Shown: piece by piece, positions 1 through 64,000 of the stretch
Layout: every line of letters begins with the position of its first letter
Numbering within the stretch: the first letter of the stretch is position 1
Origin: Clostridiales bacterium
GTDB taxonomy: Bacteria; Bacillota; Clostridia; Lachnospirales; Lachnospiraceae
Reading direction: 5' to 3'
DNA: 64,000 nt
Assembly: GCA_023663185.1 (NCBI GenBank)
Contig: JAMPHY010000008.1
Coordinates: 1 to 64,000, forward strand
Position numbers and translations under genes: made by a program
Notes under the pieces: model-generated
The model's input: the letters and a program-made list of their open reading frames with translations, nothing else
Database searches by the model: none
What the model was told of the DNA's origin: nothing

Positions 1-67
1 TAATGCATATGCTAATGGAAATAAGTTTCTGGGGCAAAACTACGGAAACTCAAGAAACATCAATGTC

Positions 68-96
68 TTGATATAATACATAAATAATGTTATTAT
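68..96 (+). promoter_or_regulatory. Sigma-A-like promoter for the EAL protein
   Basis: A TTGATA box (68-73), a 17-nt spacer and a TATTAT box (91-96) lie about 65 nt upstream of the ATG at 162. No other gene is visible in the first 161 bases. Confidence 0.5.
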
Positions 97-161
97 ATTG
101 ATATAAATTTTGGTAGAATGTACCTTCGGGATATGAAATATAACTGTATAAGAAGGACGGT

Positions 162-2096
162 ATGGATATGAAAGTAGCGGCTTATTTTGACTATGGCGCG
201 TTTATAATTTTAATTATTTTACTTGTTGCGACGATAATTCGTGGAATGACAAGAGGAAGAATGAATCAATGCTTCATGGCGTTGCTGCTGGTACTGTTTG
301 TGTCGGATATTGCTGATATCGGAACTGTTCATCTGGGATATGTAGGCGAAGGATATATTACTGCTAAATATCTTACGCACACCTTGTATTTGATGTCCCA
401 CGTTCTCACTCCGTTTTTTTATGTTATATATATTATTGCGCAGGCGGATATCTGGCATAAATTGAGACATAGTAAATTTCAAAAGATATTGCTTTTCGGA
501 CCTGTTGTTATAGTGGCTGCCGCGCTTGCCATAAACCCCTTCAACCATTTGATATTTTATATGGACGAAAACGGCGCATATACCCGTGGGAAAGCGTTTT
601 TGCTTCTATATATCGTGACGGTTGCCTTATGTATGCTTGGGCTTTATTATGCTTTCAAATATAAAAAGCTATTCGACAACAAGCGCTTTGCGGCATTAAT
701 AGCGCTCATGCCGCTTATGTTTGTGGCGACGGTAATCCAATTCTTTTATCCGCAGCTATTAGTAGAGATGTTTGCGCTTTCATGTGGTATTCTTTTAATC
801 TGCATGGTAATTCAACGACCGGAGGAAACCATTGATTCTGAGACGGGGCTTGGCAAATTAAGCACCTATGTGGCAGATATAAATAGGGCGTCAGCCAATG
901 GGAAACCGATGGAAATCATCATGATAAATATAACTAATTATTATTCAGTTCGTGAAATGCTGGGGTATGAGGGCATAAATACTGTACTGAGGGATATTGC
1001 GGATAAGATATCCGCATTTAACAGAAAGAATAAAATATGGGCGGAGCTGTATTATCTGGGAGCAGGCAAGTTCAGGCTTATAATTGATGAAAATCACTTT
1101 GACAAGACGGAAGAAAATGCCAAAATGATTAATGAATTTATGAAAGCCGGATTCTCGCTTAACCAGATGGATTTGAATTTGGTGCATTGTGTTTGTATCG
1201 CAAGATATCCTGAGGACATATCGAGCGTCGATTCTTTGCTTGACTTCGGAAACGATTTAAATGCCATGCCATATACCGGAGACGTACTCTATGCTTCCAA
1301 AGTTTATAAAAAAGACTATTACAATATAAGAAAAGATGTAGACAGTATTATTGAACGTGCTTTGGCAGATCACAATTTTGCCGTTTACTACCAGCCAATT
1401 TATTCCGTGGAAGAGAAGCGTTTTAATTCAGCGGAAGCGCTGCTTAGGCTGAAAGATGATAAATACGGTTTTGTTTCACCGGAGATTTTTATACCGGCGG
1501 CTGAAAAGAGCGGAGCCATTCATAAAATCGGCGCGTTTGTGTTAGAGGAAGTATGCAGCTTTATTGCCAGTGAGGAGTATAAGAGGCTGAATCTTGATTA
1601 TGTTGAGGTCAATCTTTCCGTAGTTCAGTGTATGCGCAGCGATTTAGCGGATCAGGTCATGGATACTGTTAAGCGTTACCGAATCAGGCCGGAGCAGATT
1701 AACTTAGAGATTACCGAAACGGCGGCGTCTTATTCACAGAATGCTTTAGTTCAAAACCTAAATGCTTTGAGTACGTCGGGAATAAGTTTTTCACTGGACG
1801 ATTTTGGAACCGGATATTCTAACATGCTGCGTATCGCGTCGCTGCCGTTCCATATCGTTAAGCTCGATAAGAGCTTCGTCGGCGGGGAAGCGAATGCCAA
1901 GCTTCTGATTATGCTTAAGAATACGGTTAAGATGTTTAAGGCAATGAATATGAAGATAGTCGTGGAAGGCGTTGAAACGGAGGAAATGGTGAAACAGTTC
2001 TCCGATATGAAGTGTGAGTACATTCAAGGGTACTACTATTCTAAGCCGCTGCCTAAAGATGAATTTGTAGCATTCTTACAGAGCGCCGTGGTGTAG
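162..2096 (+). CDS. Membrane 7-TM, degenerate GGDEF, EAL c-di-GMP phosphodiesterase
   Basis: This is probably a membrane-bound enzyme that hydrolyses cyclic di-GMP. Seven hydrophobic segments fill roughly residues 10-220, in a 7-TM sensor arrangement. Residues of about 235-395 resemble a GGDEF domain, but the signature is replaced by GAGKF, so cyclase activity is unlikely. The EAL domain (about 405-640) keeps the EALLRL motif near residue 425, the NLS and EITE segments, and DDFGTGYS near residue 545, so it should be catalytically competent. The ATG at 162 follows AGAAGG with short spacing; ATG 168 is an alternative. A receiver-domain gene follows after 24 nt, so the two probably share a transcript. 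What the 7-TM part senses is not visible. Confidence 0.9.
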   Translation: MDMKVAAYFDYGAFIILIILLVATIIRGMTRGRMNQCFMALLLVLFVSDIADIGTVHLGYVGEGYITAKYLTHTLYLMSHVLTPFFYVIYIIAQADIWHKLRHSKFQKILLFGPVVIVAAALAINPFNHLIFYMDENGAYTRGKAFLLLYIVTVALCMLGLYYAFKYKKLFDNKRFAALIALMPLMFVATVIQFFYPQLLVEMFALSCGILLICMVIQRPEETIDSETGLGKLSTYVADINRASANGKPMEIIMINITNYYSVREMLGYEGINTVLRDIADKISAFNRKNKIWAELYYLGAGKFRLIIDENHFDKTEENAKMINEFMKAGFSLNQMDLNLVHCVCIARYPEDISSVDSLLDFGNDLNAMPYTGDVLYASKVYKKDYYNIRKDVDSIIERALADHNFAVYYQPIYSVEEKRFNSAEALLRLKDDKYGFVSPEIFIPAAEKSGAIHKIGAFVLEEVCSFIASEEYKRLNLDYVEVNLSVVQCMRSDLADQVMDTVKRYRIRPEQINLEITETAASYSQNALVQNLNALSTSGISFSLDDFGTGYSNMLRIASLPFHIVKLDKSFVGGEANAKLLIMLKNTVKMFKAMNMKIVVEGVETEEMVKQFSDMKCEYIQGYYYSKPLPKDEFVAFLQSAVV

Positions 2097-2120
2097 GCGG
2101 GAATAATAAGGTGGGGATTG

Positions 2121-2522
2121 ATGGAGACAAGCATGAAAGAACTCAAGACATTGTTAATCGAAGATGAGGCTTGCAAGGCGGCTGATATAAGAAAAGCTTT
2201 AGAATATTGCGGAATCACGAATATTGAACGGGCAAGGAATCAGGAAGCCGCCTTTGAAATTATTTACAAGAATAGAGAACAAGGAACCCCTATAGGATTG
2301 ATTATTACAGATATGAATTATCCGTTAGAGGCGTATGAGCCTGAGGATAAAGAAGCAGGGCTTAAACTGATTGAAAGGCTGAAAAAAGAAGAACTGGATA
2401 TTCCGGTTATTATCTGTTCGGCATTAAATTACAGCATTCCGGAAATATTAGGTTCTGTCTGGTATAATGATTCACAGGATATTAATCAGGCGTTTAAGTC
2501 TATCATAGATAAAATTATGTAA
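2121..2522 (+). CDS. Stand-alone response-regulator receiver domain protein
   Basis: A receiver domain with no output domain, about 133 residues. The acidic pair (EDE) near the N-terminus, the phosphoacceptor in IITDMNYP and the CSA serine position are present. The usual beta-5 Lys-Pro is not recognisable (the region reads WYNDSQDI), and there is a short insertion after the phosphoacceptor. It may be a phosphorelay or protein-interaction module for the EAL protein just upstream, although that link rests only on proximity. The ATG at 2121 follows AAGGTGGGG. ATG 2133, preceded by GGAG, is an equally plausible start. Confidence 0.7.
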   Translation: METSMKELKTLLIEDEACKAADIRKALEYCGITNIERARNQEAAFEIIYKNREQGTPIGLIITDMNYPLEAYEPEDKEAGLKLIERLKKEELDIPVIICSALNYSIPEILGSVWYNDSQDINQAFKSIIDKIM

Positions 2523-2540
2523 TAACCGCTTTAATTCTGC

Positions 2541-2569
2541 ATATGCACGTGCACTACACACGTGCATAT
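2541..2569. terminator. Hairpin between convergent genes
   Basis: An 11-bp perfect inverted repeat (arms 2541-2551 and 2559-2569, 7-nt loop) sits between the convergent receiver and ABC permease genes. It fits a bidirectional terminator, although the following T-rich stretch on the plus strand is imperfect. Confidence 0.6.
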
Positions 2570-2575
2570 AGTCGT

Positions 2576-3340
2576 TTATTTCATTTCCTTTTTTCCGAAT
2601 TTAAAGACAGCCAATATAAGCGCTAACGCAAAAATTGCTATCGCATATAGCAGAAACGGAAATACTGAAAAAGCCGTGCCGCTGCCGTTTGTAGTAAAAT
2701 CATGCAGTGAACATGATACCAGATAACCACTGTAACAATATGGATATACAATCCAAAGCGGCGTATTCGCTATCAAGACGCCGGGAATGACAAGAAAAAG
2801 ATTAAGACCTACGCAGAGCAGCGTTTTCTCACACACTACTGTAATCGCCCACATAACCGCGACACAAGGCAGCATCGTAAAGAATAATCCTACGCACCAT
2901 TTCACAAGATAAAATATTGGTAAAGCTTCCGTGATTCCACTTATATGTGTGGCGATAGCGCCGGAAATAATAAACACAATCAGGAAAACAAACATTTCTA
3001 AAGCCAAATAAAATGTTAATACGACAAACTTTGTTAATGATAATGTATAACGGCTAATCGGTAAGGCAAGCATTTTAAGAATGCCATTGTGCTGTGTTTC
3101 GCGCCCCGTAATCATTACGCATACAACAATCATGGAAAACGGCAGTAGATAATAAGCGTAGACTAATGCGCTCTGTATAAACATTGCCGCCCATGCGTTT
3201 GTGTATTCGGGAGAAAAATAAATGCTCAAATTAGCGACTCCCGATATTACTACCAACAAAGGCGCAATAAATAATAGAGGAATGATTTTTGACCGTTTTA
3301 CTTTCTTAAACTCAATTTTAACTAAATTATAAAAATTCAT
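2576..3340 (-). CDS. ABC-2 type permease (LanG/MutG-like)
   Basis: A polytopic membrane protein of 254 residues with about six hydrophobic segments and the N-terminal pattern of lantibiotic-immunity-type ABC-2 permeases (a basic FKKVKRSKIIPLL stretch entering TM1). It is the last gene of a three-gene unit, 18 nt behind another permease of the same type and behind the ATPase, so it likely forms one half of the membrane channel. The start at 3340 has AAAGGAG 8 nt upstream. The probable role is export or removal of membrane-active peptides; the substrate cannot be read from sequence. Confidence 0.8.
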   Translation of the reverse strand: MNFYNLVKIEFKKVKRSKIIPLLFIAPLLVVISGVANLSIYFSPEYTNAWAAMFIQSALVYAYYLLPFSMIVVCVMITGRETQHNGILKMLALPISRYTLSLTKFVVLTFYLALEMFVFLIVFIISGAIATHISGITEALPIFYLVKWCVGLFFTMLPCVAVMWAITVVCEKTLLCVGLNLFLVIPGVLIANTPLWIVYPYCYSGYLVSCSLHDFTTNGSGTAFSVFPFLLYAIAIFALALILAVFKFGKKEMK

Positions 3341-3358
3341 AATGATACTCCTTTCGCA

Positions 3359-4084
3359 TTATTCATACCGTAAATGTTTTGCTGTCCACACTCCCACTGT
3401 TAAAAACAGAACTGTTTCAATTAAAGAGATAACTATTATGTCATTATCAGGTCTCGCGCTCATAGCAACAGCAGGCTTTAGCATTATGATAAATGGGTGT
3501 ATCAGCAATATTTCTGTCTCTGCGTTTGCTAACGCCATTCCGCTTAAAAATCCTGCAACACCGATTCCAAGAGGTATCCACATATTTTCAAAACGCGACG
3601 ATATCAAAATCATAAAAGATAATACAGGCATGGAGGTAATAAAGGAATATGCCGTAAATCTAATCAAAGTCTCCATTTCAAAAGCGCCCTTTGGTAAGTC
3701 GGTGACGCCGATTTTTAATAAAGCCAAATTTTGTAAAACAATCGCGCACAGAAGCAGTACTGTTAAAATTAAAAATTTGCACAGATATATTTTAGGTACG
3801 GTGATTGGCAGCATATACATCTTTTTAATAGCCGTTCCTTTAAATTCCATGTTGTAGACCATACAGGCGGCGACAATTATACCGAACATATTTAAAACCA
3901 TAATCATTCCGTAAAGTTGTGTTAAAAGGACGTCCATCGGGGCTAACGGAAGGTTAAGCAGCGTATCTTTACGCACAATAAAGTTGACAAACGCATAGGC
4001 AGCGCCTAATACGCCGATTAATAATAGCAGCGGTATAATGCCAGTTCTTTTTTCTTTCTTAAGTTCAATAATGAGTGTTTTCAT
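3359..4084 (-). CDS. ABC-2 type permease (LanE/MutE-like)
   Basis: A 241-residue polytopic permease with the same N-terminal design as its downstream neighbour (KKEKRTGIIPLLLL). It should pair with that protein and the upstream ATPase in a LanFEG-like exporter. I place the start at 4084, where GAGG lies about 10 nt upstream, so the gene overlaps the end of the ATPase gene by 20 nt. An in-frame start 57 nt further upstream lies inside the ATPase and is less likely. The overlap argues for translational coupling. Confidence 0.8.
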   Translation of the reverse strand: MKTLIIELKKEKRTGIIPLLLLIGVLGAAYAFVNFIVRKDTLLNLPLAPMDVLLTQLYGMIMVLNMFGIIVAACMVYNMEFKGTAIKKMYMLPITVPKIYLCKFLILTVLLLCAIVLQNLALLKIGVTDLPKGAFEMETLIRFTAYSFITSMPVLSFMILISSRFENMWIPLGIGVAGFLSGMALANAETEILLIHPFIIMLKPAVAMSARPDNDIIVISLIETVLFLTVGVWTAKHLRYE

Positions 4085-4880
4085 AATTCTGTCCTCGCTT
4101 TCGTGCAGACATATTTTTAATGGTCTTATTATCTTCATCAATCATGGAAAGAAATAAATCTTCAAGGTTGGCGGAGCTAATATTATTATCTGTTGTGAAA
4201 CCTTCACGCAGGGCGTTCTGCTTAAGGTCGTTCAGACTTCCTTCAAACAACAGCCTGCCGTGATTAAGAATACCGATATCGTCCGCCATCAATTCTATTT
4301 CCGACAGCATATGAGAAGATATCAGGACAGTACAATCATAAAGGCTCGGCAATGATTTTATCAGATTACGGATTTCATGAATGCCGGAAGGATCAAGACA
4401 ATTTGTAGGCTCGTCTAAAATCAAAATGGGTGGTCGTCCAAGTAAAGCACCCGCAAGTCCAAGACGCTGCTTCATGCCTAATGAATATTTTTTCGCAAGG
4501 CGGCTGCCAAACTCTGTCAGACCAACTAAATCCAGAGCATCGTCCACGGTATCTTTCGGAAGTCCTAAAATCCTGCGGATAATATCAAGATTTTCCCGCC
4601 CTGTCAGATTAGCATAGAAGGACGGCGATTCGATAAAAGAACCTATTTTCTTTAAAATGCTAATCCGGTCATGCGGAAATTGTTCTCCGTCAACCATAAA
4701 ACTTCCTTCCGTAGCTGCCGTAAGCCCTAATAGCATTTTCATTGTCGTAGATTTTCCCGCTCCGTTTGGACCTAAGAAGCCATAAATGCTGCCTTTACGA
4801 ATGTGCATGGAAACTTTGTTGACAGAAATAAAATTCTTATACTTTTTTGTCAACTGTGTAGTAGTAATAATGTAATCCAT
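4065..4880 (-). CDS. ABC transporter ATPase (LanF/BcrA-like)
   Basis: The energy-coupling subunit of the three-gene exporter, 271 residues. Walker A reads GPNGAGKST, the signature is SLGMKQRLGLAGAL and Walker B is ILILDEPT followed by the D-loop region. The family (bacitracin and lantibiotic self-protection ATPases) drives expulsion of cationic peptides from the membrane. A GAAAGGGG ribosome site lies about 11 nt before the ATG. It is transcribed away from an OmpR/HisKA pair, the usual layout for antimicrobial-peptide detoxification modules. No lanthipeptide precursor or LanB/C/M gene is nearby, so a resistance role is likelier than self-immunity. Confidence 0.88.
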   Translation of the reverse strand: MDYIITTTQLTKKYKNFISVNKVSMHIRKGSIYGFLGPNGAGKSTTMKMLLGLTAATEGSFMVDGEQFPHDRISILKKIGSFIESPSFYANLTGRENLDIIRRILGLPKDTVDDALDLVGLTEFGSRLAKKYSLGMKQRLGLAGALLGRPPILILDEPTNCLDPSGIHEIRNLIKSLPSLYDCTVLISSHMLSEIELMADDIGILNHGRLLFEGSLNDLKQNALREGFTTDNNISSANLEDLFLSMIDEDNKTIKNMSARKRGQNYENTHY

Positions 4881-5088
4881 AAAATGTTCTACCCCTTTCT
4901 AAGTGTAAATTTGTTTTTCAATCTAAGCATACGCTTTCAAGTTGACATTAACTTTTCCGCGTCCTTACAATTACCTTACTTTTTCGCCATATGATTACTA
5001 AAAGAATTTTGCTATGTTATACTATTGTCATGTCAGGAAGGTCAAAAGGCTTCTCTTGTCATGGATTGATTTGGAAGGAGATATGCAG

Positions 5089-5790
5089 ATGGAATATTCG
5101 TTTTTATATGCAAAGAAAATTTTACTGGTTGATGATGAAGCGGAGCTGCGCAGACTGGTAACTGCTATTCTGTCAGATGATGGGTTTATAAATATCATTG
5201 AAGCGGGGACGGTGCAAAGCGGGCTTTTATTAGCCAAGCAGGAAACCCCCGACCTTGCCATTCTTGATGTCATGCTGCCTGATGGAGACGGCTTTTCTCT
5301 TATGAAAGAACTGCGGACGTTTACGGATATTCCGATTATTTTTCTGACAGCGAAAGATGAGGCGGCGGATAAACTTGCGGGGTTAGGACTGGGGGCGGAC
5401 GATTATGTGGTAAAGCCTTTTTTGCCGCAGGAACTTTTACTGCGCGTCCATGCGGTTTTACGCAGGTGCTATAAGGCTGATTCTCATATTATAGAACTGG
5501 CAGGTTGTACGATAGATTTCAGCCGTGCCGAAGTCAATAAAAACGGAAATATAATAGCCCTTACTGCAAAAGAACACGCACTGTTAGAAACACTATCCCG
5601 CAGCGAAGGAAGGATTGTAAGTATTGACGCTTTATGCGAGGCGTTATGGGGCGATAATCCTTTTGGCTATGAAAACAGTCTGAATGCCCATATACGTCGA
5701 ATACGGGAGAAAATTGAAACCGAACCTTCAAAACCTGTGTCGCTTATCACTATTAAAGGACTTGGATACAAATTAAATATAAGAAAGTAA
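5089..5790 (+). CDS. OmpR/PhoB-family response regulator
   Basis: A DNA-binding response regulator of 233 residues. The receiver domain shows the acidic pair in LVDDEAE, phosphoacceptor D60 in ILDVMLPDGDGF, FLTAKDE and the KPF lysine. A winged-helix output domain follows, with the typical ending IRRIREKIE and IKGLGYKLN. GGAAGGAG (5073-5080) lies 8 nt before ATG 5089, which decides the start over ATG 5083 and earlier codons. A TATACT box lies at 5018-5023. The histidine kinase follows after 14 nt. It probably controls the divergent ABC exporter operon, by analogy with BceR/SpaR-type systems. Confidence 0.9.
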   Translation: MEYSFLYAKKILLVDDEAELRRLVTAILSDDGFINIIEAGTVQSGLLLAKQETPDLAILDVMLPDGDGFSLMKELRTFTDIPIIFLTAKDEAADKLAGLGLGADDYVVKPFLPQELLLRVHAVLRRCYKADSHIIELAGCTIDFSRAEVNKNGNIIALTAKEHALLETLSRSEGRIVSIDALCEALWGDNPFGYENSLNAHIRRIREKIETEPSKPVSLITIKGLGYKLNIRK

Positions 5791-5804
5791 GAATGGAGAT
5801 TATT

Positions 5805-7181
5805 ATGAAAAACACTGTAAAAATATTCAGTAAATATATTTCAAAATACTTATTATCTTTTATCGGACTTATTCTGTCGCTTGTTATATTGAACATTGCC
5901 GCATTTATTTTCACATTTTATAGTGTAGTATCGAGAAACTTTAAAGAAGGTTCGCCGCAGAACATGATAAATACGGTTGCGGAAGCGTCGTCCGAAAATG
6001 GTATAGAGGACGAAGCCAAAGAAATGTTGACTGCCAATTCTTTATGGGCGATGTATTTAAACATGGAAGGAATCTGTAACTGGACGGTAAATCTTCCTGA
6101 AGAAATTCCCACGGAATATACTATTCAAGATATTGCAGTATTTTCCAGAGGGTATTTAAAAGACTATCCCGTATTTGTATGGAGTGATGAGAAAGGTCTA
6201 TTAGTGATAGGCTATCCTAAAAACAGCTATATGAAAATTACCGGAAACTACTATTCTATGGAAATGTTTCATAGAATTCCAATCTTTTTTTTCGTGATTT
6301 TTGTGTTTGACCTGCTTGTGATGTTTTTTGTCTATTCACATTCTAAAGCGCGTATTGTGGAAAATGCAGAGCCTATAATTTCGTCTATTTCAGCTTTAGC
6401 AGAAGGGAAATGCGTCAATCTAGCGATTAAAGGTGAACTGTCGGAAATAGCTGAAAGCGTTAATAAAGCTTCTAATATTATCAGCAGGCAGAATACTGCG
6501 CGTGCAAATTGGATTAGCGGCGTATCTCATGATATTCGCACACCCTTGTCTATGATTATGGGATATGCACAGAGGATTGTGAATGATAACGACGCTTCTG
6601 ATAGGATTAAAGAACAGGCTGTAGTTATATCGAGGCAGAGTATTAAGATAAAAGAATTAGTACAGGATTTGAATCTGGTATCAAAGCTTGAGTATGAAAT
6701 GCAGCCCTTACAAAAAGAGAGCGTGCGGCTTTCTAAACTGCTGCGCGCCTATGCGGTGGACTTGATAAACAGCGGTCTGCCAGAGAGCTATTCTTTAGAG
6801 GTAAACATTTCTCCCGCTGCTGAAAACAGTATGTTAGAATGTGATGAAAAATTGATTACACGTGCTGTTAATAATCTTGTTCAGAATAGTATACAAAATA
6901 ATCCGCAAGGCTGTACGATTATTTTAGCATTGCAGATAGTAGAAGAAAAACTGCTTTTAACGGTTAAAGATAATGGCGTTGGGGTTTCTGCAAAGAAGCT
7001 TAAAGAGTTAAAAAATAAACCACACTATATGGAGAGCGTTGATGAGCGCTTAAGTCTTAGACACGGCTTGGGACTGCTTTTGGTGCAGCAGATTGTTGAA
7101 GCACATAATGGAATGACTGAAATAGAAAGTAAGCTGCGGGAAGGATATACAACTAACATATTTTTTCCATGTAACTTCTAA
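5805..7181 (+). CDS. Sensor histidine kinase (HisKA/HATPase)
   Basis: A membrane kinase of 458 residues that partners the preceding regulator. There is a TM near residues 15-40, an extracytoplasmic loop of about 110 residues and a second TM near 155-180. The phosphoacceptor His is in SGVSHDIRTP near residue 240. The ATPase domain shows the N-box (NNLVQNSIQNN), DNGVGV and HGLGLLLV. The loop is longer than in BceS-type intramembrane sensors and closer to NisK/SpaK-like kinases that bind peptide directly. GGAG 6 nt before 5805 sets the start; ATG 5793 lacks a suitable site. The gene ends 27 nt from the convergent degV-family gene. Confidence 0.9.
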   Translation: MKNTVKIFSKYISKYLLSFIGLILSLVILNIAAFIFTFYSVVSRNFKEGSPQNMINTVAEASSENGIEDEAKEMLTANSLWAMYLNMEGICNWTVNLPEEIPTEYTIQDIAVFSRGYLKDYPVFVWSDEKGLLVIGYPKNSYMKITGNYYSMEMFHRIPIFFFVIFVFDLLVMFFVYSHSKARIVENAEPIISSISALAEGKCVNLAIKGELSEIAESVNKASNIISRQNTARANWISGVSHDIRTPLSMIMGYAQRIVNDNDASDRIKEQAVVISRQSIKIKELVQDLNLVSKLEYEMQPLQKESVRLSKLLRAYAVDLINSGLPESYSLEVNISPAAENSMLECDEKLITRAVNNLVQNSIQNNPQGCTIILALQIVEEKLLLTVKDNGVGVSAKKLKELKNKPHYMESVDERLSLRHGLGLLLVQQIVEAHNGMTEIESKLREGYTTNIFFPCNF

Positions 7182-7207
7182 TGTAAATATTAAATTACAA
7201 GATAATT

Positions 7208-8113
7208 TTATCCGTGTATACCCTTCTCAATAATGCCGAACCCCAGCGGATAGGGACCTGTGTGTACGCCGATGGTAGCCCCGATTTGATAGGTCGGCAT
7301 ATTGTTTATGTCGTATCCGTTTTCTTTAAGTACGGAAAGTGCATGGTCGCGGAAAGCGCTGCCTTCTTCAATATCGTAACCATATCCGACGGAAATGCTG
7401 TAACAATCGATACCGAGATTGCTTTCTTTAAGGTATTCTAAAAGAAGGTCCACCACTTTTTTGAGCGTGCGCTTACGCCCTCTGTCGAGTCCGGAAGGGA
7501 AGATTTCCCCCTGTTTTAATGTAATTATGGGGCGGATATCCAGAACACCGCCTGCAAGCGCAGCGACTTTTCCGATTCGTCCGCCGTGTTTTAAATATTC
7601 CATGTTGCCTACCGTAAAGAAAATTCTGCCGGTGCTCTTAATCTCTTCTAACCGTGCTACAGCGTCTTTATAACTGAAACCGTTATCCCTTAAATTTACC
7701 GCTTCCAATACATACTGCCCCTGAAGGACGGTGTTGATGGTGGCGTCAATAACCATGATTTCCGCATGGGGATACTTTTCGAGCACAAGAGTGCGTGCAT
7801 TGAGTGCAGACTGCATCGAACCACTGAATTTTGTGGTTATGCAGATACATATTATGGGGAGTCCTTCTTTCGCAAAAGGAAGGAAAGCCTCTTCGTAGTC
7901 CTGAATCGAAGGCATGGAAGATTTAGGATATACGCCTTTCTTTTCTACCATCTGCTGATAAAAGTCGCGTATATCAATTTCTACGTTTTCTTTATAATAA
8001 TGCACATCATCAAAAGATACATAAAACGGCACTACCGTGATATTTTTCTCCTGTACAAGCTTCGCAGGTAAATCACATGAACCGTCGCTGATAATATGAA
8101 ATAATTCACTCAT
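7208..8113 (-). CDS. DegV family fatty-acid-binding protein
   Basis: A 301-residue DegV/FakB-type protein. These bind a fatty acid in a buried pocket and, in known cases, present it to the kinase FakA. The N-terminal ISDGSCDLP motif, the KSSMPS stretch, GNMEYLKHGGRIGK and the C-terminal IGATIGVHTGPYPLG segment are all present. The start at 8113 has AGAGG 8 nt upstream; the reading frame extends 46 codons further but without a ribosome site. No FakA-like gene lies nearby, so the partner must be elsewhere. Confidence 0.9.
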   Translation of the reverse strand: MSELFHIISDGSCDLPAKLVQEKNITVVPFYVSFDDVHYYKENVEIDIRDFYQQMVEKKGVYPKSSMPSIQDYEEAFLPFAKEGLPIICICITTKFSGSMQSALNARTLVLEKYPHAEIMVIDATINTVLQGQYVLEAVNLRDNGFSYKDAVARLEEIKSTGRIFFTVGNMEYLKHGGRIGKVAALAGGVLDIRPIITLKQGEIFPSGLDRGRKRTLKKVVDLLLEYLKESNLGIDCYSISVGYGYDIEEGSAFRDHALSVLKENGYDINNMPTYQIGATIGVHTGPYPLGFGIIEKGIHG

Positions 8114-8183
8114 GCTTAAAACCTCTTTACATATTTGTAGGCTGAACTTTTGTAATATATAGAATACTACTTTTGCCAAATAA

Positions 8184-8213
8184 TTGCAATGATTGCTTGA
8201 TATATAGTATAAT
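8184..8213 (+). promoter_or_regulatory. Probable pepF promoter
   Basis: TTGCAA (8184-8189), an 18-nt spacer and a consensus TATAAT (8208-8213) lie about 80 nt before the pepF start, in the gap shared with the divergent degV-family gene. Confidence 0.5.
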
Positions 8214-8293
8214 ATTTTAAAACTGAAGAATTGTAAATAAATATGAGACAAGCATAAGTTTCAGGAGACAGAGAAGGGAGAAAAAGCATAACT

Positions 8294-10096
8294 ATGAGTG
8301 AGGTAAAGAAAATTCCGGAGAGAAGTGAAATTGCCGACGAGTATAAGTGGGCGCTTACGGATTTGTATGGAACGGACGAAGAATGGGAGAAGGAGTATGC
8401 GGCGGTAGAGAAGGCGATTGGCGGTTTCGCAGAATATCCCGGAAAGCTTTCGGAGTCGGCTAAGAAGCTGCTTTCTTTTCTAAAATTACAGGACGAGGTA
8501 ACATGCCGCTTTGAGCGTCTAATGGTCTATTCAGGTCAGAAGATGCATCAGGACATGACCTTGTCAAAATATCAAGGTTATTATATACAGGTTCAAAATA
8601 CTGCCGTGGCGCTTAATAGTGCGACAGCGTTTGCCGAGCCGGAGATTTTAAATATACCGCCTGAGAAGCTTAACTCTTTTTATAAAGAGGAACCGGAGCT
8701 TGAACATTATCGAATTATGATTAATCGCATTCTGCGCAAGAAAGAGCATATGCTTTCTGATAAAGAGGAAGCTCTGCTTGCAAAGTCTATGGAGTTGGCA
8801 ACCGCGGCGTCGGATATCTATGATATGATGAGTGACGCAGATTTGAAATTCGGAGAGATTGCTGATGAAAACGGAAATCTTGTACAGCTTTCCCAGGGGA
8901 ACTTTGTCAGTATGCTGGAAAAGAAGGATAGGAATGTCAGGAAAGCAGCGTTTGAAACTTATTATAAAGTATACGGACAGTTTAAGAACAGCATTGCCGC
9001 TATGTATCAGGCGAACGTAAAGCAGGAGAAATTTTATGCGCAGGCGCGTAAGTACGGTTCTTCTTTAGAGATGGCGTTAGATACGGGGAAAATTCCGGTT
9101 TCTGTTTATGACAGTCTGCTTGAGGCTGTGCATGAGGCGCTGCCCGATATGTATCGATATGTGGCGCTGCGAAAGAAAGTGCTTGGCGTGGAAGAGCTGC
9201 ATATGTATGATGTGTATGCTCCGCTTACTGATGACTATGATGCGCATTTCACTTTTGAAGAAGCAAAAGAGATGGTGCTCTCAGGGCTTGCACCAATGGG
9301 AGAAGAATATTTGTCGCTGTTAAAAGAAGGATTTGCGAACCGCTGGATTGATGTATATGAGAACCAAAATAAGAGAAGCGGGGCTTATTCATGGGGCTCT
9401 TATGGAGTACACCCTTATGTGCTTTTAAACTATAAGGAGACGTTGGATAATGTGTTTACGCTTGCTCATGAGATGGGACATGCGCTGCACAGCTATTATT
9501 CCCATGCCACACAGCCTTACACTTATTCGTCGTATCTGATTTTCGTAGCGGAGGTTGCTTCTACCTGTAACGAATCTCTGCTCATGCAGCATTTACTTGA
9601 GAAATGCACGGATAAAAAGGAGAGAATTTATCTGGTTAATTATTTCCTTGACCAGTTCAAAGGTACGTTGTTCCGCCAGACTATGTTTGCGGAATTTGAG
9701 AAAATTACGCACCAGATGTATGCGGACGGCAAGGCGCTTACAGCGGACAGTTTGTGTGAAGTATATCTTGATTTGAATAAGAAATATTTTGGTCCCGATA
9801 TGGTGGCGGACCCGCAGATTGCATTAGAGTGGGCGAGGATTCCGCATTTCTATACGGCGTTCTATGTCTACCAGTATGCGACCGGATTTTCCGCGGCTAT
9901 TGCGCTTTCTAAGAAGATTCGTTCCGAGGGGGCGGATGCAGTCGAAGCATACAAGAGTTTCTTAAAGGGCGGCTCTTCCAAAGATCCGTTGGAGCTTCTA
10001 AAGATGGCGGGCGTGGATTTAGCAAGCCCCGAACCTGTTAAAAACGCCCTGTCTATGTTTGGAGAGCTGGTTACGGAGCTTGAGGAGTTGTTATAA
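8294..10096 (+). CDS. pepF: Oligoendopeptidase F (M3 family)
   Basis: A cytoplasmic zinc endopeptidase of 600 residues that cleaves short peptides, the usual length for PepF. The zinc motif HEMGH starts at His392, and the third ligand lies in FVAEVASTCNES about 25 residues later. The conserved C-terminal tyrosine-rich segment (HFYTAFYVYQYATGF) is present. AAGGGAG precedes the ATG at 8294. It is a single gene, ending at a strong hairpin before a convergent helicase gene. Confidence 0.95.
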   Translation: MSEVKKIPERSEIADEYKWALTDLYGTDEEWEKEYAAVEKAIGGFAEYPGKLSESAKKLLSFLKLQDEVTCRFERLMVYSGQKMHQDMTLSKYQGYYIQVQNTAVALNSATAFAEPEILNIPPEKLNSFYKEEPELEHYRIMINRILRKKEHMLSDKEEALLAKSMELATAASDIYDMMSDADLKFGEIADENGNLVQLSQGNFVSMLEKKDRNVRKAAFETYYKVYGQFKNSIAAMYQANVKQEKFYAQARKYGSSLEMALDTGKIPVSVYDSLLEAVHEALPDMYRYVALRKKVLGVEELHMYDVYAPLTDDYDAHFTFEEAKEMVLSGLAPMGEEYLSLLKEGFANRWIDVYENQNKRSGAYSWGSYGVHPYVLLNYKETLDNVFTLAHEMGHALHSYYSHATQPYTYSSYLIFVAEVASTCNESLLMQHLLEKCTDKKERIYLVNYFLDQFKGTLFRQTMFAEFEKITHQMYADGKALTADSLCEVYLDLNKKYFGPDMVADPQIALEWARIPHFYTAFYVYQYATGFSAAIALSKKIRSEGADAVEAYKSFLKGGSSKDPLELLKMAGVDLASPEPVKNALSMFGELVTELEELL

Positions 10097-10109
10097 AAGT
10101 TTTTGAACA

Positions 10110-10152
10110 TTGATAACACAAACTTGCTCAAATTGGGAGTTTGTGTTATCAA
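10110..10152. terminator. Bidirectional hairpin terminator
   Basis: A perfect 15-bp inverted repeat (10110-10124 and 10138-10152) with a 13-nt loop lies between the convergent pepF and helicase genes. There is no strong T-run on the plus side. Confidence 0.6.
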
Positions 10153-10167
10153 GACAACTCATTATTC

Positions 10168-13100
10168 TTAGTGCGCAATCGAGAAGAAATTAATCAAAAT
10201 CTCTTTTATGTGATTATATCTTCTGGCATACGAATTCTCCACACGGATTAATTGTAAATTATGCTCTTTACAAATAGCATTTTTCTTTTTATCCCTGTTA
10301 ATTACTGCCGCATTATCGAAATGTTCTTTGCCGTCAAGTTCGATTGCCAAAATTGCATTTTCCTGCTTTCCGGTTTTTTCATATACCACAAAGTCAAATC
10401 TGCCATTATAAAACAAATCGTTATAGCTTTCGTTGCCATCGAATACATGAGATATGGCAACTTCCTTATGTATAGTATAACGGCTTTGCGTCAGCCAAAT
10501 ATTTTCTAACGCATGATTGAGATTTTCTAAAAATGCCTCTTCAGTAACACTGCTGAATGGCTTTACGCCTAAAGCCCTGGATGCTGCCGGTTTTGGAGTT
10601 ACCATAGACGTTCCATTAGAACGTACATACTGTACAAGCTCATATAAATCATCTTCCGAATCTTTTTGGTGCAGACGTTCTAAATCTTTATTGCTTGCTA
10701 ATATAATAAGCTTATTCTTGGCTCTTGAAGTTGCTACATTAATCAATTCCTTATTATTTTTTAGCCATTCATAAGTGCCCGCTTGCGTTTGGTTGGTAAT
10801 CGCAGTAGAAAATAAAATAATATCTTTTTCATCACCTTGAAAAGCATGTACGGTTCCGCAGGTCACATTTGATATCTTAGCACGCTGCAGTTCTTCCTCA
10901 ATTAGCTTTTTCTGGTTTACAAAAGGTGTAATGATGCCGATATTTTTGTCTCGATTTAGAGCGGCATACTTTGCAATCTCATAAGCCTCTAAAGGAGCAG
11001 TATTTTTATAATCCGAAGAAGAGTCGCGCATATCCATATAAACAAGCGGCTGCTCATCGTTGCTCTCTGATACAATATTGAGGCGTGAATTATAATATTT
11101 TTTATTATTAAATTCTATAATGCGCGGATGGCAGCGATAGTGATTATGGAGCAGAGTTTCATCGCTGACAGCATCGCATGCAAGATAGGTTTTATAAATT
11201 GAATTTTTTCGATAATCGTATTCATCAGAAACCATATAGCGTTTCTTTAGCTTTTCGTTTGTTAATTCGTCCAACAGGATAACAGGGTTAAGTTGTTGCG
11301 GATCGCCCACAAGCATAAGATTTTTTCCTCTTATAATTGGCACTAACGACATCGCCACATTACACTGGCTTGCCTCGTCCATAATAACCATATCAAACAT
11401 AGGCTCAGGCTCGCCTAAACGATGTGCTGAAATACATGTTGTGGCGATAATCGGGAAAATTTTTTGCAGCTTAATAATATTTTCTTTTTGTCCTAAATAT
11501 TTGGAGAAAGCGTCTAACTGCTTCTGGGAGTCTGCAGTTTCTAAAATTTCTCTCAAATCAGAATATCTCGGTGCACCGATTTTTTTAATATAACTTGCAG
11601 AAGTATAGTAAAGATATTTCTCCAATTCTTCTATATTATCGTCCAAAAGCGATATAGCATCTTTTTCTGAAACTTCTCCGGTCTCGTTTATCTTATTTAG
11701 AATTTGATTACGCTGTCTGGTTGCCAGGTCTTCTTCAAAAGACATCATTTCAAAAGATGCGCCCTTTTTCTGTTCAAACTCAAGCACTCTTTTAATAGTC
11801 TCTTCACGTTCTCTTAAATCTAAAAGGTCTTCATACTTTTTTAACATTGCAGATAGTCGTTTTGCCCGGTTTTTTCTATCATCCTTGTTTCTGTCTAAAG
11901 TCCGTTCAAAAACCTGTACATTCTGCACACTTTCATAGAGTTTTTTTATAGTAATTAGTGCTTCTTTGACTTTTTCATTATTTCCTAAACGCAGTATCGG
12001 AAATGGAATAGTCTTTTCCTTATATTTTAAAGCAGAGAGTTTTTCATAAACACTGTTAATTGGATGATTGTTGTAAGATGTAAATAGTACTGTGCGTTCA
12101 TTAAAAAAAGCTGTTACAATTGTATTGATAATTGTGTTTGTTTTCCCAGTTCCGGGCGGTCCTTGAATATATGCCACGGGATATTTCATGGCATTATGGA
12201 TAGCAAGTAATTGATCCATATTAATCTTTTTATTAATTAATGCAATGGGACGGGTGGCGTTATTTCTTGGATGTTCAAGCAAATCGCCAAAAAAAGCTTT
12301 AATCGGTACCGGGACTTCTTCTCCCCGGTATATTTTTATAATGGACTGATATTCTTTATGTAAATCTAAGGCAATATCCATTTCTAATCCTACAATATAC
12401 GGAATATCATCTACATTGCTGCCGCCGCGTTGCATATGTTTTGTGATACAGTCTTTAATTTTTTCCTGATTTGCTTCAAAATTAGAGAGAAGTTCATATT
12501 CGTCCCCGTCTAAAAATTTGCGGATACTTTGTTTAGTTCCATCGATGGTAAACTCTGTGCATATGGTGATTTCATCGTCAGGTTTTAATGCGCGCTGCTT
12601 TACATCCAAATTCAGCTTACGATAAGCCAGTACATATAATCCTTTAGCCATATGTATACTGAGAATGTTCATTGCAAGCTGTTTTATTTGCAAACTGCCA
12701 TCTGTGCGTCTGCTATTTTCAGCCTGATATTGAAAATTTTTCACAATTTCCTGAAACTGCTGCGGACTTAACTGATACAAATCACCGGCTATGTTATCGT
12801 GATCCAAATACCTGACTAAATTGAAGTCCGATTTGTACGGTACAGAATCGAGACGATTACACATTTCGAGATATCCGAGTATTTTTAAGTTTGCCGTATT
12901 GTCAAAAATTGTGTTATATTTATGAGGATTTAAGTAAATATCATTAATTAGCGCTTCATTGACAGGATAAAAAGAGCCTTCTATAATTTTTGACGACTGA
13001 ATCGCATCTATTTTTATTTTTTCAAAAAGCTTCACGGTGTATCGGCCAAGATGAAAACCTTCTACTTCCAGCGTACGGTTCCGTACATCTATCATGCGGA

Positions 13101-13206
13101 TGCCAATCCAGTATTTTGTATTTTGTTCTTCTAAGTTATGGTATTCGATGCTTATCCACTTTCCTTCATGAATGGCACGGAATATATCGTGTAAAATTGT
13201 ATTCAT
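10168..13206 (-). CDS. SF1 (Dna2/Upf1-like) helicase with C-terminal nuclease-like domain
   Basis: A protein of about 1012 residues with an N-terminal region I do not recognise. The AAA_11/AAA_12 helicase core has Walker A GPPGTGKT near residue 345, Walker B IMDEASQCN near 607, then GDPQQL, and a C-terminal core with VHAFQGDEKDIIL and TSRAKNKL. The last 150 residues contain RFDFVVY, AIELDGKEHF and a later basic helix (NRDKKKNAICKEHNLQLIRVE), a pattern typical of PD-(D/E)XK/DUF2726-like nucleases. Residues of about 440-560 look helical and charged. AGGATG lies before ATG 13206, making it better supported than ATG 13215. It stands alone next to toxin-antitoxin genes, which fits defence or DNA/RNA repair; neither can be proved from sequence. 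Confidence 0.85.
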   Translation of the reverse strand: MNTILHDIFRAIHEGKWISIEYHNLEEQNTKYWIGIRMIDVRNRTLEVEGFHLGRYTVKLFEKIKIDAIQSSKIIEGSFYPVNEALINDIYLNPHKYNTIFDNTANLKILGYLEMCNRLDSVPYKSDFNLVRYLDHDNIAGDLYQLSPQQFQEIVKNFQYQAENSRRTDGSLQIKQLAMNILSIHMAKGLYVLAYRKLNLDVKQRALKPDDEITICTEFTIDGTKQSIRKFLDGDEYELLSNFEANQEKIKDCITKHMQRGGSNVDDIPYIVGLEMDIALDLHKEYQSIIKIYRGEEVPVPIKAFFGDLLEHPRNNATRPIALINKKINMDQLLAIHNAMKYPVAYIQGPPGTGKTNTIINTIVTAFFNERTVLFTSYNNHPINSVYEKLSALKYKEKTIPFPILRLGNNEKVKEALITIKKLYESVQNVQVFERTLDRNKDDRKNRAKRLSAMLKKYEDLLDLREREETIKRVLEFEQKKGASFEMMSFEEDLATRQRNQILNKINETGEVSEKDAISLLDDNIEELEKYLYYTSASYIKKIGAPRYSDLREILETADSQKQLDAFSKYLGQKENIIKLQKIFPIIATTCISAHRLGEPEPMFDMVIMDEASQCNVAMSLVPIIRGKNLMLVGDPQQLNPVILLDELTNEKLKKRYMVSDEYDYRKNSIYKTYLACDAVSDETLLHNHYRCHPRIIEFNNKKYYNSRLNIVSESNDEQPLVYMDMRDSSSDYKNTAPLEAYEIAKYAALNRDKNIGIITPFVNQKKLIEEELQRAKISNVTCGTVHAFQGDEKDIILFSTAITNQTQAGTYEWLKNNKELINVATSRAKNKLIILASNKDLERLHQKDSEDDLYELVQYVRSNGTSMVTPKPAASRALGVKPFSSVTEEAFLENLNHALENIWLTQSRYTIHKEVAISHVFDGNESYNDLFYNGRFDFVVYEKTGKQENAILAIELDGKEHFDNAAVINRDKKKNAICKEHNLQLIRVENSYARRYNHIKEILINFFSIAH

Positions 13207-13341
13207 AGTTTTCATCCTGTATGAAATAATAAAATAATTATCTTACGATAACTATTTTACAACTACATTAATTATATATCAATAAAATAAAAAAGTTTTC
13301 AATATTGTGAGCAATTTTTGTATTTTAATATCATGAAATAA

Positions 13342-13383
13342 AATCATTTATTTTATGATTGAATATTGACAAAATCCAATCAT
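13342..13383. promoter_or_regulatory. Operator candidate: AATCAT/ATGATT half-sites
   Basis: Half-sites AATCAT (13342-13347) and ATGATTG (13355-13361), with CAATCAT (13377-13383), form inverted repeats around the -35 box of the toxin-antitoxin promoter. A further AATCAT occurs downstream near 13415. The Zn-HTH antitoxin is the likely ligand. Confidence 0.5.
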
Positions 13384-13394
13384 TAAGTTATGCT
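13366..13394 (+). promoter_or_regulatory. Promoter of the MqsR-like/Panacea module
   Basis: A consensus TTGACA (13366-13371), a 17-nt spacer and TATGCT (13389-13394), embedded in ATGATTG/CAATCAT repeats. The toxin start is 54 nt downstream of the -10 box. Confidence 0.7.
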
Positions 13395-13447
13395 AATGAT
13401 AGAAAAAACGAAAAATCATATCATAAGTTTTGCGGAGGATAAAATTA

Positions 13448-13834
13448 TTGAATATAGAAAAGAAAGATATAGAACAATATCTTTCAGAAGTAAAACAAGC
13501 GGTTGAAAGTGACAGGTATCGGCTTGATAGAAACACAAAAAGACAAGATAATATCAATCTTTTCCTAAATTATGTGATTGATGAGGCAAAAGCAAAGGAA
13601 ATTATATTGAGTCTTACTGCAATGGATTTTTCTCAAATCCTGCAAAATGAGCATAAAGGATATGAGCATGAAAGATTGTATGTATTTGGTAAGGAAGTAA
13701 CACTTTTGGAGAGAAGTGGAACGAATGAGAAAGAGGTTTCTTTGTATATCAAATTTAACAAGTTGGAAAGCTCTTTTGTAATTGTGGTTTCATTTCATGA
13801 GCAGAAGTATCCATTGACATATTATTTCAAATAA
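13448..13834 (+). CDS. MqsR-like mRNA-interferase toxin (putative)
   Basis: A 128-residue protein encoded just before a Zn-HTH antitoxin. The segment IILSLTAMDFSQIL followed by EVSLYIKFN and FVIVVSF matches the order of conserved blocks in MqsR (SESDFYKS, YLKI, LIVSF), the RelE-fold toxin that cuts mRNA. I infer the same role here; similarity is remote. I place the start at TTG 13448, because GGAGG (13434-13438) lies 9 nt upstream; an upstream TTG at 13430 has no site. The toxin-before-antitoxin order and the 27-nt gap match the mqsRA layout. Confidence 0.65.
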   Translation: MNIEKKDIEQYLSEVKQAVESDRYRLDRNTKRQDNINLFLNYVIDEAKAKEIILSLTAMDFSQILQNEHKGYEHERLYVFGKEVTLLERSGTNEKEVSLYIKFNKLESSFVIVVSFHEQKYPLTYYFK

Positions 13835-13861
13835 TCAGATAGTAAGCCGGAGGTAATCATT

Positions 13862-14872
13862 ATGAAGGAAAAAGGAAGAAGGGATTTCTGCATAGAATGT
13901 AGAAAGGAAACAGAATACCTTTTGCAGAAACAGAACATTGTAAAAACAATAAGAGATAAGGAGTACACATTTGGAATCACAGTGGCTATATGCTCAGAAT
14001 GTGGTGAGGAAATGAGCATTACAGGATTGATTGATAAAAATATTCAGGAAATTGATGAACAGTACAGGGCAGCAGAGGGACTTGTTTCAGTAGAGGATAT
14101 TGAGAAACTTATGAAGATATATAAGATTGGCAAAGCTCCACTGTCATTAGCCCTTGGATTTGGTGAGGTCACAATACCAAGATATCTGGAAGGTCAGGTG
14201 CCTTCTAAAGAGTATTCGGATATTGTAAAAGCTGCACTTGTCGCTCCGGCATATATGAAACAGAAACTTACTGAAAATCGTGAAAAGCTGACTGATGCGG
14301 CATACAGAAAGGCGATTATGGCAGCAAACAGCATGGAGAGTTTATTTTCTGTATCGGAAAAGATGTTGCAGGTAATTGCATATTTATTTGAAAAGTTGGA
14401 AGAGATTACGCCATTGATGTTGCAGAAACTGCTTTATTTTATTCAAGGCATTTACTCTGCTCTGTATGGAAAACCTATTTTTTCAGAGGATTGCAGGGCA
14501 TGGCTTCATGGACCGGTTTATCCGGAAGTTTACGAACTTTTTCGAGATTTTAAATACAATCCTATTGATGATGTTCGTTTTGTATTGTTGGATGGGGTTT
14601 CAGATGCGCTTACTGAGGAAGAAAAAATGGTGATTGACCTGGTCGTGAATACTTTTGGTATGTATGGAGGAAAAGTTCTTGAGAAAGTCACACATAATGA
14701 GGAGCCGTGGAAGGAAGCGCGAAAAGGATATGAGAATGGTATGCCTTCAAATGAAATTTTATCTAAGGAACGAATAATGAAGTATTATAGTGCCGTAAAC
14801 CAAAAATATGCCATTAATACAGAGAAAGGTCTTTTGTCTTATATTAATGACATGCTTACTAAGGCATCATGA
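13862..14872 (+). CDS. MqsA-like Zn-HTH antitoxin fused to a Panacea (DUF4065/SocA) domain
   Basis: A 336-residue antitoxin-like fusion. Residues of about 9-52 hold two Cys pairs (CIEC, CSEC), as in MqsA/YgiT zinc domains. Residues of about 70-125 form an HTH (KAPLSLALGFGEVTIPRYLEG). Residues of about 170-330 show the Panacea signature (MLQKLLYFIQGIYSALYGKPIFSEDCRAWLHGPVYPEVYE), a domain known to neutralise unrelated toxin types. GGAGG sits before the ATG. It likely binds the upstream toxin and represses the shared promoter through the AATCAT/ATGATT sites. The gene has its own terminal stop and a 79-nt gap before the FapA gene. Confidence 0.85.
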   Translation: MKEKGRRDFCIECRKETEYLLQKQNIVKTIRDKEYTFGITVAICSECGEEMSITGLIDKNIQEIDEQYRAAEGLVSVEDIEKLMKIYKIGKAPLSLALGFGEVTIPRYLEGQVPSKEYSDIVKAALVAPAYMKQKLTENREKLTDAAYRKAIMAANSMESLFSVSEKMLQVIAYLFEKLEEITPLMLQKLLYFIQGIYSALYGKPIFSEDCRAWLHGPVYPEVYELFRDFKYNPIDDVRFVLLDGVSDALTEEEKMVIDLVVNTFGMYGGKVLEKVTHNEEPWKEARKGYENGMPSNEILSKERIMKYYSAVNQKYAINTEKGLLSYINDMLTKAS

Positions 14873-14951
14873 TTATGGAATAGTGGAGACTATTAATAGA
14901 CAATCATTATAAACGGATATCATAAGGCTCAGGAGAATGGAGAGATTCTAT

Positions 14952-16478
14952 ATGGGACTTTTTAATCAAGATGAAAAGAAAAGGAAAAGCAGGTTCCTTA
15001 CACCAAACGACCGACATACTTCTAAGAGTAAGAACGGTGGGAGCGTTTTTGAAGATAACGAGCTGGAAAGCAGTGCTATAGGAAGGAAAACAGATTATGG
15101 AAACTGCACTATTATAAACGGTTCGGATTATCTGTTGCGGATTAGCGAGACGCGCATGGAAACGCTGATTACTTTATACCGCCGTTTTTCCGTTGATGAA
15201 ATTCGCAGCTTGCTAAAGGAAAACGGCATTGTTTACGGTATCAAGGAAAAGATGTTGGAAGAACTGGCGACGGGAAAGCATAATTATGAGGAGATTCTCA
15301 TTGCGGAAGGAACTGCTGCAAGAGACGGACGCGACGGATATTTTGAATATCATTTTAATCCGAATCCGGAAAAAAATCCGATTATTCTGCCTGACGGTAC
15401 AGTAGATTATAACGTGCTGGGGAAGATAGAACTTGCGACGAAAGGACAGCTTCTTGTAACTTACCATACGGCGCTTCCTGATATAACGGGAAGGGACGTT
15501 CTGGGGAATACCATTGAAGCATATAAAGGCGTGGAACTGCCGGAGTTACAGTGTAAACGCTGCGAGCAGGACGAAGAAGGCAGTAAATATTATGCAAGCA
15601 CTGAGGGCAGCATTACCATGGAAGGCAGATGTCTGACTGTAACGCCAATCTATGTGGTGGAAGGCAATCTGGACGCGGCTACGGGAGATGTGAATTTCCA
15701 CGGTGATGTGTTGGTGCAGGGTAATGTATTTGCCGGAGTCACTCTAAAAACCACAGGGAATATTACCGTAAACGGACATGTGGAAACGGCGAAGCTTTTT
15801 GCGGGAAAAGACGTGATATTGAAGAATGGAATGCAGGGCGCGGGAAACGGTGCAATTCGTGCAGGCGGTAACGTTATGGCGCGTTTTTTAGAGCAGACGC
15901 AGGTTTATGCCGGTAAGGAAATCAACGTCGGAGCTTTGCTAAACTGCGAAGTGGAGTCAGGGCAGAACGTAGTTATTTCCGGAAACAGAGGCACCATTAT
16001 AGGCGGAAGCGTTACGGCGGTAGAACAGATTACTGCCGCGTCCATCGGTAATCGCGCCGGAGTCGCTACACAGCTTGTTATCGGCTTGGATTGCGAATTT
16101 AAGTATAAGATGGGAGAAATCGATCGCCTGATGGAAGAATACCAGAATAATATGACGGACGCCGCCCGCACTCTTGATAGAATATCTTATCAGCTAAGGA
16201 CACAGCCCGCCACGCCTGAACTTAATGAGCAAAAAGCGGAGCAGATGCGGAGAAAGATAAGTTTCCAGTCAAAATTAAAGGAGACTGCTACTGAGCGTGA
16301 GAGGTTAATTGATATCAACAAGCGTTCGGCAGACGGCAAAATTATTGTTGGCGGGATTTCATATGCAGGCTGCACAATTATCATAAACGGCGTGCGCGAG
16401 GTTTTAAATTCGGAATATCGGGACGTAACATATAAGAAAGTCAGGAATGAAATACGAATCACATCGAATAAGCAGTAA
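14952..16478 (+). CDS. FapA / DUF342 family polymer-forming protein
   Basis: About 508 residues. The N-terminal third resembles the FapA N-terminal domain (DGRDGYFEYHFNPNPEKNP, then DGTVDYNVLGKIELATKGQLLVTYH). The middle is a beta-solenoid with repeated VNFHGDVLVQGNV, GNITVNGHVETA and GGNVMARFLEQ turns. The end is a coiled-coil-prone helix (about residues 375-440) and a final beta segment. These proteins are cytoplasmic and of uncertain role, linked to sporulation or cell-surface functions in Firmicutes. GGAG 7 nt before ATG 14952 is preferred over ATG 14937, which is almost on top of its AGGAG. Confidence 0.85.
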   Translation: MGLFNQDEKKRKSRFLTPNDRHTSKSKNGGSVFEDNELESSAIGRKTDYGNCTIINGSDYLLRISETRMETLITLYRRFSVDEIRSLLKENGIVYGIKEKMLEELATGKHNYEEILIAEGTAARDGRDGYFEYHFNPNPEKNPIILPDGTVDYNVLGKIELATKGQLLVTYHTALPDITGRDVLGNTIEAYKGVELPELQCKRCEQDEEGSKYYASTEGSITMEGRCLTVTPIYVVEGNLDAATGDVNFHGDVLVQGNVFAGVTLKTTGNITVNGHVETAKLFAGKDVILKNGMQGAGNGAIRAGGNVMARFLEQTQVYAGKEINVGALLNCEVESGQNVVISGNRGTIIGGSVTAVEQITAASIGNRAGVATQLVIGLDCEFKYKMGEIDRLMEEYQNNMTDAARTLDRISYQLRTQPATPELNEQKAEQMRRKISFQSKLKETATERERLIDINKRSADGKIIVGGISYAGCTIIINGVREVLNSEYRDVTYKKVRNEIRITSNKQ

Positions 16479-16505
16479 AATGTAGAAAAAATATAAAAAA
16501 TTATG

Positions 16506-16541
16506 GCAGACTCAAACATTTGAGCCTGCTTTTTTTATAAT
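16506..16541 (+). promoter_or_regulatory. Palindrome/-10 element, copy 1 (also terminator-like)
   Basis: An imperfect palindrome (GCAG-A-CTCAAA, cat, TTTGAG-C-CTGC; 16506-16529) is followed 7 nt after CCTG by TATAATG (TATAAT at 16536-16541). The same arrangement recurs at 23887-23923. A run of seven T follows the stem, so this copy may also end the FapA transcript. It lies 33 nt before the first gene of the kinase-phosphatase block. Confidence 0.6.
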
Positions 16542-16573
16542 GAAAATATAAATAAGGCTATGGAGGGTTATAG

Positions 16574-17479
16574 ATGAAACTGACTTTTGTAATTGGAGCT
16601 ACGGCTTCGGGAAAATCATATTTTATTAAGCAGCATTACGCGGATAAAGATGTGGATATTCTGAATGTATATGATTATCAGACTAAGGCGTATGAAGCAG
16701 AGGGACTTGCAGAGAAACAGTGGCTTTCTTATAATCAGCAGTTCAGGTGCCTTAAGCGCGCCAATGATGAACTTTTAGAGGCTGTGATGGAAGCATTGTC
16801 ACATGGGCGCGACGTTGTTGTGGAACATACGCTTTTAAAGGCTAAGCGCCGCATTGCCTATATTGATGAAATCCGGAAACGCTTTGATGTAGAGATAGAA
16901 TTTTATGTCATGTGTCCGAGTGAAGAACTGTGGCAGGCAAATATTGAACAGAGAGATTTAACAGGGCAGACGCAAAGTATTAAGAGAATGGCAGGAGATA
17001 TGGAATTTCCCAATCCTGCGGAAAGGATTGATGTTGTTTATGAGGTGGCAGATGGAGAAATACGCTTGAGAATGGATACGCCAACGCCGGAAATTTTGGA
17101 ACCCGCAAGGGAAGAAGTGAGAGAAGAAACGGAGAGGATTAGAAAAGAAGACGAAGAACGTAAGAAACGAAAAGAACTTCTTGACAGTATGAAGGAACGC
17201 AAATTCTGGCATTATTGCGAGGTGTGTGGCAAAAAGGCGTTTATTACTGCAAATGAAGCCTTTGACGAAGGTTGGGATTATCCACCCAATATGGCTATAT
17301 TTGGATTGCTAGGTCCCCGTAAGTGCGGAGACTGTTCAATAACGGATACTTTGTTCTGGAAGATTAATACGGGAGGAGGATTGCCTGTTGTAATAGAAAA
17401 GGAGCTGACGCCCAAAGAGGCGCTCGTGTGGCGCAGAATTAAAAGTGAACCTGAAAGTCTGTTGGAAGAAGAGGGGTAA
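16574..17479 (+). CDS. P-loop kinase-like protein with C-terminal zinc ribbon
   Basis: A 301-residue protein. The N-terminal half is a P-loop NTPase: Walker A GATASGKS at residues of about 8-15, then DVVVEHTLLKAKRRIAYIDEI near residue 75, a layout seen in AAA_33, zeta-toxin and polynucleotide-kinase relatives. Residues of about 170-205 are a charged helix rich in Glu, Arg and Lys. The C-terminal part has two Cys pairs (CEVC, CGDC), a probable zinc site. It is the first gene of the block, with its ribosome site GGAGGG, and a phosphoesterase follows after 6 nt. Kinase followed by calcineurin-type phosphatase recalls bacterial Pnkp end-healing enzymes; substrate and activity are inference. Confidence 0.7.
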   Translation: MKLTFVIGATASGKSYFIKQHYADKDVDILNVYDYQTKAYEAEGLAEKQWLSYNQQFRCLKRANDELLEAVMEALSHGRDVVVEHTLLKAKRRIAYIDEIRKRFDVEIEFYVMCPSEELWQANIEQRDLTGQTQSIKRMAGDMEFPNPAERIDVVYEVADGEIRLRMDTPTPEILEPAREEVREETERIRKEDEERKKRKELLDSMKERKFWHYCEVCGKKAFITANEAFDEGWDYPPNMAIFGLLGPRKCGDCSITDTLFWKINTGGGLPVVIEKELTPKEALVWRRIKSEPESLLEEEG

Positions 17480-17485
17480 AAGACG

Positions 17486-18190
17486 GTGCACTATGTAATC
17501 GGAGATATACATAACGAATTAAAAAAATTAAACAGTATTTTAGAGCAGATTCAACCGGGGCAAGATGATGAAGTGGTTGTGCTTGGAGACCTTTTTGACA
17601 GAGGCGGAGATGATGCAGACCCGGTAGGTGTTTATTTTACGCTTGCCGGCTTGCAGGGACGATGTATTTGGATACGGGGAAACCATGACCAATGGCTTGC
17701 GGATTACATCGAAGATTATTTTTGGGGCTCGAAGAGAAAGAGGGCAAAGATGGGCTTTTATTCCTATAATTCTTTTGACTTAATAAAGCAGAGAATGACG
17801 GAAACGGATATGTTAAATCTTGCCGATTTAATACATAATCTGCCGCTGCAAAAGGAGATTGAGATAGATGGAAAGAGATTTCTTCTGGCGCATGCTATGA
17901 CCTCATATCCGTCCGTCAAAGAGCCGAATGATTATTATCTGATGGGGAATTGGGAGCTGGAAACATTTTTCTTAGAAGGAATAGACGGCTATATTTCATT
18001 ATGCGGACATACCACCACGGATAGTATTATAGGGGAAAAAAGCGGCGGATATTTAGGCGAGGAGGCGCATTCTATCTGGAGAAATAATAAAGAGAATGTT
18101 TATCTTATGGATTGCGGCTGCGGCTTTGCCGATGGAAAACTGGCATGTATCTGCCTTGAGACAGGGGAGTGTTTTTATTCTTGCAGTTAA
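17486..18190 (+). CDS. Calcineurin-like metallophosphoesterase 1 (PPP type)
   Basis: A 234-residue phosphatase with every metal-binding motif: GDIHNE near the start, GDLFDRGG, RGNHDQW, LLAHAM and CGHTTTD. It belongs with PPP/ApaH/PrpE-like enzymes acting on phosphoproteins, dinucleotides or nucleic-acid ends. It starts with GTG at 17486, with GAGGGG upstream. It is 6 nt behind the P-loop gene and 32 nt before an unknown gene, so it is firmly inside the operon. It differs clearly from the phosphoesterases at 20116, 26347 and 29061. Confidence 0.9.
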   Translation: MHYVIGDIHNELKKLNSILEQIQPGQDDEVVVLGDLFDRGGDDADPVGVYFTLAGLQGRCIWIRGNHDQWLADYIEDYFWGSKRKRAKMGFYSYNSFDLIKQRMTETDMLNLADLIHNLPLQKEIEIDGKRFLLAHAMTSYPSVKEPNDYYLMGNWELETFFLEGIDGYISLCGHTTTDSIIGEKSGGYLGEEAHSIWRNNKENVYLMDCGCGFADGKLACICLETGECFYSCS

Positions 18191-18222
18191 AAGAAAGTTT
18201 TTTATGAATGGAGGGAATTAAG

Positions 18223-19557
18223 ATGACAAATTGTGAAACATTTACATTATCAGATTTAACAGAGGAGCTTTTTGCTGCCTTGTGTTATGTTGAGAAAGAA
18301 TGGTCTTCCGGTTTGGGCGGTTCGGGCTGTATCCGTATGATTACGGAAACAGGGCAGGAGTATTTTCTTGGCATAGAAGGATACGACGAGCTTAGACCGG
18401 AGATAACGGTGCCGCTGCTTACGACATATGATGAATGGAACAAGGAAAAATGCCGGAAAGTATACTGCCTTGAAGATGAAGGCTGGACTTATGCAAGGGA
18501 TTTTGCGACAGATGTTCTTATCCGCAATGATATATATGAAAAAATGAATAAGCTGTATTATAAAACGGAAAATAAGAAACTTGAACATGGCGATTGCTAT
18601 ACGCTCATACTGCGAGTTTTAGGGAAGGAAAACAATATGAACCGCAAGGTGTATGCAAAAACAAAGGAGCAATGGGATAAGGAAGAGCAGGAACGTCTGA
18701 AAGCCGAGGAAAAGAGAAAAAGACTGGCTATTGCGCCGGAAGACATTGAGTGGAAACCCCTCTATATAAATAATATGCTTCAAAATTCAGTTGAGGGAAT
18801 TTATGGATTTCTCTTTAAAAAAGGGAAGAATGGAGAAATCAGCGGATATAAGTGGACAATCGTTTTTCAGTATGAAGAGTTTGACCATTGCGCGCGAAAA
18901 AGTAACGCTCCTATTGAACGCTATAATTTGTATTTTAAAGAATATAGGTCTGTATGCGGAGTGTTAGGATATAAAGAACCAAATTATTCGGGCGTACAGT
19001 GTTACACGAAATCGGCAATTCATGACGGTGTGCATAGTTATGGAAAATTTGTGCGTTCGTATAGCACACTGGAAATGGCAAAAGAAGCGGCGCTTTACAG
19101 AAACGGCTGTATAGGCTGGGGTAACGTAGATATAGAAAATATTGTCAGGGTTTCCCTAGACGAGCAATCCATAGCGCAGATGGAGAAAGACTACGATGTC
19201 GGTGAGAAAAATCAAAGCTGTTTCAATAAGGATATACATGAGGGTTTTACATTCAGAAATCTCCGTAACTATTTATCAATGATAGACAGATTATCAATCT
19301 GTATGCTTGAAACATTAAATTATGAGAATTATATATGTATTGGAGATGTGCCGCATACTTATGACGACTATTATGTATATGGCGTCGGTATGATTGAGAG
19401 CGAATTTTATAAGATTGGCAAATATGAGTATGCGGCGAGCGGTGAACAAAAAGACCTTACACTTGCCACCTGTATAGAGGTTATGCTGGCAAGAGAACCT
19501 AAAGGAGTTTTGTTAGAGAAAGAGAGCGAGGAAGACATAGAGGAAACGGAGGAATGA
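18223..19557 (+). CDS. Uncharacterised protein of the kinase-phosphatase block
   Basis: A 444-residue soluble protein I do not recognise. It has no signal peptide or TM. A charged helix near residues 140-175 (KEQWDKEEQERLKAEEKRKR) separates an N-terminal domain from a Tyr- and aromatic-rich C-terminal domain, and the tail is acidic (EEDIEETEE). GGAGGG lies about 8 nt before ATG 18223, which is preferred over ATG 18208. It overlaps the next gene's ATGA region, so the two are probably translationally coupled. I can suggest no function beyond membership in this operon. Confidence 0.7.
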   Translation: MTNCETFTLSDLTEELFAALCYVEKEWSSGLGGSGCIRMITETGQEYFLGIEGYDELRPEITVPLLTTYDEWNKEKCRKVYCLEDEGWTYARDFATDVLIRNDIYEKMNKLYYKTENKKLEHGDCYTLILRVLGKENNMNRKVYAKTKEQWDKEEQERLKAEEKRKRLAIAPEDIEWKPLYINNMLQNSVEGIYGFLFKKGKNGEISGYKWTIVFQYEEFDHCARKSNAPIERYNLYFKEYRSVCGVLGYKEPNYSGVQCYTKSAIHDGVHSYGKFVRSYSTLEMAKEAALYRNGCIGWGNVDIENIVRVSLDEQSIAQMEKDYDVGEKNQSCFNKDIHEGFTFRNLRNYLSMIDRLSICMLETLNYENYICIGDVPHTYDDYYVYGVGMIESEFYKIGKYEYAASGEQKDLTLATCIEVMLAREPKGVLLEKESEEDIEETEE

Positions 19558-19559
19558 AT

Positions 19560-20132
19560 ATGAATAAAGAACTTAAGACAAAACGGCTGCTGCTCCTTCC
19601 CGGCGATAATGAAAGAGACAACGCCCCTTTTTTAAAGATGCTGCGCATGGACGGAGACTTTAGGCTTTTTTCAGGCGTTGATCCGATGGAAAAGAATATT
19701 CTGGAATTTCAAAATTATTTTGAAAAAAAGCAATGCTGTTTATACGCAATATTTCTTAAAGACCGTCCCGAAGAAATGATTGGATACGCCGGAATCAGTT
19801 ATCGAAAAGAAGAGCGGACTGAGGCGGAATTTTATATTTCTAAGTATTATAGGAACAACGGATATTGTACGGAGGCACTAAATAAAGTTTGCGAAGAAGC
19901 CTTTCAGGGCAATCTCAAATGGCGGGATAAAAAGGGAAAAGAAGTTTGTCCTATAATTAATAAACTGAATGCTACGACTATTTCCACCAATCTTGCAGCG
20001 GTTAGAGTGTTGGAGAAGTGCGGTTTCTTAAAAAACACGGAAATTGCATTCTGCCTTCAGGTTTTTATAGATCCTGATGATGAAGATGTCGTATATGATA
20101 ATGAGGTTAGTGAATATGAGAGAAAGAAATAG
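19560..20132 (+). CDS. GNAT-family acetyltransferase (RimJ/RimL-like)
   Basis: A 190-residue N-acetyltransferase. It opens with the typical ELKTKRLLLLP strand, has a GYAGISY strand, a YISKYYRNNGYCTEAL acetyl-CoA-binding segment and ends with AAVRVLEKCGF. The family transfers acetyl groups to ribosomal protein N-termini, aminoacyl-tRNAs or small amines; the substrate here is unknown. GGAGG is 7 nt before ATG 19560 but only 1 nt before ATG 19554, so 19560 is preferred. The gene overlaps the following phosphoesterase gene by 17 nt. Confidence 0.85.
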   Translation: MNKELKTKRLLLLPGDNERDNAPFLKMLRMDGDFRLFSGVDPMEKNILEFQNYFEKKQCCLYAIFLKDRPEEMIGYAGISYRKEERTEAEFYISKYYRNNGYCTEALNKVCEEAFQGNLKWRDKKGKEVCPIINKLNATTISTNLAAVRVLEKCGFLKNTEIAFCLQVFIDPDDEDVVYDNEVSEYERKK

Positions 20133-21075
20133 CGGGCGTTTTTATGTTACAGGAGACTGTCATGGTGATTTTAATAAAATTGACTTTTTCTGCCGATGGC
20201 GTCAGACCTGCCGAAAGGATTTTATGATTATTCTTGGGGATTCAGGTATTAATTATTGGGCAGACAGTTCAGACCGGAAGACAAAATGTATGATTTCCAA
20301 ACTGCCAATCAGTTTCTTTGTGGTTCACGGTAATCATGAAGCGCGCGCCTCGGAACTGGATTTTTATCAGGAAAAAAGCTGGCATGGCGGAATCGTGTAT
20401 TATGAAGAAAAATTTCCGAATATTCTATTTGCTAAGGATGGAGAGATATATGATTTTAATGGAAAAAAAGGGATTGTAATCGGAGGCGCTTATAGTGTGG
20501 ATAAGAACTTCAGAATAGATGCGGGACTGCCCTGGTATGAAAACGAACAGCCTTCTGCAGAGATAAAAGCGTATGTGGAAACAAAACTAAAAGACTGCGG
20601 CTGGATGGTGGATTTTGTTTTTTCACATACCTGTCCATCCAGCTTGGAACCGCAAGATATGTATCTGGAATATATTGATCAGAGCAAAGTTGATAAGACA
20701 ACAGAGGAATGGCTTGAGAGGATACATAGTAGATTGCAATATAAAATGTGGTATTTTGGGCATTTTCATGAGAATCGGCAATATGCCCATGCGGTAATGC
20801 TGTTTGAAGAGATTAGGGAGTTGGGGGCGGATTCTTTTTTACAGAGGGTTGGACGTCCCAGATATAAAGTTGGCGACAGAGTGTTGTTTTATCCGGACGA
20901 AAGGCGGGATTATGCAGGAACTATCGTTGTCGTAGATGCTTACGGAACAATGGCTGATTCTACGCAGGTACATTATGATATCAAGACGCAGGACGGTTTT
21001 TTATATAAGCATGTGCCGGAAACTCTGGTGGAGAAAATAGAAGATATTAAGGCTGGAAGAGATGTTGTAGACTGA
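20116..21075 (+). CDS. Calcineurin-like metallophosphoesterase 2 with SH3/KOW-like tail
   Basis: A 319-residue protein. The catalytic domain has TGDCHGD, ILGDSGINYW, VHGNHEAR, FVFSHTC and YFGHFHEN, the full set of di-metal motifs. From about residue 250 a separate beta-rich segment reads YKVGDRVLFYPDERRDYAGTIVVVDAYG, which looks like an SH3- or KOW-type barrel. ATG 20116 has GAGG about 10 nt upstream and lies inside the end of the acetyltransferase gene. The tail may bind nucleic acid or protein; that is inference. Confidence 0.87.
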   Translation: MRERNSGRFYVTGDCHGDFNKIDFFCRWRQTCRKDFMIILGDSGINYWADSSDRKTKCMISKLPISFFVVHGNHEARASELDFYQEKSWHGGIVYYEEKFPNILFAKDGEIYDFNGKKGIVIGGAYSVDKNFRIDAGLPWYENEQPSAEIKAYVETKLKDCGWMVDFVFSHTCPSSLEPQDMYLEYIDQSKVDKTTEEWLERIHSRLQYKMWYFGHFHENRQYAHAVMLFEEIRELGADSFLQRVGRPRYKVGDRVLFYPDERRDYAGTIVVVDAYGTMADSTQVHYDIKTQDGFLYKHVPETLVEKIEDIKAGRDVVD

Positions 21076-21100
21076 AAGGAAGTTAAAGGAGATGATGTTT

Positions 21101-21742
21101 ATGCGAAAAGAAATCACAGCGGCAGACCGAACAAATAATATTTGGAATAAGTATGAGTTTGTTTCAGAAGTAAAAGGAAAACACTTTATCATGTTATGGA
21201 AATTGCCTAAATATCTGAAAAGGCGGTTAAAGTGGAGCTTACAGCGCATTACACGCGGATTCTCGGAAATGGATATATGGTCGATGGACACTTATTTGCA
21301 GACGTTAATTCCGGATATGCTGCAATATTTAAAAGAGCACCGAATGGGTTCACCGTCCCATCTAAGCCGTACTGACAATCCGAATGATAATAGCTGTCAT
21401 GAAGAGTGGGATAAAATTTTAAATCAGATGATTTTCTTATGGAGAGAGTCGTATGAATATAGCTGTTCCAGAAAAAATCCCTATGAAGAAGAATATCATA
21501 AAGCGTGGGAAGAGTATATGGAAAAATACGAGAAAAAGTATAAGAAAAAGCATGTAAAAGTAAAGTGCAAAGACGGAATATATTATAGAAATATAGTTCC
21601 GTGGATGAGTCAAATACCGGAATATCAGGAAATATATGAAAAACATGAAAAAGCGGAAAGTGAGATAGAACAATATAGAGAAGAATGCAAAGACAAGGCG
21701 CTGGATATGATGAAGGAATATTTTTACTGTCTGTGGGATTGA
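21101..21742 (+). CDS. Uncharacterised charged protein
   Basis: About 213 residues, very rich in Lys, Glu, Tyr and Trp, helical, with no TM or signal peptide. Distinctive segments are GKHFIMLWKLPKYLKRRLKW near the start and YEEEYHKAWEEYMEKYEKKY in the middle. I do not recognise the family. GGAG 9 nt before ATG 21101 is preferred over ATG 21092, which directly abuts it. The gene lies 25 nt after the phosphoesterase and in the same operon. Confidence 0.6.
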   Translation: MRKEITAADRTNNIWNKYEFVSEVKGKHFIMLWKLPKYLKRRLKWSLQRITRGFSEMDIWSMDTYLQTLIPDMLQYLKEHRMGSPSHLSRTDNPNDNSCHEEWDKILNQMIFLWRESYEYSCSRKNPYEEEYHKAWEEYMEKYEKKYKKKHVKVKCKDGIYYRNIVPWMSQIPEYQEIYEKHEKAESEIEQYREECKDKALDMMKEYFYCLWD

Positions 21743-21776
21743 ATATATTTTTATAGTAAGAAAGAGGGCGAAAAGC

Positions 21777-22742
21777 ATGAGTGAGAGAGTTGAAATCAAG
21801 ACAATAAATCTGGACGAAAGATTGACCTATGAATTTATCAAAAGTTATATTCCATCTAAGGATACGGCGGCTTATCTTCATGCCATTAACCACCAATTCA
21901 GCGAATTGGAAAAAGCGACAATCATAGGAAATCATGAGTGCCTTTCAAAAGATGAAAAATTAGAGGCTTTACAGAGAATGAAGGAGCTTACTAAAGACGA
22001 AAGTCTGCAAGAGCGGATTGAATGGGCGATGGAGTTGATACAGAAAAATAAATATGCTTTTGATTCGTCGCCTGCATGGGATGCTTTTCATGATTTCTTC
22101 CCGATTCCACATAATTTTCGGCATGGGGACATTGTGCGTCTGGTAGGAAACGGATACCGCAGCGTGCTTGGAGTAATTCTGGGATATGATGAAAAAAATT
22201 ACAGGTTTTATTGCAATTTATCCGGAGATTACAGTGACATTCAAGTGACGGTGGATACTCGCTTTTTAATAAAAGGCTGTGACGATAACGGAGCTCCCAT
22301 ATATGATTATCTGGGAGAGTTCTCACATGAGCATATTAATCCGATTTACATAGAGAGGATACAATTAGAACCTGATAACGAGTGCCGACTCTATTTGGAG
22401 TATCTTGCGGCATGCGATACGCCGCAAGAAAAGGAAAAACGTAAGTCGGCAGAGCAGGTGATTATAAAGCAACTACAAAATGTGTGGCAGTATTATCCGA
22501 AACTTAATTTAACGGAATTAGTGATAATGGCTGCGAAGGTAGCAAAATTATGGTTAAACTCCTCGCAGACGTCTATAAAAAAGTTGATTGCTCTGCCGAA
22601 GGCTAAGGATATTGATATAGAAAAGATAAAAGATTTTGAATTGATGGACGGCTTATTTCATATGTTGCCGGAGAGGGCAAAGAAAGATATCTGGAGCAAA
22701 GAAGCGGATTGCAGGGCAGGCGAAGAGTGTGGTATGATGTAA
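21777..22742 (+). CDS. Uncharacterised protein with SH3-like segment
   Basis: 321 residues of unknown family. Residues of about 115-195 contain RHGDIVRLVGNGYRSVLGVILGY, a GD-hydrophobic-turn pattern like the tail of phosphoesterase 2, suggesting a small beta-barrel. The rest is helical, with an acidic first third and a Lys-rich last third. GAGGG precedes the ATG. It is followed by an AT-rich gene after 28 nt. Confidence 0.6.
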   Translation: MSERVEIKTINLDERLTYEFIKSYIPSKDTAAYLHAINHQFSELEKATIIGNHECLSKDEKLEALQRMKELTKDESLQERIEWAMELIQKNKYAFDSSPAWDAFHDFFPIPHNFRHGDIVRLVGNGYRSVLGVILGYDEKNYRFYCNLSGDYSDIQVTVDTRFLIKGCDDNGAPIYDYLGEFSHEHINPIYIERIQLEPDNECRLYLEYLAACDTPQEKEKRKSAEQVIIKQLQNVWQYYPKLNLTELVIMAAKVAKLWLNSSQTSIKKLIALPKAKDIDIEKIKDFELMDGLFHMLPERAKKDIWSKEADCRAGEECGMM

Positions 22743-22770
22743 GTATTAAAGTGCGGAGGAGGAAGTGGAG

Positions 22771-23868
22771 ATGGAGAAAGAGAAGAAAGAAGAATTTACA
22801 TTTGATGGCATATACGTTGAAGTATTGAATAAAACAAAAAATTGTAATGAAGTAAAGAGTATGCGGGAAGTTGCTGAATTGATTAAAAGTAAGAAAGTTG
22901 ATGATTTAAAGGAACTTGATGTAAGAGAGAAAGTTTTGAAGATTATATATGATAATTGTGACCCAGAATCACAATTTAGGAAAGAATATAAAAAAGTGGA
23001 TAATATTCTTGTAAAAACAGCATTTGGAAAAAAATGGGCTTCAAACTATGATTATGATGATTCTCTGATTTCAAGTTATATTTTCTGTAAAACATTTAAA
23101 AATAGAAAATGGCAAATAGATTCTCTTGGGGGATACGAATATAAAATTTGTGAATATGGTATTTGTGAAGATAAAAGAATTTATTTTCGTGGCGACACCA
23201 TGAATTCATGGAGTACAACTATTAATGAATATATGCGTCTTTTTGGGAATGCGTATATAAAAGATTATAGCGGAAGGAAAATACCTAAGGGATACAAATC
23301 ATGGGAAAGTTATCTTAGCGAACGTAAAAACTATAAAGATGTTGCAATACCTGAGTATATTAATAATTTTATGAAATGTTTATATACAATAGGAAATTTT
23401 GTGCTTGTACCAGGAGCAAAAGGAGTAAAAGAACAGGTAAACTTTAATCAAAGACGAAATATAAAATTTAGGGATTACTGGGATTTGACGTTGTTGGAAA
23501 TTTATAATTATTACCATGAAAGTTGTGATAATAATTGGATATGTATGTTGGAAGAAGAGGATAAATTAGGAAAAAAGGAAGCAATTAAGAATTGGTTGAA
23601 TAAAAAGGAAGATTGTGATACGGAAGGCTGGAATAAGTTTGTTGAAGATAATTTTATGCAGCCATTTTTAAAAAAGAACTCAAATGGTTCATATATTTCA
23701 AATGGTTCATATAATGAGCCAGATGAGTTATGGGCTGGACATTTTGAGGGAAAACGGATGCCTGATAAGGAAAAGCAATTTGAACAGTTTTTTGTAAATT
23801 CCAGAATAAGAATTCTGCAACGAGGTGAGCTCATAGCAAAAGCTTTAGTGGATAAAAAACAAAAATAA
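22771..23868 (+). CDS. Uncharacterised AT-rich gene in the block
   Basis: A 365-residue protein with visibly higher A+T content than its neighbours (many AAA, AAT, ATA and GAT codons), which suggests separate acquisition. Conserved-looking segments are FRGDTMNSWSTTINEYMRLFG in the middle and NFNQRRNIKFRDYWDLTLLEIYNYY. These resemble a widespread group of hypothetical proteins scattered in bacterial accessory regions, but I cannot name it with certainty. There is no TM or signal peptide. GGAGGAGG 8 nt before ATG 22771 is preferred over GTG 22765. The gene ends just before the second palindrome/-10 element. Confidence 0.65.
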   Translation: MEKEKKEEFTFDGIYVEVLNKTKNCNEVKSMREVAELIKSKKVDDLKELDVREKVLKIIYDNCDPESQFRKEYKKVDNILVKTAFGKKWASNYDYDDSLISSYIFCKTFKNRKWQIDSLGGYEYKICEYGICEDKRIYFRGDTMNSWSTTINEYMRLFGNAYIKDYSGRKIPKGYKSWESYLSERKNYKDVAIPEYINNFMKCLYTIGNFVLVPGAKGVKEQVNFNQRRNIKFRDYWDLTLLEIYNYYHESCDNNWICMLEEEDKLGKKEAIKNWLNKKEDCDTEGWNKFVEDNFMQPFLKKNSNGSYISNGSYNEPDELWAGHFEGKRMPDKEKQFEQFFVNSRIRILQRGELIAKALVDKKQK

Positions 23869-23886
23869 AAAATAACCAAAAACATC

Positions 23887-23923
23887 AACAGGCTCAAAAG
23901 TTTGAGCCTGTTCTTGCTATAAT
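23887..23923 (+). promoter_or_regulatory. Palindrome/-10 element, copy 2
   Basis: A perfect 12-bp inverted repeat (23887-23898 and 23901-23912, centre AG) containing CTCAAA/TTTGAG is followed 7 nt after CCTG by TATAAT (23918-23923) and G. Spacing is identical to copy 1 at 16506-16541. No T-run follows here, so a terminator alone does not explain it. The next gene starts 36 nt after the -10 box. Confidence 0.65.
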
Positions 23924-23958
23924 GTAGTTAAGAACAAAAAGAAAAGGAGAACTACATT

Positions 23959-24882
23959 ATGGAGAAGAACACGACATTACACAATTACATTTACGGACCG
24001 ATTAGGAGAAAGGTAGAGGAATGGATTTGGTATGATGACCATCAACCGAAAAGCAATTATTTTGCAAATCGCGAGGAGCATGACGCTTTTCGCAGCAAGC
24101 ATGACAGGGACTGTATGCTGACAGAGGGAGAACTGAAAGCAGACACGTTATTCAGTCTTTGGACTCCGCTTAAGCAGACCATTATGAGACTGAATGATAA
24201 AGAGACGATTCAGGCTGTGGGAAATATTTCCAGCAAATACGTTTTTCTGCGCGAGTTTATCAAAGGCGATAATATAGAAAGACTCCTGCCGTCAGATGAA
24301 TCGACGGTGCAGCATTTAAGCATGCTGTTTGGATTAGGCATGGGAAGGGGAAATGTTTTTATTCTTCCCGAAAGACAGCTAAACAGCGCCAGGGCGCAGA
24401 AACCTTATTACGATTATGTGCCGGTATTTTTACTGGAATCTTTTCCGGGCGGCGCATTCGCGGACTATTGGAAGAGTCCGGAGGATTATATTAAATGGAT
24501 TCACTCGGAACATTTGGAAATGCTTTTTGACGGTGAAATTTCTCCTGAGCATATCAGGGATTTAAGCGGTTCCGGAGATGTGAGGGTTTCTTTTGCACCG
24601 GAAGGCATAAATGCACTTGACCGTATGTTAAGCAGTTATGTCCACGTATTAATGAAAAGGGAGAAAATTTATAGGGATTTAGGTAATAAACCTATGGATG
24701 AACCATACTTTTTGAGTCTTCAAGAGTTGTCGGACGAGGACATAGATGGAATATACAGAATCGATATTTCAGTAGCGTGGGGGCGTGAAAAAGATCCTGA
24801 GGGGAAAAGAATGAAGGAAATGTCTAAGCAGATAGAAGAGAAGCTTAAGGCTGACGGATATGTTCTGCCCTCATTCCTGTAA
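23959..24882 (+). CDS. Uncharacterised protein, first gene after element copy 2
   Basis: 307 residues with no recognised family. The N-terminus carries WIWYDDHQPKSNYF and EEHDAFRSKHDRD, and the middle has FGLGMGRGNVFILPERQLN. It is soluble, without TM or signal peptide. It is translated from ATG 23959 with AAGGAG about 11 nt upstream and starts the second half of the block, 22 nt before a P-loop gene. The base composition returns to that of the earlier block genes. Confidence 0.65.
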   Translation: MEKNTTLHNYIYGPIRRKVEEWIWYDDHQPKSNYFANREEHDAFRSKHDRDCMLTEGELKADTLFSLWTPLKQTIMRLNDKETIQAVGNISSKYVFLREFIKGDNIERLLPSDESTVQHLSMLFGLGMGRGNVFILPERQLNSARAQKPYYDYVPVFLLESFPGGAFADYWKSPEDYIKWIHSEHLEMLFDGEISPEHIRDLSGSGDVRVSFAPEGINALDRMLSSYVHVLMKREKIYRDLGNKPMDEPYFLSLQELSDEDIDGIYRIDISVAWGREKDPEGKRMKEMSKQIEEKLKADGYVLPSFL

Positions 24883-24904
24883 GACTTCATGGGAGGATAA
24901 ATGT

Positions 24905-26302
24905 ATGATTATTGCTGCTTATGCCGGAGTCGGCAAAACGGAATTTTGTAAGAGGAATCAGGAAAAAGCAATAGATTTAGTATGTATGCCGTTTAAATAT
25001 GAGAATTTTTACGAGGTATCAAATGAGCTGGGAGAGGGGGAAGATATTAAGGCGCATGGAAACCTTGTCCTTCGTAAACAGTGGGAGCTTTTCTACTATT
25101 GGATTGTAAAGTATCTGGAACATTATTGTCCAGAAAAATATATTGTTATTCCGACAGTCTTTCGGATTATGGATTTGTTGGAGAGCGATATGATTCCGTT
25201 TACAGTCGTTTATCCGGATATTAGTTTAAAGGAAGAGTATGAAAAGAGATATAAAGAGCGGGGAAATTCGGAGTCTTTCTTAGATGTATTTGTGGGCGGC
25301 TGGGATAGTATGCTTTCCGGATTAGAGAAATATGGAAAGAAAAATATTGTTTTATCCGCAGGACAGTTTCTTGCGGACGTTATCCCTTGTGACGCTTCTG
25401 CTGAATATATTCATAGACAGCTTGTTAGTTTTGAAAAAAGTCTGTTATGGGAAAATCCAAGAAATGCTGCATTAAGAAAAATGCAGAGTGCGGAGCGCGA
25501 GCGTCAGGCGAAAGAGTATTATATGGAGCTAACGATGCGAAACAGTATTTGCAGAAGGAATCGGACATTAGATGAACTAAGGTTTTTACTGTCGCATGAC
25601 AAGGATAAAAAGGATGAAGCTGTTATAAATGTAATTACAGATAGAGAATCTATTTATAAATTAATTAATGCGGTGATAGAGGAAGTAAATTTACATTATG
25701 AAGAATACAGTGTTTCAGGCAGACATTTGAGATTTACAGATGAAATATCCCTATCTGCTTTGCATATGGATACGCAGTTAAGTAGATGTATGTCACCCTA
25801 TAATTATTTAGATGTAATGTACAATCCATGTTTTTTTGGACATTCTTTTGAACAGATAAACAGTTGTTCAGAAGATATGATTAAGAATAAATATTTAAAG
25901 CAGTATTTGCCTTGCATAATAGGAATTTTACGACAAGGAAATGAATACTGGGAAACTGTTGTGTCAGAACAAATTACGGACGAAGAACTTGAGAAGATGA
26001 TTTGCCATGTTTACAGGCAACGGCTGAAAGAGGCGTATATGTACAGAAAAGGGCAAAGTTCAAACGACGAAATCTGTGGCGTTCTATGTTTTGAGCCTAT
26101 CTGTAAGGATGACGTTATCACAGATTTTACATATGTAGGCTCAAAGAAGGATTTGAAACTTCTGCTCTCAATGGAAGAGAATGAGGATTTGAAAAAAATA
26201 AAATTGTATATTCTCAGCTATGTGAATGTGGATGGGAAATGGTGTTATACGGAAAAAATTTATGGAAAAAAGGAGCTGGAAATAATAAGAGAATGGATTT
26301 AA
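24905..26302 (+). CDS. P-loop NTPase, kinase-like N-terminus
   Basis: A 465-residue protein starting directly with a P-loop, IIAAYAGVGKTEFCK. Further segments (IVIPTVFRIMDLLES, FTVVYPDISLKEEYEKRYKERG) read like a small kinase fold with a lid. The C-terminal 250 residues are unassigned and include many Cys and Tyr. GGGAGG 8 nt upstream selects ATG 24905. It is followed after 44 nt by a phosphoesterase, giving a second kinase-phosphatase pair in the block. It is not obviously a duplicate of the protein at 16574; the shared design is inferred from the P-loop and neighbours. Confidence 0.65.
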   Translation: MIIAAYAGVGKTEFCKRNQEKAIDLVCMPFKYENFYEVSNELGEGEDIKAHGNLVLRKQWELFYYWIVKYLEHYCPEKYIVIPTVFRIMDLLESDMIPFTVVYPDISLKEEYEKRYKERGNSESFLDVFVGGWDSMLSGLEKYGKKNIVLSAGQFLADVIPCDASAEYIHRQLVSFEKSLLWENPRNAALRKMQSAERERQAKEYYMELTMRNSICRRNRTLDELRFLLSHDKDKKDEAVINVITDRESIYKLINAVIEEVNLHYEEYSVSGRHLRFTDEISLSALHMDTQLSRCMSPYNYLDVMYNPCFFGHSFEQINSCSEDMIKNKYLKQYLPCIIGILRQGNEYWETVVSEQITDEELEKMICHVYRQRLKEAYMYRKGQSSNDEICGVLCFEPICKDDVITDFTYVGSKKDLKLLLSMEENEDLKKIKLYILSYVNVDGKWCYTEKIYGKKELEIIREWI

Positions 26303-26346
26303 GATTATAGCATGGAAAGCGTGAACGGTTAAAGAGGAGGCTTTGA

Positions 26347-27084
26347 ATGAGATACATTGTTTCTGACATACACGGCTGCTATAGGCAATATCAGGCGCTG
26401 TTAGAAAAAATTCAATTTTCTGATAATGACGAACTGTATATTCTTGGTGACGTAGTAGACCGTGGACCAGAGCCGATTAGACTTATGCAGGATATTATGG
26501 AGCGTCACAATGTAATTTTTATTCTGGGAAACCACGATTTTATTATGTATTCGCTGATGAAAAGACTTTGCGTGGAAATCACGGAAGAAAATTATGACTC
26601 TTATCTGACGAATGACATTATGCTGGACTATAATCTATGGATGCAGGACGGCGGACAGGTTACGGCAAAGCAGTTTCAGAAACTAAGCCGTTCTGAGCAG
26701 GAAGATATGCTTGATTATATAGAAGGCGCGTCCGGATATGAAGTGATAGAATGTAATGGAAAGGAATACAGACTGGTACATGCCGGACTCGCAGATTTTT
26801 CTCCTGATAAGGATTTGGCTGAGTATGATTTATATGAATTATTGGAAGAACGGGCTGATTACTCTAAAAGATATTATCCTGATGAGAATATTTTTCTGGT
26901 TACAGGGCATACTCCGACTATTTATATTGACGGCTGGAATAAGCCCGAAGTATACAGAAAGAATGGGCATATTGCGTTGGACTGTGCTTGTGTAGGCGGC
27001 GGAAAACTGGCGGCGTTCTGCGTAGAGACGGAAGAAGTTATTTATGTGGACGGCAGACAAATGGAGGATATAGAAAATGAGTGA
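26347..27084 (+). CDS. Calcineurin-like metallophosphoesterase 3 (PPP/ApaH-like)
   Basis: A 245-residue phosphatase with SDIHGCY, LGDVVDRGPE, LGNHDF, LVHAGLADF and VTGHTPT, the complete PPP set. It is closest in layout to bacterial PrpE, PrpA and ApaH-type enzymes. GAGGAGG lies just before the ATG. The 3' end overlaps the WYL regulator by 8 nt, so regulator and phosphatase are translationally coupled. Confidence 0.92.
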   Translation: MRYIVSDIHGCYRQYQALLEKIQFSDNDELYILGDVVDRGPEPIRLMQDIMERHNVIFILGNHDFIMYSLMKRLCVEITEENYDSYLTNDIMLDYNLWMQDGGQVTAKQFQKLSRSEQEDMLDYIEGASGYEVIECNGKEYRLVHAGLADFSPDKDLAEYDLYELLEERADYSKRYYPDENIFLVTGHTPTIYIDGWNKPEVYRKNGHIALDCACVGGGKLAAFCVETEEVIYVDGRQMEDIENE

Positions 27085-28324
27085 AGAAAATAAAGAAGTT
27101 AAAGAAAGTGGAAAAAGCGAGAAGAAGAAGGTTAATAGGAAAGCACGCAAGCTGAATGCAACGGAAAAGACAATTCTTTTGCTGGAGTATCTTAAAAAAA
27201 GTACGGACGAAAATCATAAGGTTAAGTCCATAGGAAAAATCAGGGAGTATTTTAACGACAAAAAAATAAATATCGGCAATAATAAAACGGTTAATACGTT
27301 GATTAAAAAAGTTGCCAATGCTTATAATACGAATCTAGATGAATCTTTGATTCCGGAATCGGAATGGCGGATTGTGTTTGATGATTATTCTAAAAAATAT
27401 GGTGAGCAGCCGATAGAGGAATTTGAAGGGGAATCGGAAGAGGAAGAATACGACACTGATGAAATGAAGATTAAAAATTTATATTACGCGCATGAGTTTT
27501 CGCATGAGGACATCGATGCGCTGGTGGAGGCGGTGCTGTTTTCCCGAACAATTGCAGCAAAGGACGCGGACAGGATAATTAAAACTTTGACAGAGCGGTT
27601 TGCCTCAGAACATTACGGAAATAAATCATTAGGTATCTGTAAGATACATGAGAAAAGCAATTATGATAAAGAACTTTTGCGCAACAATATTAAAATCATA
27701 CAGCAGGCAATCGAGAAGAATGTGCAGATAGAGTATAAATTCAATGGCTACTCGCATGATGGGAAGATTAGACCTATGCGGGATTATATAAGAGTGGCAA
27801 GTCCTTATTATATTGTGGCTGATAATGGAAAGTATTATCTGCTTGCCGCGAATGACACATATAAGAATACCATGACAATACGCATTGATTTAATGACCGA
27901 CGTCAGCTTAGCAGTAAATGACAAAAAAGCAGATAAGAAAGGCGTTCCCAGAATCCCGATAGATGAAGTCAAGGGTATGCCGAAAAGCTGGGACGATAAC
28001 TTTTCATATAGGCACATTAAAATGGCGTATGATTCACCCGAAAGGATAACGCTGCGGGTAAAAAGTGAAAAATCTGAGCAGGGAAAACATATTGATCCGG
28101 ATTACACTTTTTTGCATGATAACTTTGGCGATACTTATGTTTATCGGGGCGTGGATAAACAAGATTCAGATTATGATATTGTCGAGGTGAGGTGTTCTCC
28201 CTTTGGCATTGTCAGCATGGCTATGCAGTATGCCGAGAAGATGGAGATTTTAGAACCGGCGTATGTGCGTGAAATGGCGCAGGAAAAGGCGCGGGTGTTG
28301 TGTGAAAAATATTTGGGGGACTAA
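27077..28324 (+). CDS. WYL-domain transcriptional regulator
   Basis: A 415-residue regulator. A Lys-rich start is followed by a winged-helix-like region at about residues 30-100 (TEKTILLLEYLKKSTDE). An acidic linker precedes the WYL domain at about residues 210-290 (VQIEYKFNGYSHDGKIRPMRDYIRVASPYYIVADNGKYYLLAA), and a C-terminal WCX-like extension follows. WYL domains sense nucleic-acid or nucleotide ligands and often control phage-defence and DNA-repair genes. It is the last gene of the block and a candidate for binding the CTCAAA/TTTGAG elements; that link is inference. Confidence 0.88.
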   Translation: MSEENKEVKESGKSEKKKVNRKARKLNATEKTILLLEYLKKSTDENHKVKSIGKIREYFNDKKINIGNNKTVNTLIKKVANAYNTNLDESLIPESEWRIVFDDYSKKYGEQPIEEFEGESEEEEYDTDEMKIKNLYYAHEFSHEDIDALVEAVLFSRTIAAKDADRIIKTLTERFASEHYGNKSLGICKIHEKSNYDKELLRNNIKIIQQAIEKNVQIEYKFNGYSHDGKIRPMRDYIRVASPYYIVADNGKYYLLAANDTYKNTMTIRIDLMTDVSLAVNDKKADKKGVPRIPIDEVKGMPKSWDDNFSYRHIKMAYDSPERITLRVKSEKSEQGKHIDPDYTFLHDNFGDTYVYRGVDKQDSDYDIVEVRCSPFGIVSMAMQYAEKMEILEPAYVREMAQEKARVLCEKYLGD

Positions 28325-28388
28325 AAAAATAGCTATCATATTAGAGAAATTCCATTGTAAAAGCAAGGATTTTATGCTATCATAAATG

Positions 28389-28404
28389 CACAAACTTGTT
28401 TGTG
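28389..28404. repeat. CACAAAC/GTTTGTG inverted repeat upstream of the PIN module
   Basis: A perfect 7-bp inverted repeat with a TT centre lies in the 172-nt gap after the WYL gene. A GCTATCATA 9-mer also occurs twice here (28332-28340 and 28376-28384), and a TATAAT lies at 28449-28454 without a clear -35 box. It may be an operator of the PIN module. Confidence 0.35.
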
Positions 28405-28496
28405 ATAAAATGTATTAATGCTAAGCTGGGGTGCTACAACATAAATAGTATAATCATAATACAATAGTAGATAGTTTATGAAAGGGATGATAAGAT

Positions 28497-28739
28497 ATGA
28501 CGATGATAAAAGAAAAGGCAGTTGAAATGATAAAACGGATGCCGGAAGATAATATGGCATATGTGATAAATATCCTTCAAAATTTAGAAGCGATGTCTGC
28601 AGATAAAGAGAAAGATAAACAAAGGGCGAAAGCGGCACTTACAGATATCATGAATATGGAAAAGAGACTGCCAGATGACTTTGATCCTGTAAAAGAACTT
28701 ATGGAAGCGAGGATGGAAAAATATGACAATCTTAGTTGA
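28497..28739 (+). CDS. Antitoxin-like protein of a PIN-domain module
   Basis: An 80-residue helical, acidic protein (KEKAVEMIKRMPEDNMAYVINILQNLEA) with a charged C-terminal half, the usual profile of small antitoxins encoded before PIN toxins in Firmicutes. It overlaps the PIN gene by 17 nt. GGGATG precedes the ATG. The function follows from the position and the PIN partner rather than from a named motif. Confidence 0.6.
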   Translation: MTMIKEKAVEMIKRMPEDNMAYVINILQNLEAMSADKEKDKQRAKAALTDIMNMEKRLPDDFDPVKELMEARMEKYDNLS

Positions 28740-28989
28740 TACTAATGTCATACTGGATATTCTATTAAAGCGGGAACCGCATATCAACGCGGCAAAAACC
28801 ATTATGACAAAGTGCGCAAATCGAGAAATTGTTGGATATTTAGCAGCACATACCATTCCCAATATATTTTATATACTGAGAAAGACCTATTCTTTGGAAG
28901 AAAGAAGAAATTTTATTAGAAATTTGTGTGAGATATTTTATATTTCTGAATTGAATACAGAAAAGATTTTATTGGCTGTTGGAAATTGA
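28723..28989 (+). pseudogene. Truncated PIN-domain toxin (VapC-like)
   Basis: 88 residues starting ILVDTNVILDILLKREPH, the canonical N-terminus of a PIN ribonuclease with its first catalytic Asp. The frame ends at AVGN before the conserved downstream acidic cluster (the DFEDA-type motif) expected near residues 95-115 in a full-length protein of about 130-140. At least two metal-binding acids are therefore missing, and the toxin is probably inactive. No continuation is visible in the other frames before the next gene at 29061. Confidence 0.7.
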
Positions 28990-29060
28990 TAATTGATTGT
29001 AAGTTTTAATGTCGTATCCGGAGTGGGAATAATACGAGCAGAAAAAGAGGGGTACTGACA

Positions 29061-29690
29061 ATGGGCAATACATGGGTAACTAGCGATTTACATATTGGAC
29101 ATAATAAACCTTTTCTTTATGAGCCGCGTGGATTTAAAAGTATTGAAGAGCATGACAGGGCACTTGTAAAAAATTGGAATGAACTGATAAATGCAGATGA
29201 TACTGTTTATGTTTTGGGCGACGTAATGCTAAAGCATGGTTTAGAAGACACTGATTTTTCATACGGCTTGTCAGTGCTGCAGGAACTGAACGGCAGACTT
29301 ATAATTATCAGAGGAAATCATGATAGCGTAAATAAAATTGAAGAGTATAAAGGCTGTAGTAATGTTATAAGCGCAGGAGAAGCAGCGTTATATTTGAATT
29401 ATCCGGAAGTGGGAAGTTATCATTTTTATCTGTCGCATTATCCCACGCTGATTTCCGGTAAGAAATTGAAATCTTTAAAAACGGCGCTTATTAATCTATA
29501 TGGGCATACTCATCAGAAGGAGAAGTTTTATCAGGAATATCCGTATATGTACCATGTTGGTCTAGATGCCCACGATATGAGACCTGTTTTATTGGACTGT
29601 GTTATTGAAGATATCAGGATTAAAAGGTCGGCTTATTGTGAAGATGAATTGATAAAATTAGATTGTATGAAAAACTTTCATAATGTATAA
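29061..29690 (+). CDS. Calcineurin-like metallophosphoesterase 4
   Basis: A 209-residue phosphoesterase of the type found in phages and mobile regions. Motifs are TSDLHIGHN, VLGDVML, RGNHDS, YLSHYPT and LYGHTHQKE. GAGGGG is 9 nt before the ATG. It lies outside the tightly packed block but on the same strand. Its last codons overlap the predicted promoter of the VbhA/Fic module. Confidence 0.9.
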   Translation: MGNTWVTSDLHIGHNKPFLYEPRGFKSIEEHDRALVKNWNELINADDTVYVLGDVMLKHGLEDTDFSYGLSVLQELNGRLIIIRGNHDSVNKIEEYKGCSNVISAGEAALYLNYPEVGSYHFYLSHYPTLISGKKLKSLKTALINLYGHTHQKEKFYQEYPYMYHVGLDAHDMRPVLLDCVIEDIRIKRSAYCEDELIKLDCMKNFHNV

Positions 29691-29691
29691 T
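29663..29691 (+). promoter_or_regulatory. Promoter of the VbhA/Fic module
   Basis: TTGTAT (29663-29668), a 17-nt spacer and a consensus TATAAT (29686-29691) overlap the 3' end of the phosphoesterase gene, 49 nt before the small antitoxin gene. Confidence 0.55.
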
Positions 29692-29739
29692 ATATATAAG
29701 TATTCAAATTAAAGGCAACGAAAACAAGAAGGGATTAAT

Positions 29740-29910
29740 ATGATACCGTTTCAAGCTATTTCAGACAGCACAAAAGCGTCTTTTGCAATGGAAGGAATTT
29801 ATGCAACAGAAAAAGATGAAAAAAACATTATAGATGTTCTTAGTGGTAAACGCACTTGTCAAGATGTTGTAGAGGAAATCAAGAAAAAGTATTTAGCTGA
29901 AAAGGGATAG
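29740..29910 (+). CDS. VbhA-like antitoxin of the Fic toxin
   Basis: A 56-residue protein, easily missed because of its size. It contains SFAMEG, which fits the Fic-inhibitory motif (S/T)xxxE(G/N) of class I antitoxins. The glutamate of that motif blocks ATP binding in the partner Fic protein. The C-terminal half (DVLSGKRTCQDVVEEIKKKY) is the usual helical tail. GAAGGG precedes the ATG, and the Fic gene starts 3 nt after its stop. Confidence 0.88.
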   Translation: MIPFQAISDSTKASFAMEGIYATEKDEKNIIDVLSGKRTCQDVVEEIKKKYLAEKG

Positions 29911-29913
29911 TAA

Positions 29914-30543
29914 ATGGATAAATTTTATTATGAATATAAAGATGATGGTGATGTGAAATATTGCTATCCAGGGACCTCGATATTGATTAATAAATTTGAT
30001 ATTCGTGATGGACAGCAGCTAAGTACAGTCGAAAGAGAAATTTCGATTGTAAAGGCTGCTGTTTTGTCGAACAGGATAACGGGAAATTTTGATTTAAAGC
30101 ATTTGAAAAGTATTCATAGATTTATGTTTGAGGATATTTATAGCTGGGCTGGACAGATACGCAGGGTTGATATAGCTAAAGGAAATATTTTTTGTTTGGT
30201 TCAGTTTATAGAAACACAATTTGCAGAGTTGTATGCAAAGTTAAAAGAAGATAATTTTTTAAAAGGTGAATCAGATATAGAATATGTAAGTAAAAAAATT
30301 TCATTTTATCTTTCGGAAATAAATGTGATACATCCATTCAGGGAAGGAAATGGTCGGGTACAACGGGTATATTGTCAGCAATTATGTATGAATACAGGGC
30401 ATTTTTATTTGGACTTTTCAATGGCTGGTGAAAATGAAATGTTAGAAGCCAGTGTAGATGCCTTTATTCGCAAATATGAAAAAATGGATTCATTGATTAG
30501 AAAGTGCATAAAAGAAGAACTTGCTTATACCTCATCACCCTGA
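29914..30543 (+). CDS. Fic-domain AMP-transferase toxin
   Basis: A 209-residue Fic protein. The catalytic motif HPFREGNGR is complete and lies near residue 144, so it should transfer AMP to a target once freed of its inhibitor. The N-terminal region YCYPGTSILINKFDIRDGQQL matches VbhT/FicT-type proteins. It carries no internal inhibitory helix, consistent with a separate antitoxin just upstream. Known class I targets are topoisomerases; the target here is unknown. The gene overlaps the convergent HD gene by 19 nt. Confidence 0.9.
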   Translation: MDKFYYEYKDDGDVKYCYPGTSILINKFDIRDGQQLSTVEREISIVKAAVLSNRITGNFDLKHLKSIHRFMFEDIYSWAGQIRRVDIAKGNIFCLVQFIETQFAELYAKLKEDNFLKGESDIEYVSKKISFYLSEINVIHPFREGNGRVQRVYCQQLCMNTGHFYLDFSMAGENEMLEASVDAFIRKYEKMDSLIRKCIKEELAYTSSP

Positions 30544-32360
30544 TAAATACAGCAATAAATCTCCTTCCGTGTGTTCTGTAAAATATACTCCACTTTCTCT
30601 TTCACTTCCGGAATATGAAGCAGGTCGGCGATATAACCGCAATAGCGCGTATCTTTTGCCGCGTCAAATTCTCCCATAAGCTGCTCAAGCGTCTTCCCCA
30701 CCCCGTAAGGTCTGCCGATATTGTCGGTCGCGGCGTCAATACTGTCGGCAATACTCAATATATTGACAAACGGTTTGTTTTTGGTATGTTTTTTTGCCGG
30801 ATAGCCGCCGCATTCATTATACCATACATGATGAAGCAGGGCGCAGTCATAGATACACTCTGTTTTTGCGTTCATCTTTCCGTTATAAATTTTAGAAAAG
30901 TTGACAGGATGCGCCTTGATTATTCCAAATTCATCATCGGTAAGGTTTCTGGAAGAGTTGGAAACATAATCCAGACAGAAATATTTACCGATATCATGAA
31001 AAAGGGCGCAGTTTTCCATTAAATCTAAAAGCTGTTTGGGGTTTTGTTTACAGTATTCAGAGCTGTATCCTGCAACGCCGTCAAGATACTTGGGATTATG
31101 TTCTAATATATAGGATAACAGCACGAGGGCAATCTCTTTGACCATCATCGTATGGACGAAAAGGGCTTTGTTGGCGTATACGGTGGCGTTTAACAGCGTG
31201 GTTTTGAAAGAATCAAAATCAATGATATTGGAAGCGGAATATACCAGCATCAGTATACAATGATTGATTTGATAGTTGCCAAATTGATGTACCATGCCTT
31301 TTGCCGTTTCCAGCACATGCTCCACGATTTCTTTACTTTTGTCAAGGACATATTGATTGTCAAATTTACAGGATTTATATAAGTAATCCATATAATAGGC
31401 GTTTGCTGTAAACAGTGCCGAGCATTGCTCCATAGTATTGTGGTCTTCCTGTGGTTTGGAATATTCTTCAAGTTTATCAAGAAGTTCTTCTATGGTAATC
31501 GCACCCGTGTGATATGCTGCCTGAACGCAGTAGATACTAATGACAACCCTGTCGGAAATTAAGCTTTGCACATCTTCGCGGGACAGAACTGCTTCCAATG
31601 CCTTTCCGAGTTCTGCAATCAGCGGAGCTTCTTTTTCCATATCAATTACCGGCTCGTCAAGCGTGGCGCCGCTTTTCTTTGCATATTCTGCCCGACGGCA
31701 TGCTTCTAACGCAAAGGCTAGGGCGTTTGACTGGCACATGATAAATTGCGGTTTCATGAATTGCTCGCCCATGCGTTTTTGCATTTCCTGATATTCGGCG
31801 TTCACCTTGCGGTATTGTTTCAGCCCGAATGTCATGTCTTTTCTATTGATAACGCTTAACAGCCTGCAGTTTATCAGCAAGGACTGAGATTTTTCCGAAA
31901 GCTCATCAAATCGCGCCATATATTCTTCTATCATGGACATATAAGATGTGCCGGCGTAGTCGTCCAGATGTTCTTTTAAAATAATATCAAGAACAGTACA
32001 ACGCTGCAGCATTAGAACAGTCTGTTCCAAATCATTTGTGGATTGGTAGTATCGGAATAAAATTTTGGCAATACAGAACGCGATAGGCGGATCTAATATT
32101 TGTCCGGAATCGGAAAGGAGTATACCAAAAAAACCCTGCAGCATTTCGATAGCTTTATCGTCTATGAGTTCTGGGTATTTTTCATATTTTATAATATATT
32201 CCTGAATGATGGCGTTACATTGTGTTTGAATTTGCTTTTTTTCACGTGAAATGTCTATCAGTGCGCTAATCAGCTCATCTTGCGATTTTTTATCCTTAAA
32301 GTCGGTCTCGTCTAATTCGTTATAGTGTTTTAATAAGTCTGTATAGTTTGTATAGTCCAT
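30525..32360 (-). CDS. HD-GYP-like phosphohydrolase
   Basis: A 611-residue protein. The first 390 residues are helical and unassigned, perhaps a TPR-like sensor. The C-terminal part is a metal-dependent HD domain: LFHDIGKYFCLD, IIKAHPVNF, LLHHVWYNECGGYP, then NILSIADSIDAAT. The GYP triad is preceded by G, as in HD-GYP c-di-GMP phosphodiesterases, with altered residues between. No TM is visible. It may degrade c-di-GMP or a related dinucleotide. GAGGG precedes the ATG, and a good promoter lies at 32407-32435. Confidence 0.8.
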   Translation of the reverse strand: MDYTNYTDLLKHYNELDETDFKDKKSQDELISALIDISREKKQIQTQCNAIIQEYIIKYEKYPELIDDKAIEMLQGFFGILLSDSGQILDPPIAFCIAKILFRYYQSTNDLEQTVLMLQRCTVLDIILKEHLDDYAGTSYMSMIEEYMARFDELSEKSQSLLINCRLLSVINRKDMTFGLKQYRKVNAEYQEMQKRMGEQFMKPQFIMCQSNALAFALEACRRAEYAKKSGATLDEPVIDMEKEAPLIAELGKALEAVLSREDVQSLISDRVVISIYCVQAAYHTGAITIEELLDKLEEYSKPQEDHNTMEQCSALFTANAYYMDYLYKSCKFDNQYVLDKSKEIVEHVLETAKGMVHQFGNYQINHCILMLVYSASNIIDFDSFKTTLLNATVYANKALFVHTMMVKEIALVLLSYILEHNPKYLDGVAGYSSEYCKQNPKQLLDLMENCALFHDIGKYFCLDYVSNSSRNLTDDEFGIIKAHPVNFSKIYNGKMNAKTECIYDCALLHHVWYNECGGYPAKKHTKNKPFVNILSIADSIDAATDNIGRPYGVGKTLEQLMGEFDAAKDTRYCGYIADLLHIPEVKEKVEYILQNTRKEIYCCIYQGDEV

Positions 32361-32406
32361 GCCGTTATCCCTCTGTACGATACATTACTGATATTTGACT
32401 TTCTAT

Positions 32407-32435
32407 ATTATACATTTGATATAGGCTGGAATCAA
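32407..32435 (-). promoter_or_regulatory. Promoter of the HD-GYP-like gene
   Basis: On the minus strand, TTGATT (32430-32435), a 17-nt spacer and TATAAT (32407-32412) lie 47 nt before the start. Confidence 0.65.
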
Positions 32436-32535
32436 GAAAAATACTGTCAAAATTTTTAAAAGTTTGTAACACTCCGGTCTGTCGTTTGTGAACTGGGCTG
32501 TTGCAAAAATTGTACTGTTTTGGTTTGTTTTGTTA

Positions 32536-32564
32536 CTGACACATGAAATAAATTATAGTATGAT
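32536..32564 (+). promoter_or_regulatory. recQ promoter
   Basis: CTGACA (32536-32541), a 17-nt spacer and TATGAT (32559-32564). Transcription from here would begin near 32571, downstream of the earliest in-frame ATG, which supports an internal recQ start. Confidence 0.55.
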
Positions 32565-32640
32565 AAAAAATATAAGTTTTATGGGAATCGGAGAAAAAAC
32601 AAGGGAGAGGGCAGAATGTGTGTGCATTCTGATAAAAATA

Positions 32641-34536
32641 ATGGATAAAATTGATGTATTAAAGAAATATTTTGGCTATTCTACATTCAGACAGGGACAG
32701 GAAAAGTTGATTGACAGTATTTTAGCAGGGCGAGATGTACTGGGAATAATGCCGACAGGCGCGGGAAAATCTATCTGCTATCAGGTTCCGGCGCTTCTTA
32801 TGACGGGCATTACGCTCGTTATCTCCCCACTTATTTCCCTTATGAAAGATCAAGTGCAGGCTTTAAATCAGGCGGGCGTCCACGCCGCTTTTATCAACAG
32901 TTCATTGAGCGATGTCCAGATATCTAAAGCGCTGCGTCTGGCAGCAGGCGGACAATATAAAATTATCTATGTGGCGCCGGAACGGTTGGAAACTTATGAA
33001 TTTCTGTCATTTGCCAAAAGTGTGAAAATATCTATGATAACAGTAGATGAAGCGCACTGCATTTCGCAATGGGGGCAGGACTTCCGTCCTAGTTATTTAA
33101 AAATAGTGCAATTTATTAAGAAGCTTAACAAACGCCCCATTATCAGCGCTTTTACGGCGACGGCTACCGAAAATGTAAAAGAGGACATTGTATGTGTGCT
33201 GGGGTTAATAAAGCCTGAGGTGCTTGTCACGGGCTTTGACCGTAAAAATTTATACTTTGCCGTAGAGACACCGAAGAAAAAAGACACATATGTCATAAAT
33301 TATATTCATGAACATGCCTTAGAAAGCGGCATTATTTATTGTGCCACAAGAAAAAACGTAGATATGCTTTATCAAAAACTACAGGCGGAAAACATCGCGG
33401 TAACGAGATATCATGCGGGGTTGACGGGGGAAGAGAGAAAACAGAACCAAGAGGATTTTATTTATGATACTAATCCCGTCATGGTGGCTACGAATGCTTT
33501 TGGTATGGGAATTGACAAATCCAACGTCCGCTATGTTGTCCATTATAATATGCCGCAGAGTTTGGAAAATTATTATCAAGAGGCTGGGCGTGCCGGAAGA
33601 GATGGAGAAAAAGCGGAATGTATCCTGCTTTATTCAGCACAGGACGTTATGATTAACAGATTTTTGTTAGATAATAAAGAGCAGAATCCGGAGTATACAA
33701 GCGAAGAGGCGGAAGCAGTCAGGGAGAGAGATGAAGAAAGGCTGCACGCTATGACATATTACTGCATGACGACGAATTGCCTGCGGGAATATATCTTGCG
33801 TTATTTCGGAGAAAGCGGCAGCGCTGCCTGCGGAAACTGTCTTAATTGTCTCAGAGAATATGAAGAAATAGACATAACAGAAACTGCCAAAACGATTATT
33901 TCATGTGTCTGGGAAGTGAGGCAGCGTTACGGAATCAATGTAATAGCCGGTATGCTTGCGGGGGCGGAGCGCGCCAAATTACAGGAATACGGTTTGTTTT
34001 CTTATCGTTCTTACGCTGCGCTGAAACCAATGAAAGAGAATGAGGTCAAACAGATAATAAACCAGATGGTAATAAAAGGGCTGCTTTATGTCACAAATGA
34101 CAAATATGCCATTTTGAGATTGGCTGAGGGAGCAAAAGATGTATTAAATAATGACGCGAGTGTCATAATGAAAATGGCGAAGGAAAATAAAGAGGAAAAA
34201 GAAAATAGAACAGAGAAAGAGAAGAAGAAGTCGGCAAAAATGCGGCGTTCAGATATCTTAAACTCTAGAGGGTTAGAACTGTTTGAACAGTTAAGGCAGA
34301 TACGCACGGTCATTGCAAAAGAAGAAAATATGCCGCCTTATATTATTTTTTCGGATAAGACGCTGGTGGATATGTGTGTAAAAGTCCCTCTTTCCCACAA
34401 AGAGATGTTAAAGGTAACGGGCGTCGGGGAAAATAAGGCTGCACGCTATGGGGAGCAGTTTTTGAGCGCTATTCAAGAATATACCGGCGGAATCCGCGAG
34501 AAATTTTATTTTGGAGACGATGTGGTAAAATTTTAG
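32641..34536 (+). CDS. recQ: ATP-dependent DNA helicase RecQ
   Basis: A 631-residue 3'-5' DNA helicase. It shows the RecQ start YFGYSTFRQGQ, Walker A MPTGAGKSICYQ, DEAH box VDEAHCISQWGQDFRPSY, TATATENV, and the second core with QEAGRAGRDG. The zinc-binding Cys set (CMTTNCLREYILRYFGE, CGNCLNC), a winged helix and a C-terminal HRDC domain follow. A Lys/Glu-rich linker separates the winged helix and HRDC. ATG 32641 begins the protein at the usual distance from the YFGY motif. GTG 32620 has a better ribosome site (GGGAGAGG, 9 nt) and is a credible alternative. Confidence 0.93.
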   Translation: MDKIDVLKKYFGYSTFRQGQEKLIDSILAGRDVLGIMPTGAGKSICYQVPALLMTGITLVISPLISLMKDQVQALNQAGVHAAFINSSLSDVQISKALRLAAGGQYKIIYVAPERLETYEFLSFAKSVKISMITVDEAHCISQWGQDFRPSYLKIVQFIKKLNKRPIISAFTATATENVKEDIVCVLGLIKPEVLVTGFDRKNLYFAVETPKKKDTYVINYIHEHALESGIIYCATRKNVDMLYQKLQAENIAVTRYHAGLTGEERKQNQEDFIYDTNPVMVATNAFGMGIDKSNVRYVVHYNMPQSLENYYQEAGRAGRDGEKAECILLYSAQDVMINRFLLDNKEQNPEYTSEEAEAVRERDEERLHAMTYYCMTTNCLREYILRYFGESGSAACGNCLNCLREYEEIDITETAKTIISCVWEVRQRYGINVIAGMLAGAERAKLQEYGLFSYRSYAALKPMKENEVKQIINQMVIKGLLYVTNDKYAILRLAEGAKDVLNNDASVIMKMAKENKEEKENRTEKEKKKSAKMRRSDILNSRGLELFEQLRQIRTVIAKEENMPPYIIFSDKTLVDMCVKVPLSHKEMLKVTGVGENKAARYGEQFLSAIQEYTGGIREKFYFGDDVVKF

Positions 34537-34617
34537 TGCTCATCGCTTAATAGTAATGTGTGGTTTTGGAAGAATTTGATGTAGTAAATGGTATAGTAGA
34601 CCGATAGTAAAAATTAA

Positions 34618-34647
34618 TTGCAAGAACTGTATTATGTAGCGTATAAT
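34618..34647 (+). promoter_or_regulatory. Promoter of the RelE/ParE-like module
   Basis: TTGCAA (34618-34623), an 18-nt spacer and TATAAT (34642-34647), about 100 nt before the antitoxin start. Confidence 0.5.
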
Positions 34648-34750
34648 ATAAATAGAATATTTTACACATAATGAAATTGAGATGGTAAAGACCATTATAT
34701 TTGAAAAAAGATGAATTATGTTGTTAAGGAAAAAGAGGAGATGATGTGGC

Positions 34751-34972
34751 ATGCTCACGGCAGAATTAACGAAAAAAATCGATTTGCTTCCGCACGAATC
34801 ATATATTAAAGTAGAAAAATTTGTAGAACAGCTTATAACTGTGAATCAGAGTTATGATAAAGAAGAGGCTTTTATGACATTTATGGAGAAAATGAATCTG
34901 GCAGAGAAATCTGTGCAGGAAAATGGTTATTATTTAGAAGAAGAAGTGGAAGAAGAATTAGATAAAATATGA
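34751..34972 (+). CDS. Putative antitoxin of a RelE/ParE-like module
   Basis: A 73-residue acidic, helical protein (KIDLLPHESYIKVEKFVEQLI, ending EEEVEEELDKI). It is placed directly before a RelE-superfamily-like gene with a 4-nt ATGA overlap. The LLPHES...VEKFVEQL pattern is common in small antitoxins of Firmicutes. The DNA-binding part is not obvious. GAGGAG lies upstream. Confidence 0.65.
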   Translation: MLTAELTKKIDLLPHESYIKVEKFVEQLITVNQSYDKEEAFMTFMEKMNLAEKSVQENGYYLEEEVEEELDKI

Positions 34973-35322
34973 CGCATAGGAAAATTGCTTATTCAAAGAT
35001 TGCCTTGTCAAAACGTAAGGCTATTAAGAAAGATATAAAAGAAAGATATGGTAAGGAACGGGCGGACAAGTTTTCTAAGCATATTTCAAAATGCATTGCA
35101 GAATTAAAACAGTTTCCAGAATTAGGAGTTCCTTTACGGGAAAAGTATGATTATGACTGTGATTATTATATGCTTTTTGTAGAACATAATTATTTTATTT
35201 ATAGCGTACTTGATGATTTGATTTTGATACTTGAGATATTTAATGAAAAAGAGGATTTCATGTATCAGTTGTTTGGGGTAATTACTACATCACAAGATAC
35301 ATTGGATTATTGGGCTGAGTGA
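34969..35322 (+). CDS. RelE/ParE-superfamily toxin (putative)
   Basis: A 117-residue basic protein. Features that fit the RelE/ParE fold are an N-terminal strand with a basic helix (YSKIALSKRKAIKKDIKERYGKE), FPELGVPLREKY in the middle and YYMLFVEHNYFIYSVLDDLILILEIF at the end. It would act as an mRNase or gyrase poison, depending on subfamily, which I cannot decide. It overlaps its antitoxin by 4 nt and is followed by a terminator. Confidence 0.7.
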   Translation: MTHRKIAYSKIALSKRKAIKKDIKERYGKERADKFSKHISKCIAELKQFPELGVPLREKYDYDCDYYMLFVEHNYFIYSVLDDLILILEIFNEKEDFMYQLFGVITTSQDTLDYWAE

Positions 35323-35386
35323 AGCTTAATAAAAATCCATTGACACATATTCTTAAGTGTGTTGCCGTTGTTTATTATTAATAGCG

Positions 35387-35417
35387 ATAGGAGGTCAAAG
35401 AGGCTTCCTATTTTTTA
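35387..35417 (+). terminator. Intrinsic terminator after the RelE/ParE-like gene
   Basis: An 8-bp stem (ATAGGAGG 35387-35394 with CTTCCTAT 35404-35411, one G-T pair) is followed by six T. The next 170 bases (35418-35592) show no gene, promoter or repeat that I can support. Confidence 0.6.
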
Positions 35418-35592
35418 ATTTATTATTTTCTAAAAGACAGTATCGGAAATGATAAGATAGGAAAGTTGTTGCATAATTTTGATTGTAAAGAATCAAAGGA
35501 TACGGATAAAGCTGTTCTTTTGAAACAGTTATAAAGAGATTGGACATAAGCATAACAATTGCATAGAAGTATTTTGAATGAATATTGAAACA

Positions 35593-35724
35593 TCAATCCA
35601 CACGCTTTAATTTTCGCACCCTTATGGACTTTTTGACAGCATTTGCAGCTTCCAACATGACATATATTTCATCTTCATCTATCCAATATATAAGCAGCCA
35701 GTCAGGTGAAATATTGCACTCCCT
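35593..35724 (-). pseudogene. 3' remnant of a YafQ-like toxin gene
   Basis: Reading from 35724 on the minus strand gives RRECNISPDWLLIYWIDEDEI and a diverged tail ending in TGA at 35593. ECxIxPDWLLIY is the conserved C-terminal block of YafQ/RelE toxins. The N-terminal half of the toxin is missing, and the catalytic end of the family is diverged. It overlaps the end of the antitoxin remnant, implying that an internal deletion joined them. Confidence 0.65.
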
Positions 35725-35878
35725 TCGCGTCCAGCATTGCAAAGAAGTCCTCTGCGCTGCCTTCAAAATGCTGTCCGCTGCCGGTCCGTATCATTTCGTC
35801 CGTTTCGGCAAAGGCTTCCAGTGTTTCATCGTTTGGCGTAAATTCAGGATAAACAGGAATGCCGATTTTATCAGCTTT
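35702..35878 (-). pseudogene. 3' remnant of a RelB/DinJ-like antitoxin gene
   Basis: Minus-strand translation gives KADKIGIPVYPEFTPNDETL followed by AETDEMIRTGSGQHFEG and FFAMLDAKG, then TGA. This is the typical C-terminal half of RelB/DinJ antitoxins that clamp YafQ-type toxins. An in-frame TGA lies immediately before the segment and no start codon is available, so the DNA-binding half is lost. Confidence 0.7.
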
Positions 35879-35899
35879 TCAGAAATAGTTTATACAATT

Positions 35900-35926
35900 T
35901 TAGCACTCACCTCTTGACAGTGCTAA
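35900..35926. promoter_or_regulatory. CIRCE element (HrcA operator)
   Basis: TTAGCACTC (35900-35908), a 9-nt spacer and CAGTGCTAA (35918-35926). Only one base of the right arm departs from the TTAGCACTC-N9-GAGTGCTAA consensus. It overlaps the -35 box of clpB, placing clpB under HrcA heat-shock repression. Confidence 0.9.
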
Positions 35927-35942
35927 CAAAAAGCGATATTGT
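35914..35942 (+). promoter_or_regulatory. clpB promoter
   Basis: TTGACA (35914-35919) lies inside the CIRCE element, with a 17-nt spacer and TATTGT (35937-35942). HrcA bound to the element would cover the -35 box. Confidence 0.65.
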
Positions 35943-36010
35943 TATATTGCAACTAGAACACTAAGACGGTTGACAATATGAAATATTGAGTACTAGAGGA
36001 GGCAGTGATT

Positions 36011-38593
36011 ATGAATTTGACGAAATTTACCCAGAAGTCCATGCAGGCGGTTGAACAGTGCGAGAAACTGGCGTACGAATATGGAAATCAGGAAATCGAG
36101 CAAGAGCATCTTCTCTATAGTCTTCTTACTATAGAGGACAGCCTTATTTTGAAACTGATTGAAAAGATGGAGATTAATAAAGAATATTTCTTAAACCGTG
36201 TGGAGCAGGGACTTAAGAAACGTGTGAAAGTTCAGGGCGGACAGATATATGTCGGACAGGACTTAAATAAGGTGTTAGTTACGGCGGAAGACGAGGCGAA
36301 GCAATTAGGCGATGAGTATGTTTCCGTGGAACATCTTTTTATGGCGATGATTAAGAACCCGAACAAAGAGATTAAAGAAATATTCAGGGAATACGGAATC
36401 ACCAGAGAACGATTTTTACAGGTGCTTTCAACTGTGCGCGGAAGCCAGAGGGTTACGTCCGATAATCCGGAGGCTACTTATGACACTTTGGAGAAGTACG
36501 GACAGGACTTAGTAGAGAAGGCAGGAAAGCAGAAACTTGATCCTGTTATTGGCAGGGATAACGAAATCCGTAATGTTATCCGTATTCTTTCGCGTAAGAC
36601 AAAAAACAATCCCGTACTGATAGGTGAGCCCGGCGTTGGTAAGACGGCGGTTGCGGAAGGCTTGGCGCAGCGGATAGTGCGTGGCGATGTGCCGGAGGGT
36701 TTAAAGGATAAAAAGATTTTTGCGCTGGATATGGGGGCGCTAGTTGCGGGGGCAAAATACCGCGGTGAATTTGAAGAGCGTTTAAAAGCCGTGCTTGACG
36801 AAGTGAAAAACAGCGACGGACAGATTATCCTCTTTATAGACGAGCTGCATACGATTGTAGGCGCAGGCAAGACTGACGGCGCGCTGGACGCGGGCAATAT
36901 GCTTAAGCCTATGCTTGCAAGAGGCGAGCTGCATTGTATCGGCGCGACTACGCTTGACGAGTATCGCCAGTATATTGAAAAGGACGCGGCGTTAGAACGT
37001 CGTTTCCAGCCTGTTATGGTAGAAGAACCTACGGTAGAGGATACTATTTCTATTCTGCGCGGACTGAAAGAGCGTTATGAGGTTTATCATGGCGTGAAGA
37101 TAATGGATAACGCATTAGTCAGCGCGGCAGTGCTTTCACACAGATATATCTCAGATAGGTTTCTGCCGGATAAAGCGATTGATTTGGTTGACGAGGCGTG
37201 CGCGCTGATTAAGACGGAATTGGATTCCATGCCTGCAGAACTTGACGAGCTGCGGCGTAAGGTAATGCAGCTTGAAATCGAAGAGACGGCGCTTAAAAAA
37301 GAAGACGACAGGCTGAGTAAAGAACGTTTGGAAAATCTGCAGAAGGAACTTGCGGAGTTAAAGTCGGAATTGGATAACAGGACTGCACAATGGGAAAATG
37401 AAAAGGCGTCTGTGGATAAATTATCCAAGATAAGAGAAGAAATCGACGAGGTCAATAACCAGATTCAGATTGCGCAGCGTGAGAGCGATTACGAAAAAGC
37501 GGCGGAGTTAAGTTATGGCAAGCTTCCATCTTTGAAGCAGCAGCTTGAAATCGAAGAGGAAAAGGTGAGCCATAAAGAACTTTCTCTTGTACATGAAAGC
37601 GTATCGGAAGATGAAATCGCTAAAATAATTTCCCGCTGGACAGGCATTCCGGTGGCGAAGCTGACAGAGAGCGAGCGCAATAAGACTCTGCACCTTGACG
37701 AAGAACTGCATAAGCGTGTAATCGGGCAGGAAGAGGGCGTGACGAAGGTTACGGAAGCGATTATACGTTCTAAAGCAGGTATCAAAGATCCGGCGAAGCC
37801 CATAGGTTCATTCCTGTTCTTAGGACCGACGGGCGTAGGTAAGACTGAGCTTGCTAAAGCGCTTGCGGCGTCGCTGTTTGACGATGAGAATAATATGGTG
37901 CGTATTGATATGAGCGAATATATGGAGAAGTATTCCGTTTCCAGATTGATTGGAGCGCCTCCCGGATATGTGGGATATGAAGAAGGCGGTCAGTTGACCG
38001 AAGCAGTCAGAAGAAAGCCTTATTCGGTGGTTCTGTTTGATGAGATTGAGAAAGCGCACCCCGATGTATTTAACGTACTTTTGCAAGTATTGGACGATGG
38101 ACGTATAACGGATTCACAGGGAAGGACGGTCGATTTTAAGAATACAATACTGATTATGACATCTAATATCGGCTCGGAATATCTGCTTAACGGTATTGAT
38201 GAAAACGGAAACATCAGACAAGAAGCGGAAGACATGGTGATGGGAGACTTACGGAATCATTTCCGTCCGGAATTTTTAAATCGTCTGGACGAAACGATTA
38301 TGTTTAAACCTTTGACTAAAGACGTTATTGGCGGCATTATCGGACTTATTGTTGCTGATTTGAATAAGCGTCTTTCCGATAGAGAGCTTAGCATAGAGCT
38401 GACAAAAGAAGCGCAACAGTTCATTGTGGAGAACGCATATGATTCCGTATATGGTGCCAGACCGCTCAAGCGTTATATACAGAAATACGTGGAGACGCTT
38501 GCTGCGAAGCTTATTTTATCAGACAGCGTATCGACTAACGATATAATTTTGATTACGGTAGAAGGCGGCAGTCTGTCTGCAGTAAGAAAATAA
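36011..38593 (+). CDS. clpB: ATP-dependent disaggregase ClpB
   Basis: An 860-residue hexameric AAA+ chaperone that threads aggregated proteins, working with DnaK. It has the N-terminal repeat domain (about 1-145), AAA-1 with Walker A GEPGVGKT near residue 204 and a long coiled-coil middle domain (about 400-525). AAA-2 follows, with Walker A GPTGVGKT near residue 604 and sensor and arginine-finger segments. The middle domain and [29 protein letters not shown] distinguish it from ClpC, ClpE and ClpA. GAGGAGG sits before ATG 36011; GTG 36005 is too close. Expression is controlled by the CIRCE element upstream. Confidence 0.96.
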
Positions 38594-38689
38594 AAATTGA
38601 TATTTTCCCATTGGTTCCACTATCAATTTATCGAAAAATGATGTATACTTAAAGGTAAGATTAAGAAACTTTATTTTTGGAGGTATAGT

Positions 38690-40834
38690 ATGGGATCAAT
38701 GGGAAAAAACACGTCAACAAATTCTGAGAAGAAAAAGTCTGGAACATCTGATACAGGTAAGAGTAACGCATTATTCAGCCTTAGAAATAAAATATATATA
38801 TGTTTTCTCATACCGATAATTTTTATGATAGCGGTCGGTTTTATCTCATACTATTATGCGCAGGACGGTCTTAGCGATAAATTCAAAGAATCTGCGATTC
38901 AGACTTCCAATATGGCAATGCAGTATATGGATACAAGCTGTACATATATTCAGTCGGAGGGCTTAAGATATGCTTTTGACAGCGGCATTGAAGATTATTC
39001 ACTGGGAATGCCCGGAAAGAGTACGGGAGAAAAAACCACGTATTTTAGCGATGCAAGACGCATGGTAATGGCTTCACAGTCGGCAAATCCTTTTATCAGT
39101 AATCTGCATATTGTTCCCAAAGCGGGAAACTGGATTATTTCATCTTCTTCAGCCGAATATTATGACGGTATTTATGATGAATATTATGAAGAAATGTTAA
39201 AACTGGCTCCGGACGGGGGCACTATTCCCAGATGGATAGACTCACACCCGCTTTTGAACGGACAGATGGGACTTTCTGACGACGACTATTTTATGGCTTA
39301 TCAGATGCAGACAAGTAAAAAGTTTGCATACGTGGTAGTGGACGTAAAGACAGACGCACTGGCTAATATCTTAAATGATATGGACTTTGGAGAAGGCAGC
39401 ATTAGGGGATTTGTAACCGACAGTGGAAAAGAACTTATCGTAGAAAGCAAAGCAGATGGACAGATGGAGCTTTTAGCAAACGGCGAGAGTGTTTTTTCAC
39501 AGCAGGATTTTTATACACAGAGCCTTATGCAAAGTCTTGACTCCGGGGAATTAAGCGGAGTTATGGACGTTACATATCTGGGCGAGAAATATCTGTATGT
39601 GTATTCAAGAAGTGAAGTGTGCAATGTGACATTATGTTCTTTAATACCGCTTGGCATAGTTACCGGACAGGCGGAAACAATAAAGACGATTACCATTACG
39701 CTTGTAATACTGGCGGCTATAATCGCGATTGTTATCGGCACTGTTATCACGATGGGAATACAGAAGAACATGAAGAGCATTTCCCATAATCTTAACGAGG
39801 TGGCGAAGGGTGATTTGACAGTTAAGGTGAAAGCTCAGGGTAAGGACGAGTTTCAGTCATTGGCGCAGACTGCAACCAATATGATAAAGAATAATAAGAA
39901 ACTTGTTTTGCGGCTGACGGATACAATCGGGCAGCTTGAAAAAACCGCAGAAGACGTGAATGGAGCGTCGGACGATATTAGTGAATATTCCAAAGATATC
40001 GTTACCGCTATCAACGAAATCAGCGCGGGAATGTCGAAACAGGCGGGACATGCTCAGGAATGCGTCGTAAAGACCAATGGGCTTTCAAAAAGAATGGGCG
40101 ATATAAGCACATTGGTACAGCAGACGGAAAATCTTGCAGACGAAACAGGACAAATGGTTAATCAGGGTATGGAAATTGTCGGAGTGCTGGGAGAGCGCGC
40201 CAAGAAAACTACTGATATTACGGCGAATGTGGGCAGCAGCATAGAAATGCTTAAAACAGAGTCAGAGATGATTAACGGTTTCGTCGAGACTATAAGCGAT
40301 ATTTCAGGGCAAACAAATCTGCTTTCACTGAATGCGTCCATCGAGGCGGCAAGAGCGGGAGAAGCAGGAAGAGGCTTTGCCATAGTTGCAGAAGAAATCC
40401 GCAAGCTTGCAGACGAATCCAATGCGGCAGCGGAAGAAATCCGCAATAATGTCAATAAAATCAGTGCACAGACCATGCTTAGCGTAAACAGCGCGAAGGA
40501 AGCGGAGGCTATGGTTGCTTTGCAGGCAGAGACTGTTGACGAAGTAATAAGCGTATTTAGGAATATAGAAAAACAGATATCCAATCTGCTTGCTAATATG
40601 AAAGCGATTGCAAATAGTACAGAGTTGGCAGATAGTGAAAGAGATGATACGATTGCTGCGGTTGAGAATATTTCTTCCATTATCGAGCAGACGGCAGGAA
40701 ATTCGGAACAGGTGCATAATATGGCTATCCAGCTCCGCGACAGCATACAGAAACTGGATAAGACCGCGCAGACGCTTGATGATAATATGAGCGGGTTAAA
40801 GACTGAGATTTCGGTATTTAAGTTGGAGAAATAA
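38690..40834 (+). CDS. Methyl-accepting chemotaxis protein
   Basis: A 714-residue transmembrane chemoreceptor. TM1 lies at about residues 34-56, then a long extracytoplasmic Cache-like domain, TM2 near 333-356, HAMP to about 410 and the signalling domain. The tip shows [40 protein letters not shown], the CheA/CheW contact region. Its ligand is unknown. GGAGG precedes the ATG. No other chemotaxis gene lies in the window. Confidence 0.92.
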
Positions 40835-40930
40835 ATTTTCACATATACCTACAGGCGTTGCACAATATTTGTGTATATATTGCTGATGGCTACACAAATT
40901 CGCAGGCTGAGAAAGGAGCATGATTATAAA

Positions 40931-41953
40931 ATGAGATATCCTGATTTTTTACGGGAAAATGGAACAATAGGTTTTGTCGCGCCGTCCTTTGGTTGTGCAA
41001 CAGAACCGTATAAAACCGGATTTATGCACGCGCAGGAGAATTGGAAGGCTGCCGGATACAACTTGCAGTTTGGACCTAACTGCTATGTGGCAAAAGGAAT
41101 CGGTATCAGTAATACGCCGGACGAGTGCGGGAAAGAGCTTCAGGAATATTATTGCAGCGATGAAAATGATTGTATTATTTCATGCGGCGGCGGGGAGCTT
41201 ATGTGTGAAACTCTGGATTATGTGGATTTCGATAAGATAAAGGCGGCTGCGCCTAAATGGTATATGGGATATTCAGATAACACAAATATGACTTTTCTGC
41301 TGACGACATTATGCGATACGGCTGCCATCTACGGTCCGTGCGCGGCAGAATTTGGCATGGAGCCGTGGCATAGTTCGCTTCAGGACGCAATGGACGTGCT
41401 GACAGGAAAAAGCCTGAGCTTTAAAGGATATGATAAATGGGAAAAAGAGCCTTTAAAAGACGAAGACAATCCGCTAGCGCCCTACAATGCAACCGAGCCT
41501 TCCGTTATTCGTAAATTCCCTGATGAAACGCTGGATTTTACGGGCAGGCTGGTAGGCGGCTGCATGGATTGTCTGGTAAATCTGCTGGGGACGAAGTATG
41601 ATAAGGTATGCGATTTTACGAAACGCTATAAGGACGACGGAATTTTGTGGTTTCTGGAATCCTGCGATTTAAATGTAATGTCAATCCGTCGTGCGATGTG
41701 GCAGATGGAAAATGCAGGCTGGTTTGAGAATTGCAGCGGGTTTTTAATTGGCAGACCGCTTTGCTATGGAGAAGAAATGATGGGACTCGATCAGTATAAG
41801 GCAGTGTATGATGTAATAAAGAAGTATAATGTGCCGATAGTAATGGACGTGGATATAGGACATCTTTCCCCGATGATGCCGATTGTCTGTGGCAGCATGG
41901 CGCGGGTACACGCGGAAGGAAATCAGTATAGCGTGCAGATGGAACTGCGGTAA
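40931..41953 (+). CDS. S66-family LD-carboxypeptidase / MccF-like peptidase
   Basis: A 340-residue serine peptidase of the LdcA/MccF group. Members cleave L,D-bonds in peptidoglycan peptides or inactivate microcin C-type peptide nucleotides. The start reads LRENGTIGFVAPSFGCA. The nucleophile is Ser115 in MGYSDNTNMTF, and the later Glu and His appear in FLESCDLN and VDIGHLSP. It belongs to the MccF-like branch by length and the CGGGELM motif. ATG 40931 starts the conserved domain; GGAG lies about 12 nt upstream. The DUF4250 gene follows after 17 nt. Confidence 0.87.
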   Translation: MRYPDFLRENGTIGFVAPSFGCATEPYKTGFMHAQENWKAAGYNLQFGPNCYVAKGIGISNTPDECGKELQEYYCSDENDCIISCGGGELMCETLDYVDFDKIKAAAPKWYMGYSDNTNMTFLLTTLCDTAAIYGPCAAEFGMEPWHSSLQDAMDVLTGKSLSFKGYDKWEKEPLKDEDNPLAPYNATEPSVIRKFPDETLDFTGRLVGGCMDCLVNLLGTKYDKVCDFTKRYKDDGILWFLESCDLNVMSIRRAMWQMENAGWFENCSGFLIGRPLCYGEEMMGLDQYKAVYDVIKKYNVPIVMDVDIGHLSPMMPIVCGSMARVHAEGNQYSVQMELR

Positions 41954-41970
41954 AGGAGAATTGTATTAAT

Positions 41971-42144
41971 ATGATACCACAAGAACCCACGATATTGCTT
42001 AGTTATATAAATTTAAAATTGCGGGATTTTTATGATTCCCTGCAAAGCCTGTGTGATGACATTGATGTCAGTGAAAGCGAAATTACCGAAAAGCTTGCGT
42101 CCATAAATTATCACTATGATGAGGAGAAAAACCAATTTGTCTGA
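41971..42144 (+). CDS. DUF4250 family small protein
   Basis: A 57-residue protein, MIPQEPTILLSYINLKLRDF onward, ending with SINYHYDEEKNQFV. Length, the LLSYIN-KLRD block and the YDEEKNQFV end fit DUF4250, a family of unknown role common in Clostridia. AAAGGAG precedes the ATG. The next gene's predicted TTG start lies within its last codons. Confidence 0.88.
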   Translation: MIPQEPTILLSYINLKLRDFYDSLQSLCDDIDVSESEITEKLASINYHYDEEKNQFV

Positions 42145-43738
42145 AATAATAAATGTAACGGTAATTAGTGGAAACAGCAATGACGGAAACATCAATATCA
42201 GTCATGATATAAATATGACATTAATGTCAACTTTGCTAAAAGAAAATCTTATCGCGGGAGATTTCTGCGGTGGGCGGGGCAGTTGTAAAAGATGTAGGAT
42301 ACAGTTCTTAAGCGGAGCCACGGTTCCGTCACAATCGGACAGAAGTGCGTTTACGCCTGATGAACTCAGGGAGGGCTGGCGGCTTGCATGTCTGTCAAAA
42401 CCGAAAGCGGATTGCGTCATACGGCTTGCTGGGGCTAAGTCATATGAACAGCCTATGCGGACGGATATAGTAACGAAATCGCAGAAAATTAATATTATTG
42501 ATAAGGACAAAAGTATTTATAAAGATGTAACCGCTTGTAGAGACGGTGAGGTATGTAAAAGTGATGGTAACGACTGTCTAATCGCCGTGGATTTAGGCAC
42601 GACGACTATCGCCATGCAGTTAATGGAAATACGTTCAGGCAAAGTGATAGACACATACTGCGCCATGAATCCGCAAAGAAGTTATGGTGCAGATGTATTG
42701 TCCAGAATACAGGCTGACAACGAGGGGCACGGGCAGGAACTTAGAGATAGCGTGTGGGAAGTTTTGCGCACAGGAATAAGGCAATTTTGTAAGACAATAT
42801 ATGAAAAAAGAAAGCTTGCAGAGACAGCTATGCACTTAGACATACGCGGCATATGTATTGCGGGTAATACAACAATGGAACATCTGCTTATGGGGCTCCC
42901 TACAAAGAGTTTAGGGGAAAGTCCGTTTACTCCGGTTGAAAAGGGTTTGCAGAAATGCGCGTTATCGTTAAAAAAAGACATATGTGCTGAAGCGATAGAA
43001 GGACTTGAAGTTTACATAACCCCAGTAATAAGCGCATTTGTCGGCGGAGACATAGTGGCAGGACTTTATCACTGTGGCATGTTGGGCGGGCGCATGACGG
43101 CGTTGTTTATAGACCTCGGAACAAATGGTGAAATTGCCGTAACGGACGGTGAACGGCTGATTGTGACGGCGACTGCCGCAGGACCGGCTTTTGAAGGCGG
43201 CGCTAATGCGTCGGCTCCGGGCAGCGATATGATTGAGATAATAGCTTCTTTATTACGGCAGGGCATAATTGATGAGAGCGGATTGCTTAAAGAAGAATAT
43301 TTTGAGAATGGAATAGATGTACCGATACGAAACGCGCAGGATAAAGAGCAAGAGGTTATCCATCTGACGCAGAAAGACATCAGAGAAATACAGATGGCTA
43401 AGGCTGCGGTGCGCGCGGGGATTGAAATTTTATACGAAAAGATAGGAAAGCCCAAGCTTGATAATGTGTATCTGGCAGGCGGTTTCGGCTATTATCTGAA
43501 TGTAAACGCAGCGATAGAGATAGGGCTTTTGCCCGAATATATGCAGGGTATTGTAACAGCAGTCGGCAATACTTCTCTAGCCGGAGCGTTTGAAATAGGA
43601 AGAGAGCTGTGCTTGGGCAGACTTAATGAAGAAATGCTTGCAGATAAGCTGCAAATGATAGAAAACATCAATCTTGCCAATCAGGAGAACTTTGAGGCGG
43701 TATATTTAAGTAATCTCAATTTTCCGGTCAGGTGTTAA
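42137..43738 (+). CDS. RACo-like corrinoid activation / ASKHA ATPase with [2Fe-2S] domain
   Basis: About 533 residues. The N-terminal ferredoxin-like domain has the pattern CGGRGSCKRCR (C-x5-C-x2-C) with a distal Cys in LACLSK. A linker leads to an ASKHA ATPase core of DUF4445/RACo type, with IAVDLGTTTIAMQLMEI, NPQRSYGADVLSRIQ, GNTTMEHLL, FIDLGTNGEIAV and YLAGGFGYYL. Such proteins reductively activate corrinoid methyltransferases, using ATP hydrolysis. No methyltransferase gene lies beside it here. I place the start at TTG 42137 because GAGGAG lies 10 nt upstream; ATG 42116, within DUF4250, is the alternative. Confidence 0.85.
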   Translation: MSEIINVTVISGNSNDGNINISHDINMTLMSTLLKENLIAGDFCGGRGSCKRCRIQFLSGATVPSQSDRSAFTPDELREGWRLACLSKPKADCVIRLAGAKSYEQPMRTDIVTKSQKINIIDKDKSIYKDVTACRDGEVCKSDGNDCLIAVDLGTTTIAMQLMEIRSGKVIDTYCAMNPQRSYGADVLSRIQADNEGHGQELRDSVWEVLRTGIRQFCKTIYEKRKLAETAMHLDIRGICIAGNTTMEHLLMGLPTKSLGESPFTPVEKGLQKCALSLKKDICAEAIEGLEVYITPVISAFVGGDIVAGLYHCGMLGGRMTALFIDLGTNGEIAVTDGERLIVTATAAGPAFEGGANASAPGSDMIEIIASLLRQGIIDESGLLKEEYFENGIDVPIRNAQDKEQEVIHLTQKDIREIQMAKAAVRAGIEILYEKIGKPKLDNVYLAGGFGYYLNVNAAIEIGLLPEYMQGIVTAVGNTSLAGAFEIGRELCLGRLNEEMLADKLQMIENINLANQENFEAVYLSNLNFPVRC

Positions 43739-43800
43739 AGTGTTACCAGATATAATAATAAATATAAAAAAATTCCATAAATAAGGTTACGTTAAGGTTT

Positions 43801-43840
43801 TACCGGCTTTCTTTTAAGAATCAGCCGGTATTCTGTTTGT
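43801..43840 (+). terminator. Intrinsic terminator
   Basis: An 8-bp stem (TACCGGCT 43801-43808, AGCCGGTA 43823-43830) is followed by the T-rich TTCTGTTTGT. It lies after the RACo-like gene. Confidence 0.6.
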
Positions 43841-43895
43841 AACACTGATAAACAGTTTGTCAGATAGAGCAAACAGAAAAAAAGGAGAGAAGACT

Positions 43896-44831
43896 ATGTG
43901 GACAAGAAAAGAATTAAAAGAGAAAGCTAAGGCGGCGGTAAAAAGAAATTATTGGAAAGCGGTATTGGTATCGGTATTGCTTATTCTGCTGGGGGAAGGG
44001 CTGATTCCGGCGGCAGCCGCAAGCGGAAGTTCAGCAGATTATGATGAAAATGAGGGCTATGTGATTTCCGTAGGGAATAGTATAGGAGAAAGTGTATTAG
44101 TTGATGATTATGTAATCTCTGTGAGAGATAATGCAGAAGGTTCTGCAGGAGAAAGTGTAGTAGCAGATGTTTATGTGATTCCTGCTGAAACTGTCAGACA
44201 AAATGGTGACAATGCTGCTGCAAAAGAGCAAGTGGAAAATGAACTTAGGGAAGCGCTTAACGAACTTGAGCAGATAGATGATTCTATATTAGACTCTTTT
44301 GGGGCGGCATTCCTGATTGTGCTTTTGCTTGCCGCAGTTGTTATTGTAACAGGCGTGATAATATTTGAGATTTTTATCGGCAGCCCCCTGCGTGTAGGGG
44401 CGGGGCGGTTTATGTTAAACGGCATAGACGATAAGGGGAATATTGCAGACCTCGGATTTGCCTTCGACCATAATTATATGAATGCGGTCAAAACGATATT
44501 TTTCCGTAACCTGCATATTTTCTTGTGGAGCCTATTGTTTATTGTTCCCGGCATATATAAGAGCTATCAATATCGTTTCGTGGAATATATTCTGGCGGAA
44601 AATCCGCATATGCCGCGCAAAGAAGTGCTGGAACTTAGCAAGAAAATGATGGAAGGACAGAAATGGAATGCTTTTGTGCTGGATATGTCATTTATTCCGT
44701 GGCATATATTGAACACAGTTACTTGTGGTTTGACAAAAATATTCTATGTTAAACCATATATTTGTATGACAGATGCGTCACTTTATCGTGCGATTATCGG
44801 AAAGGAGTATAGTTATAACGATGGGATATAG
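43896..44831 (+). CDS. DUF975 family membrane protein
   Basis: 311 residues. The family hallmark RKELKEKAKAAVKRNYWKAV leads into TM1, and the middle and end have GSPLRVGAGRFMLNG and RVEMLGAGTG-type positions replaced by IYKSYQYRFVEYILAENP. An acidic, partly repeated extracytoplasmic loop of about 100 residues lies after TM1, which is longer than in typical members. AAGGAGAG precedes ATG 43896. It overlaps the response regulator by 11 nt, so it is probably co-transcribed with the two-component pair. Function of the family is unknown. Confidence 0.82.
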   Translation: MWTRKELKEKAKAAVKRNYWKAVLVSVLLILLGEGLIPAAAASGSSADYDENEGYVISVGNSIGESVLVDDYVISVRDNAEGSAGESVVADVYVIPAETVRQNGDNAAAKEQVENELREALNELEQIDDSILDSFGAAFLIVLLLAAVVIVTGVIIFEIFIGSPLRVGAGRFMLNGIDDKGNIADLGFAFDHNYMNAVKTIFFRNLHIFLWSLLFIVPGIYKSYQYRFVEYILAENPHMPRKEVLELSKKMMEGQKWNAFVLDMSFIPWHILNTVTCGLTKIFYVKPYICMTDASLYRAIIGKEYSYNDGI

Positions 44832-45555
44832 AATTTTGATTGCAGATGATGAACCTGAGATTCGCGATTTATTAAGGCTGTATCTTGAAAAGGACGGATA
44901 CGAAGTAACAGAAGCGTCAGATGGAGCGGAAGCATTGTCAATTCTGCAGAACGCCGCGCATAATACGGACGGCTTAGGAGAAATAGATTTGTTAATTTTG
45001 GATATTATGATGCCGGGTATAGACGGCTACCGTGTGTTGCGCAATATCAGGGAAAATAATAATATCCCCGTAATCTTACTGTCAGCAAAGGGTGGCGACG
45101 CTGATAAGATTCTTGGTCTTGATTTGGGGGCGGACGACTATATAACTAAGCCGTTCCAGCCCTTAGAGGCGGTAGCAAGAGTCAATTCCAATATACGAAG
45201 GTTTTATGCGCTGGGCTCTGGCAGACAGCGCACTAAAGACGAGATTACCGTAAGGGATTTGAAGCTTGATTTGCAATCCTGCCTTCTGCATAAGGGAGAT
45301 AAGATGATAGAGCTTACTTCCGTGGAATTTAAGATAATGCAGCTTTTTATGGAAAATCCGGGCAGGGTATTTACCAAACAGCAGTTGTTTGAGCAGGGCT
45401 GGGAAGAGGACTATCCGGTATCCGATAACAATATTATGGTATGTATATCCAAACTCCGCGCCAAGTTAAGCGATGACGCCCACGAATATATCAAGACTAT
45501 TCGTGGGCTGGGATATCGACTGGATAGCAGCGAAAGGGAAAACGATGGAAAATAA
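44821..45555 (+). CDS. OmpR/PhoB-family response regulator
   Basis: A 244-residue regulator with an acidic pair (IADDEPEI), the phosphoacceptor in LLILDIMMPGIDGYR, LSAKGGD and the KPFQPLE lysine. A winged-helix output domain ending IKTIRGLGYRLD follows. The start at 44821 lies inside the DUF975 gene, and the kinase gene overlaps its end by 11 nt. This tight coupling suggests one operon of DUF975, regulator and kinase. Confidence 0.92.
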   Translation: MGYRILIADDEPEIRDLLRLYLEKDGYEVTEASDGAEALSILQNAAHNTDGLGEIDLLILDIMMPGIDGYRVLRNIRENNNIPVILLSAKGGDADKILGLDLGADDYITKPFQPLEAVARVNSNIRRFYALGSGRQRTKDEITVRDLKLDLQSCLLHKGDKMIELTSVEFKIMQLFMENPGRVFTKQQLFEQGWEEDYPVSDNNIMVCISKLRAKLSDDAHEYIKTIRGLGYRLDSSERENDGK

Positions 45556-46771
45556 AAATATAGGAGTGCAGGGCAAGGATTTGAAATGGTTTCTGATAAA
45601 AAATTTTCTTTTAATTATGGTATTTATTTTTATCAGCGAAGAACTGTTGAATACGATATACAGGCTTGTGATTGCGCCTTTTCTGGAAAATACGCTGCAT
45701 ATAAGCCAACTGTCCGTTACGGCAAAGAGTGGAAGCATGATGCTTCTGGCGCTGCAAATGCTGTTATTTACAGCCGCGTCGTTTCTGCCGGAGGTTATAT
45801 CGAGGCAGGTGCAGACATTAATAAGCAAAAGTATGGGCGGCTTAGTGCGCATTGATATAGCGTCACCTATGTTAGAAGGAGTTACGCACAAAGGCTTAAT
45901 TCAGCTTTATTATGCCGCCGTAATTTTTATCTTCATGGGGCTGCTTGTTATAACATTGATTCCCTATGCTTTATCGGCGTATTGGTATTATAGAACCGTA
46001 TCAAGAAAAGTAAATGAGCTGATTGCTACTGAAAAGAAACAGAAGGAAGATTATGACAGGCAAAGAAATCTGCTGCTGTCCGACATTTCCCATGATATCA
46101 AAACGCCTATTACAACCATATGTGGATATGCGGGGGCGTTGAATGACGGCATGGTGAATGATGAAGATAAAAAGAAAGAGTATCTGCGCTCGATATATGC
46201 TAAATCAATGCGCGTAGATGAACTTATCAACCTATTGCTTGAGTATGTGCAGTTAGACAGCAGCGGTTTTATATTGCATAAGGAGAAAGCTGATTTAGGC
46301 GAGATGTTGCGGGAAAATATAGCACTTCTATATGCAGATTTTGAAGAAAAGGGCATAACCCTTGAGATAGACATACCTGAACAGGAGTTTCCATACGAGA
46401 TGGATAAGGTTCAGATGGGACGCGCTGTTGTAAATATACTTTCCAATGCGGTAAAATATAATGGGGCAGGAACCAAAGTATCCGTGAGCCTAAGAGTGCG
46501 CAAGTTTAAAGTTAATAATAGCGACACAAATGTCATAAATGGTTATATAATCCGCATAGCAGATAACGGAGAACCCATAGACGAAACTTTGGCGGAACAT
46601 ATTTTTGAGCCGTTCTCAAGAGGCGATAAGGCAAGGAACACCAGAGGCGGCAGCGGACTAGGACTCAGCATTTCACATAAAATTGTGCAGATGCATGGAG
46701 GAGAACTGAAATTAGAGCAAGGGAGCATGGACGGATATGTTAAGGTGTTTGTGATATCACTTGGAAAATAA
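45545..46771 (+). CDS. Sensor histidine kinase
   Basis: 408 residues with two TM segments (about 15-35 and 120-155) enclosing a loop of about 85 residues. A short HAMP-like linker leads to HisKA, with the phosphoacceptor His in SDISHDIKTPITTICGY. The ATPase domain has NILSNAVKYN, IADNGEPI and GGSGLGLSISHKIV. AAAGGG precedes ATG 45545. It is the partner of the preceding regulator; the signal is unknown. It ends 6 nt before a convergent AraC gene. Confidence 0.92.
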   Translation: MENKNIGVQGKDLKWFLIKNFLLIMVFIFISEELLNTIYRLVIAPFLENTLHISQLSVTAKSGSMMLLALQMLLFTAASFLPEVISRQVQTLISKSMGGLVRIDIASPMLEGVTHKGLIQLYYAAVIFIFMGLLVITLIPYALSAYWYYRTVSRKVNELIATEKKQKEDYDRQRNLLLSDISHDIKTPITTICGYAGALNDGMVNDEDKKKEYLRSIYAKSMRVDELINLLLEYVQLDSSGFILHKEKADLGEMLRENIALLYADFEEKGITLEIDIPEQEFPYEMDKVQMGRAVVNILSNAVKYNGAGTKVSVSLRVRKFKVNNSDTNVINGYIIRIADNGEPIDETLAEHIFEPFSRGDKARNTRGGSGLGLSISHKIVQMHGGELKLEQGSMDGYVKVFVISLGK

Positions 46772-46777
46772 TTAAAG

Positions 46778-47638
46778 TTATTTTATCTTTCTATATTCTC
46801 GCGGAGTGCAGCCCACGATATCTTTGAACTGCCTGTTGAAGTTTGAGAGATTTCTGAATCCACATGCAAAAGCGATTTCAGATGAAGTATTGTTTGTTTC
46901 AACAAGGGCTTCACAGGCTTTTTTAATCCTTATCTGCGATAGATATTCAATAGCGCCGACTCCGGCAGCTTCTCTGAAACGCCGCATAAAATAGCTTTTG
47001 CTGATATGCGCAATTTCAGAAAGCTGCTCAACGGTTATGTTTTCAGCATAATTTTTATTCATATATTCTATTACAGAACGGATAATTTCATTTTTGTCTG
47101 TGCTGTCTTTGGCAGTTTGCACAATATCTCCATGCTCCCATAATAGCCAGAAAAATCGCAGCAACTCACTTTTCATCAGCATATCCAGTTGCGGTGTATT
47201 GCCTTTAGCGCAGGAGAAAATAGTTTCGACGGATTTTTGCAATTCATTGTAATGAGTATGCTCTTTTGTTATACATGTGTTTATTTTGGATAGACCGTTT
47301 GCAAGCGGCTTAATACATTTCGCGGAACAGCGGTTATTTTCGGATATCCCCAGAATTTCAGCATTAAAGACAATGGTGTCATAAATCTGCTTATTGCTTT
47401 TATGGGGATAAATAGCATGCAGTATGTTTGGCGGCAGGATTATTATATCGCCTTTTGATGAGATAAAACGGTTGTCGCCGCAGATAAACTCGGCGCAGCC
47501 TGATATAATATAATTTATCTCAAATTCACTGTGCCAATGCAGCGGAACATTTGCGAAATAGTCAGGAATAAGACACTCATAGTAACTGAATGGAACAAGC
47601 TTTGAACTGTGTTTCTTTTTTTCTTCGTATGCAGCCAT
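46778..47638 (-). CDS. AraC-family regulator (cupin plus HTH)
   Basis: A 286-residue regulator. The N-terminal cupin region (LHWHSEFEINYIISG, ILPPNILHAIYPH) is a sugar-sensing fold, and the C-terminal double HTH contains AHISKSYFMRRFREAAGV and ACGFRNLSNFNRQFKDIVGCTPREYRK. AGGAGAAGG precedes the ATG. It is divergent from a GH13 gene, and three ATAGTATC half-sites lie in the shared gap, making it the likely regulator of that gene. Confidence 0.9.
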   Translation of the reverse strand: MAAYEEKKKHSSKLVPFSYYECLIPDYFANVPLHWHSEFEINYIISGCAEFICGDNRFISSKGDIIILPPNILHAIYPHKSNKQIYDTIVFNAEILGISENNRCSAKCIKPLANGLSKINTCITKEHTHYNELQKSVETIFSCAKGNTPQLDMLMKSELLRFFWLLWEHGDIVQTAKDSTDKNEIIRSVIEYMNKNYAENITVEQLSEIAHISKSYFMRRFREAAGVGAIEYLSQIRIKKACEALVETNNTSSEIAFACGFRNLSNFNRQFKDIVGCTPREYRKIK

Positions 47639-47665
47639 GTATGCCTTCTCCTATAAAAAGATATT

Positions 47666-47720
47666 ATAGTATCATAAATTGATACTATTTCATTTGTTTT
47701 TTGAAGTTAGTTATAGTATC
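47666..47720. promoter_or_regulatory. ATAGTATC half-site cluster (AraC operator candidate)
   Basis: ATAGTATC (47666-47673) and its inverse GATACTAT (47681-47688) form an 8-bp inverted repeat with a 7-nt spacer. A third direct copy lies at 47713-47720. All are in the gap between the divergent AraC and GH13 genes. Confidence 0.55.
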
Positions 47721-47777
47721 GTATCATATAGAAAAATATTTTTCAACCGATTTGATAATAAAGAAGGGAGCATTATT

Positions 47778-49343
47778 ATGAGTACAAATAATCAACCTGC
47801 GTGGCTTGATAACGCAATTTTTTATGAAATTTATCCGCAGTCATTTTGTGACAGCAACGGTGACGGTATTGGTGATTTTAACGGAATTATCGGCAAACTT
47901 GATTACATAAAGGATTTGGGCTGTAATGCAATATGGCTGAATCCCTGCTTTGAATCCCCTTTTGGTGATGCGGGATATGATGTTTCGGATTATTATTCAG
48001 TGGCGCCAAGATATGGAACTAACGAAGATTTGAAGCAGCTTTTTAATGAAGTCCATAAGCGTGATATGCACATTCTCCTAGACCTTGTTCCGGGACATAC
48101 TTCTATTGAGCATAAGTGGTTTAAGGAATCAATGAAAGCGGAGAAAAACAAGTATACTGACCGATATGTGTGGACGGACAGTATTTGGGAAGAACCGCAG
48201 GGTATGGGGTGTATTCGTGGTATTTCAAACAGGGACGGTTCGTGCGCAGTCAACTTTTTCTCTCATCAGCCCGCGCTGAATTACGGTTTTTATAGATGTG
48301 ATCCGGATAAAAAATGGCAGCAGCCTATGGACAGCGAAGGTGCAAAGGCTACGCTTGAAGAACTAAAAAATATTATGCGTTTTTGGCTTGGCATGGGCTG
48401 CGACGGTTTCCGTGTGGATATGGCGGGTTCACTTGTTAAATATGATGAAGATGGTAAAGGCACGATAAAACTATGGCAGAATGTCCGTGAATTTTTGGAT
48501 AGAGAATTTCCGCAGGCTGCAATGGTTTCTGAATGGGGTGAGCCTGATAAGTCGCTGCAGGGCGGATTCCATATGGATTTTTTGCTGCATTTCGGACCGT
48601 CGCATTATAACGATTTATTCCGCTGTGCCGAGCCTTATTTTTCAGATAAGGGTAAAGGAAATATTTTGGAATTTGTCAAAAAATATGAGGAAAATTATGA
48701 AAAGTCTGAAAGAAAGGGGCTAATCTGCATACCTTCGGGAAATCATGATATGGATAGGCTGTCCCGTAGTATTCATGGCGATAACCTGAAAATTGCCTTT
48801 GTTTTTTTACTCTCAATGCCAGGTGCGCCTTTTATCTATTACGGTGATGAAATAGGCATGAAATATGTCGAGGGGCTTAATTCAGTTGAAGGAGGGTATA
48901 ACAGAACGGGTTCGCGCTCCCCTATGCAATGGGACGATTCCGTTAATGCAGGATTTAGTTCTGCTCCTATAGAAAAGCTTTATATCAAACAGGACGAAAG
49001 CTCCGACAGACCTACAGTAAAGGCGCAGATTGCAGATGAAAATTCTCTTTATAACGAGATTAAAAAGCTTATAAGCGTAAGGCAGTCATATGCGGCATTG
49101 CAGAGCAGGGGTGAGATAGAATTTGTGTATGCGGAAGAAAACGCATATCCTTTCGTCTATCTTAGAAGTTTGGGGAATGAGAAAATTCTCGTAATTATAA
49201 ATCCGGCAGGAAGGGAAGTTTCTTTTGCATGTAAATATCTGCCTAAAGAGAAGTTGTATTCATTTGGTGAGGAAATTAGTATCAGTAATGGTAAAATAAT
49301 TGTGCCGCCTTGTTACGCGGGGTATTATAAGGTAACTGGCTAA
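47778..49343 (+). CDS. GH13 alpha-glucosidase/trehalose-type hydrolase
   Basis: A cytoplasmic glycoside hydrolase family 13 protein of 521 residues, with no signal peptide. The barrel shows FYEIYPQSFCDSNGDGIGD, the catalytic Asp in DGFRVDMAG, the Glu in MVSEWGEPD and the third acid in PSGNHDMDRL. The insert and length fit alpha-glucosidase-like enzymes rather than secreted amylases. AAGGGAG precedes ATG 47778; the longer in-frame start has no site. It is controlled, in all probability, by the divergent AraC protein. Confidence 0.9.
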   Translation: MSTNNQPAWLDNAIFYEIYPQSFCDSNGDGIGDFNGIIGKLDYIKDLGCNAIWLNPCFESPFGDAGYDVSDYYSVAPRYGTNEDLKQLFNEVHKRDMHILLDLVPGHTSIEHKWFKESMKAEKNKYTDRYVWTDSIWEEPQGMGCIRGISNRDGSCAVNFFSHQPALNYGFYRCDPDKKWQQPMDSEGAKATLEELKNIMRFWLGMGCDGFRVDMAGSLVKYDEDGKGTIKLWQNVREFLDREFPQAAMVSEWGEPDKSLQGGFHMDFLLHFGPSHYNDLFRCAEPYFSDKGKGNILEFVKKYEENYEKSERKGLICIPSGNHDMDRLSRSIHGDNLKIAFVFLLSMPGAPFIYYGDEIGMKYVEGLNSVEGGYNRTGSRSPMQWDDSVNAGFSSAPIEKLYIKQDESSDRPTVKAQIADENSLYNEIKKLISVRQSYAALQSRGEIEFVYAEENAYPFVYLRSLGNEKILVIINPAGREVSFACKYLPKEKLYSFGEEISISNGKIIVPPCYAGYYKVTG

Positions 49344-49416
49344 AGTTGCATATCCATTATGCTAAAACCCGCATAACCGGCATATATATAATTGAATATG
49401 GATAAGGAGCAGGCGC

Positions 49417-50196
49417 ATGAGCAGTCGGAAGAAATTTATTTTCTTTTTATCAATGATAATGATTGTGAGCCTGCTTTTGTTTTTGCCGAAAAAGCAATCG
49501 CCTGAAATGCAGATGACAGAAAAGCAATCGCCTGGAATGCAGATGTCGCAGGAAACGTCGCAAACTGTGACCTCACAAAGCATTATAACTAAAGACTATA
49601 TTTTAGTGAAAAAAGTAGTAACCGAGCAGAGTGATAAAGAACTGCAAAAAATCGCAATTACCTTTGACGATGGTCCGCACCCGCACTATACGGAGCAGCT
49701 TTTAGACGGACTTAAAGAGCGCGGCGTCCATGCGACATTTTTTGTAACGGGCGAACACGCCGAACTTCACCCTGATATAATTAAGCGTATGTACGACGAG
49801 GGACACTTAATCGGCAATCATACCTACAGTCATATCCAACTGACGAAAAACAACAGGGAGAAATTCAAGGCGGAATTGGTGCAGACAAGCGAAGTGATAG
49901 AAGAGATAACAGGCGAGGAAGTTATATATGTCCGTCCGCCTTATGGCACATGGGATAAAAAATTTGAAGAGGAGCTTAACATGATTCCGGTGCTTTGGAC
50001 AATAGATCCGTTGGACTGGTGCAGTAACAATGCCGCAAGTGTGGTGAATAAAATAGTAGCTAAAGCAGAAGAAAACGATATTATACTTATGCACGACTAT
50101 TACGATACTTCTGTGACCGCCGCGCTGCAGGCTGTTGACAGACTTTTGCAGGAAGGGTATGAATTTGTCACGGTGGACGAGATTTTGTTTGACTAA
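49417..50196 (+). CDS. Polysaccharide deacetylase (NodB/PdaA-type)
   Basis: 259 residues with an N-terminal TM or signal anchor (FFLSMIMIVSLLLFLP), then a linker with a 10-residue tandem repeat, then a NodB domain. Motifs are ITFDDGPHPHYT (catalytic base and metal Asp), HTYSH (metal His), RPPYGTWD and ILMHDYY. It likely deacetylates cell-wall or other polysaccharides outside the membrane. The start at 49417 has an AAGGAG about 8 nt upstream. Confidence 0.92.
   Translation: MSSRKKFIFFLSMIMIVSLLLFLPKKQSPEMQMTEKQSPGMQMSQETSQTVTSQSIITKDYILVKKVVTEQSDKELQKIAITFDDGPHPHYTEQLLDGLKERGVHATFFVTGEHAELHPDIIKRMYDEGHLIGNHTYSHIQLTKNNREKFKAELVQTSEVIEEITGEEVIYVRPPYGTWDKKFEEELNMIPVLWTIDPLDWCSNNAASVVNKIVAKAEENDIILMHDYYDTSVTAALQAVDRLLQEGYEFVTVDEILFD
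49491..49550 (+). repeat. Tandem 30-bp duplication in the deacetylase linker
   Basis: Units 49491-49520 and 49521-49550 are nearly identical and encode KQSPEMQMTE and KQSPGMQMSQ, extending the linker between anchor and catalytic domain. Confidence 0.85.
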
Positions 50197-50201
50197 AGTA
50201 A

Positions 50202-50231
50202 TTGCACATCATAGAGACGATATGTTATTAT
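50202..50231 (+). promoter_or_regulatory. Possible promoter of the GH28 gene
   Basis: TTGCAC (50202-50207), an 18-nt spacer and TATTAT (50226-50231) lie 82 nt before the ATG at 50314. Confidence 0.4.
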
Positions 50232-50313
50232 TTGATAGTAATATGGCTTTAAATGGGGAGGAACTTAATCGGGAAAGATATGCTGGTTAAAGAGGAAAGG
50301 CAGGGGTAAGCAA

Positions 50314-51834
50314 ATGAAAACAAAAGAATTAGAAGTAACAGGATTGGTGACAAGAGATTCCATCACCGTGTATTTTGAGAAGCCGGAAAATCTTCCGGAA
50401 GGGTATAAGTATGTGCTTTTATTGAATGGAAAACAACAGGCGCAGGCGGACAAAACACACTTTTTGGTAGAAGGACTTGACAGCGATACGAATTATGACG
50501 TTCAGGTCAAGGTTATAAAAGACGATACGGTGCTGGCACAATCGCTGGTGCTTTTCTTAAAAACAAAAACTACGGGAAAAATTTTAGATGTAACAAAAGC
50601 GCCATATATGGCGGCTGGGGACGGCAAGACGATGGATACGCAGGCAATTCAGAAAGCAATCGACGACTGTCTTGCCGGCGATGTGGTTTATCTGCCAAAA
50701 GGCGTTTATAAGACCGGAGCTTTAAGACTGCACAGCGATATGGAACTGTATCTGGACGAAGGCACGCTGCTGCAGGGAACAGACAATCCGGACGATTATC
50801 TGCCGCGTATTTGGAGCCGTTTTGAAGGAATAGAAATGTCATGTTACAGCAGTCTGCTCAATATGGGCGAGTTGAATCATGATGATGGAGCAAACTGTGA
50901 AAATATATTAATCAGGGGAAAGGGCACAATCGCAAGCGGCGGACAAGTCCTTGCCAAAAAGATTATCGATATGGGAACAGAGCTTCTAAAGAATGAATTG
51001 GAAGCCAATGCAGATATAATTAAAGAATGCGAAAAGCCGGAGACGATACCGGGAAGGATAAGACCGAGGCTTATTAATATTAGCAACTGTAAGAATGTGC
51101 GCATTTCGGGACTGAATTTAAAGGACGGTGCAAGCTGGAATGTCCATATGATTTATTCGGAAGGCGTCGTAACTGATAATTGCAGATTTTATTCTGAAAA
51201 AGTCTGGAATGGCGACGGCTGGGATCCAGATTCTTCTAAAGACTGTACTATTTTTGGCTGTGTATTTTATACGGGTGATGATTCCATTGCAATTAAATCA
51301 GGCAAGAACCCAGAGGGAAATGTAATCGGCAAGCCAACCCGTAATATCAAAATTTTTGACTGTAAATGTGAATTTGGACACGGAATTACTATCGGCAGCG
51401 AGATGTCCGGCGGTGTGGAAGATGTAAAAATATGGGACTGCGATATGGGGAGTTCGCTAAGCGGTATCGAGATTAAAGGAACGAAGAAGCGCGGGGGCTA
51501 TGTGCGGAATATACAGGTTAGGGATAGCAAAGCGGCAAGGCTGCTGTTTCATTCCGTAGGGTATAATGATGATGGAATAAGCGCAGGGGTTGCGCCTATA
51601 TTCGAGGACTGCACTTTTGAAAATCTCCAAATCACAGGAAAATGTCTTGACCACGACAATAAGTATTATGAGGTGGACTGCATGGAGTTGATTGGATTTG
51701 ACGAGGCAGGGCATGAGCTTAAGAACATTCTGGTTAAAGACGTCGTACTTGGGTGTGAGGGAGAAGCCAGGCGGCAGACGCTTGCGTTTTGCGCATGTGA
51801 GGGGATTACAATATCTAATTTGAAGTGTTGGTGA
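50314..51834 (+). CDS. GH28 family polygalacturonase-like enzyme
   Basis: A 506-residue right-handed beta-helix enzyme without signal peptide. An FN3-like N-terminal domain (about 1-90) precedes the GH28 core: NGDGWDPDSSKDC and GDDSIAIKSG carry the catalytic Asp cluster, GHGITIGSEMSGG the His, and IEIKGTKKRGGY the Arg/Lys binding segment. It should hydrolyse galacturonosyl or related linkages in imported pectic oligomers. It probably forms one unit with the downstream GH115 gene (56-nt gap). Confidence 0.9.
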   Translation: MKTKELEVTGLVTRDSITVYFEKPENLPEGYKYVLLLNGKQQAQADKTHFLVEGLDSDTNYDVQVKVIKDDTVLAQSLVLFLKTKTTGKILDVTKAPYMAAGDGKTMDTQAIQKAIDDCLAGDVVYLPKGVYKTGALRLHSDMELYLDEGTLLQGTDNPDDYLPRIWSRFEGIEMSCYSSLLNMGELNHDDGANCENILIRGKGTIASGGQVLAKKIIDMGTELLKNELEANADIIKECEKPETIPGRIRPRLINISNCKNVRISGLNLKDGASWNVHMIYSEGVVTDNCRFYSEKVWNGDGWDPDSSKDCTIFGCVFYTGDDSIAIKSGKNPEGNVIGKPTRNIKIFDCKCEFGHGITIGSEMSGGVEDVKIWDCDMGSSLSGIEIKGTKKRGGYVRNIQVRDSKAARLLFHSVGYNDDGISAGVAPIFEDCTFENLQITGKCLDHDNKYYEVDCMELIGFDEAGHELKNILVKDVVLGCEGEARRQTLAFCACEGITISNLKCW

Positions 51835-51890
51835 TGATTTTGATGCCACGAGTTTAGTCAAAATGAACGAAAATCTATGGGAGAAAAGAT

Positions 51891-53963
51891 ATGGCAATTA
51901 TCCTAAACAGAAATACTGAAATAGAAGGAGCGCTCACGCCTGCAGTGCATAGGGCTGCGGCGGCTCTGCGGCGCGATATTAGTAAGGTCTTTAAAGAAAG
52001 CGGTCTCGTGGGCGCTGTAATTCGTCTGGTTAAGACTGGAAAAGAGGTTGAGGCGGAGGCAGAAAGCGAACAGTTTACTCTAAAAGTTGTAGACGACTGT
52101 CTGGAAGTTCGCGCGTGCGATGAGCGAGGATTTATTTACGGTATATATGAAGTCAGCCGCAGCATTCTTGGCGTTATGGATTTCTGGTTTTGGAATGACC
52201 AGAAGTTTGTGCCGGTAGAAAAAGTAGAACTTGCGGAGGACTATTGTTTTCATTCTAAGCCCTGCGCGGTAAAATACAGAGGCTGGTTTATCAATGATGA
52301 AGTGCTGCTTCATGTATGGAAGGTGGAGAGAAAAGAAGATTTGCCGTGGGAAATGGCGTTTGAAACTCTTTTGCGCTTAAAAGGGAATATGGTTATTCCT
52401 GGTACGGACCGAAATTCAGAGAAGTATCGCAAGTTAGCTTCTGCCATGGGGCTTATGATTACCCATCACCATGCGGAGCCGTTAGGAGCGGAAATGTTTG
52501 CCCGCGCTTATCCGGACTTGAACCCGTCATATGCGGAATATCCTGAAAAATTTCAGGTGTTATGGAAAGAGGCGTTAAAAGCTCAGGAAGGTATGGAGGT
52601 CATTTGGAATTTGGGATTTCGCGGACAAGGGGACTGTCCTTTTTGGGAAAATGATAAACAATATGAGACAGACGAAGCAAGAGGAGAGCTGCTTAGCAGT
52701 TTAATTCGTATACAATATGATTTGGTAAAAGAAGCGGACAGGCGTGCAGTCTGCTGTACCAATCTATATGGAGAAATAATGGAGCTGTACCAAAAAGGCT
52801 GTCTGGATTTGCCGGCTGATGTGATAAAAATATGGGCTGACAACGGCTATGGGAAGATGGTTTCCAGACGGCAGGATAATCATAATCCGCGGATATCTGC
52901 TCTGCCGGAGCTTGAAAATAAAGAGCATAATGGCATTTATTATCATGTGTCCTTTTATGATTTGCAGGCGGCAAACCATGTGACGATGCTTCCCAATTCA
53001 CCATATTTTGTGGCGGAAGAACTGGAAGAAGTATTGAAGCGAAATGGCGGCGATTTCTGGATTATCAACTGCTCTAACATCAAGCCCCATGTTTATTTTC
53101 TGGATTTGATTGCGTCGATGTGGCGGGACGGCAGCGTGGATATGGACAGCCGACATGATGTATCTGCGGACAGTCGCCGTGAGGCATATGTGGACGCTCA
53201 CCGCAAGGCATATGTGGAATGCTATTATGGAAAGGAAAACAGCAAGAGTGTGGAAAACTGTCTTGCACAATATCCAAATTATGCGGTGCAGTATGGGGAA
53301 CATGCTGACGAACACGCAGGAGAACAGTTTGTCAATCATGTACCGCGTATGTTTATTTCGCAGATGATGAAGGACATGAGCAGGCGGTGTGACGGTATGT
53401 TGTGGGCGACAGGTGCAAAGAGCCTTAAAGAGCAAGTGGAATGGTATGCGGCGTTATGCGTTAAAGGGGCTGGCGGATATGAAAAGTATCTGAAAGAGTG
53501 TGAACACAGCCGTGGTGAAATGAGAGGAGAAGGAAAAATCCTATTTGAAGATTCCCTGCTATTACAAGTCAGACTTTTGTATCATTGCTATCAGGGAGCG
53601 TTTTTGGTATCAAAAAGTATCTTAGCGGCGTTAGAAGAGGAATACCAGCAAGCCTTTTACTTGGCGGGAAAGGCGCGGAGAGAATACTTGGCGGCGGATA
53701 ACGCCATGCGCAGCCGTGAACATGGAAAATGGCATGATTTTTATGCAAATGAGTGCTTGACGGATATAAAGCAGACGGCATGGGTGTTAGAAGGATTTAT
53801 GAGCTTTGTAAGAAATCTGGGCGACGGTCCGCATTTTTATAAATGGCAGAGGGAATTTTTGTATCCCGAAGAGGACAGACGGGTATTGTTACTCTTAAAT
53901 GTGGATAATCACTTAAAAGATTGGGAATTGTTTGAATTAATGGAAGAAAAATGGGATTCCTGA
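51891..53963 (+). CDS. GH115-like alpha-glucuronidase
   Basis: A 690-residue protein with the GH115 arrangement: an N-terminal domain with EVRACDERGFIYGIYEVS, the YRGWFINDE motif, WADNGYGKM and GIYYHVSFYD, and a helical C-terminal half. Family members remove glucuronic acid or its 4-O-methyl form from xylan. It is shorter than many GH115 proteins and lacks a signal peptide, so it is cytoplasmic. GGAG precedes the ATG. It is followed by a LytTR/GHKL pair after 31 nt. Confidence 0.85.
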   Translation: MAIILNRNTEIEGALTPAVHRAAAALRRDISKVFKESGLVGAVIRLVKTGKEVEAEAESEQFTLKVVDDCLEVRACDERGFIYGIYEVSRSILGVMDFWFWNDQKFVPVEKVELAEDYCFHSKPCAVKYRGWFINDEVLLHVWKVERKEDLPWEMAFETLLRLKGNMVIPGTDRNSEKYRKLASAMGLMITHHHAEPLGAEMFARAYPDLNPSYAEYPEKFQVLWKEALKAQEGMEVIWNLGFRGQGDCPFWENDKQYETDEARGELLSSLIRIQYDLVKEADRRAVCCTNLYGEIMELYQKGCLDLPADVIKIWADNGYGKMVSRRQDNHNPRISALPELENKEHNGIYYHVSFYDLQAANHVTMLPNSPYFVAEELEEVLKRNGGDFWIINCSNIKPHVYFLDLIASMWRDGSVDMDSRHDVSADSRREAYVDAHRKAYVECYYGKENSKSVENCLAQYPNYAVQYGEHADEHAGEQFVNHVPRMFISQMMKDMSRRCDGMLWATGAKSLKEQVEWYAALCVKGAGGYEKYLKECEHSRGEMRGEGKILFEDSLLLQVRLLYHCYQGAFLVSKSILAALEEEYQQAFYLAGKARREYLAADNAMRSREHGKWHDFYANECLTDIKQTAWVLEGFMSFVRNLGDGPHFYKWQREFLYPEEDRRVLLLLNVDNHLKDWELFELMEEKWDS

Positions 53964-53994
53964 ATCTAAAGATATAACTACAAGGGAGATAATC

Positions 53995-54708
53995 ATGAAG
54001 ATTGCAGTTTGTGATGATGATGAAGCGCAGCGTCTGCTGTTGCAAAAGTATGCAAAGGAGTGGGCGCATAATAATAAGCTCACCATAGAAGTAAATCTGT
54101 TTAAAGATGGGGAAAGTTTTTGGTTTGCATGGGAAGATGACAGCGACTATGACTTGCTTATTTTTGATATTGAAATGAGGCAGCTTAGCGGTGTGGAACT
54201 TGCAACTAATATTCGTAAAAAGGACGAGGACATTCCGATTTTATTCGTTACAGGATATGACAGCTATATGGCGCAGGGCTTTGAGGTCGCGGCGCTGCAT
54301 TATCTGTTAAAGCCGCTGCAAAAGGAAAAGCTTTTTACCGTATTGGACAAGTTCTATAGAAATAGAAAGAAAAATGAAAAAGAGGAAAAGCTGTTATTTC
54401 GTGCAGAGCATGGACCGCTTTCTCTGCCAGTATCTAAAATATGGTATCTTGAGGCGAGGGCGCACCAATGTATTTTGTATACAGAAGACGAGTCGTATAT
54501 TTTATATGCCGCAATCGGTGAGATGGTTTCATATCTTTGCAGCAGACCTGAGTTTGTGCGCTGCCACCGTTCCTATATTGTGAATATGCAGCATATTTCT
54601 GCGATTGTGAAACCGGAGCTGATACTTGACGACAAGCGCAGGCTTCCCATGAGCCGAAGCGCAGAAAAAGAGGTCAACCGGACTTTTATCGAATTATATA
54701 AAGGGTGA
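53995..54708 (+). CDS. LytTR-family response regulator
   Basis: 237 residues. The receiver domain shows CDDDE, phosphoacceptor Asp in LLIFDIEMRQLSGVE, FVTGYDSY and KPLQKEK. A LytTR DNA-binding domain follows (FRAEHGPLSLPVSKIWYLEA, FVRCHRSYIVNMQHIS). This is the AgrA/ComE class that controls competence, bacteriocin or quorum genes. GGGAG precedes the ATG. The kinase follows after 6 nt. Confidence 0.92.
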   Translation: MKIAVCDDDEAQRLLLQKYAKEWAHNNKLTIEVNLFKDGESFWFAWEDDSDYDLLIFDIEMRQLSGVELATNIRKKDEDIPILFVTGYDSYMAQGFEVAALHYLLKPLQKEKLFTVLDKFYRNRKKNEKEEKLLFRAEHGPLSLPVSKIWYLEARAHQCILYTEDESYILYAAIGEMVSYLCSRPEFVRCHRSYIVNMQHISAIVKPELILDDKRRLPMSRSAEKEVNRTFIELYKG

Positions 54709-54714
54709 TAAGAA

Positions 54715-55437
54715 ATGACTTGGCAAATAATAACAGGTGTAATGTTATTGCTGATTATTATCAATTTAATGCTATGGATTTTTGCGCTGCCTATATATGT
54801 GAGCCGCAGAATATCGCGTTTTCAGAATGAACTGGTAGACAGGCACTATGACGAGGTGGAGACCATGTACCGCAGAATGCGGGGGTGGCGGCATGATTAC
54901 CACAATCATATACAGACGTTGTCGGCATATTTAAGCATGGAACAGTATGACAAAGCAGCCGAATATCTGGAACTTTTGTCGGAAGATTTAACCAAAGTTG
55001 ATACCGTGTTGCGAACCGGAAATATTAAAGTAGATGCGATTTTAAACAGTAAGCTTGCTTTGATAAAGGAGAGAAATATTGCGGTGGACGCAACCGCCGT
55101 CGTACCGGAAGAAATAGCCATTTCGGATATCGACCTCTCGGTGCTGATTGGCAACCTCATGGATAATGCGATGGAAGCATGTGAAAAGCTGCCTAAAGAA
55201 GAGCGGTTCATTCGCGTATATATAGATGTGATTAAGAAGCAGTTGTATATTTCCGTCACAAATTCCACGGCTGGCATGGCGAAGCGGAAAGGAAACCGTT
55301 TTCTATCCGATAAGCAGGGAAATCACGGGTTCGGGCTTTTTAGGATTGACGATATCGTGAAAAAGCATGGCGGATATATGAACAGACAGGCGGAAAGCGG
55401 AGTGTTTGCTACCGAGGTAATGTTACCGCTTGTGTAA
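54715..55437 (+). CDS. Short GHKL sensor kinase (AgrC-like cytoplasmic part)
   Basis: 240 residues with a single N-terminal TM (about 5-28) and a GHKL kinase core. The His box lies in WRHDYHNHIQTLSAYL and the ATPase segment in VLIGNLMDNAMEAC with HGFGLFRI. A classical AgrC has six or seven TM segments; here that sensor half is missing, so it cannot bind a peptide in the usual way. No AgrB or AgrD gene lies nearby. The upstream regulator is its obvious partner. Confidence 0.88.
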   Translation: MTWQIITGVMLLLIIINLMLWIFALPIYVSRRISRFQNELVDRHYDEVETMYRRMRGWRHDYHNHIQTLSAYLSMEQYDKAAEYLELLSEDLTKVDTVLRTGNIKVDAILNSKLALIKERNIAVDATAVVPEEIAISDIDLSVLIGNLMDNAMEACEKLPKEERFIRVYIDVIKKQLYISVTNSTAGMAKRKGNRFLSDKQGNHGFGLFRIDDIVKKHGGYMNRQAESGVFATEVMLPLV

Positions 55438-55561
55438 AATAAAGTACAATTCGTGCAAAAATTCTTTTTTTCTTAAATAATGTTGTAGACTGGTTATAAC
55501 GAATGGTAACTGTGTCTTTAGTCTCAAGGCAAGAGTGCAGATAAAAACGGGGGACAATACA

Positions 55562-57478
55562 ATGTTATATCTATCCAAAGTCTTTGATGATAAGGCAAGG
55601 CGGAAATATGGTTTATTAAGTAATGTTATCTATAATATGAAAGTCACGAAGGAGTGGAATAAAAAACTGTTTTGGGCGCAGCTTTTGATGTTTATTCCGC
55701 ATGTGGCGGCATCGTTACTTGGAACTTATCTGCCCTCAAGACTGGTATCTATGCTGTCGATGAGGGCTGGGATACCGGCAATGATGTTGGAGCTTGTACT
55801 AATCTGCGGCGGGCTGTGGATATTCAGGGCGGCTGCCGAGACGATGCTAGAATACTGCGACTTTATGGGGAATTTTATCAGCACGCACTATGCCAAGAAA
55901 TTCGCCCACAAGATTACTGATGTGGATTATGACTATCTGGAGGATAAGGAATTTCAGAAAGTGTCAGGGAATGCGTGGCGCGTAGTGCGTTTTGGACAGG
56001 GCGTGGCAAATGCAGTCGTAGCGGTGCCGACATTTCTTGCAGACATTACAGGTGTTATTATTTATGCTTTACTGCTGCTGCAAAAAAGCGCGCTGCTCCT
56101 GTTCGTGACAGCGGCTTCCGTCTCTGTAAGCTTATGGCTATTGTCGATTGTGAGGAAGAAACATGCCGAGCATTATGAGAAACTACAGTTCTATGCGAGA
56201 AAAGAGAACTATATCACGGCGCAGGCAACGGAGAGCGCAGCAGGAAAGGATATCCGGCTCTATCATTTGATAGACTGGTTTTTGAAAAAATATGACGAAT
56301 CCCTGCATGAGATAGGTAAAATCTATACTACTATCCATCACTGGTATCTGTTTCGGAACGTGTCCCACGCATTTTTCCAGTTAATTATGAATGGGGCGGC
56401 GTTCGGGATTTTGGCGTATATGCTTGCAGATGGTGAGATTACGGCGGCGGAGTTTGTCTTTTATATTGGGTTAGTGAACGGATTTTCCCTTTATTTTGAG
56501 GAAACGCTGCGACAGGTGATGGGATATAATAACACGAGTACTTCTATCAGTTATCTCCGGGAGTTTCTTGAGACAGAGGATAGATGGAACCGTGGAGACG
56601 GTATCGGAGAGGATAAAATGGAACAGTTTCGTAAGAAGCCGGTCAAGCTGGAATTGCGCAACGTATCCTATACCTATCCCGGCAGTAAGAAGCCTGCTTT
56701 AAAAAATATTAACGTGGTGATTAATCCCGGTGAGAAGATAGCGTTAATCGGCTTAAACGGCGCAGGAAAGACTACGCTTGTTAAGTTGTTGTGCGGTTTT
56801 TACCATACTACAAAAGGTGAAATTCTGCTAAATGATATTCCTATCGAACAATTTAACAGAGACGAATATTATAGTCTGGTATCCGTATTGTTTCAGGATT
56901 CTACGATGATGGCGCTGTCCTTAGATGAAAACCTGACGGGGCAGGATACAGAGGATATTGACAAAGAGCGGTTAGAGCAAGCCTTGAAGCTGTCGAACTT
57001 TGAGTCTGTATATCAAAATCTTTCAGATAAGGGAGCGACGCCGCTTGTCAGGGAGATAAATCAAAATGCGACAGATTTTTCCGGCGGGGAGAAGCAGAAG
57101 TTTCTCTTTGCGAGGACGCTGTATCAGAACACGCCGCTAGTGATTTTAGATGAGCCGACCGCCGCGCTTGATCCGATTGCAGAGAATGAGCTTTATCTTA
57201 ATTATGGGAAATCAATGGAGAATAAGACAAGTATCTATATTTCCCATCGGTTGTCCAGTACCAGATTTTGCGACCGCATATTGCTATTGGAGCATGGAGA
57301 GATTATTGAAGAGGGGACGCACGATGAACTTCTATCGGGCAATACGCGCTATGCGGAATTGTTTGAGATACAGAGCCAGTATTACAAGGAGGAAAGCGAG
57401 CGGAAACGAAAGAGTGCGATAATGGACGATATATATCAGTCAGAACCGGATACAAAGTGGGGTGTATTCGATGAGTAA
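55562..57478 (+). CDS. ABC exporter half-transporter 1
   Basis: 638 residues fused as TM domain (about 20-330, six helices) and nucleotide-binding domain. Walker A is GLNGAGKTT near residue 396, the signature is DFSGGEKQKF and Walker B ends LVILDEPTAALD, with the H-loop in YISHRLSS. GGGGGACAATACA precedes ATG 55562. It overlaps the second exporter gene's first ATG by 8 nt, so the two probably form a heterodimer. LytTR/GHKL genes upstream may regulate it; the cargo, perhaps a peptide, is unknown. Confidence 0.92.
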   Translation: MLYLSKVFDDKARRKYGLLSNVIYNMKVTKEWNKKLFWAQLLMFIPHVAASLLGTYLPSRLVSMLSMRAGIPAMMLELVLICGGLWIFRAAAETMLEYCDFMGNFISTHYAKKFAHKITDVDYDYLEDKEFQKVSGNAWRVVRFGQGVANAVVAVPTFLADITGVIIYALLLLQKSALLLFVTAASVSVSLWLLSIVRKKHAEHYEKLQFYARKENYITAQATESAAGKDIRLYHLIDWFLKKYDESLHEIGKIYTTIHHWYLFRNVSHAFFQLIMNGAAFGILAYMLADGEITAAEFVFYIGLVNGFSLYFEETLRQVMGYNNTSTSISYLREFLETEDRWNRGDGIGEDKMEQFRKKPVKLELRNVSYTYPGSKKPALKNINVVINPGEKIALIGLNGAGKTTLVKLLCGFYHTTKGEILLNDIPIEQFNRDEYYSLVSVLFQDSTMMALSLDENLTGQDTEDIDKERLEQALKLSNFESVYQNLSDKGATPLVREINQNATDFSGGEKQKFLFARTLYQNTPLVILDEPTAALDPIAENELYLNYGKSMENKTSIYISHRLSSTRFCDRILLLEHGEIIEEGTHDELLSGNTRYAELFEIQSQYYKEESERKRKSAIMDDIYQSEPDTKWGVFDE

Positions 57479-57513
57479 GAAGGACTTGAGCGAAGGGGTG
57501 TGTTCGATGAGTA
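57459..57513 (+). repeat. Duplicated start region of exporter 2
   Basis: GGGGTGT(A/G)TTCGATGAGTA occurs at 57459-57477 and 57495-57513, 36 bp apart, giving two in-frame ATG starts, each with the same upstream sequence. Confidence 0.85.
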
Positions 57514-59330
57514 GAAAAGATTGGAAAAAAGTATTTGCTATGATGGAAAATCTGGCAGCAAACCATAAAGATGTATTGATTAGTCTGGTAGGGCTGTCAA
57601 TCAGCAGCGCGGTCCGCCCTTTTATCTCGGTTATACTTATGGGAATGCTGGTTGACGCCGCGTATGCGGGCATGGAGCTTAAAGAACTTCTGCGCTATGT
57701 GGTAATCGGGGTGGCAGGAATCTTTATTATGCAGGCAATAGAAGGAATTATGGTGATGTATTTCAATAGAAAGCTGGAATACATGCAGGAGATACAGGCG
57801 CAACCCTTAAATAAGAAAAGCATGTCGATGGATTATGAGTACCTTGAAGATTCAGAAGTTCATGAAATGCGGCAGAGGATTGAAAGGTTTGGCGACTGGA
57901 GCCTTATGGCAAGAGTTTTAAGCAATATGAATAAAATATTGACCTCAGCGTTCACTGTGTTAATAGCGGTCTTTGTGGTTGTTCCGATGTTTATAAGCAG
58001 CAGCCACAGCGTATCGGAAGGGTTTGTGGGTTCTTGGCTGATGTCGGCGCTGCTGCTTATGGCGGTGCTTATGCTTGCGTTTGCCGAGTTTAGACTGGGC
58101 AGGCACTTCAATGGAAAGCAGGCGGATATTCGTAAGGAAATGGCGGGCTATGAGGCAAAATATAAGTATTATCTCGATATCCTGTCAGGGATTGAGAAAC
58201 AAAAAGATTTGCGTATCTGTAAGCAACAGAGGTTGTACGACCGTGAGTTTGAGAAAATTGCGTCAGGTGAGAAAAAGGTTATGGATAAAATGGTGCATTT
58301 TGTAGTGTTGAATGTGTTTTCGCAACAGTCCGCCTCTGCATTGACCGGATTTTTGGTTTATACGTTTGCGGGACTTCTTGCCTATGTGGGAATGATAAGC
58401 GTAGGCGGAGCCGTTACATATGCGGCGAGTATTTTGAGATTTACCGAGGCAATGGGCAGGCTGGTATATGTGTTGAGCTGGCTTGGCGGGAATGCGGTAT
58501 TTGCTGAGGATTATATTAAGTATATGGCGCTTCCGCAGAGAAAACATGCGGGCTGTATTCCGCTGGAGAAGCGCAGGGACAACCGATTTTTAGTAGAGTT
58601 TGAGCATGTCTCCTTCAAATATCCGGGTAGTGATGTTTATGTAATAAAGGACTTAAACCTTAAGTTTGAGATTGGAGAGAAGATGGCGGTGGTAGGCAGA
58701 AACGGTTCGGGGAAAACGACGTTTATCAAGCTTCTGTGCCGTCTGTATGATGTGACGGAAGGCTGTATCAAGGTAAACGGCATTGATATCCGCAAGTATG
58801 ATTATGAAGAGTACAGTAATCTTTTTGCCGTGGTATTTCAGGATTTTCAGGTATTTGCATTTCCACTTGGCGAGAATGTGGCGGCAGGCTTAAGCGTAGA
58901 TAAGGAATACGCGGTTGACGCGCTGGAAAGAGCGGGCATGGGTGAGCGTTACCGCTTACTGCCTGATGGACTGGATACATGTATCGGCAAAGATTTTGTG
59001 GAAAACGGCGTGACATTTTCTGGCGGCGAGAAACAGAAGATAGCGATTGCACGCGCGATTTATAAAGACGCTCCGTTTGTCATCATGGACGAACCGACCG
59101 CCGCGCTCGATCCGGAGTCCGAGTGTGAGGTGTACGCAGGCTTTGATAAGATGGTAGGCAATAAGACCTCGATATATATTTCCCACCGCCTTGCTTCCTG
59201 CCGCTTCTGCCAGGATATCCTTGTATTTGATAAAGGAAAAGTGGTACAACGCGGCGGACATGAAGAACTCGAAGGACAGGAAGGGCTGTATAAAGAGCTG
59301 TGGGAGGCGCAGTCGCAGTATTATGCGTAG
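57471..59330 (+). CDS. ABC exporter half-transporter 2
   Basis: About 619 residues, with a six-helix TM domain and an ATPase domain: Walker A GRNGSGKTT, signature TFSGGEKQKIAIARAI, Walker B VIMDEPTAALD, H-loop ISHRLAS. Two starts are possible, ATG 57471 (8-nt overlap with the previous gene) and ATG 57507, because the start region is duplicated; both have GGGG about 9 nt upstream. It pairs with half-transporter 1. The gene ends before a separate GH120 promoter. Confidence 0.92.
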   Translation: MSKKDLSEGVCSMSRKDWKKVFAMMENLAANHKDVLISLVGLSISSAVRPFISVILMGMLVDAAYAGMELKELLRYVVIGVAGIFIMQAIEGIMVMYFNRKLEYMQEIQAQPLNKKSMSMDYEYLEDSEVHEMRQRIERFGDWSLMARVLSNMNKILTSAFTVLIAVFVVVPMFISSSHSVSEGFVGSWLMSALLLMAVLMLAFAEFRLGRHFNGKQADIRKEMAGYEAKYKYYLDILSGIEKQKDLRICKQQRLYDREFEKIASGEKKVMDKMVHFVVLNVFSQQSASALTGFLVYTFAGLLAYVGMISVGGAVTYAASILRFTEAMGRLVYVLSWLGGNAVFAEDYIKYMALPQRKHAGCIPLEKRRDNRFLVEFEHVSFKYPGSDVYVIKDLNLKFEIGEKMAVVGRNGSGKTTFIKLLCRLYDVTEGCIKVNGIDIRKYDYEEYSNLFAVVFQDFQVFAFPLGENVAAGLSVDKEYAVDALERAGMGERYRLLPDGLDTCIGKDFVENGVTFSGGEKQKIAIARAIYKDAPFVIMDEPTAALDPESECEVYAGFDKMVGNKTSIYISHRLASCRFCQDILVFDKGKVVQRGGHEELEGQEGLYKELWEAQSQYYA

Positions 59331-59375
59331 AATGTAAGCGTCCTCTCCACAGGCAGCATAGATGAAATTATAATG

Positions 59376-59404
59376 TTGACAAGCGTGTGAAGTGTTCCTA
59401 TAAT
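59376..59404 (+). promoter_or_regulatory. Consensus sigma-A promoter of GH120
   Basis: TTGACA (59376-59381), a 17-nt spacer and TATAAT (59399-59404): both hexamers match the consensus exactly. The start codon is 50 nt further on. Confidence 0.85.
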
Positions 59405-59453
59405 ATCTTTTTAATATAGTGATTTGGCTAAAGTATTGAAGGGAAGAAAAAAG

Positions 59454-61394
59454 ATGGATTACAAAGAATACCACGTTTCAAAAGAAGGCTCAGACTTTAA
59501 TGAAGGAACTGCTTCTGCGCCGTTTCTTACAATACAAAAGGCGGCAGACGAAGCTAGAGCCGGTGATAAAGTTATCGTGCACGAGGGAGTGTATCGTGAA
59601 TGGGTAAAACCACGGCGCAGCGGCTTGGGCGATGACTGTAGGATTACTTATGAGGCGGCGAAAGGGGAGCATGTAGTTATAAAAGGCTCGGAACGAATAA
59701 CAGGCTGGTCTCATGAAAAGGACAATGTATGGAAGGTGAGCATTGACAATAGTTTCTTCAATGAATTTAATCCATATACACATCTGGTTGACGGAGACTG
59801 GATTGTAGACCCAAGAAATTATGACGTGCATGTCGGTGAAGTATATCTGAATGGGAAATCCTTTTATGAGGCGGTGTCCATAGAAGAAGTTTATAATCCT
59901 GAAAAGAGAACCGCCAGCCCTCATGAGACATGGGGCGGACGTAGGGAAGAAATTCCCAATCCGGAAGATACTTTGTATCAGTGGTATTGCACACAAGAAC
60001 AGCAAAATACCATAATTTATGCAAATTTTCAAGGTATAAACCCAAATGATGAAGAGGTTGAGATTAATGTACGGAAAGCCTGCTTTTTTCCGGAAAAGAC
60101 AGGGCTCAATTATATTACTGTGCGCGGATTTGAAATGATGCACGCCGCTACTTCATGGGCACCGCCTACATCAATGCAGGAAGGATTGATTTGCGTAAAT
60201 TGGAGTAAGGGCTGGGTGATTGAGAATAATATTATCCATGATTCAAAATGCAGCGGAATCAGTATAGGCAAGGAAGGCAGCACAGGAGATAATGATTTTA
60301 CTAAATACCGTAGGAAGCCGGGCTATCAGTATCAGATGGAGGCTGTTTTCAAGGCGCGTAATATCGGCTGGAGTAAGGAGCGGATAGGCTCTCATGTGAT
60401 TCGCAATAATGTCATTTATAACTGCGGGCAGAATGGAATCGTAGGACACTTAGGCTGTGTGTTTAGCGATATATATGGAAATGAAATCTATAATATTGCA
60501 GTAAAGCATGAATTTTACGGGCATGAGATTGCCGGAATCAAGTTACATGCGGCAATAGATGTGCAGATACATAATAATTATATACATGACTGCACTCTGG
60601 GAACATGGCTTGACTGGCAGGCGCAGGGAGTCAGGGTAAGCAGTAATATTTACAATAATAATAACAGAGATTTGATGGTGGAAGTTACACATGGTCCGTA
60701 TCTTATAGATAACAATATTTTTACATCGGCGTATACGTTTGATAATGCAGCGCAGGGCGGCGCCTATGTGCACAATCTCTGCTGCGGATTTACGAACTCT
60801 TATCCTGTACTGGACAGGTCTACGCCATACCACCTGCCGCATTCTACGGAAGTTCTGGGAACGGTTCTTGTATACGGCTTCGACGACAGATGGTATCAGA
60901 ATATTTTTGCCGGCGGAAAAGAAGCAGATAGGGCATACGGAACCGCCTTATATAACGGCGCGCCCATTTCTTTGGAAGAGTATATAGAGCGTGTGCGCAC
61001 TCTTGGCAATGGAGATGTTGAGCAGTTTGCAAGGGTAAAGCAGCCAGCATATATTAATGGGAACGTGTATTTGAATGGCGCGGAGGCATTTGATAGAGAA
61101 AAAGATTATTATAAGGACGATGTAAAACCCGAAGTAAAGATTGTAGATGAAGGCAAAGAGGTTTATCTGGAAATAACTATGCCGCGCGGGGCGTTAGAAA
61201 TTCCCACGGAGATTGTTACCACCAAAACGCTGGGAATGGTGCGTATCGTAGAGCAGCGGTATGAAAATCCCGATGGTTCAGCGCTTAGCCTGAATGAAGA
61301 CTTGACAGGAGAAGTAAGGAAGGACCAGCCTAAAGCCGGTCCCATTGAAAGTATTCATGAAGGTAAAAACAGGATAAAAATATGGTCAAAGTAA
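59454..61394 (+). CDS. GH120 beta-xylosidase
   Basis: A 646-residue right-handed beta-helix enzyme, cytoplasmic (no signal peptide). The N-terminus YHVSKEGSDFNEGTASAPF and segments YITVRGFEMMHAATSWAPP, NWSKGWVIENNIIHDSKCSG, GHEIAGIKLHAAIDVQIH and TWLDWQAQGVRVS match the GH120 beta-xylosidase family known from Thermoanaerobacterium. It releases xylose from xylo-oligomers. AAGGGA before ATG 59454 is preferred over the earlier start. It complements GH115, which removes glucuronic side chains, in breaking down imported glucuronoxylan fragments. Confidence 0.9.
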   Translation: MDYKEYHVSKEGSDFNEGTASAPFLTIQKAADEARAGDKVIVHEGVYREWVKPRRSGLGDDCRITYEAAKGEHVVIKGSERITGWSHEKDNVWKVSIDNSFFNEFNPYTHLVDGDWIVDPRNYDVHVGEVYLNGKSFYEAVSIEEVYNPEKRTASPHETWGGRREEIPNPEDTLYQWYCTQEQQNTIIYANFQGINPNDEEVEINVRKACFFPEKTGLNYITVRGFEMMHAATSWAPPTSMQEGLICVNWSKGWVIENNIIHDSKCSGISIGKEGSTGDNDFTKYRRKPGYQYQMEAVFKARNIGWSKERIGSHVIRNNVIYNCGQNGIVGHLGCVFSDIYGNEIYNIAVKHEFYGHEIAGIKLHAAIDVQIHNNYIHDCTLGTWLDWQAQGVRVSSNIYNNNNRDLMVEVTHGPYLIDNNIFTSAYTFDNAAQGGAYVHNLCCGFTNSYPVLDRSTPYHLPHSTEVLGTVLVYGFDDRWYQNIFAGGKEADRAYGTALYNGAPISLEEYIERVRTLGNGDVEQFARVKQPAYINGNVYLNGAEAFDREKDYYKDDVKPEVKIVDEGKEVYLEITMPRGALEIPTEIVTTKTLGMVRIVEQRYENPDGSALSLNEDLTGEVRKDQPKAGPIESIHEGKNRIKIWSK

Positions 61395-61418
61395 CCTGTG
61401 GATGAGAGATAACACATG

Positions 61419-62381
61419 TTATTTCTCCGGATACATCCAGCCGGAATAATCCATGATAGCCATTTTTTTCTGCTCCGCCGCAGCGAGTAAGGTTTCGTTG
61501 CGGTACTCCCTCGGCGTCGTCTGCATTGCTGTCATAAAGTGCCTGTTGAAGCTTGACACGGAACGGAAGCCTACCATCTCGGAGATGTCAAGAATGGAAT
61601 GCTCCGTACTGCGCAGCAGATTGCAGGCTTGGTTAATGCGTATATTGTTTAGAAAGTCAAGGGGACTTGTTCCCATAATCGCATGAAAAATCCGCCGAAA
61701 ATGCGTAGGGCTTAAGCAGCAGATATCGGCAAGATAATCCATATCGAATTGTTCGGAATAATGGTCCTCAATGTAATCCAGCACAGGAGAGAGCACCATT
61801 GCATTTTCAGGTGGTCTGCTGGTGGGCGTGCTTTCTAAACCATTTTCACTTTGAATGCGCTCCAGTTCAATACACAGCGACAATAAAAGCCCCTTCGCGC
61901 TTGTCTGATACTGTGGGCGCTGCATTTCTATCTCATGTATTGCCATCATGGTAAGATTATAGGCAAAAGGGTATTCTTCACGGTTCAAAATATGTTTATA
62001 TTCCTTATATGCGCTGAGCGACAAGTCAAAACCACGGATTCGCGGCGTCAAATTCTTAAATAGCTCCTGCGGATTTAGAAACAGATAAGACCAGTGGCTT
62101 TGCGTATTCGGAGTACTGTATGTGGTATGCGGGATATTTCTTGGGATACAGGTGATATCCCCTTCTTTAAAAAAGAGTCGTTCTTTTCCATTAAATTCCA
62201 TATATCCGCTATCGGAGTGGCACACGCCGATTTCCAGACAGTTGTGGAAATGCAGGCGGTTGCTGGGAATATCTGAAATCTTCCAATGCTCGCCTGATAA
62301 GAGCAGCACGGGAAAGTCAGAAGGCAGATAGTAACTGCGGTATTCGGTGATATTTTTGGCGGGGGGGGCTTTTTTTGGCAT
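61419..62381 (-). CDS. AraC-family regulator with slippery start tracts
   Basis: 320 residues: a cupin-like N-terminal domain (HWKISDIPSNRLHFHNCLEIG, FFKEGDITCIPRNIPHTT) and a C-terminal double HTH with CCLSPTHFRRIFHAIMGTSP and MVGFRSVSSFNRHFMTAMQTTPREYR. GGAGG 8 nt before ATG 62381 is preferred over ATG 62396. The first codons contain A7 and C8 runs (62361-62376). It is divergent from the ABC permease operon and probably controls it and perhaps the GH genes. Confidence 0.9.
   Translation of the reverse strand: MPKKAPPAKNITEYRSYYLPSDFPVLLLSGEHWKISDIPSNRLHFHNCLEIGVCHSDSGYMEFNGKERLFFKEGDITCIPRNIPHTTYSTPNTQSHWSYLFLNPQELFKNLTPRIRGFDLSLSAYKEYKHILNREEYPFAYNLTMMAIHEIEMQRPQYQTSAKGLLLSLCIELERIQSENGLESTPTSRPPENAMVLSPVLDYIEDHYSEQFDMDYLADICCLSPTHFRRIFHAIMGTSPLDFLNNIRINQACNLLRSTEHSILDISEMVGFRSVSSFNRHFMTAMQTTPREYRNETLLAAAEQKKMAIMDYSGWMYPEK
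62361..62376 (-). repeat. A7 and C8 homopolymer tracts at the AraC 5' end
   Basis: On the coding strand, seven A (62376-62370) and eight C (62368-62361) occur within codons 2-8. Slippage in either run would shift the frame near the start. Confidence 0.8.
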
Positions 62382-62519
62382 CTTTATTACCTCCATTTTT
62401 CAGTTAGACTTTATAACCATATAAGTTAAAAATAACCAGATCTTGCAAATTTATCCATATATATTTGTCCATAAAACAGGGAAGAAATTAGTTAAAACTC
62501 ATAATAGAGAAGGTAAAAT

Positions 62520-62600
62520 AAAATAAAAACTATGCAATTTAGCAATTTGTGTTTATAGCAAGTATAACACAAATGGTTGGAATTGCATAGTTTTTATTTT
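62520..62600. other. Large nested hairpin in the leader of the permease operon
   Basis: A perfect 20-bp inverted repeat (62520-62539 and 62581-62600) encloses a second perfect 9-bp inverted repeat (ATTTGTGTT 62545-62553, AACACAAAT 62566-62574). A T-rich tail follows on the plus strand. The gap 62382-62700 contains no gene. It could be a transcription attenuator in the operon leader, or a miniature mobile element; neither is shown by the sequence alone. Confidence 0.7.
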
Positions 62601-62700
62601 TGCTTGCTTAGAAATAAATAACTAAATGTATGAAAATAAAACTACAAGTATAAATAGCTGTATTGAATATTAAAAGCTTAATTTGATTGGAGGGGGTACA

Positions 62701-63651
62701 ATGGCTAAGCCAAAAAAGCACGGCAAAGAGATTGTCGTGACTACGAGCTGGAAAAATGCTTTAAAAAGAGACTGGCAGTTATATCTGATGCTGTTAGTTC
62801 CGGTTGCACTGGTCGTGGTATTTAGTTATGCGGCGTATCCGGGGCTGCGAATGGCGTTCATGGACTACAAGCCGATGAAAGGCTTCGCGGGCAGCGATTG
62901 GGTAGGTTTTAAGGTGTTCCAGAAGATATTTAAGGATAGTGACTTTATCAGAGCGCTGAGAAACTCTATCGTATTTAACCTTCTGGATTTACTGGTAGGT
63001 TTCCCGATGCCGATTATTCTGGCGCTGATGTTGAACGAACTGCGGTTTATGAAATTTAAGAAGGTGACACAGACAATCCTTTATCTGCCGCACTTTCTTT
63101 CATGGGCGATTATTGGTTCCGTTGCATATACAATGTTCCGTCCGTCCACAGGTCTTGTGAATATCGTACTTACGAACATTGGCGCTATTTCAGAGGGAAT
63201 ACCATTCCTGAACGAGAAATGGCACTGGGCGGTTACATATCTGCTGGTAGGCGTATGGCAGGGCATGGGTTGGGGAACTATCCTGTACCTTGCGGCGATT
63301 ACGAGTATCAACGGTGAACTTTACGAGGCGTGTATCATTGACGGCGCTAACAAGTGGCAGAAGATGTGGCACGTTACGCTTCCGGGTATCCGCAGCACCA
63401 TAGTTACGCTGCTTATTATGAATCTGGGACGTGTAATGGGAAGTAATCTGGAGCGTCTGGTAGCTTTTGATAATACGCAGGTCAGGGATTTCCAATACCA
63501 GCTTGCCATCTACATATATGAAAAAGGTATGGGCGCAGGCAAATATTCGGAAGGTACTGCCGTAGGTCTGTTCCAGTCATTAGTCGGCGTAGTGCTGGTT
63601 TTGCTTGCTGATAAAGTCGCCAAGTCGCTTGGCGAAGAAGGCTTGTTATAG
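62701..63651 (+). CDS. Sugar ABC transporter permease (LplB-like)
   Basis: 316 residues with six TM helices and a long N-terminal cytoplasmic part (MAKPKKHGKEIVV). The EAA loop EACIIDGANKWQKMWHVTLPG contacts the ATPase. The LplB/YteP type is used for oligosaccharides from plant cell walls. GGAGGGGG lies before ATG 62701, which is preferred over GTG or ATG further upstream. The second permease follows after 13 nt. A binding protein and ATPase are not in the window; the binding-protein gene probably follows outside. Confidence 0.92.
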   Translation: MAKPKKHGKEIVVTTSWKNALKRDWQLYLMLLVPVALVVVFSYAAYPGLRMAFMDYKPMKGFAGSDWVGFKVFQKIFKDSDFIRALRNSIVFNLLDLLVGFPMPIILALMLNELRFMKFKKVTQTILYLPHFLSWAIIGSVAYTMFRPSTGLVNIVLTNIGAISEGIPFLNEKWHWAVTYLLVGVWQGMGWGTILYLAAITSINGELYEACIIDGANKWQKMWHVTLPGIRSTIVTLLIMNLGRVMGSNLERLVAFDNTQVRDFQYQLAIYIYEKGMGAGKYSEGTAVGLFQSLVGVVLVLLADKVAKSLGEEGLL

Positions 63652-63664
63652 GGGGGTGGAGAAT

Positions 63665-64000
63665 ATGGCAAAGAGAAATATGGAAGCGACGGCTTCTGAT
63701 GGAAGTCGTGCAATAAGTAAATTTCATATCAGCGATGTGATTATTATCGCAGTGCTGGTTATCCTGTGCGCCACCTGTGTACTCCCGTTCTGGCATCTGC
63801 TGGTAAAATCTATCTCCGGCGATTTGCCGGTTATGATGAAGGAGGTTATGTTCTGGCCGAAGGAAATTACCTTTAGTGCATACAGCAAGGTATTCGCAGA
63901 TAAAGCAATGGTGCGCTCTATGGGCTACAGCGTAGTCGTGACACTGATTTTTACGGCGTTAGGTATGATTGTCTGTACCTGCGCGGCGTATCCGCTTTCT
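63665..64000 (+). CDS. Sugar ABC transporter permease (LplC/YtcP-like), partial
   Basis: The first 112 residues of a second permease, running off the window end. A basic-polar N-terminus (MAKRNMEATASDGSRAISKF) leads to TM1 (VIIIAVLVILCATCVLPFWH), then the LVKSISGD stretch typical of the MalG/LplC family, and a second TM begins near the end. GGGGTGGAGAAT precedes the ATG. It pairs with the LplB-like permease. Confidence 0.85.
   Translation, partial: MAKRNMEATASDGSRAISKFHISDVIIIAVLVILCATCVLPFWHLLVKSISGDLPVMMKEVMFWPKEITFSAYSKVFADKAMVRSMGYSVVVTLIFTALGMIVCTCAAYPLS

Follow-up and report, generated by a model that had tools for sequence, protein, structure and literature searches.

Gene content of the block

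The window, a 64,000-nucleotide stretch of contig JAMPHY010000008.1 from a Lachnospiraceae genome, carries twelve open reading frames between positions 16574 and 28324, all on the forward strand and at the positions given in an earlier note on this DNA. Neighbouring genes in the block lie at most 90 nt apart; the deepest overlap, between 19554 and 20077, reaches as much as 56 nt if the latter begins at its first ATG. The genes, named below by their first positions, and the associated features are as follows.

16507..16528, +, op1 palindrome of unit 1 (22 bp), 7 nt 5' of TATAAT at 16536-16541
16574..17479, +, KIN1, with an AAA_33 P-loop kinase-like N-terminal domain (Pfam 7.3e-13) and a cysteine-containing C-terminal domain
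17486..18190, +, PPP-type calcineurin phosphoesterase with GDIH, GDLFDR, GNHD and GHT motifs (Pfam Metallophos 3e-14)
18208..19557, +, unnamed protein (dN/dS 0.176) whose C-terminal ~95 aa recur in other islands as a small gene of their own
19554..20132, +, GNAT acetyltransferase (Pfam 2e-14); in genome G067 it shares an ORF with the following gene
20077..21075, +, calcineurin-type phosphoesterase of the phrog_1649 kind (Pfam 2e-10; phrog_1649 8e-24)
21092..21742, +, unnamed protein, phrog_11543-like (1.1e-6; dN/dS 0.165)
21777..22742, +, unnamed protein, family present in 7 distinct clustered loci
22765..23868, +, DUF6994 protein (Pfam PF22507, 1.4e-7)
23889..23910, +, op1 palindrome of unit 2 (perfect), 7 nt 5' of TATAAT at 23918-23923
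23959..24882, +, unnamed protein, present in 12 of 145 related genomes
24905..26302, +, KIN2, with a P-loop NTPase N-terminal domain (phrog_4182, 6.9e-27) and a Walker A motif
26347..27084, +, PPP-type phosphoesterase, ApaH/PrpE/Pnkp-like (Pfam Metallophos)
27077..28324, +, WYL-domain regulator (Pfam 4.1e-5; PADLOC WYL 4e-18)
29061..29690, +, fourth phosphoesterase (Pfam), from the gene pool of the phosphoesterases of other islands

Both P-loop proteins are followed by a calcineurin-type phosphoesterase, with gaps of 6 nt (16574/17486) and 44 nt (24905/26347), and Pfam bears out the third phosphoesterase (20077), the GNAT (19554) and the WYL regulator (27077), all as the earlier note had described. 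Five further proteins had been left without a name; one of these, 22765, is now assigned to DUF6994 (31.9 bits against a curated cut-off of 27, with 61 residues aligned), while the other four are still unnamed. The DUF6994 gene is the fastest-evolving of the ten genes common to the block and G067 (dN/dS 0.42), the remaining nine having dN/dS values of 0.085-0.176. The block is real and under selection. All 12 carriers of 23959 are among the 15 genomes with the island WYL family described below. PDB searches with alignments of DUF6994, 23959 and the WYL protein gave no usable match. The family of 29061, which may belong with the block, is also found in three other stretches of the 47 that were clustered.

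The same palindromic promoter lies in the 95-nt gap 5' of 16574 and in the 90-nt gap 5' of 23959, so that 16574-23868 and 23959-28324 are most likely transcribed as separate units. Neither Rfam nor tRNA scanning of the window returned a match. No integrase was named among the block genes; an integrase-looking cluster, judged by eye, lies near three of the loci compared below. An origin from a phage or plasmid was considered for the two proteins searched and rejected: the phage matches of KIN2 are only partial (11 records, none covering more than 34% of the query), and 18208 has no plasmid match and no relative on viral contigs in the collections searched.

Operator-like palindromes of the island

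The 22-bp palindrome (op1) that stands 7 nt before TATAAT and heads both units is reported here for the first time. Leaving aside its two free bases, the copy at 16507 differs from the second copy at one position. The motif has two matches in the window and none in 100 shuffles. Constraining the geometry gave 25 operator matches in 663 kb of island stretches (two of them duplicate views of the G067 sites) against 0 in 703 kb of control, and in every one the spacer between palindrome and TATAAT was 7 (op1) or 9 (op2). Op2 is a separate palindrome of similar layout that belongs to a second WYL clade. Across 77 whole genomes of the genus op1 has ten sites, eight at intact islands, one before a truncated island AAA+ gene and one (in G011) in a stretch without island genes; all 11 op2 matches are on island contigs, and reversed-pattern controls for both whole-genome scans gave none. 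The WYL proteins associated with op1 and op2 fall on either side of a tree branch with 99/97 support.

An operator pattern with a 4-nt spacer had the wrong spacing and gave no match. Generic palindromes 7 nt before TATAAT occurred in test and control stretches alike (13 and 6, respectively, with scattered 7/10 matches), and we therefore claim only the sequence-specific motifs. When op2 was sought under relaxed settings in 20 further stretches, with controls at stricter settings only, 16 rows were returned, nine of them at promoters of WYL genes or their neighbours in Ruminococcus loci and the rest mostly noise.

Since op1 precedes island genes and the second WYL clade has a palindrome of its own, the WYL protein is probably the common switch of the island. 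Binding of the WYL protein to the palindromes is suggested by the co-segregation of operator and WYL clade, in which the operator groups represent few independent events.

A modular island tied to one WYL family

Phosphoesterases, DUF6994, 23959 and KIN1 recur across genera near one family of WYL genes (the island WYL family), and none of them was seen around 20 ordinary WYL genes. Among 35 loci anchored on the island WYL family, phosphoesterases are found in 18 by a motif rule (19 by profile) and DUF6994 in 18, as compared with none of either in 20 ordinary WYL loci (358 kb) and 20 FapA loci (345 kb). Fifteen of the 35 lack a phosphoesterase, and eight lack both a phosphoesterase and DUF6994. 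In G371 a DUF6994 match adjoins a WYL gene. The earlier note had allowed that the genes might occur independently of one another in other genomes; the neighbourhood comparison shows them recurring with the island WYL family. Its suggestion of one conserved twelve-gene system did not hold. G067 keeps ten genes in order, with a 948-aa AAA+ protein in the place of KIN2 and a different first gene, which has an op1-like site of its own, in that of KIN1; other loci keep some of the genes, and in G007 the island is reduced to a scar. In gut Clostridia the island WYL family is accompanied by a modular, exchangeable island, of which the block is one version. A literature search of titles and the beginnings of abstracts, with most subscription journals outside its scope, found no published description of the island.

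Other versions of the island carry HAD_SAK_2 (a Pfam family named 'Swiss Army Knife RNA repair'), PARG_cat_microb, Macro and HD genes; the HAD_SAK_2, PARG and macro genes of these relatives are absent from this block. Small receiver-domain proteins occur in three loci (cluster 22) and may correspond to the 'cRec' of PMC9503650; however, two of them match Pfam Response_reg, one above and one below the cut-off, and we make no claim of identity.

Pfam recognised 83 families among the 122 neighbour proteins from these loci. Their PADLOC matches include five to PDC-S10 (one checked is a phosphoesterase), two to IetA (one checked is the AAA+ protein) and one each to PDC-S72, mad2 and SoFic, which lend a theme of conflict to the end-healing reading discussed below. 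Together with the strong turnover at the KIN1 and KIN2 places and the scar in G007, this diversity of Pfam and PADLOC candidate families favours a WYL-regulated accessory or defence island without shared chemistry, in which cassettes turn over and only regulation and location are common; so does the position of the block and FapA on different contigs in seven of the eight genus genomes that hold both. However, Metallophos is the commonest family among the neighbours (19 of 122) and no phosphoesterase was found in the 40 control loci, and a random mix would not so favour phosphoryl-transfer enzymes. We regard an island without shared chemistry as somewhat unlikely.

Kinase-like proteins and their phosphoesterases

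KIN1 matches the polynucleotide kinase family phrog_505 (1.2e-7), and AAA_33, its Pfam family, is broad. Against solved structures, the best nine of its 15 matches are Pnkp-type polynucleotide kinases, four of them known as such, and all are below significance (best E 0.017). The position that we take to be that of the general base is D or E in the seven of eight alignment rows that reach it. KIN1 is weakly Pnkp-like. Only eight of the 47 clustered stretches contain it, and in six of its eight loci a phosphoesterase lies next to it. Across the order (E <= 1e-8), matches are restricted to 2 of 325 genomes, its own and G533, where only the C-terminal domain is matched, near three phosphoesterases, a DUF6994 gene and a WYL gene.

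KIN2 was found in the island at this locus only. It has no significant Pfam family, its C-terminal half had no relative in our searches, and a PDB search gave no usable match; hhalign paired it with KIN1 at a probability of 20%, and its P-loop assignment is by sequence only. The phosphoesterase that follows it, 26347, matches the bacterial Pnkp model TIGR04075 (2.7e-9) over positions 184-415, which we take to be the phosphatase region. Its fit to ApaH is better (3e-23 against 2.7e-9), as it is in the PDB (ApaH 1.5e-10 against 6.9e-9 for 4j6o, presumably a Pnkp phosphatase).

End healing and alternative functions

Healing of RNA or nucleotide ends is the best single reading of the block, with a probability of roughly 0.4. 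A kinase and phosphatase system for RNA ends, as the earlier note proposed, is favoured by the pairing of the two enzymes, by its recurrence, by the HAD_SAK_2 and PARG genes of other island versions and by the Pnkp-type kinases that lie nearest to KIN1 below significance; the fixed set of twelve genes that went with the proposal is not borne out. Under the end-healing reading, a WYL dimer would bind the palindromes, which would overlap the -35 region of both units' promoters, and a nucleic-acid-derived ligand bound by the WYL protein would lead to transcription of both units, the WYL gene included. The induced enzymes would act on phosphate-bearing ends. KIN1 and 17486 would correspond to the kinase and the phosphatase of bacterial Pnkp, divided between two genes and lacking the ligase, and would heal RNA (or related nucleotides) with 5'-OH, 3'-phosphate or cyclic-phosphate ends; the fast-evolving DUF6994 protein would be the nuclease-like effector. 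The DUF6994 family is predicted to be HNH- or type IV restriction-like (PMC11701544). What the analysis itself establishes is the gene content, its conservation and association, and the layout of the operators with its agreement with the WYL clades; binding by the WYL protein, the ligand, the enzyme activities and RNA as substrate are predictions.

Pfam and profile models identified no ligase family among the block proteins, and RtcB is absent from the genome (94.8% complete), which agrees with the lack of a visible RNA ligase or RtcB already remarked upon; counts of the KxDG ligase motif were too unspecific for use. Given these absences, the island could heal broken RNA, with no visible means of sealing it. 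PADLOC detected no classical defence system in the ten block proteins scanned (all but 23959 and 26347); apart from the WYL model, its sole match was a weak one (0.0034). It seems improbable to us that the block is an undescribed inducible immunity or damage regulon of gut Clostridia, in which a WYL sensor of broken nucleic acid, acting through clade-specific palindromes at 7 or 9 nt from the -10 box, would control an exchangeable set of end-healing enzymes (a split Pnkp) and a fast-evolving HNH-like DUF6994 effector, the cell thereby cutting invaders and mending its own RNA in a single response.

Processing of ADP-ribose, NAD or dinucleotide signals, in which the kinases and phosphoesterases would trim ADP-ribose or ApnA-type molecules sensed by the WYL protein, is also doubtful. 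ApaH is the closest match of 26347, island versions include PARG_cat_microb, Macro and HD genes, and section 3.8 of PMC9503650 describes ARG-centred conflict systems in which WYL or Nudix regulators accompany calcineurin, HD and HAD phosphatases and macro domains; but across the twelve block proteins Pfam found neither an ADP-ribosylglycohydrolase nor a macro or PARG family, and only two PARG and one macro domain among the 122 neighbours. Protein or small-molecule phospho-signalling, with the PPP-type enzymes as Ser/Thr phosphatases and the P-loop proteins modifying metabolites, is very unlikely despite matches to the Ser/Thr phosphatase families PRK09968 and PRK11439 and to phrog_246, as Pfam found no protein kinase gene in the block, KIN1 being AAA_33-like and KIN2 an unnamed phage-family P-loop protein.

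The block compactly connects a WYL sensor with a defined operator and with a set of gut-bacterial enzymes, most of them unnamed. Searches with the operator can reveal additional members of the island, and it can also serve as a reporter of induction. If the end-healing reading is true, the block would represent an inducible variety of Pnkp-type repair that lacks a ligase. If it is false, a new WYL regulon would still have been mapped, with DUF6994 predicted to be under the kind of regulator that controls phage-defence islands.

Comparison with known systems

Bacterial Pnkp, which heals and seals RNA ends (TIGR04075; for Pnkp1-Rnl-Hen1 see PMC4411300), likewise combines a kinase with a calcineurin-type phosphatase, the corresponding island genes being adjacent in six of eight loci, but the island uses separate genes and no ligase domain. 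Scores against TIGR04075 (15.6 bits for 16574, 14.6 for 17486 and 35.8 for 26347) are far below its 750-bit cut-off.

BrxR-type islands (PMC9122601) share with this one a WYL regulator and inverted repeats near the -10 box at more than one place in the island; here, op1 lies at 16507 and 23889 and op2 elsewhere. The BrxR island holds BrxU, a GmrSD-family enzyme (PMC9122601), and DUF6994 has been likened to the HNH superfamily that includes BrxU (PMC11701544). In contrast to BrxR- and CapW-regulated islands, PADLOC placed no BREX or other known defence system beneath the regulator among the ten block proteins, and the operator sequences differ.

The ARG-centred WYL systems (PMC9503650, section 3.8) resemble the island in pairing a WYL sensor-HTH regulator with phosphatase genes, in the macro and PARG genes of some island versions, and in a conserved core with variable modules that turn over between close relatives. 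They differ in the ADP-ribosylglycohydrolase, which Pfam did not find among the twelve block proteins. The core of the island consists of DUF6994, 23959, PPP phosphoesterases and a Pnkp-like kinase, and its operators are defined here.

Genes of the block

All twelve ORFs that the earlier note had placed in the block (16574-28324) are present as stated. Pfam assigned the first kinase-like protein (KIN1, 16574) to AAA_33 and recovered three calcineurin phosphoesterases, a GNAT and a WYL regulator; among the five proteins that the note could not name, only 22765 gained a Pfam name (DUF6994). The sole family found for the second kinase-like protein (KIN2, 24905) was the phage family phrog_4182. 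The D-x-H, GD, GNH[DE] and GH[TF] motifs are kept in all four phosphoesterases, counting 29061 outside the block. Nine of the ten genes common to the window and the related genome G067 had dN/dS values of 0.085-0.176, and the DUF6994 gene had a value of 0.42 (52% identity). KIN1 and KIN2 have no counterpart within the G067 stretch, where a 948-aa AAA+ gene occupies KIN2's position. In the window (19554-21075) the GNAT and phosphoesterase genes overlap, each in its own frame; in G067 they form a single 505-aa ORF (L011 14456-15973).

Conservation and association with the WYL family

The WYL protein matched 60 of 145 related genomes, own included (E<=1e-3), 15 of them with a long, strong form (E below 1e-60). 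Gene 23959 was found in 12 of the 145, all among these 15. Ten of its 13 matches share a contig with the WYL gene and lie within 5 kb of it, two sit close to the end of a contig, as does the WYL gene in the genomes concerned, and one weak match is located elsewhere. KIN1 and 21777 each occur in seven genomes, 18208 in five and KIN2 in four, with island neighbours for KIN2 in its own genome only.

A search with the WYL alignment through 84,980 species, each represented by a single genome, yielded 35 loci, several of them short contigs, which together with 12 further stretches supplied 674 proteins for clustering. Among the 47 stretches, L011, L012 and L117 all cover a single locus of G067, and the pairs L017/L098 and L018/L097 each represent two contigs from the same genome. 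With duplicate G067 views removed, the main phosphoesterase cluster occurs in 25 stretches, DUF6994 in 20, 23959 in 14, KIN1 in eight, the AAA+ protein and 21777 in seven each and a HAD family in six; a second DUF6994-like cluster (five stretches) is joined to DUF6994 by alignment.

Phosphoesterases were present in 18 of the 35 WYL loci by a motif rule (30 proteins, 529 kb) and in 19 by profile (33 proteins), the profiles being derived partly from these loci, so that they judge the controls fairly rather than the WYL loci themselves. None was found in 20 ordinary WYL loci (358 kb, from weak WYL matches) or in 20 loci around the flanking gene FapA (345 kb, from 40 places), nor did the DUF6994, KIN1, 23959, 21777, AAA+ or HAD profiles match in either control set. 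Against the association, 15 of the 35 loci lack a phosphoesterase by either rule and eight lack DUF6994 as well (L100, L104, L105, L110, L123-L126). As independent anchors, PF22507 (DUF6994) was matched in three genomes out of 341 from the class (that of the window; G371, beside a WYL gene; and G256, below the cut-off and without any partner genes), and the KIN1 profile gave one match besides its own genome in 325 genomes of the order (E<=1e-8), to the C-terminal domain only, with three phosphoesterases, DUF6994 and WYL nearby.

Operator-like palindromes

A 22-bp palindrome (op1) heads both presumed transcription units in the window.

Copies of op1 in the window
16507-16528, op1 copy 1, CAGACTCAAACATTTGAGCCTG, 7 nt before TATAAT, in a long gap
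23889-23910, op1 copy 2, CAGGCTCAAAAGTTTGAGCCTG, 7 nt before TATAAT, in a long gap

It was absent from 100 shuffles and lies upstream of island genes in G067, G033 and G003 with an identical 7-nt spacer. At loci of another WYL clade, a second palindrome (op2, AGGGTGGAAAAAACCGCCCT) is found, with a 9-nt spacer to TATAAT or a box much like it. The island stretches (663 kb), from which both motifs were derived, contained, in 16 stretches, six op1 matches, of which two are repeat views of the same sites, and 19 op2 matches; 703 kb of control loci contained none. Spacers of 6-8 (op1) and 8-10 (op2) were allowed, and only 7 and 9 were observed.

With up to one mismatch allowed, op1 has ten sites in 77 genomes of the genus. 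Eight are in the four genomes with op1-type WYL, every one at their islands; one, in G011, is in a stretch without island genes; and a perfect one directly precedes a truncated island AAA+ gene in G061 (L197 about 9024-9450, G061:C41), where the island WYL gene was not found. All 11 op2 sites (up to two mismatches, eight genomes) are on contigs with island genes, which in G036 and G040 carry 23959, with the WYL gene on a different contig. Reversed-pattern controls gave no sites in the genus genomes. At these settings, op2 was absent from the four op1-type genomes, and op1 from the remaining ten genomes of the genus with a WYL island, eight of which carry op2. Under a relaxed search of up to four mismatches, a setting without a control, op2-like sites at an equal spacing precede the WYL gene or its divergent neighbour at Ruminococcus-type loci (L103-L105, L107-L109). 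In the WYL tree (34 rows), a branch with 99/97 support divides three op1 rows from 14 op2 rows, the other 17 having no assigned type.

The distribution and spacing of the palindromes and their match to WYL clades suggest that the WYL protein is likely the common regulator of the island, a prediction from sequence, and the island is very probably a single WYL regulon. The palindrome overlies the -35 region and a promoter scan found no consensus promoter there, so repression and activation are both possible. WYL regulators are described as binding palindromes or inverted repeats, and some as sensing single-stranded nucleic acid (PMC10693628, PMC9122601).

Other palindromes 7 nt before TATAAT front DUF6994 and AAA+ island genes at L121 (1482-1516) and L090 (about 5713, minus strand), where the WYL protein is diverged; these are perhaps further operator types, similar weak matches also occurring in controls. 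The island WYL gene of G003 (L074 9747-11054) is interrupted by an in-frame stop, which splits it into two ORFs.

Mobility and flanks

In the sister species G007 the flanks are shared (86-92% DNA identity), and the interval from FapA to the HD gene holds just three short block remnants (97 bp of 21777; two of WYL, 56 and 61 bp) together with a single unrelated ORF; the scar lies at 9843-10039 of L127 (G007:C103:98000-117000). Of the eight genus genomes found to contain both FapA and the island, seven have them on separate contigs.

Beside the island are two pairs resembling toxin-antitoxin genes, with no DNA match at the corresponding G007 site:
28497-28989, small gene and PIN_3 domain
29740-30543, Fic protein behind a small ORF

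Left of FapA, an SF1 helicase with DUF2726 and a SocA/Panacea-domain protein (10168-14872) mark another variable spot, with a different gene in G007. At L093, L092 and L101 the retrieved island flank includes a gene of the tRNA/rRNA uracil methyltransferase type (cluster 17, of which one member was checked by Pfam), possibly a preferred insertion site.

Possible function

The neighbour set that we scanned comprised 122 proteins, 117 taken from the 156 left after deduplication and five added by hand. Among the best 25 of 83 Pfam families were Metallophos (19 proteins), DUF6994 (10), AAA_33 (3), PARG_cat_microb, HAD_SAK_2 and HD (2 each) and Macro (1). PADLOC matched 16 families, including PDC-S10 (5), IetA (2), Cas3 (2), mad2 (1) and PDC-S72 (1, a candidate at 2.9e-197); in ten neighbours checked singly, PDC-S10 corresponds to a phosphoesterase and IetA to the AAA+ protein. 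Stand-alone receiver-domain proteins are encoded at 2118-2522 of the window and at L099 8532, L114 6517 and L113 4874; the three outside the window, in WYL-anchored loci with phosphoesterases, might be cRec-like.

DUF6994 is described as HNH or type IV restriction-like with a non-strict active site (PMC11701544). These neighbour families, the DUF6994 and WYL literature, the structure matches of KIN1 and its adjacency to a phosphoesterase (6 of 8 loci) lead us to prefer, tentatively and at roughly 40%, an inducible end-healing island. A regulon of mixed contents is a somewhat weaker candidate. An ADP-ribose or dinucleotide pathway is less likely again. Phosphoesterase 26347 has ApaH as its best match, and Pnkp is weaker.

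No ligase is visible, in line with the earlier note, and RtcB, also reported there as not visible, was not found in the genome by a search positive in 9 of 14 control genomes. Against solved structures (E<=1), KIN1 gave 15 matches, none significant. The best nine are Pnkp-type kinases, led by 4gp7, 4jst, 4gp6 and 4mde (E 0.017-0.059; labelled 'Metallophosphoesterase'), which we take to be the clostridial Pnkp kinase domain, and including T4 kinase at E 0.17 and 0.5 and mammalian enzymes at about 0.5; unrelated proteins are among the remaining matches.
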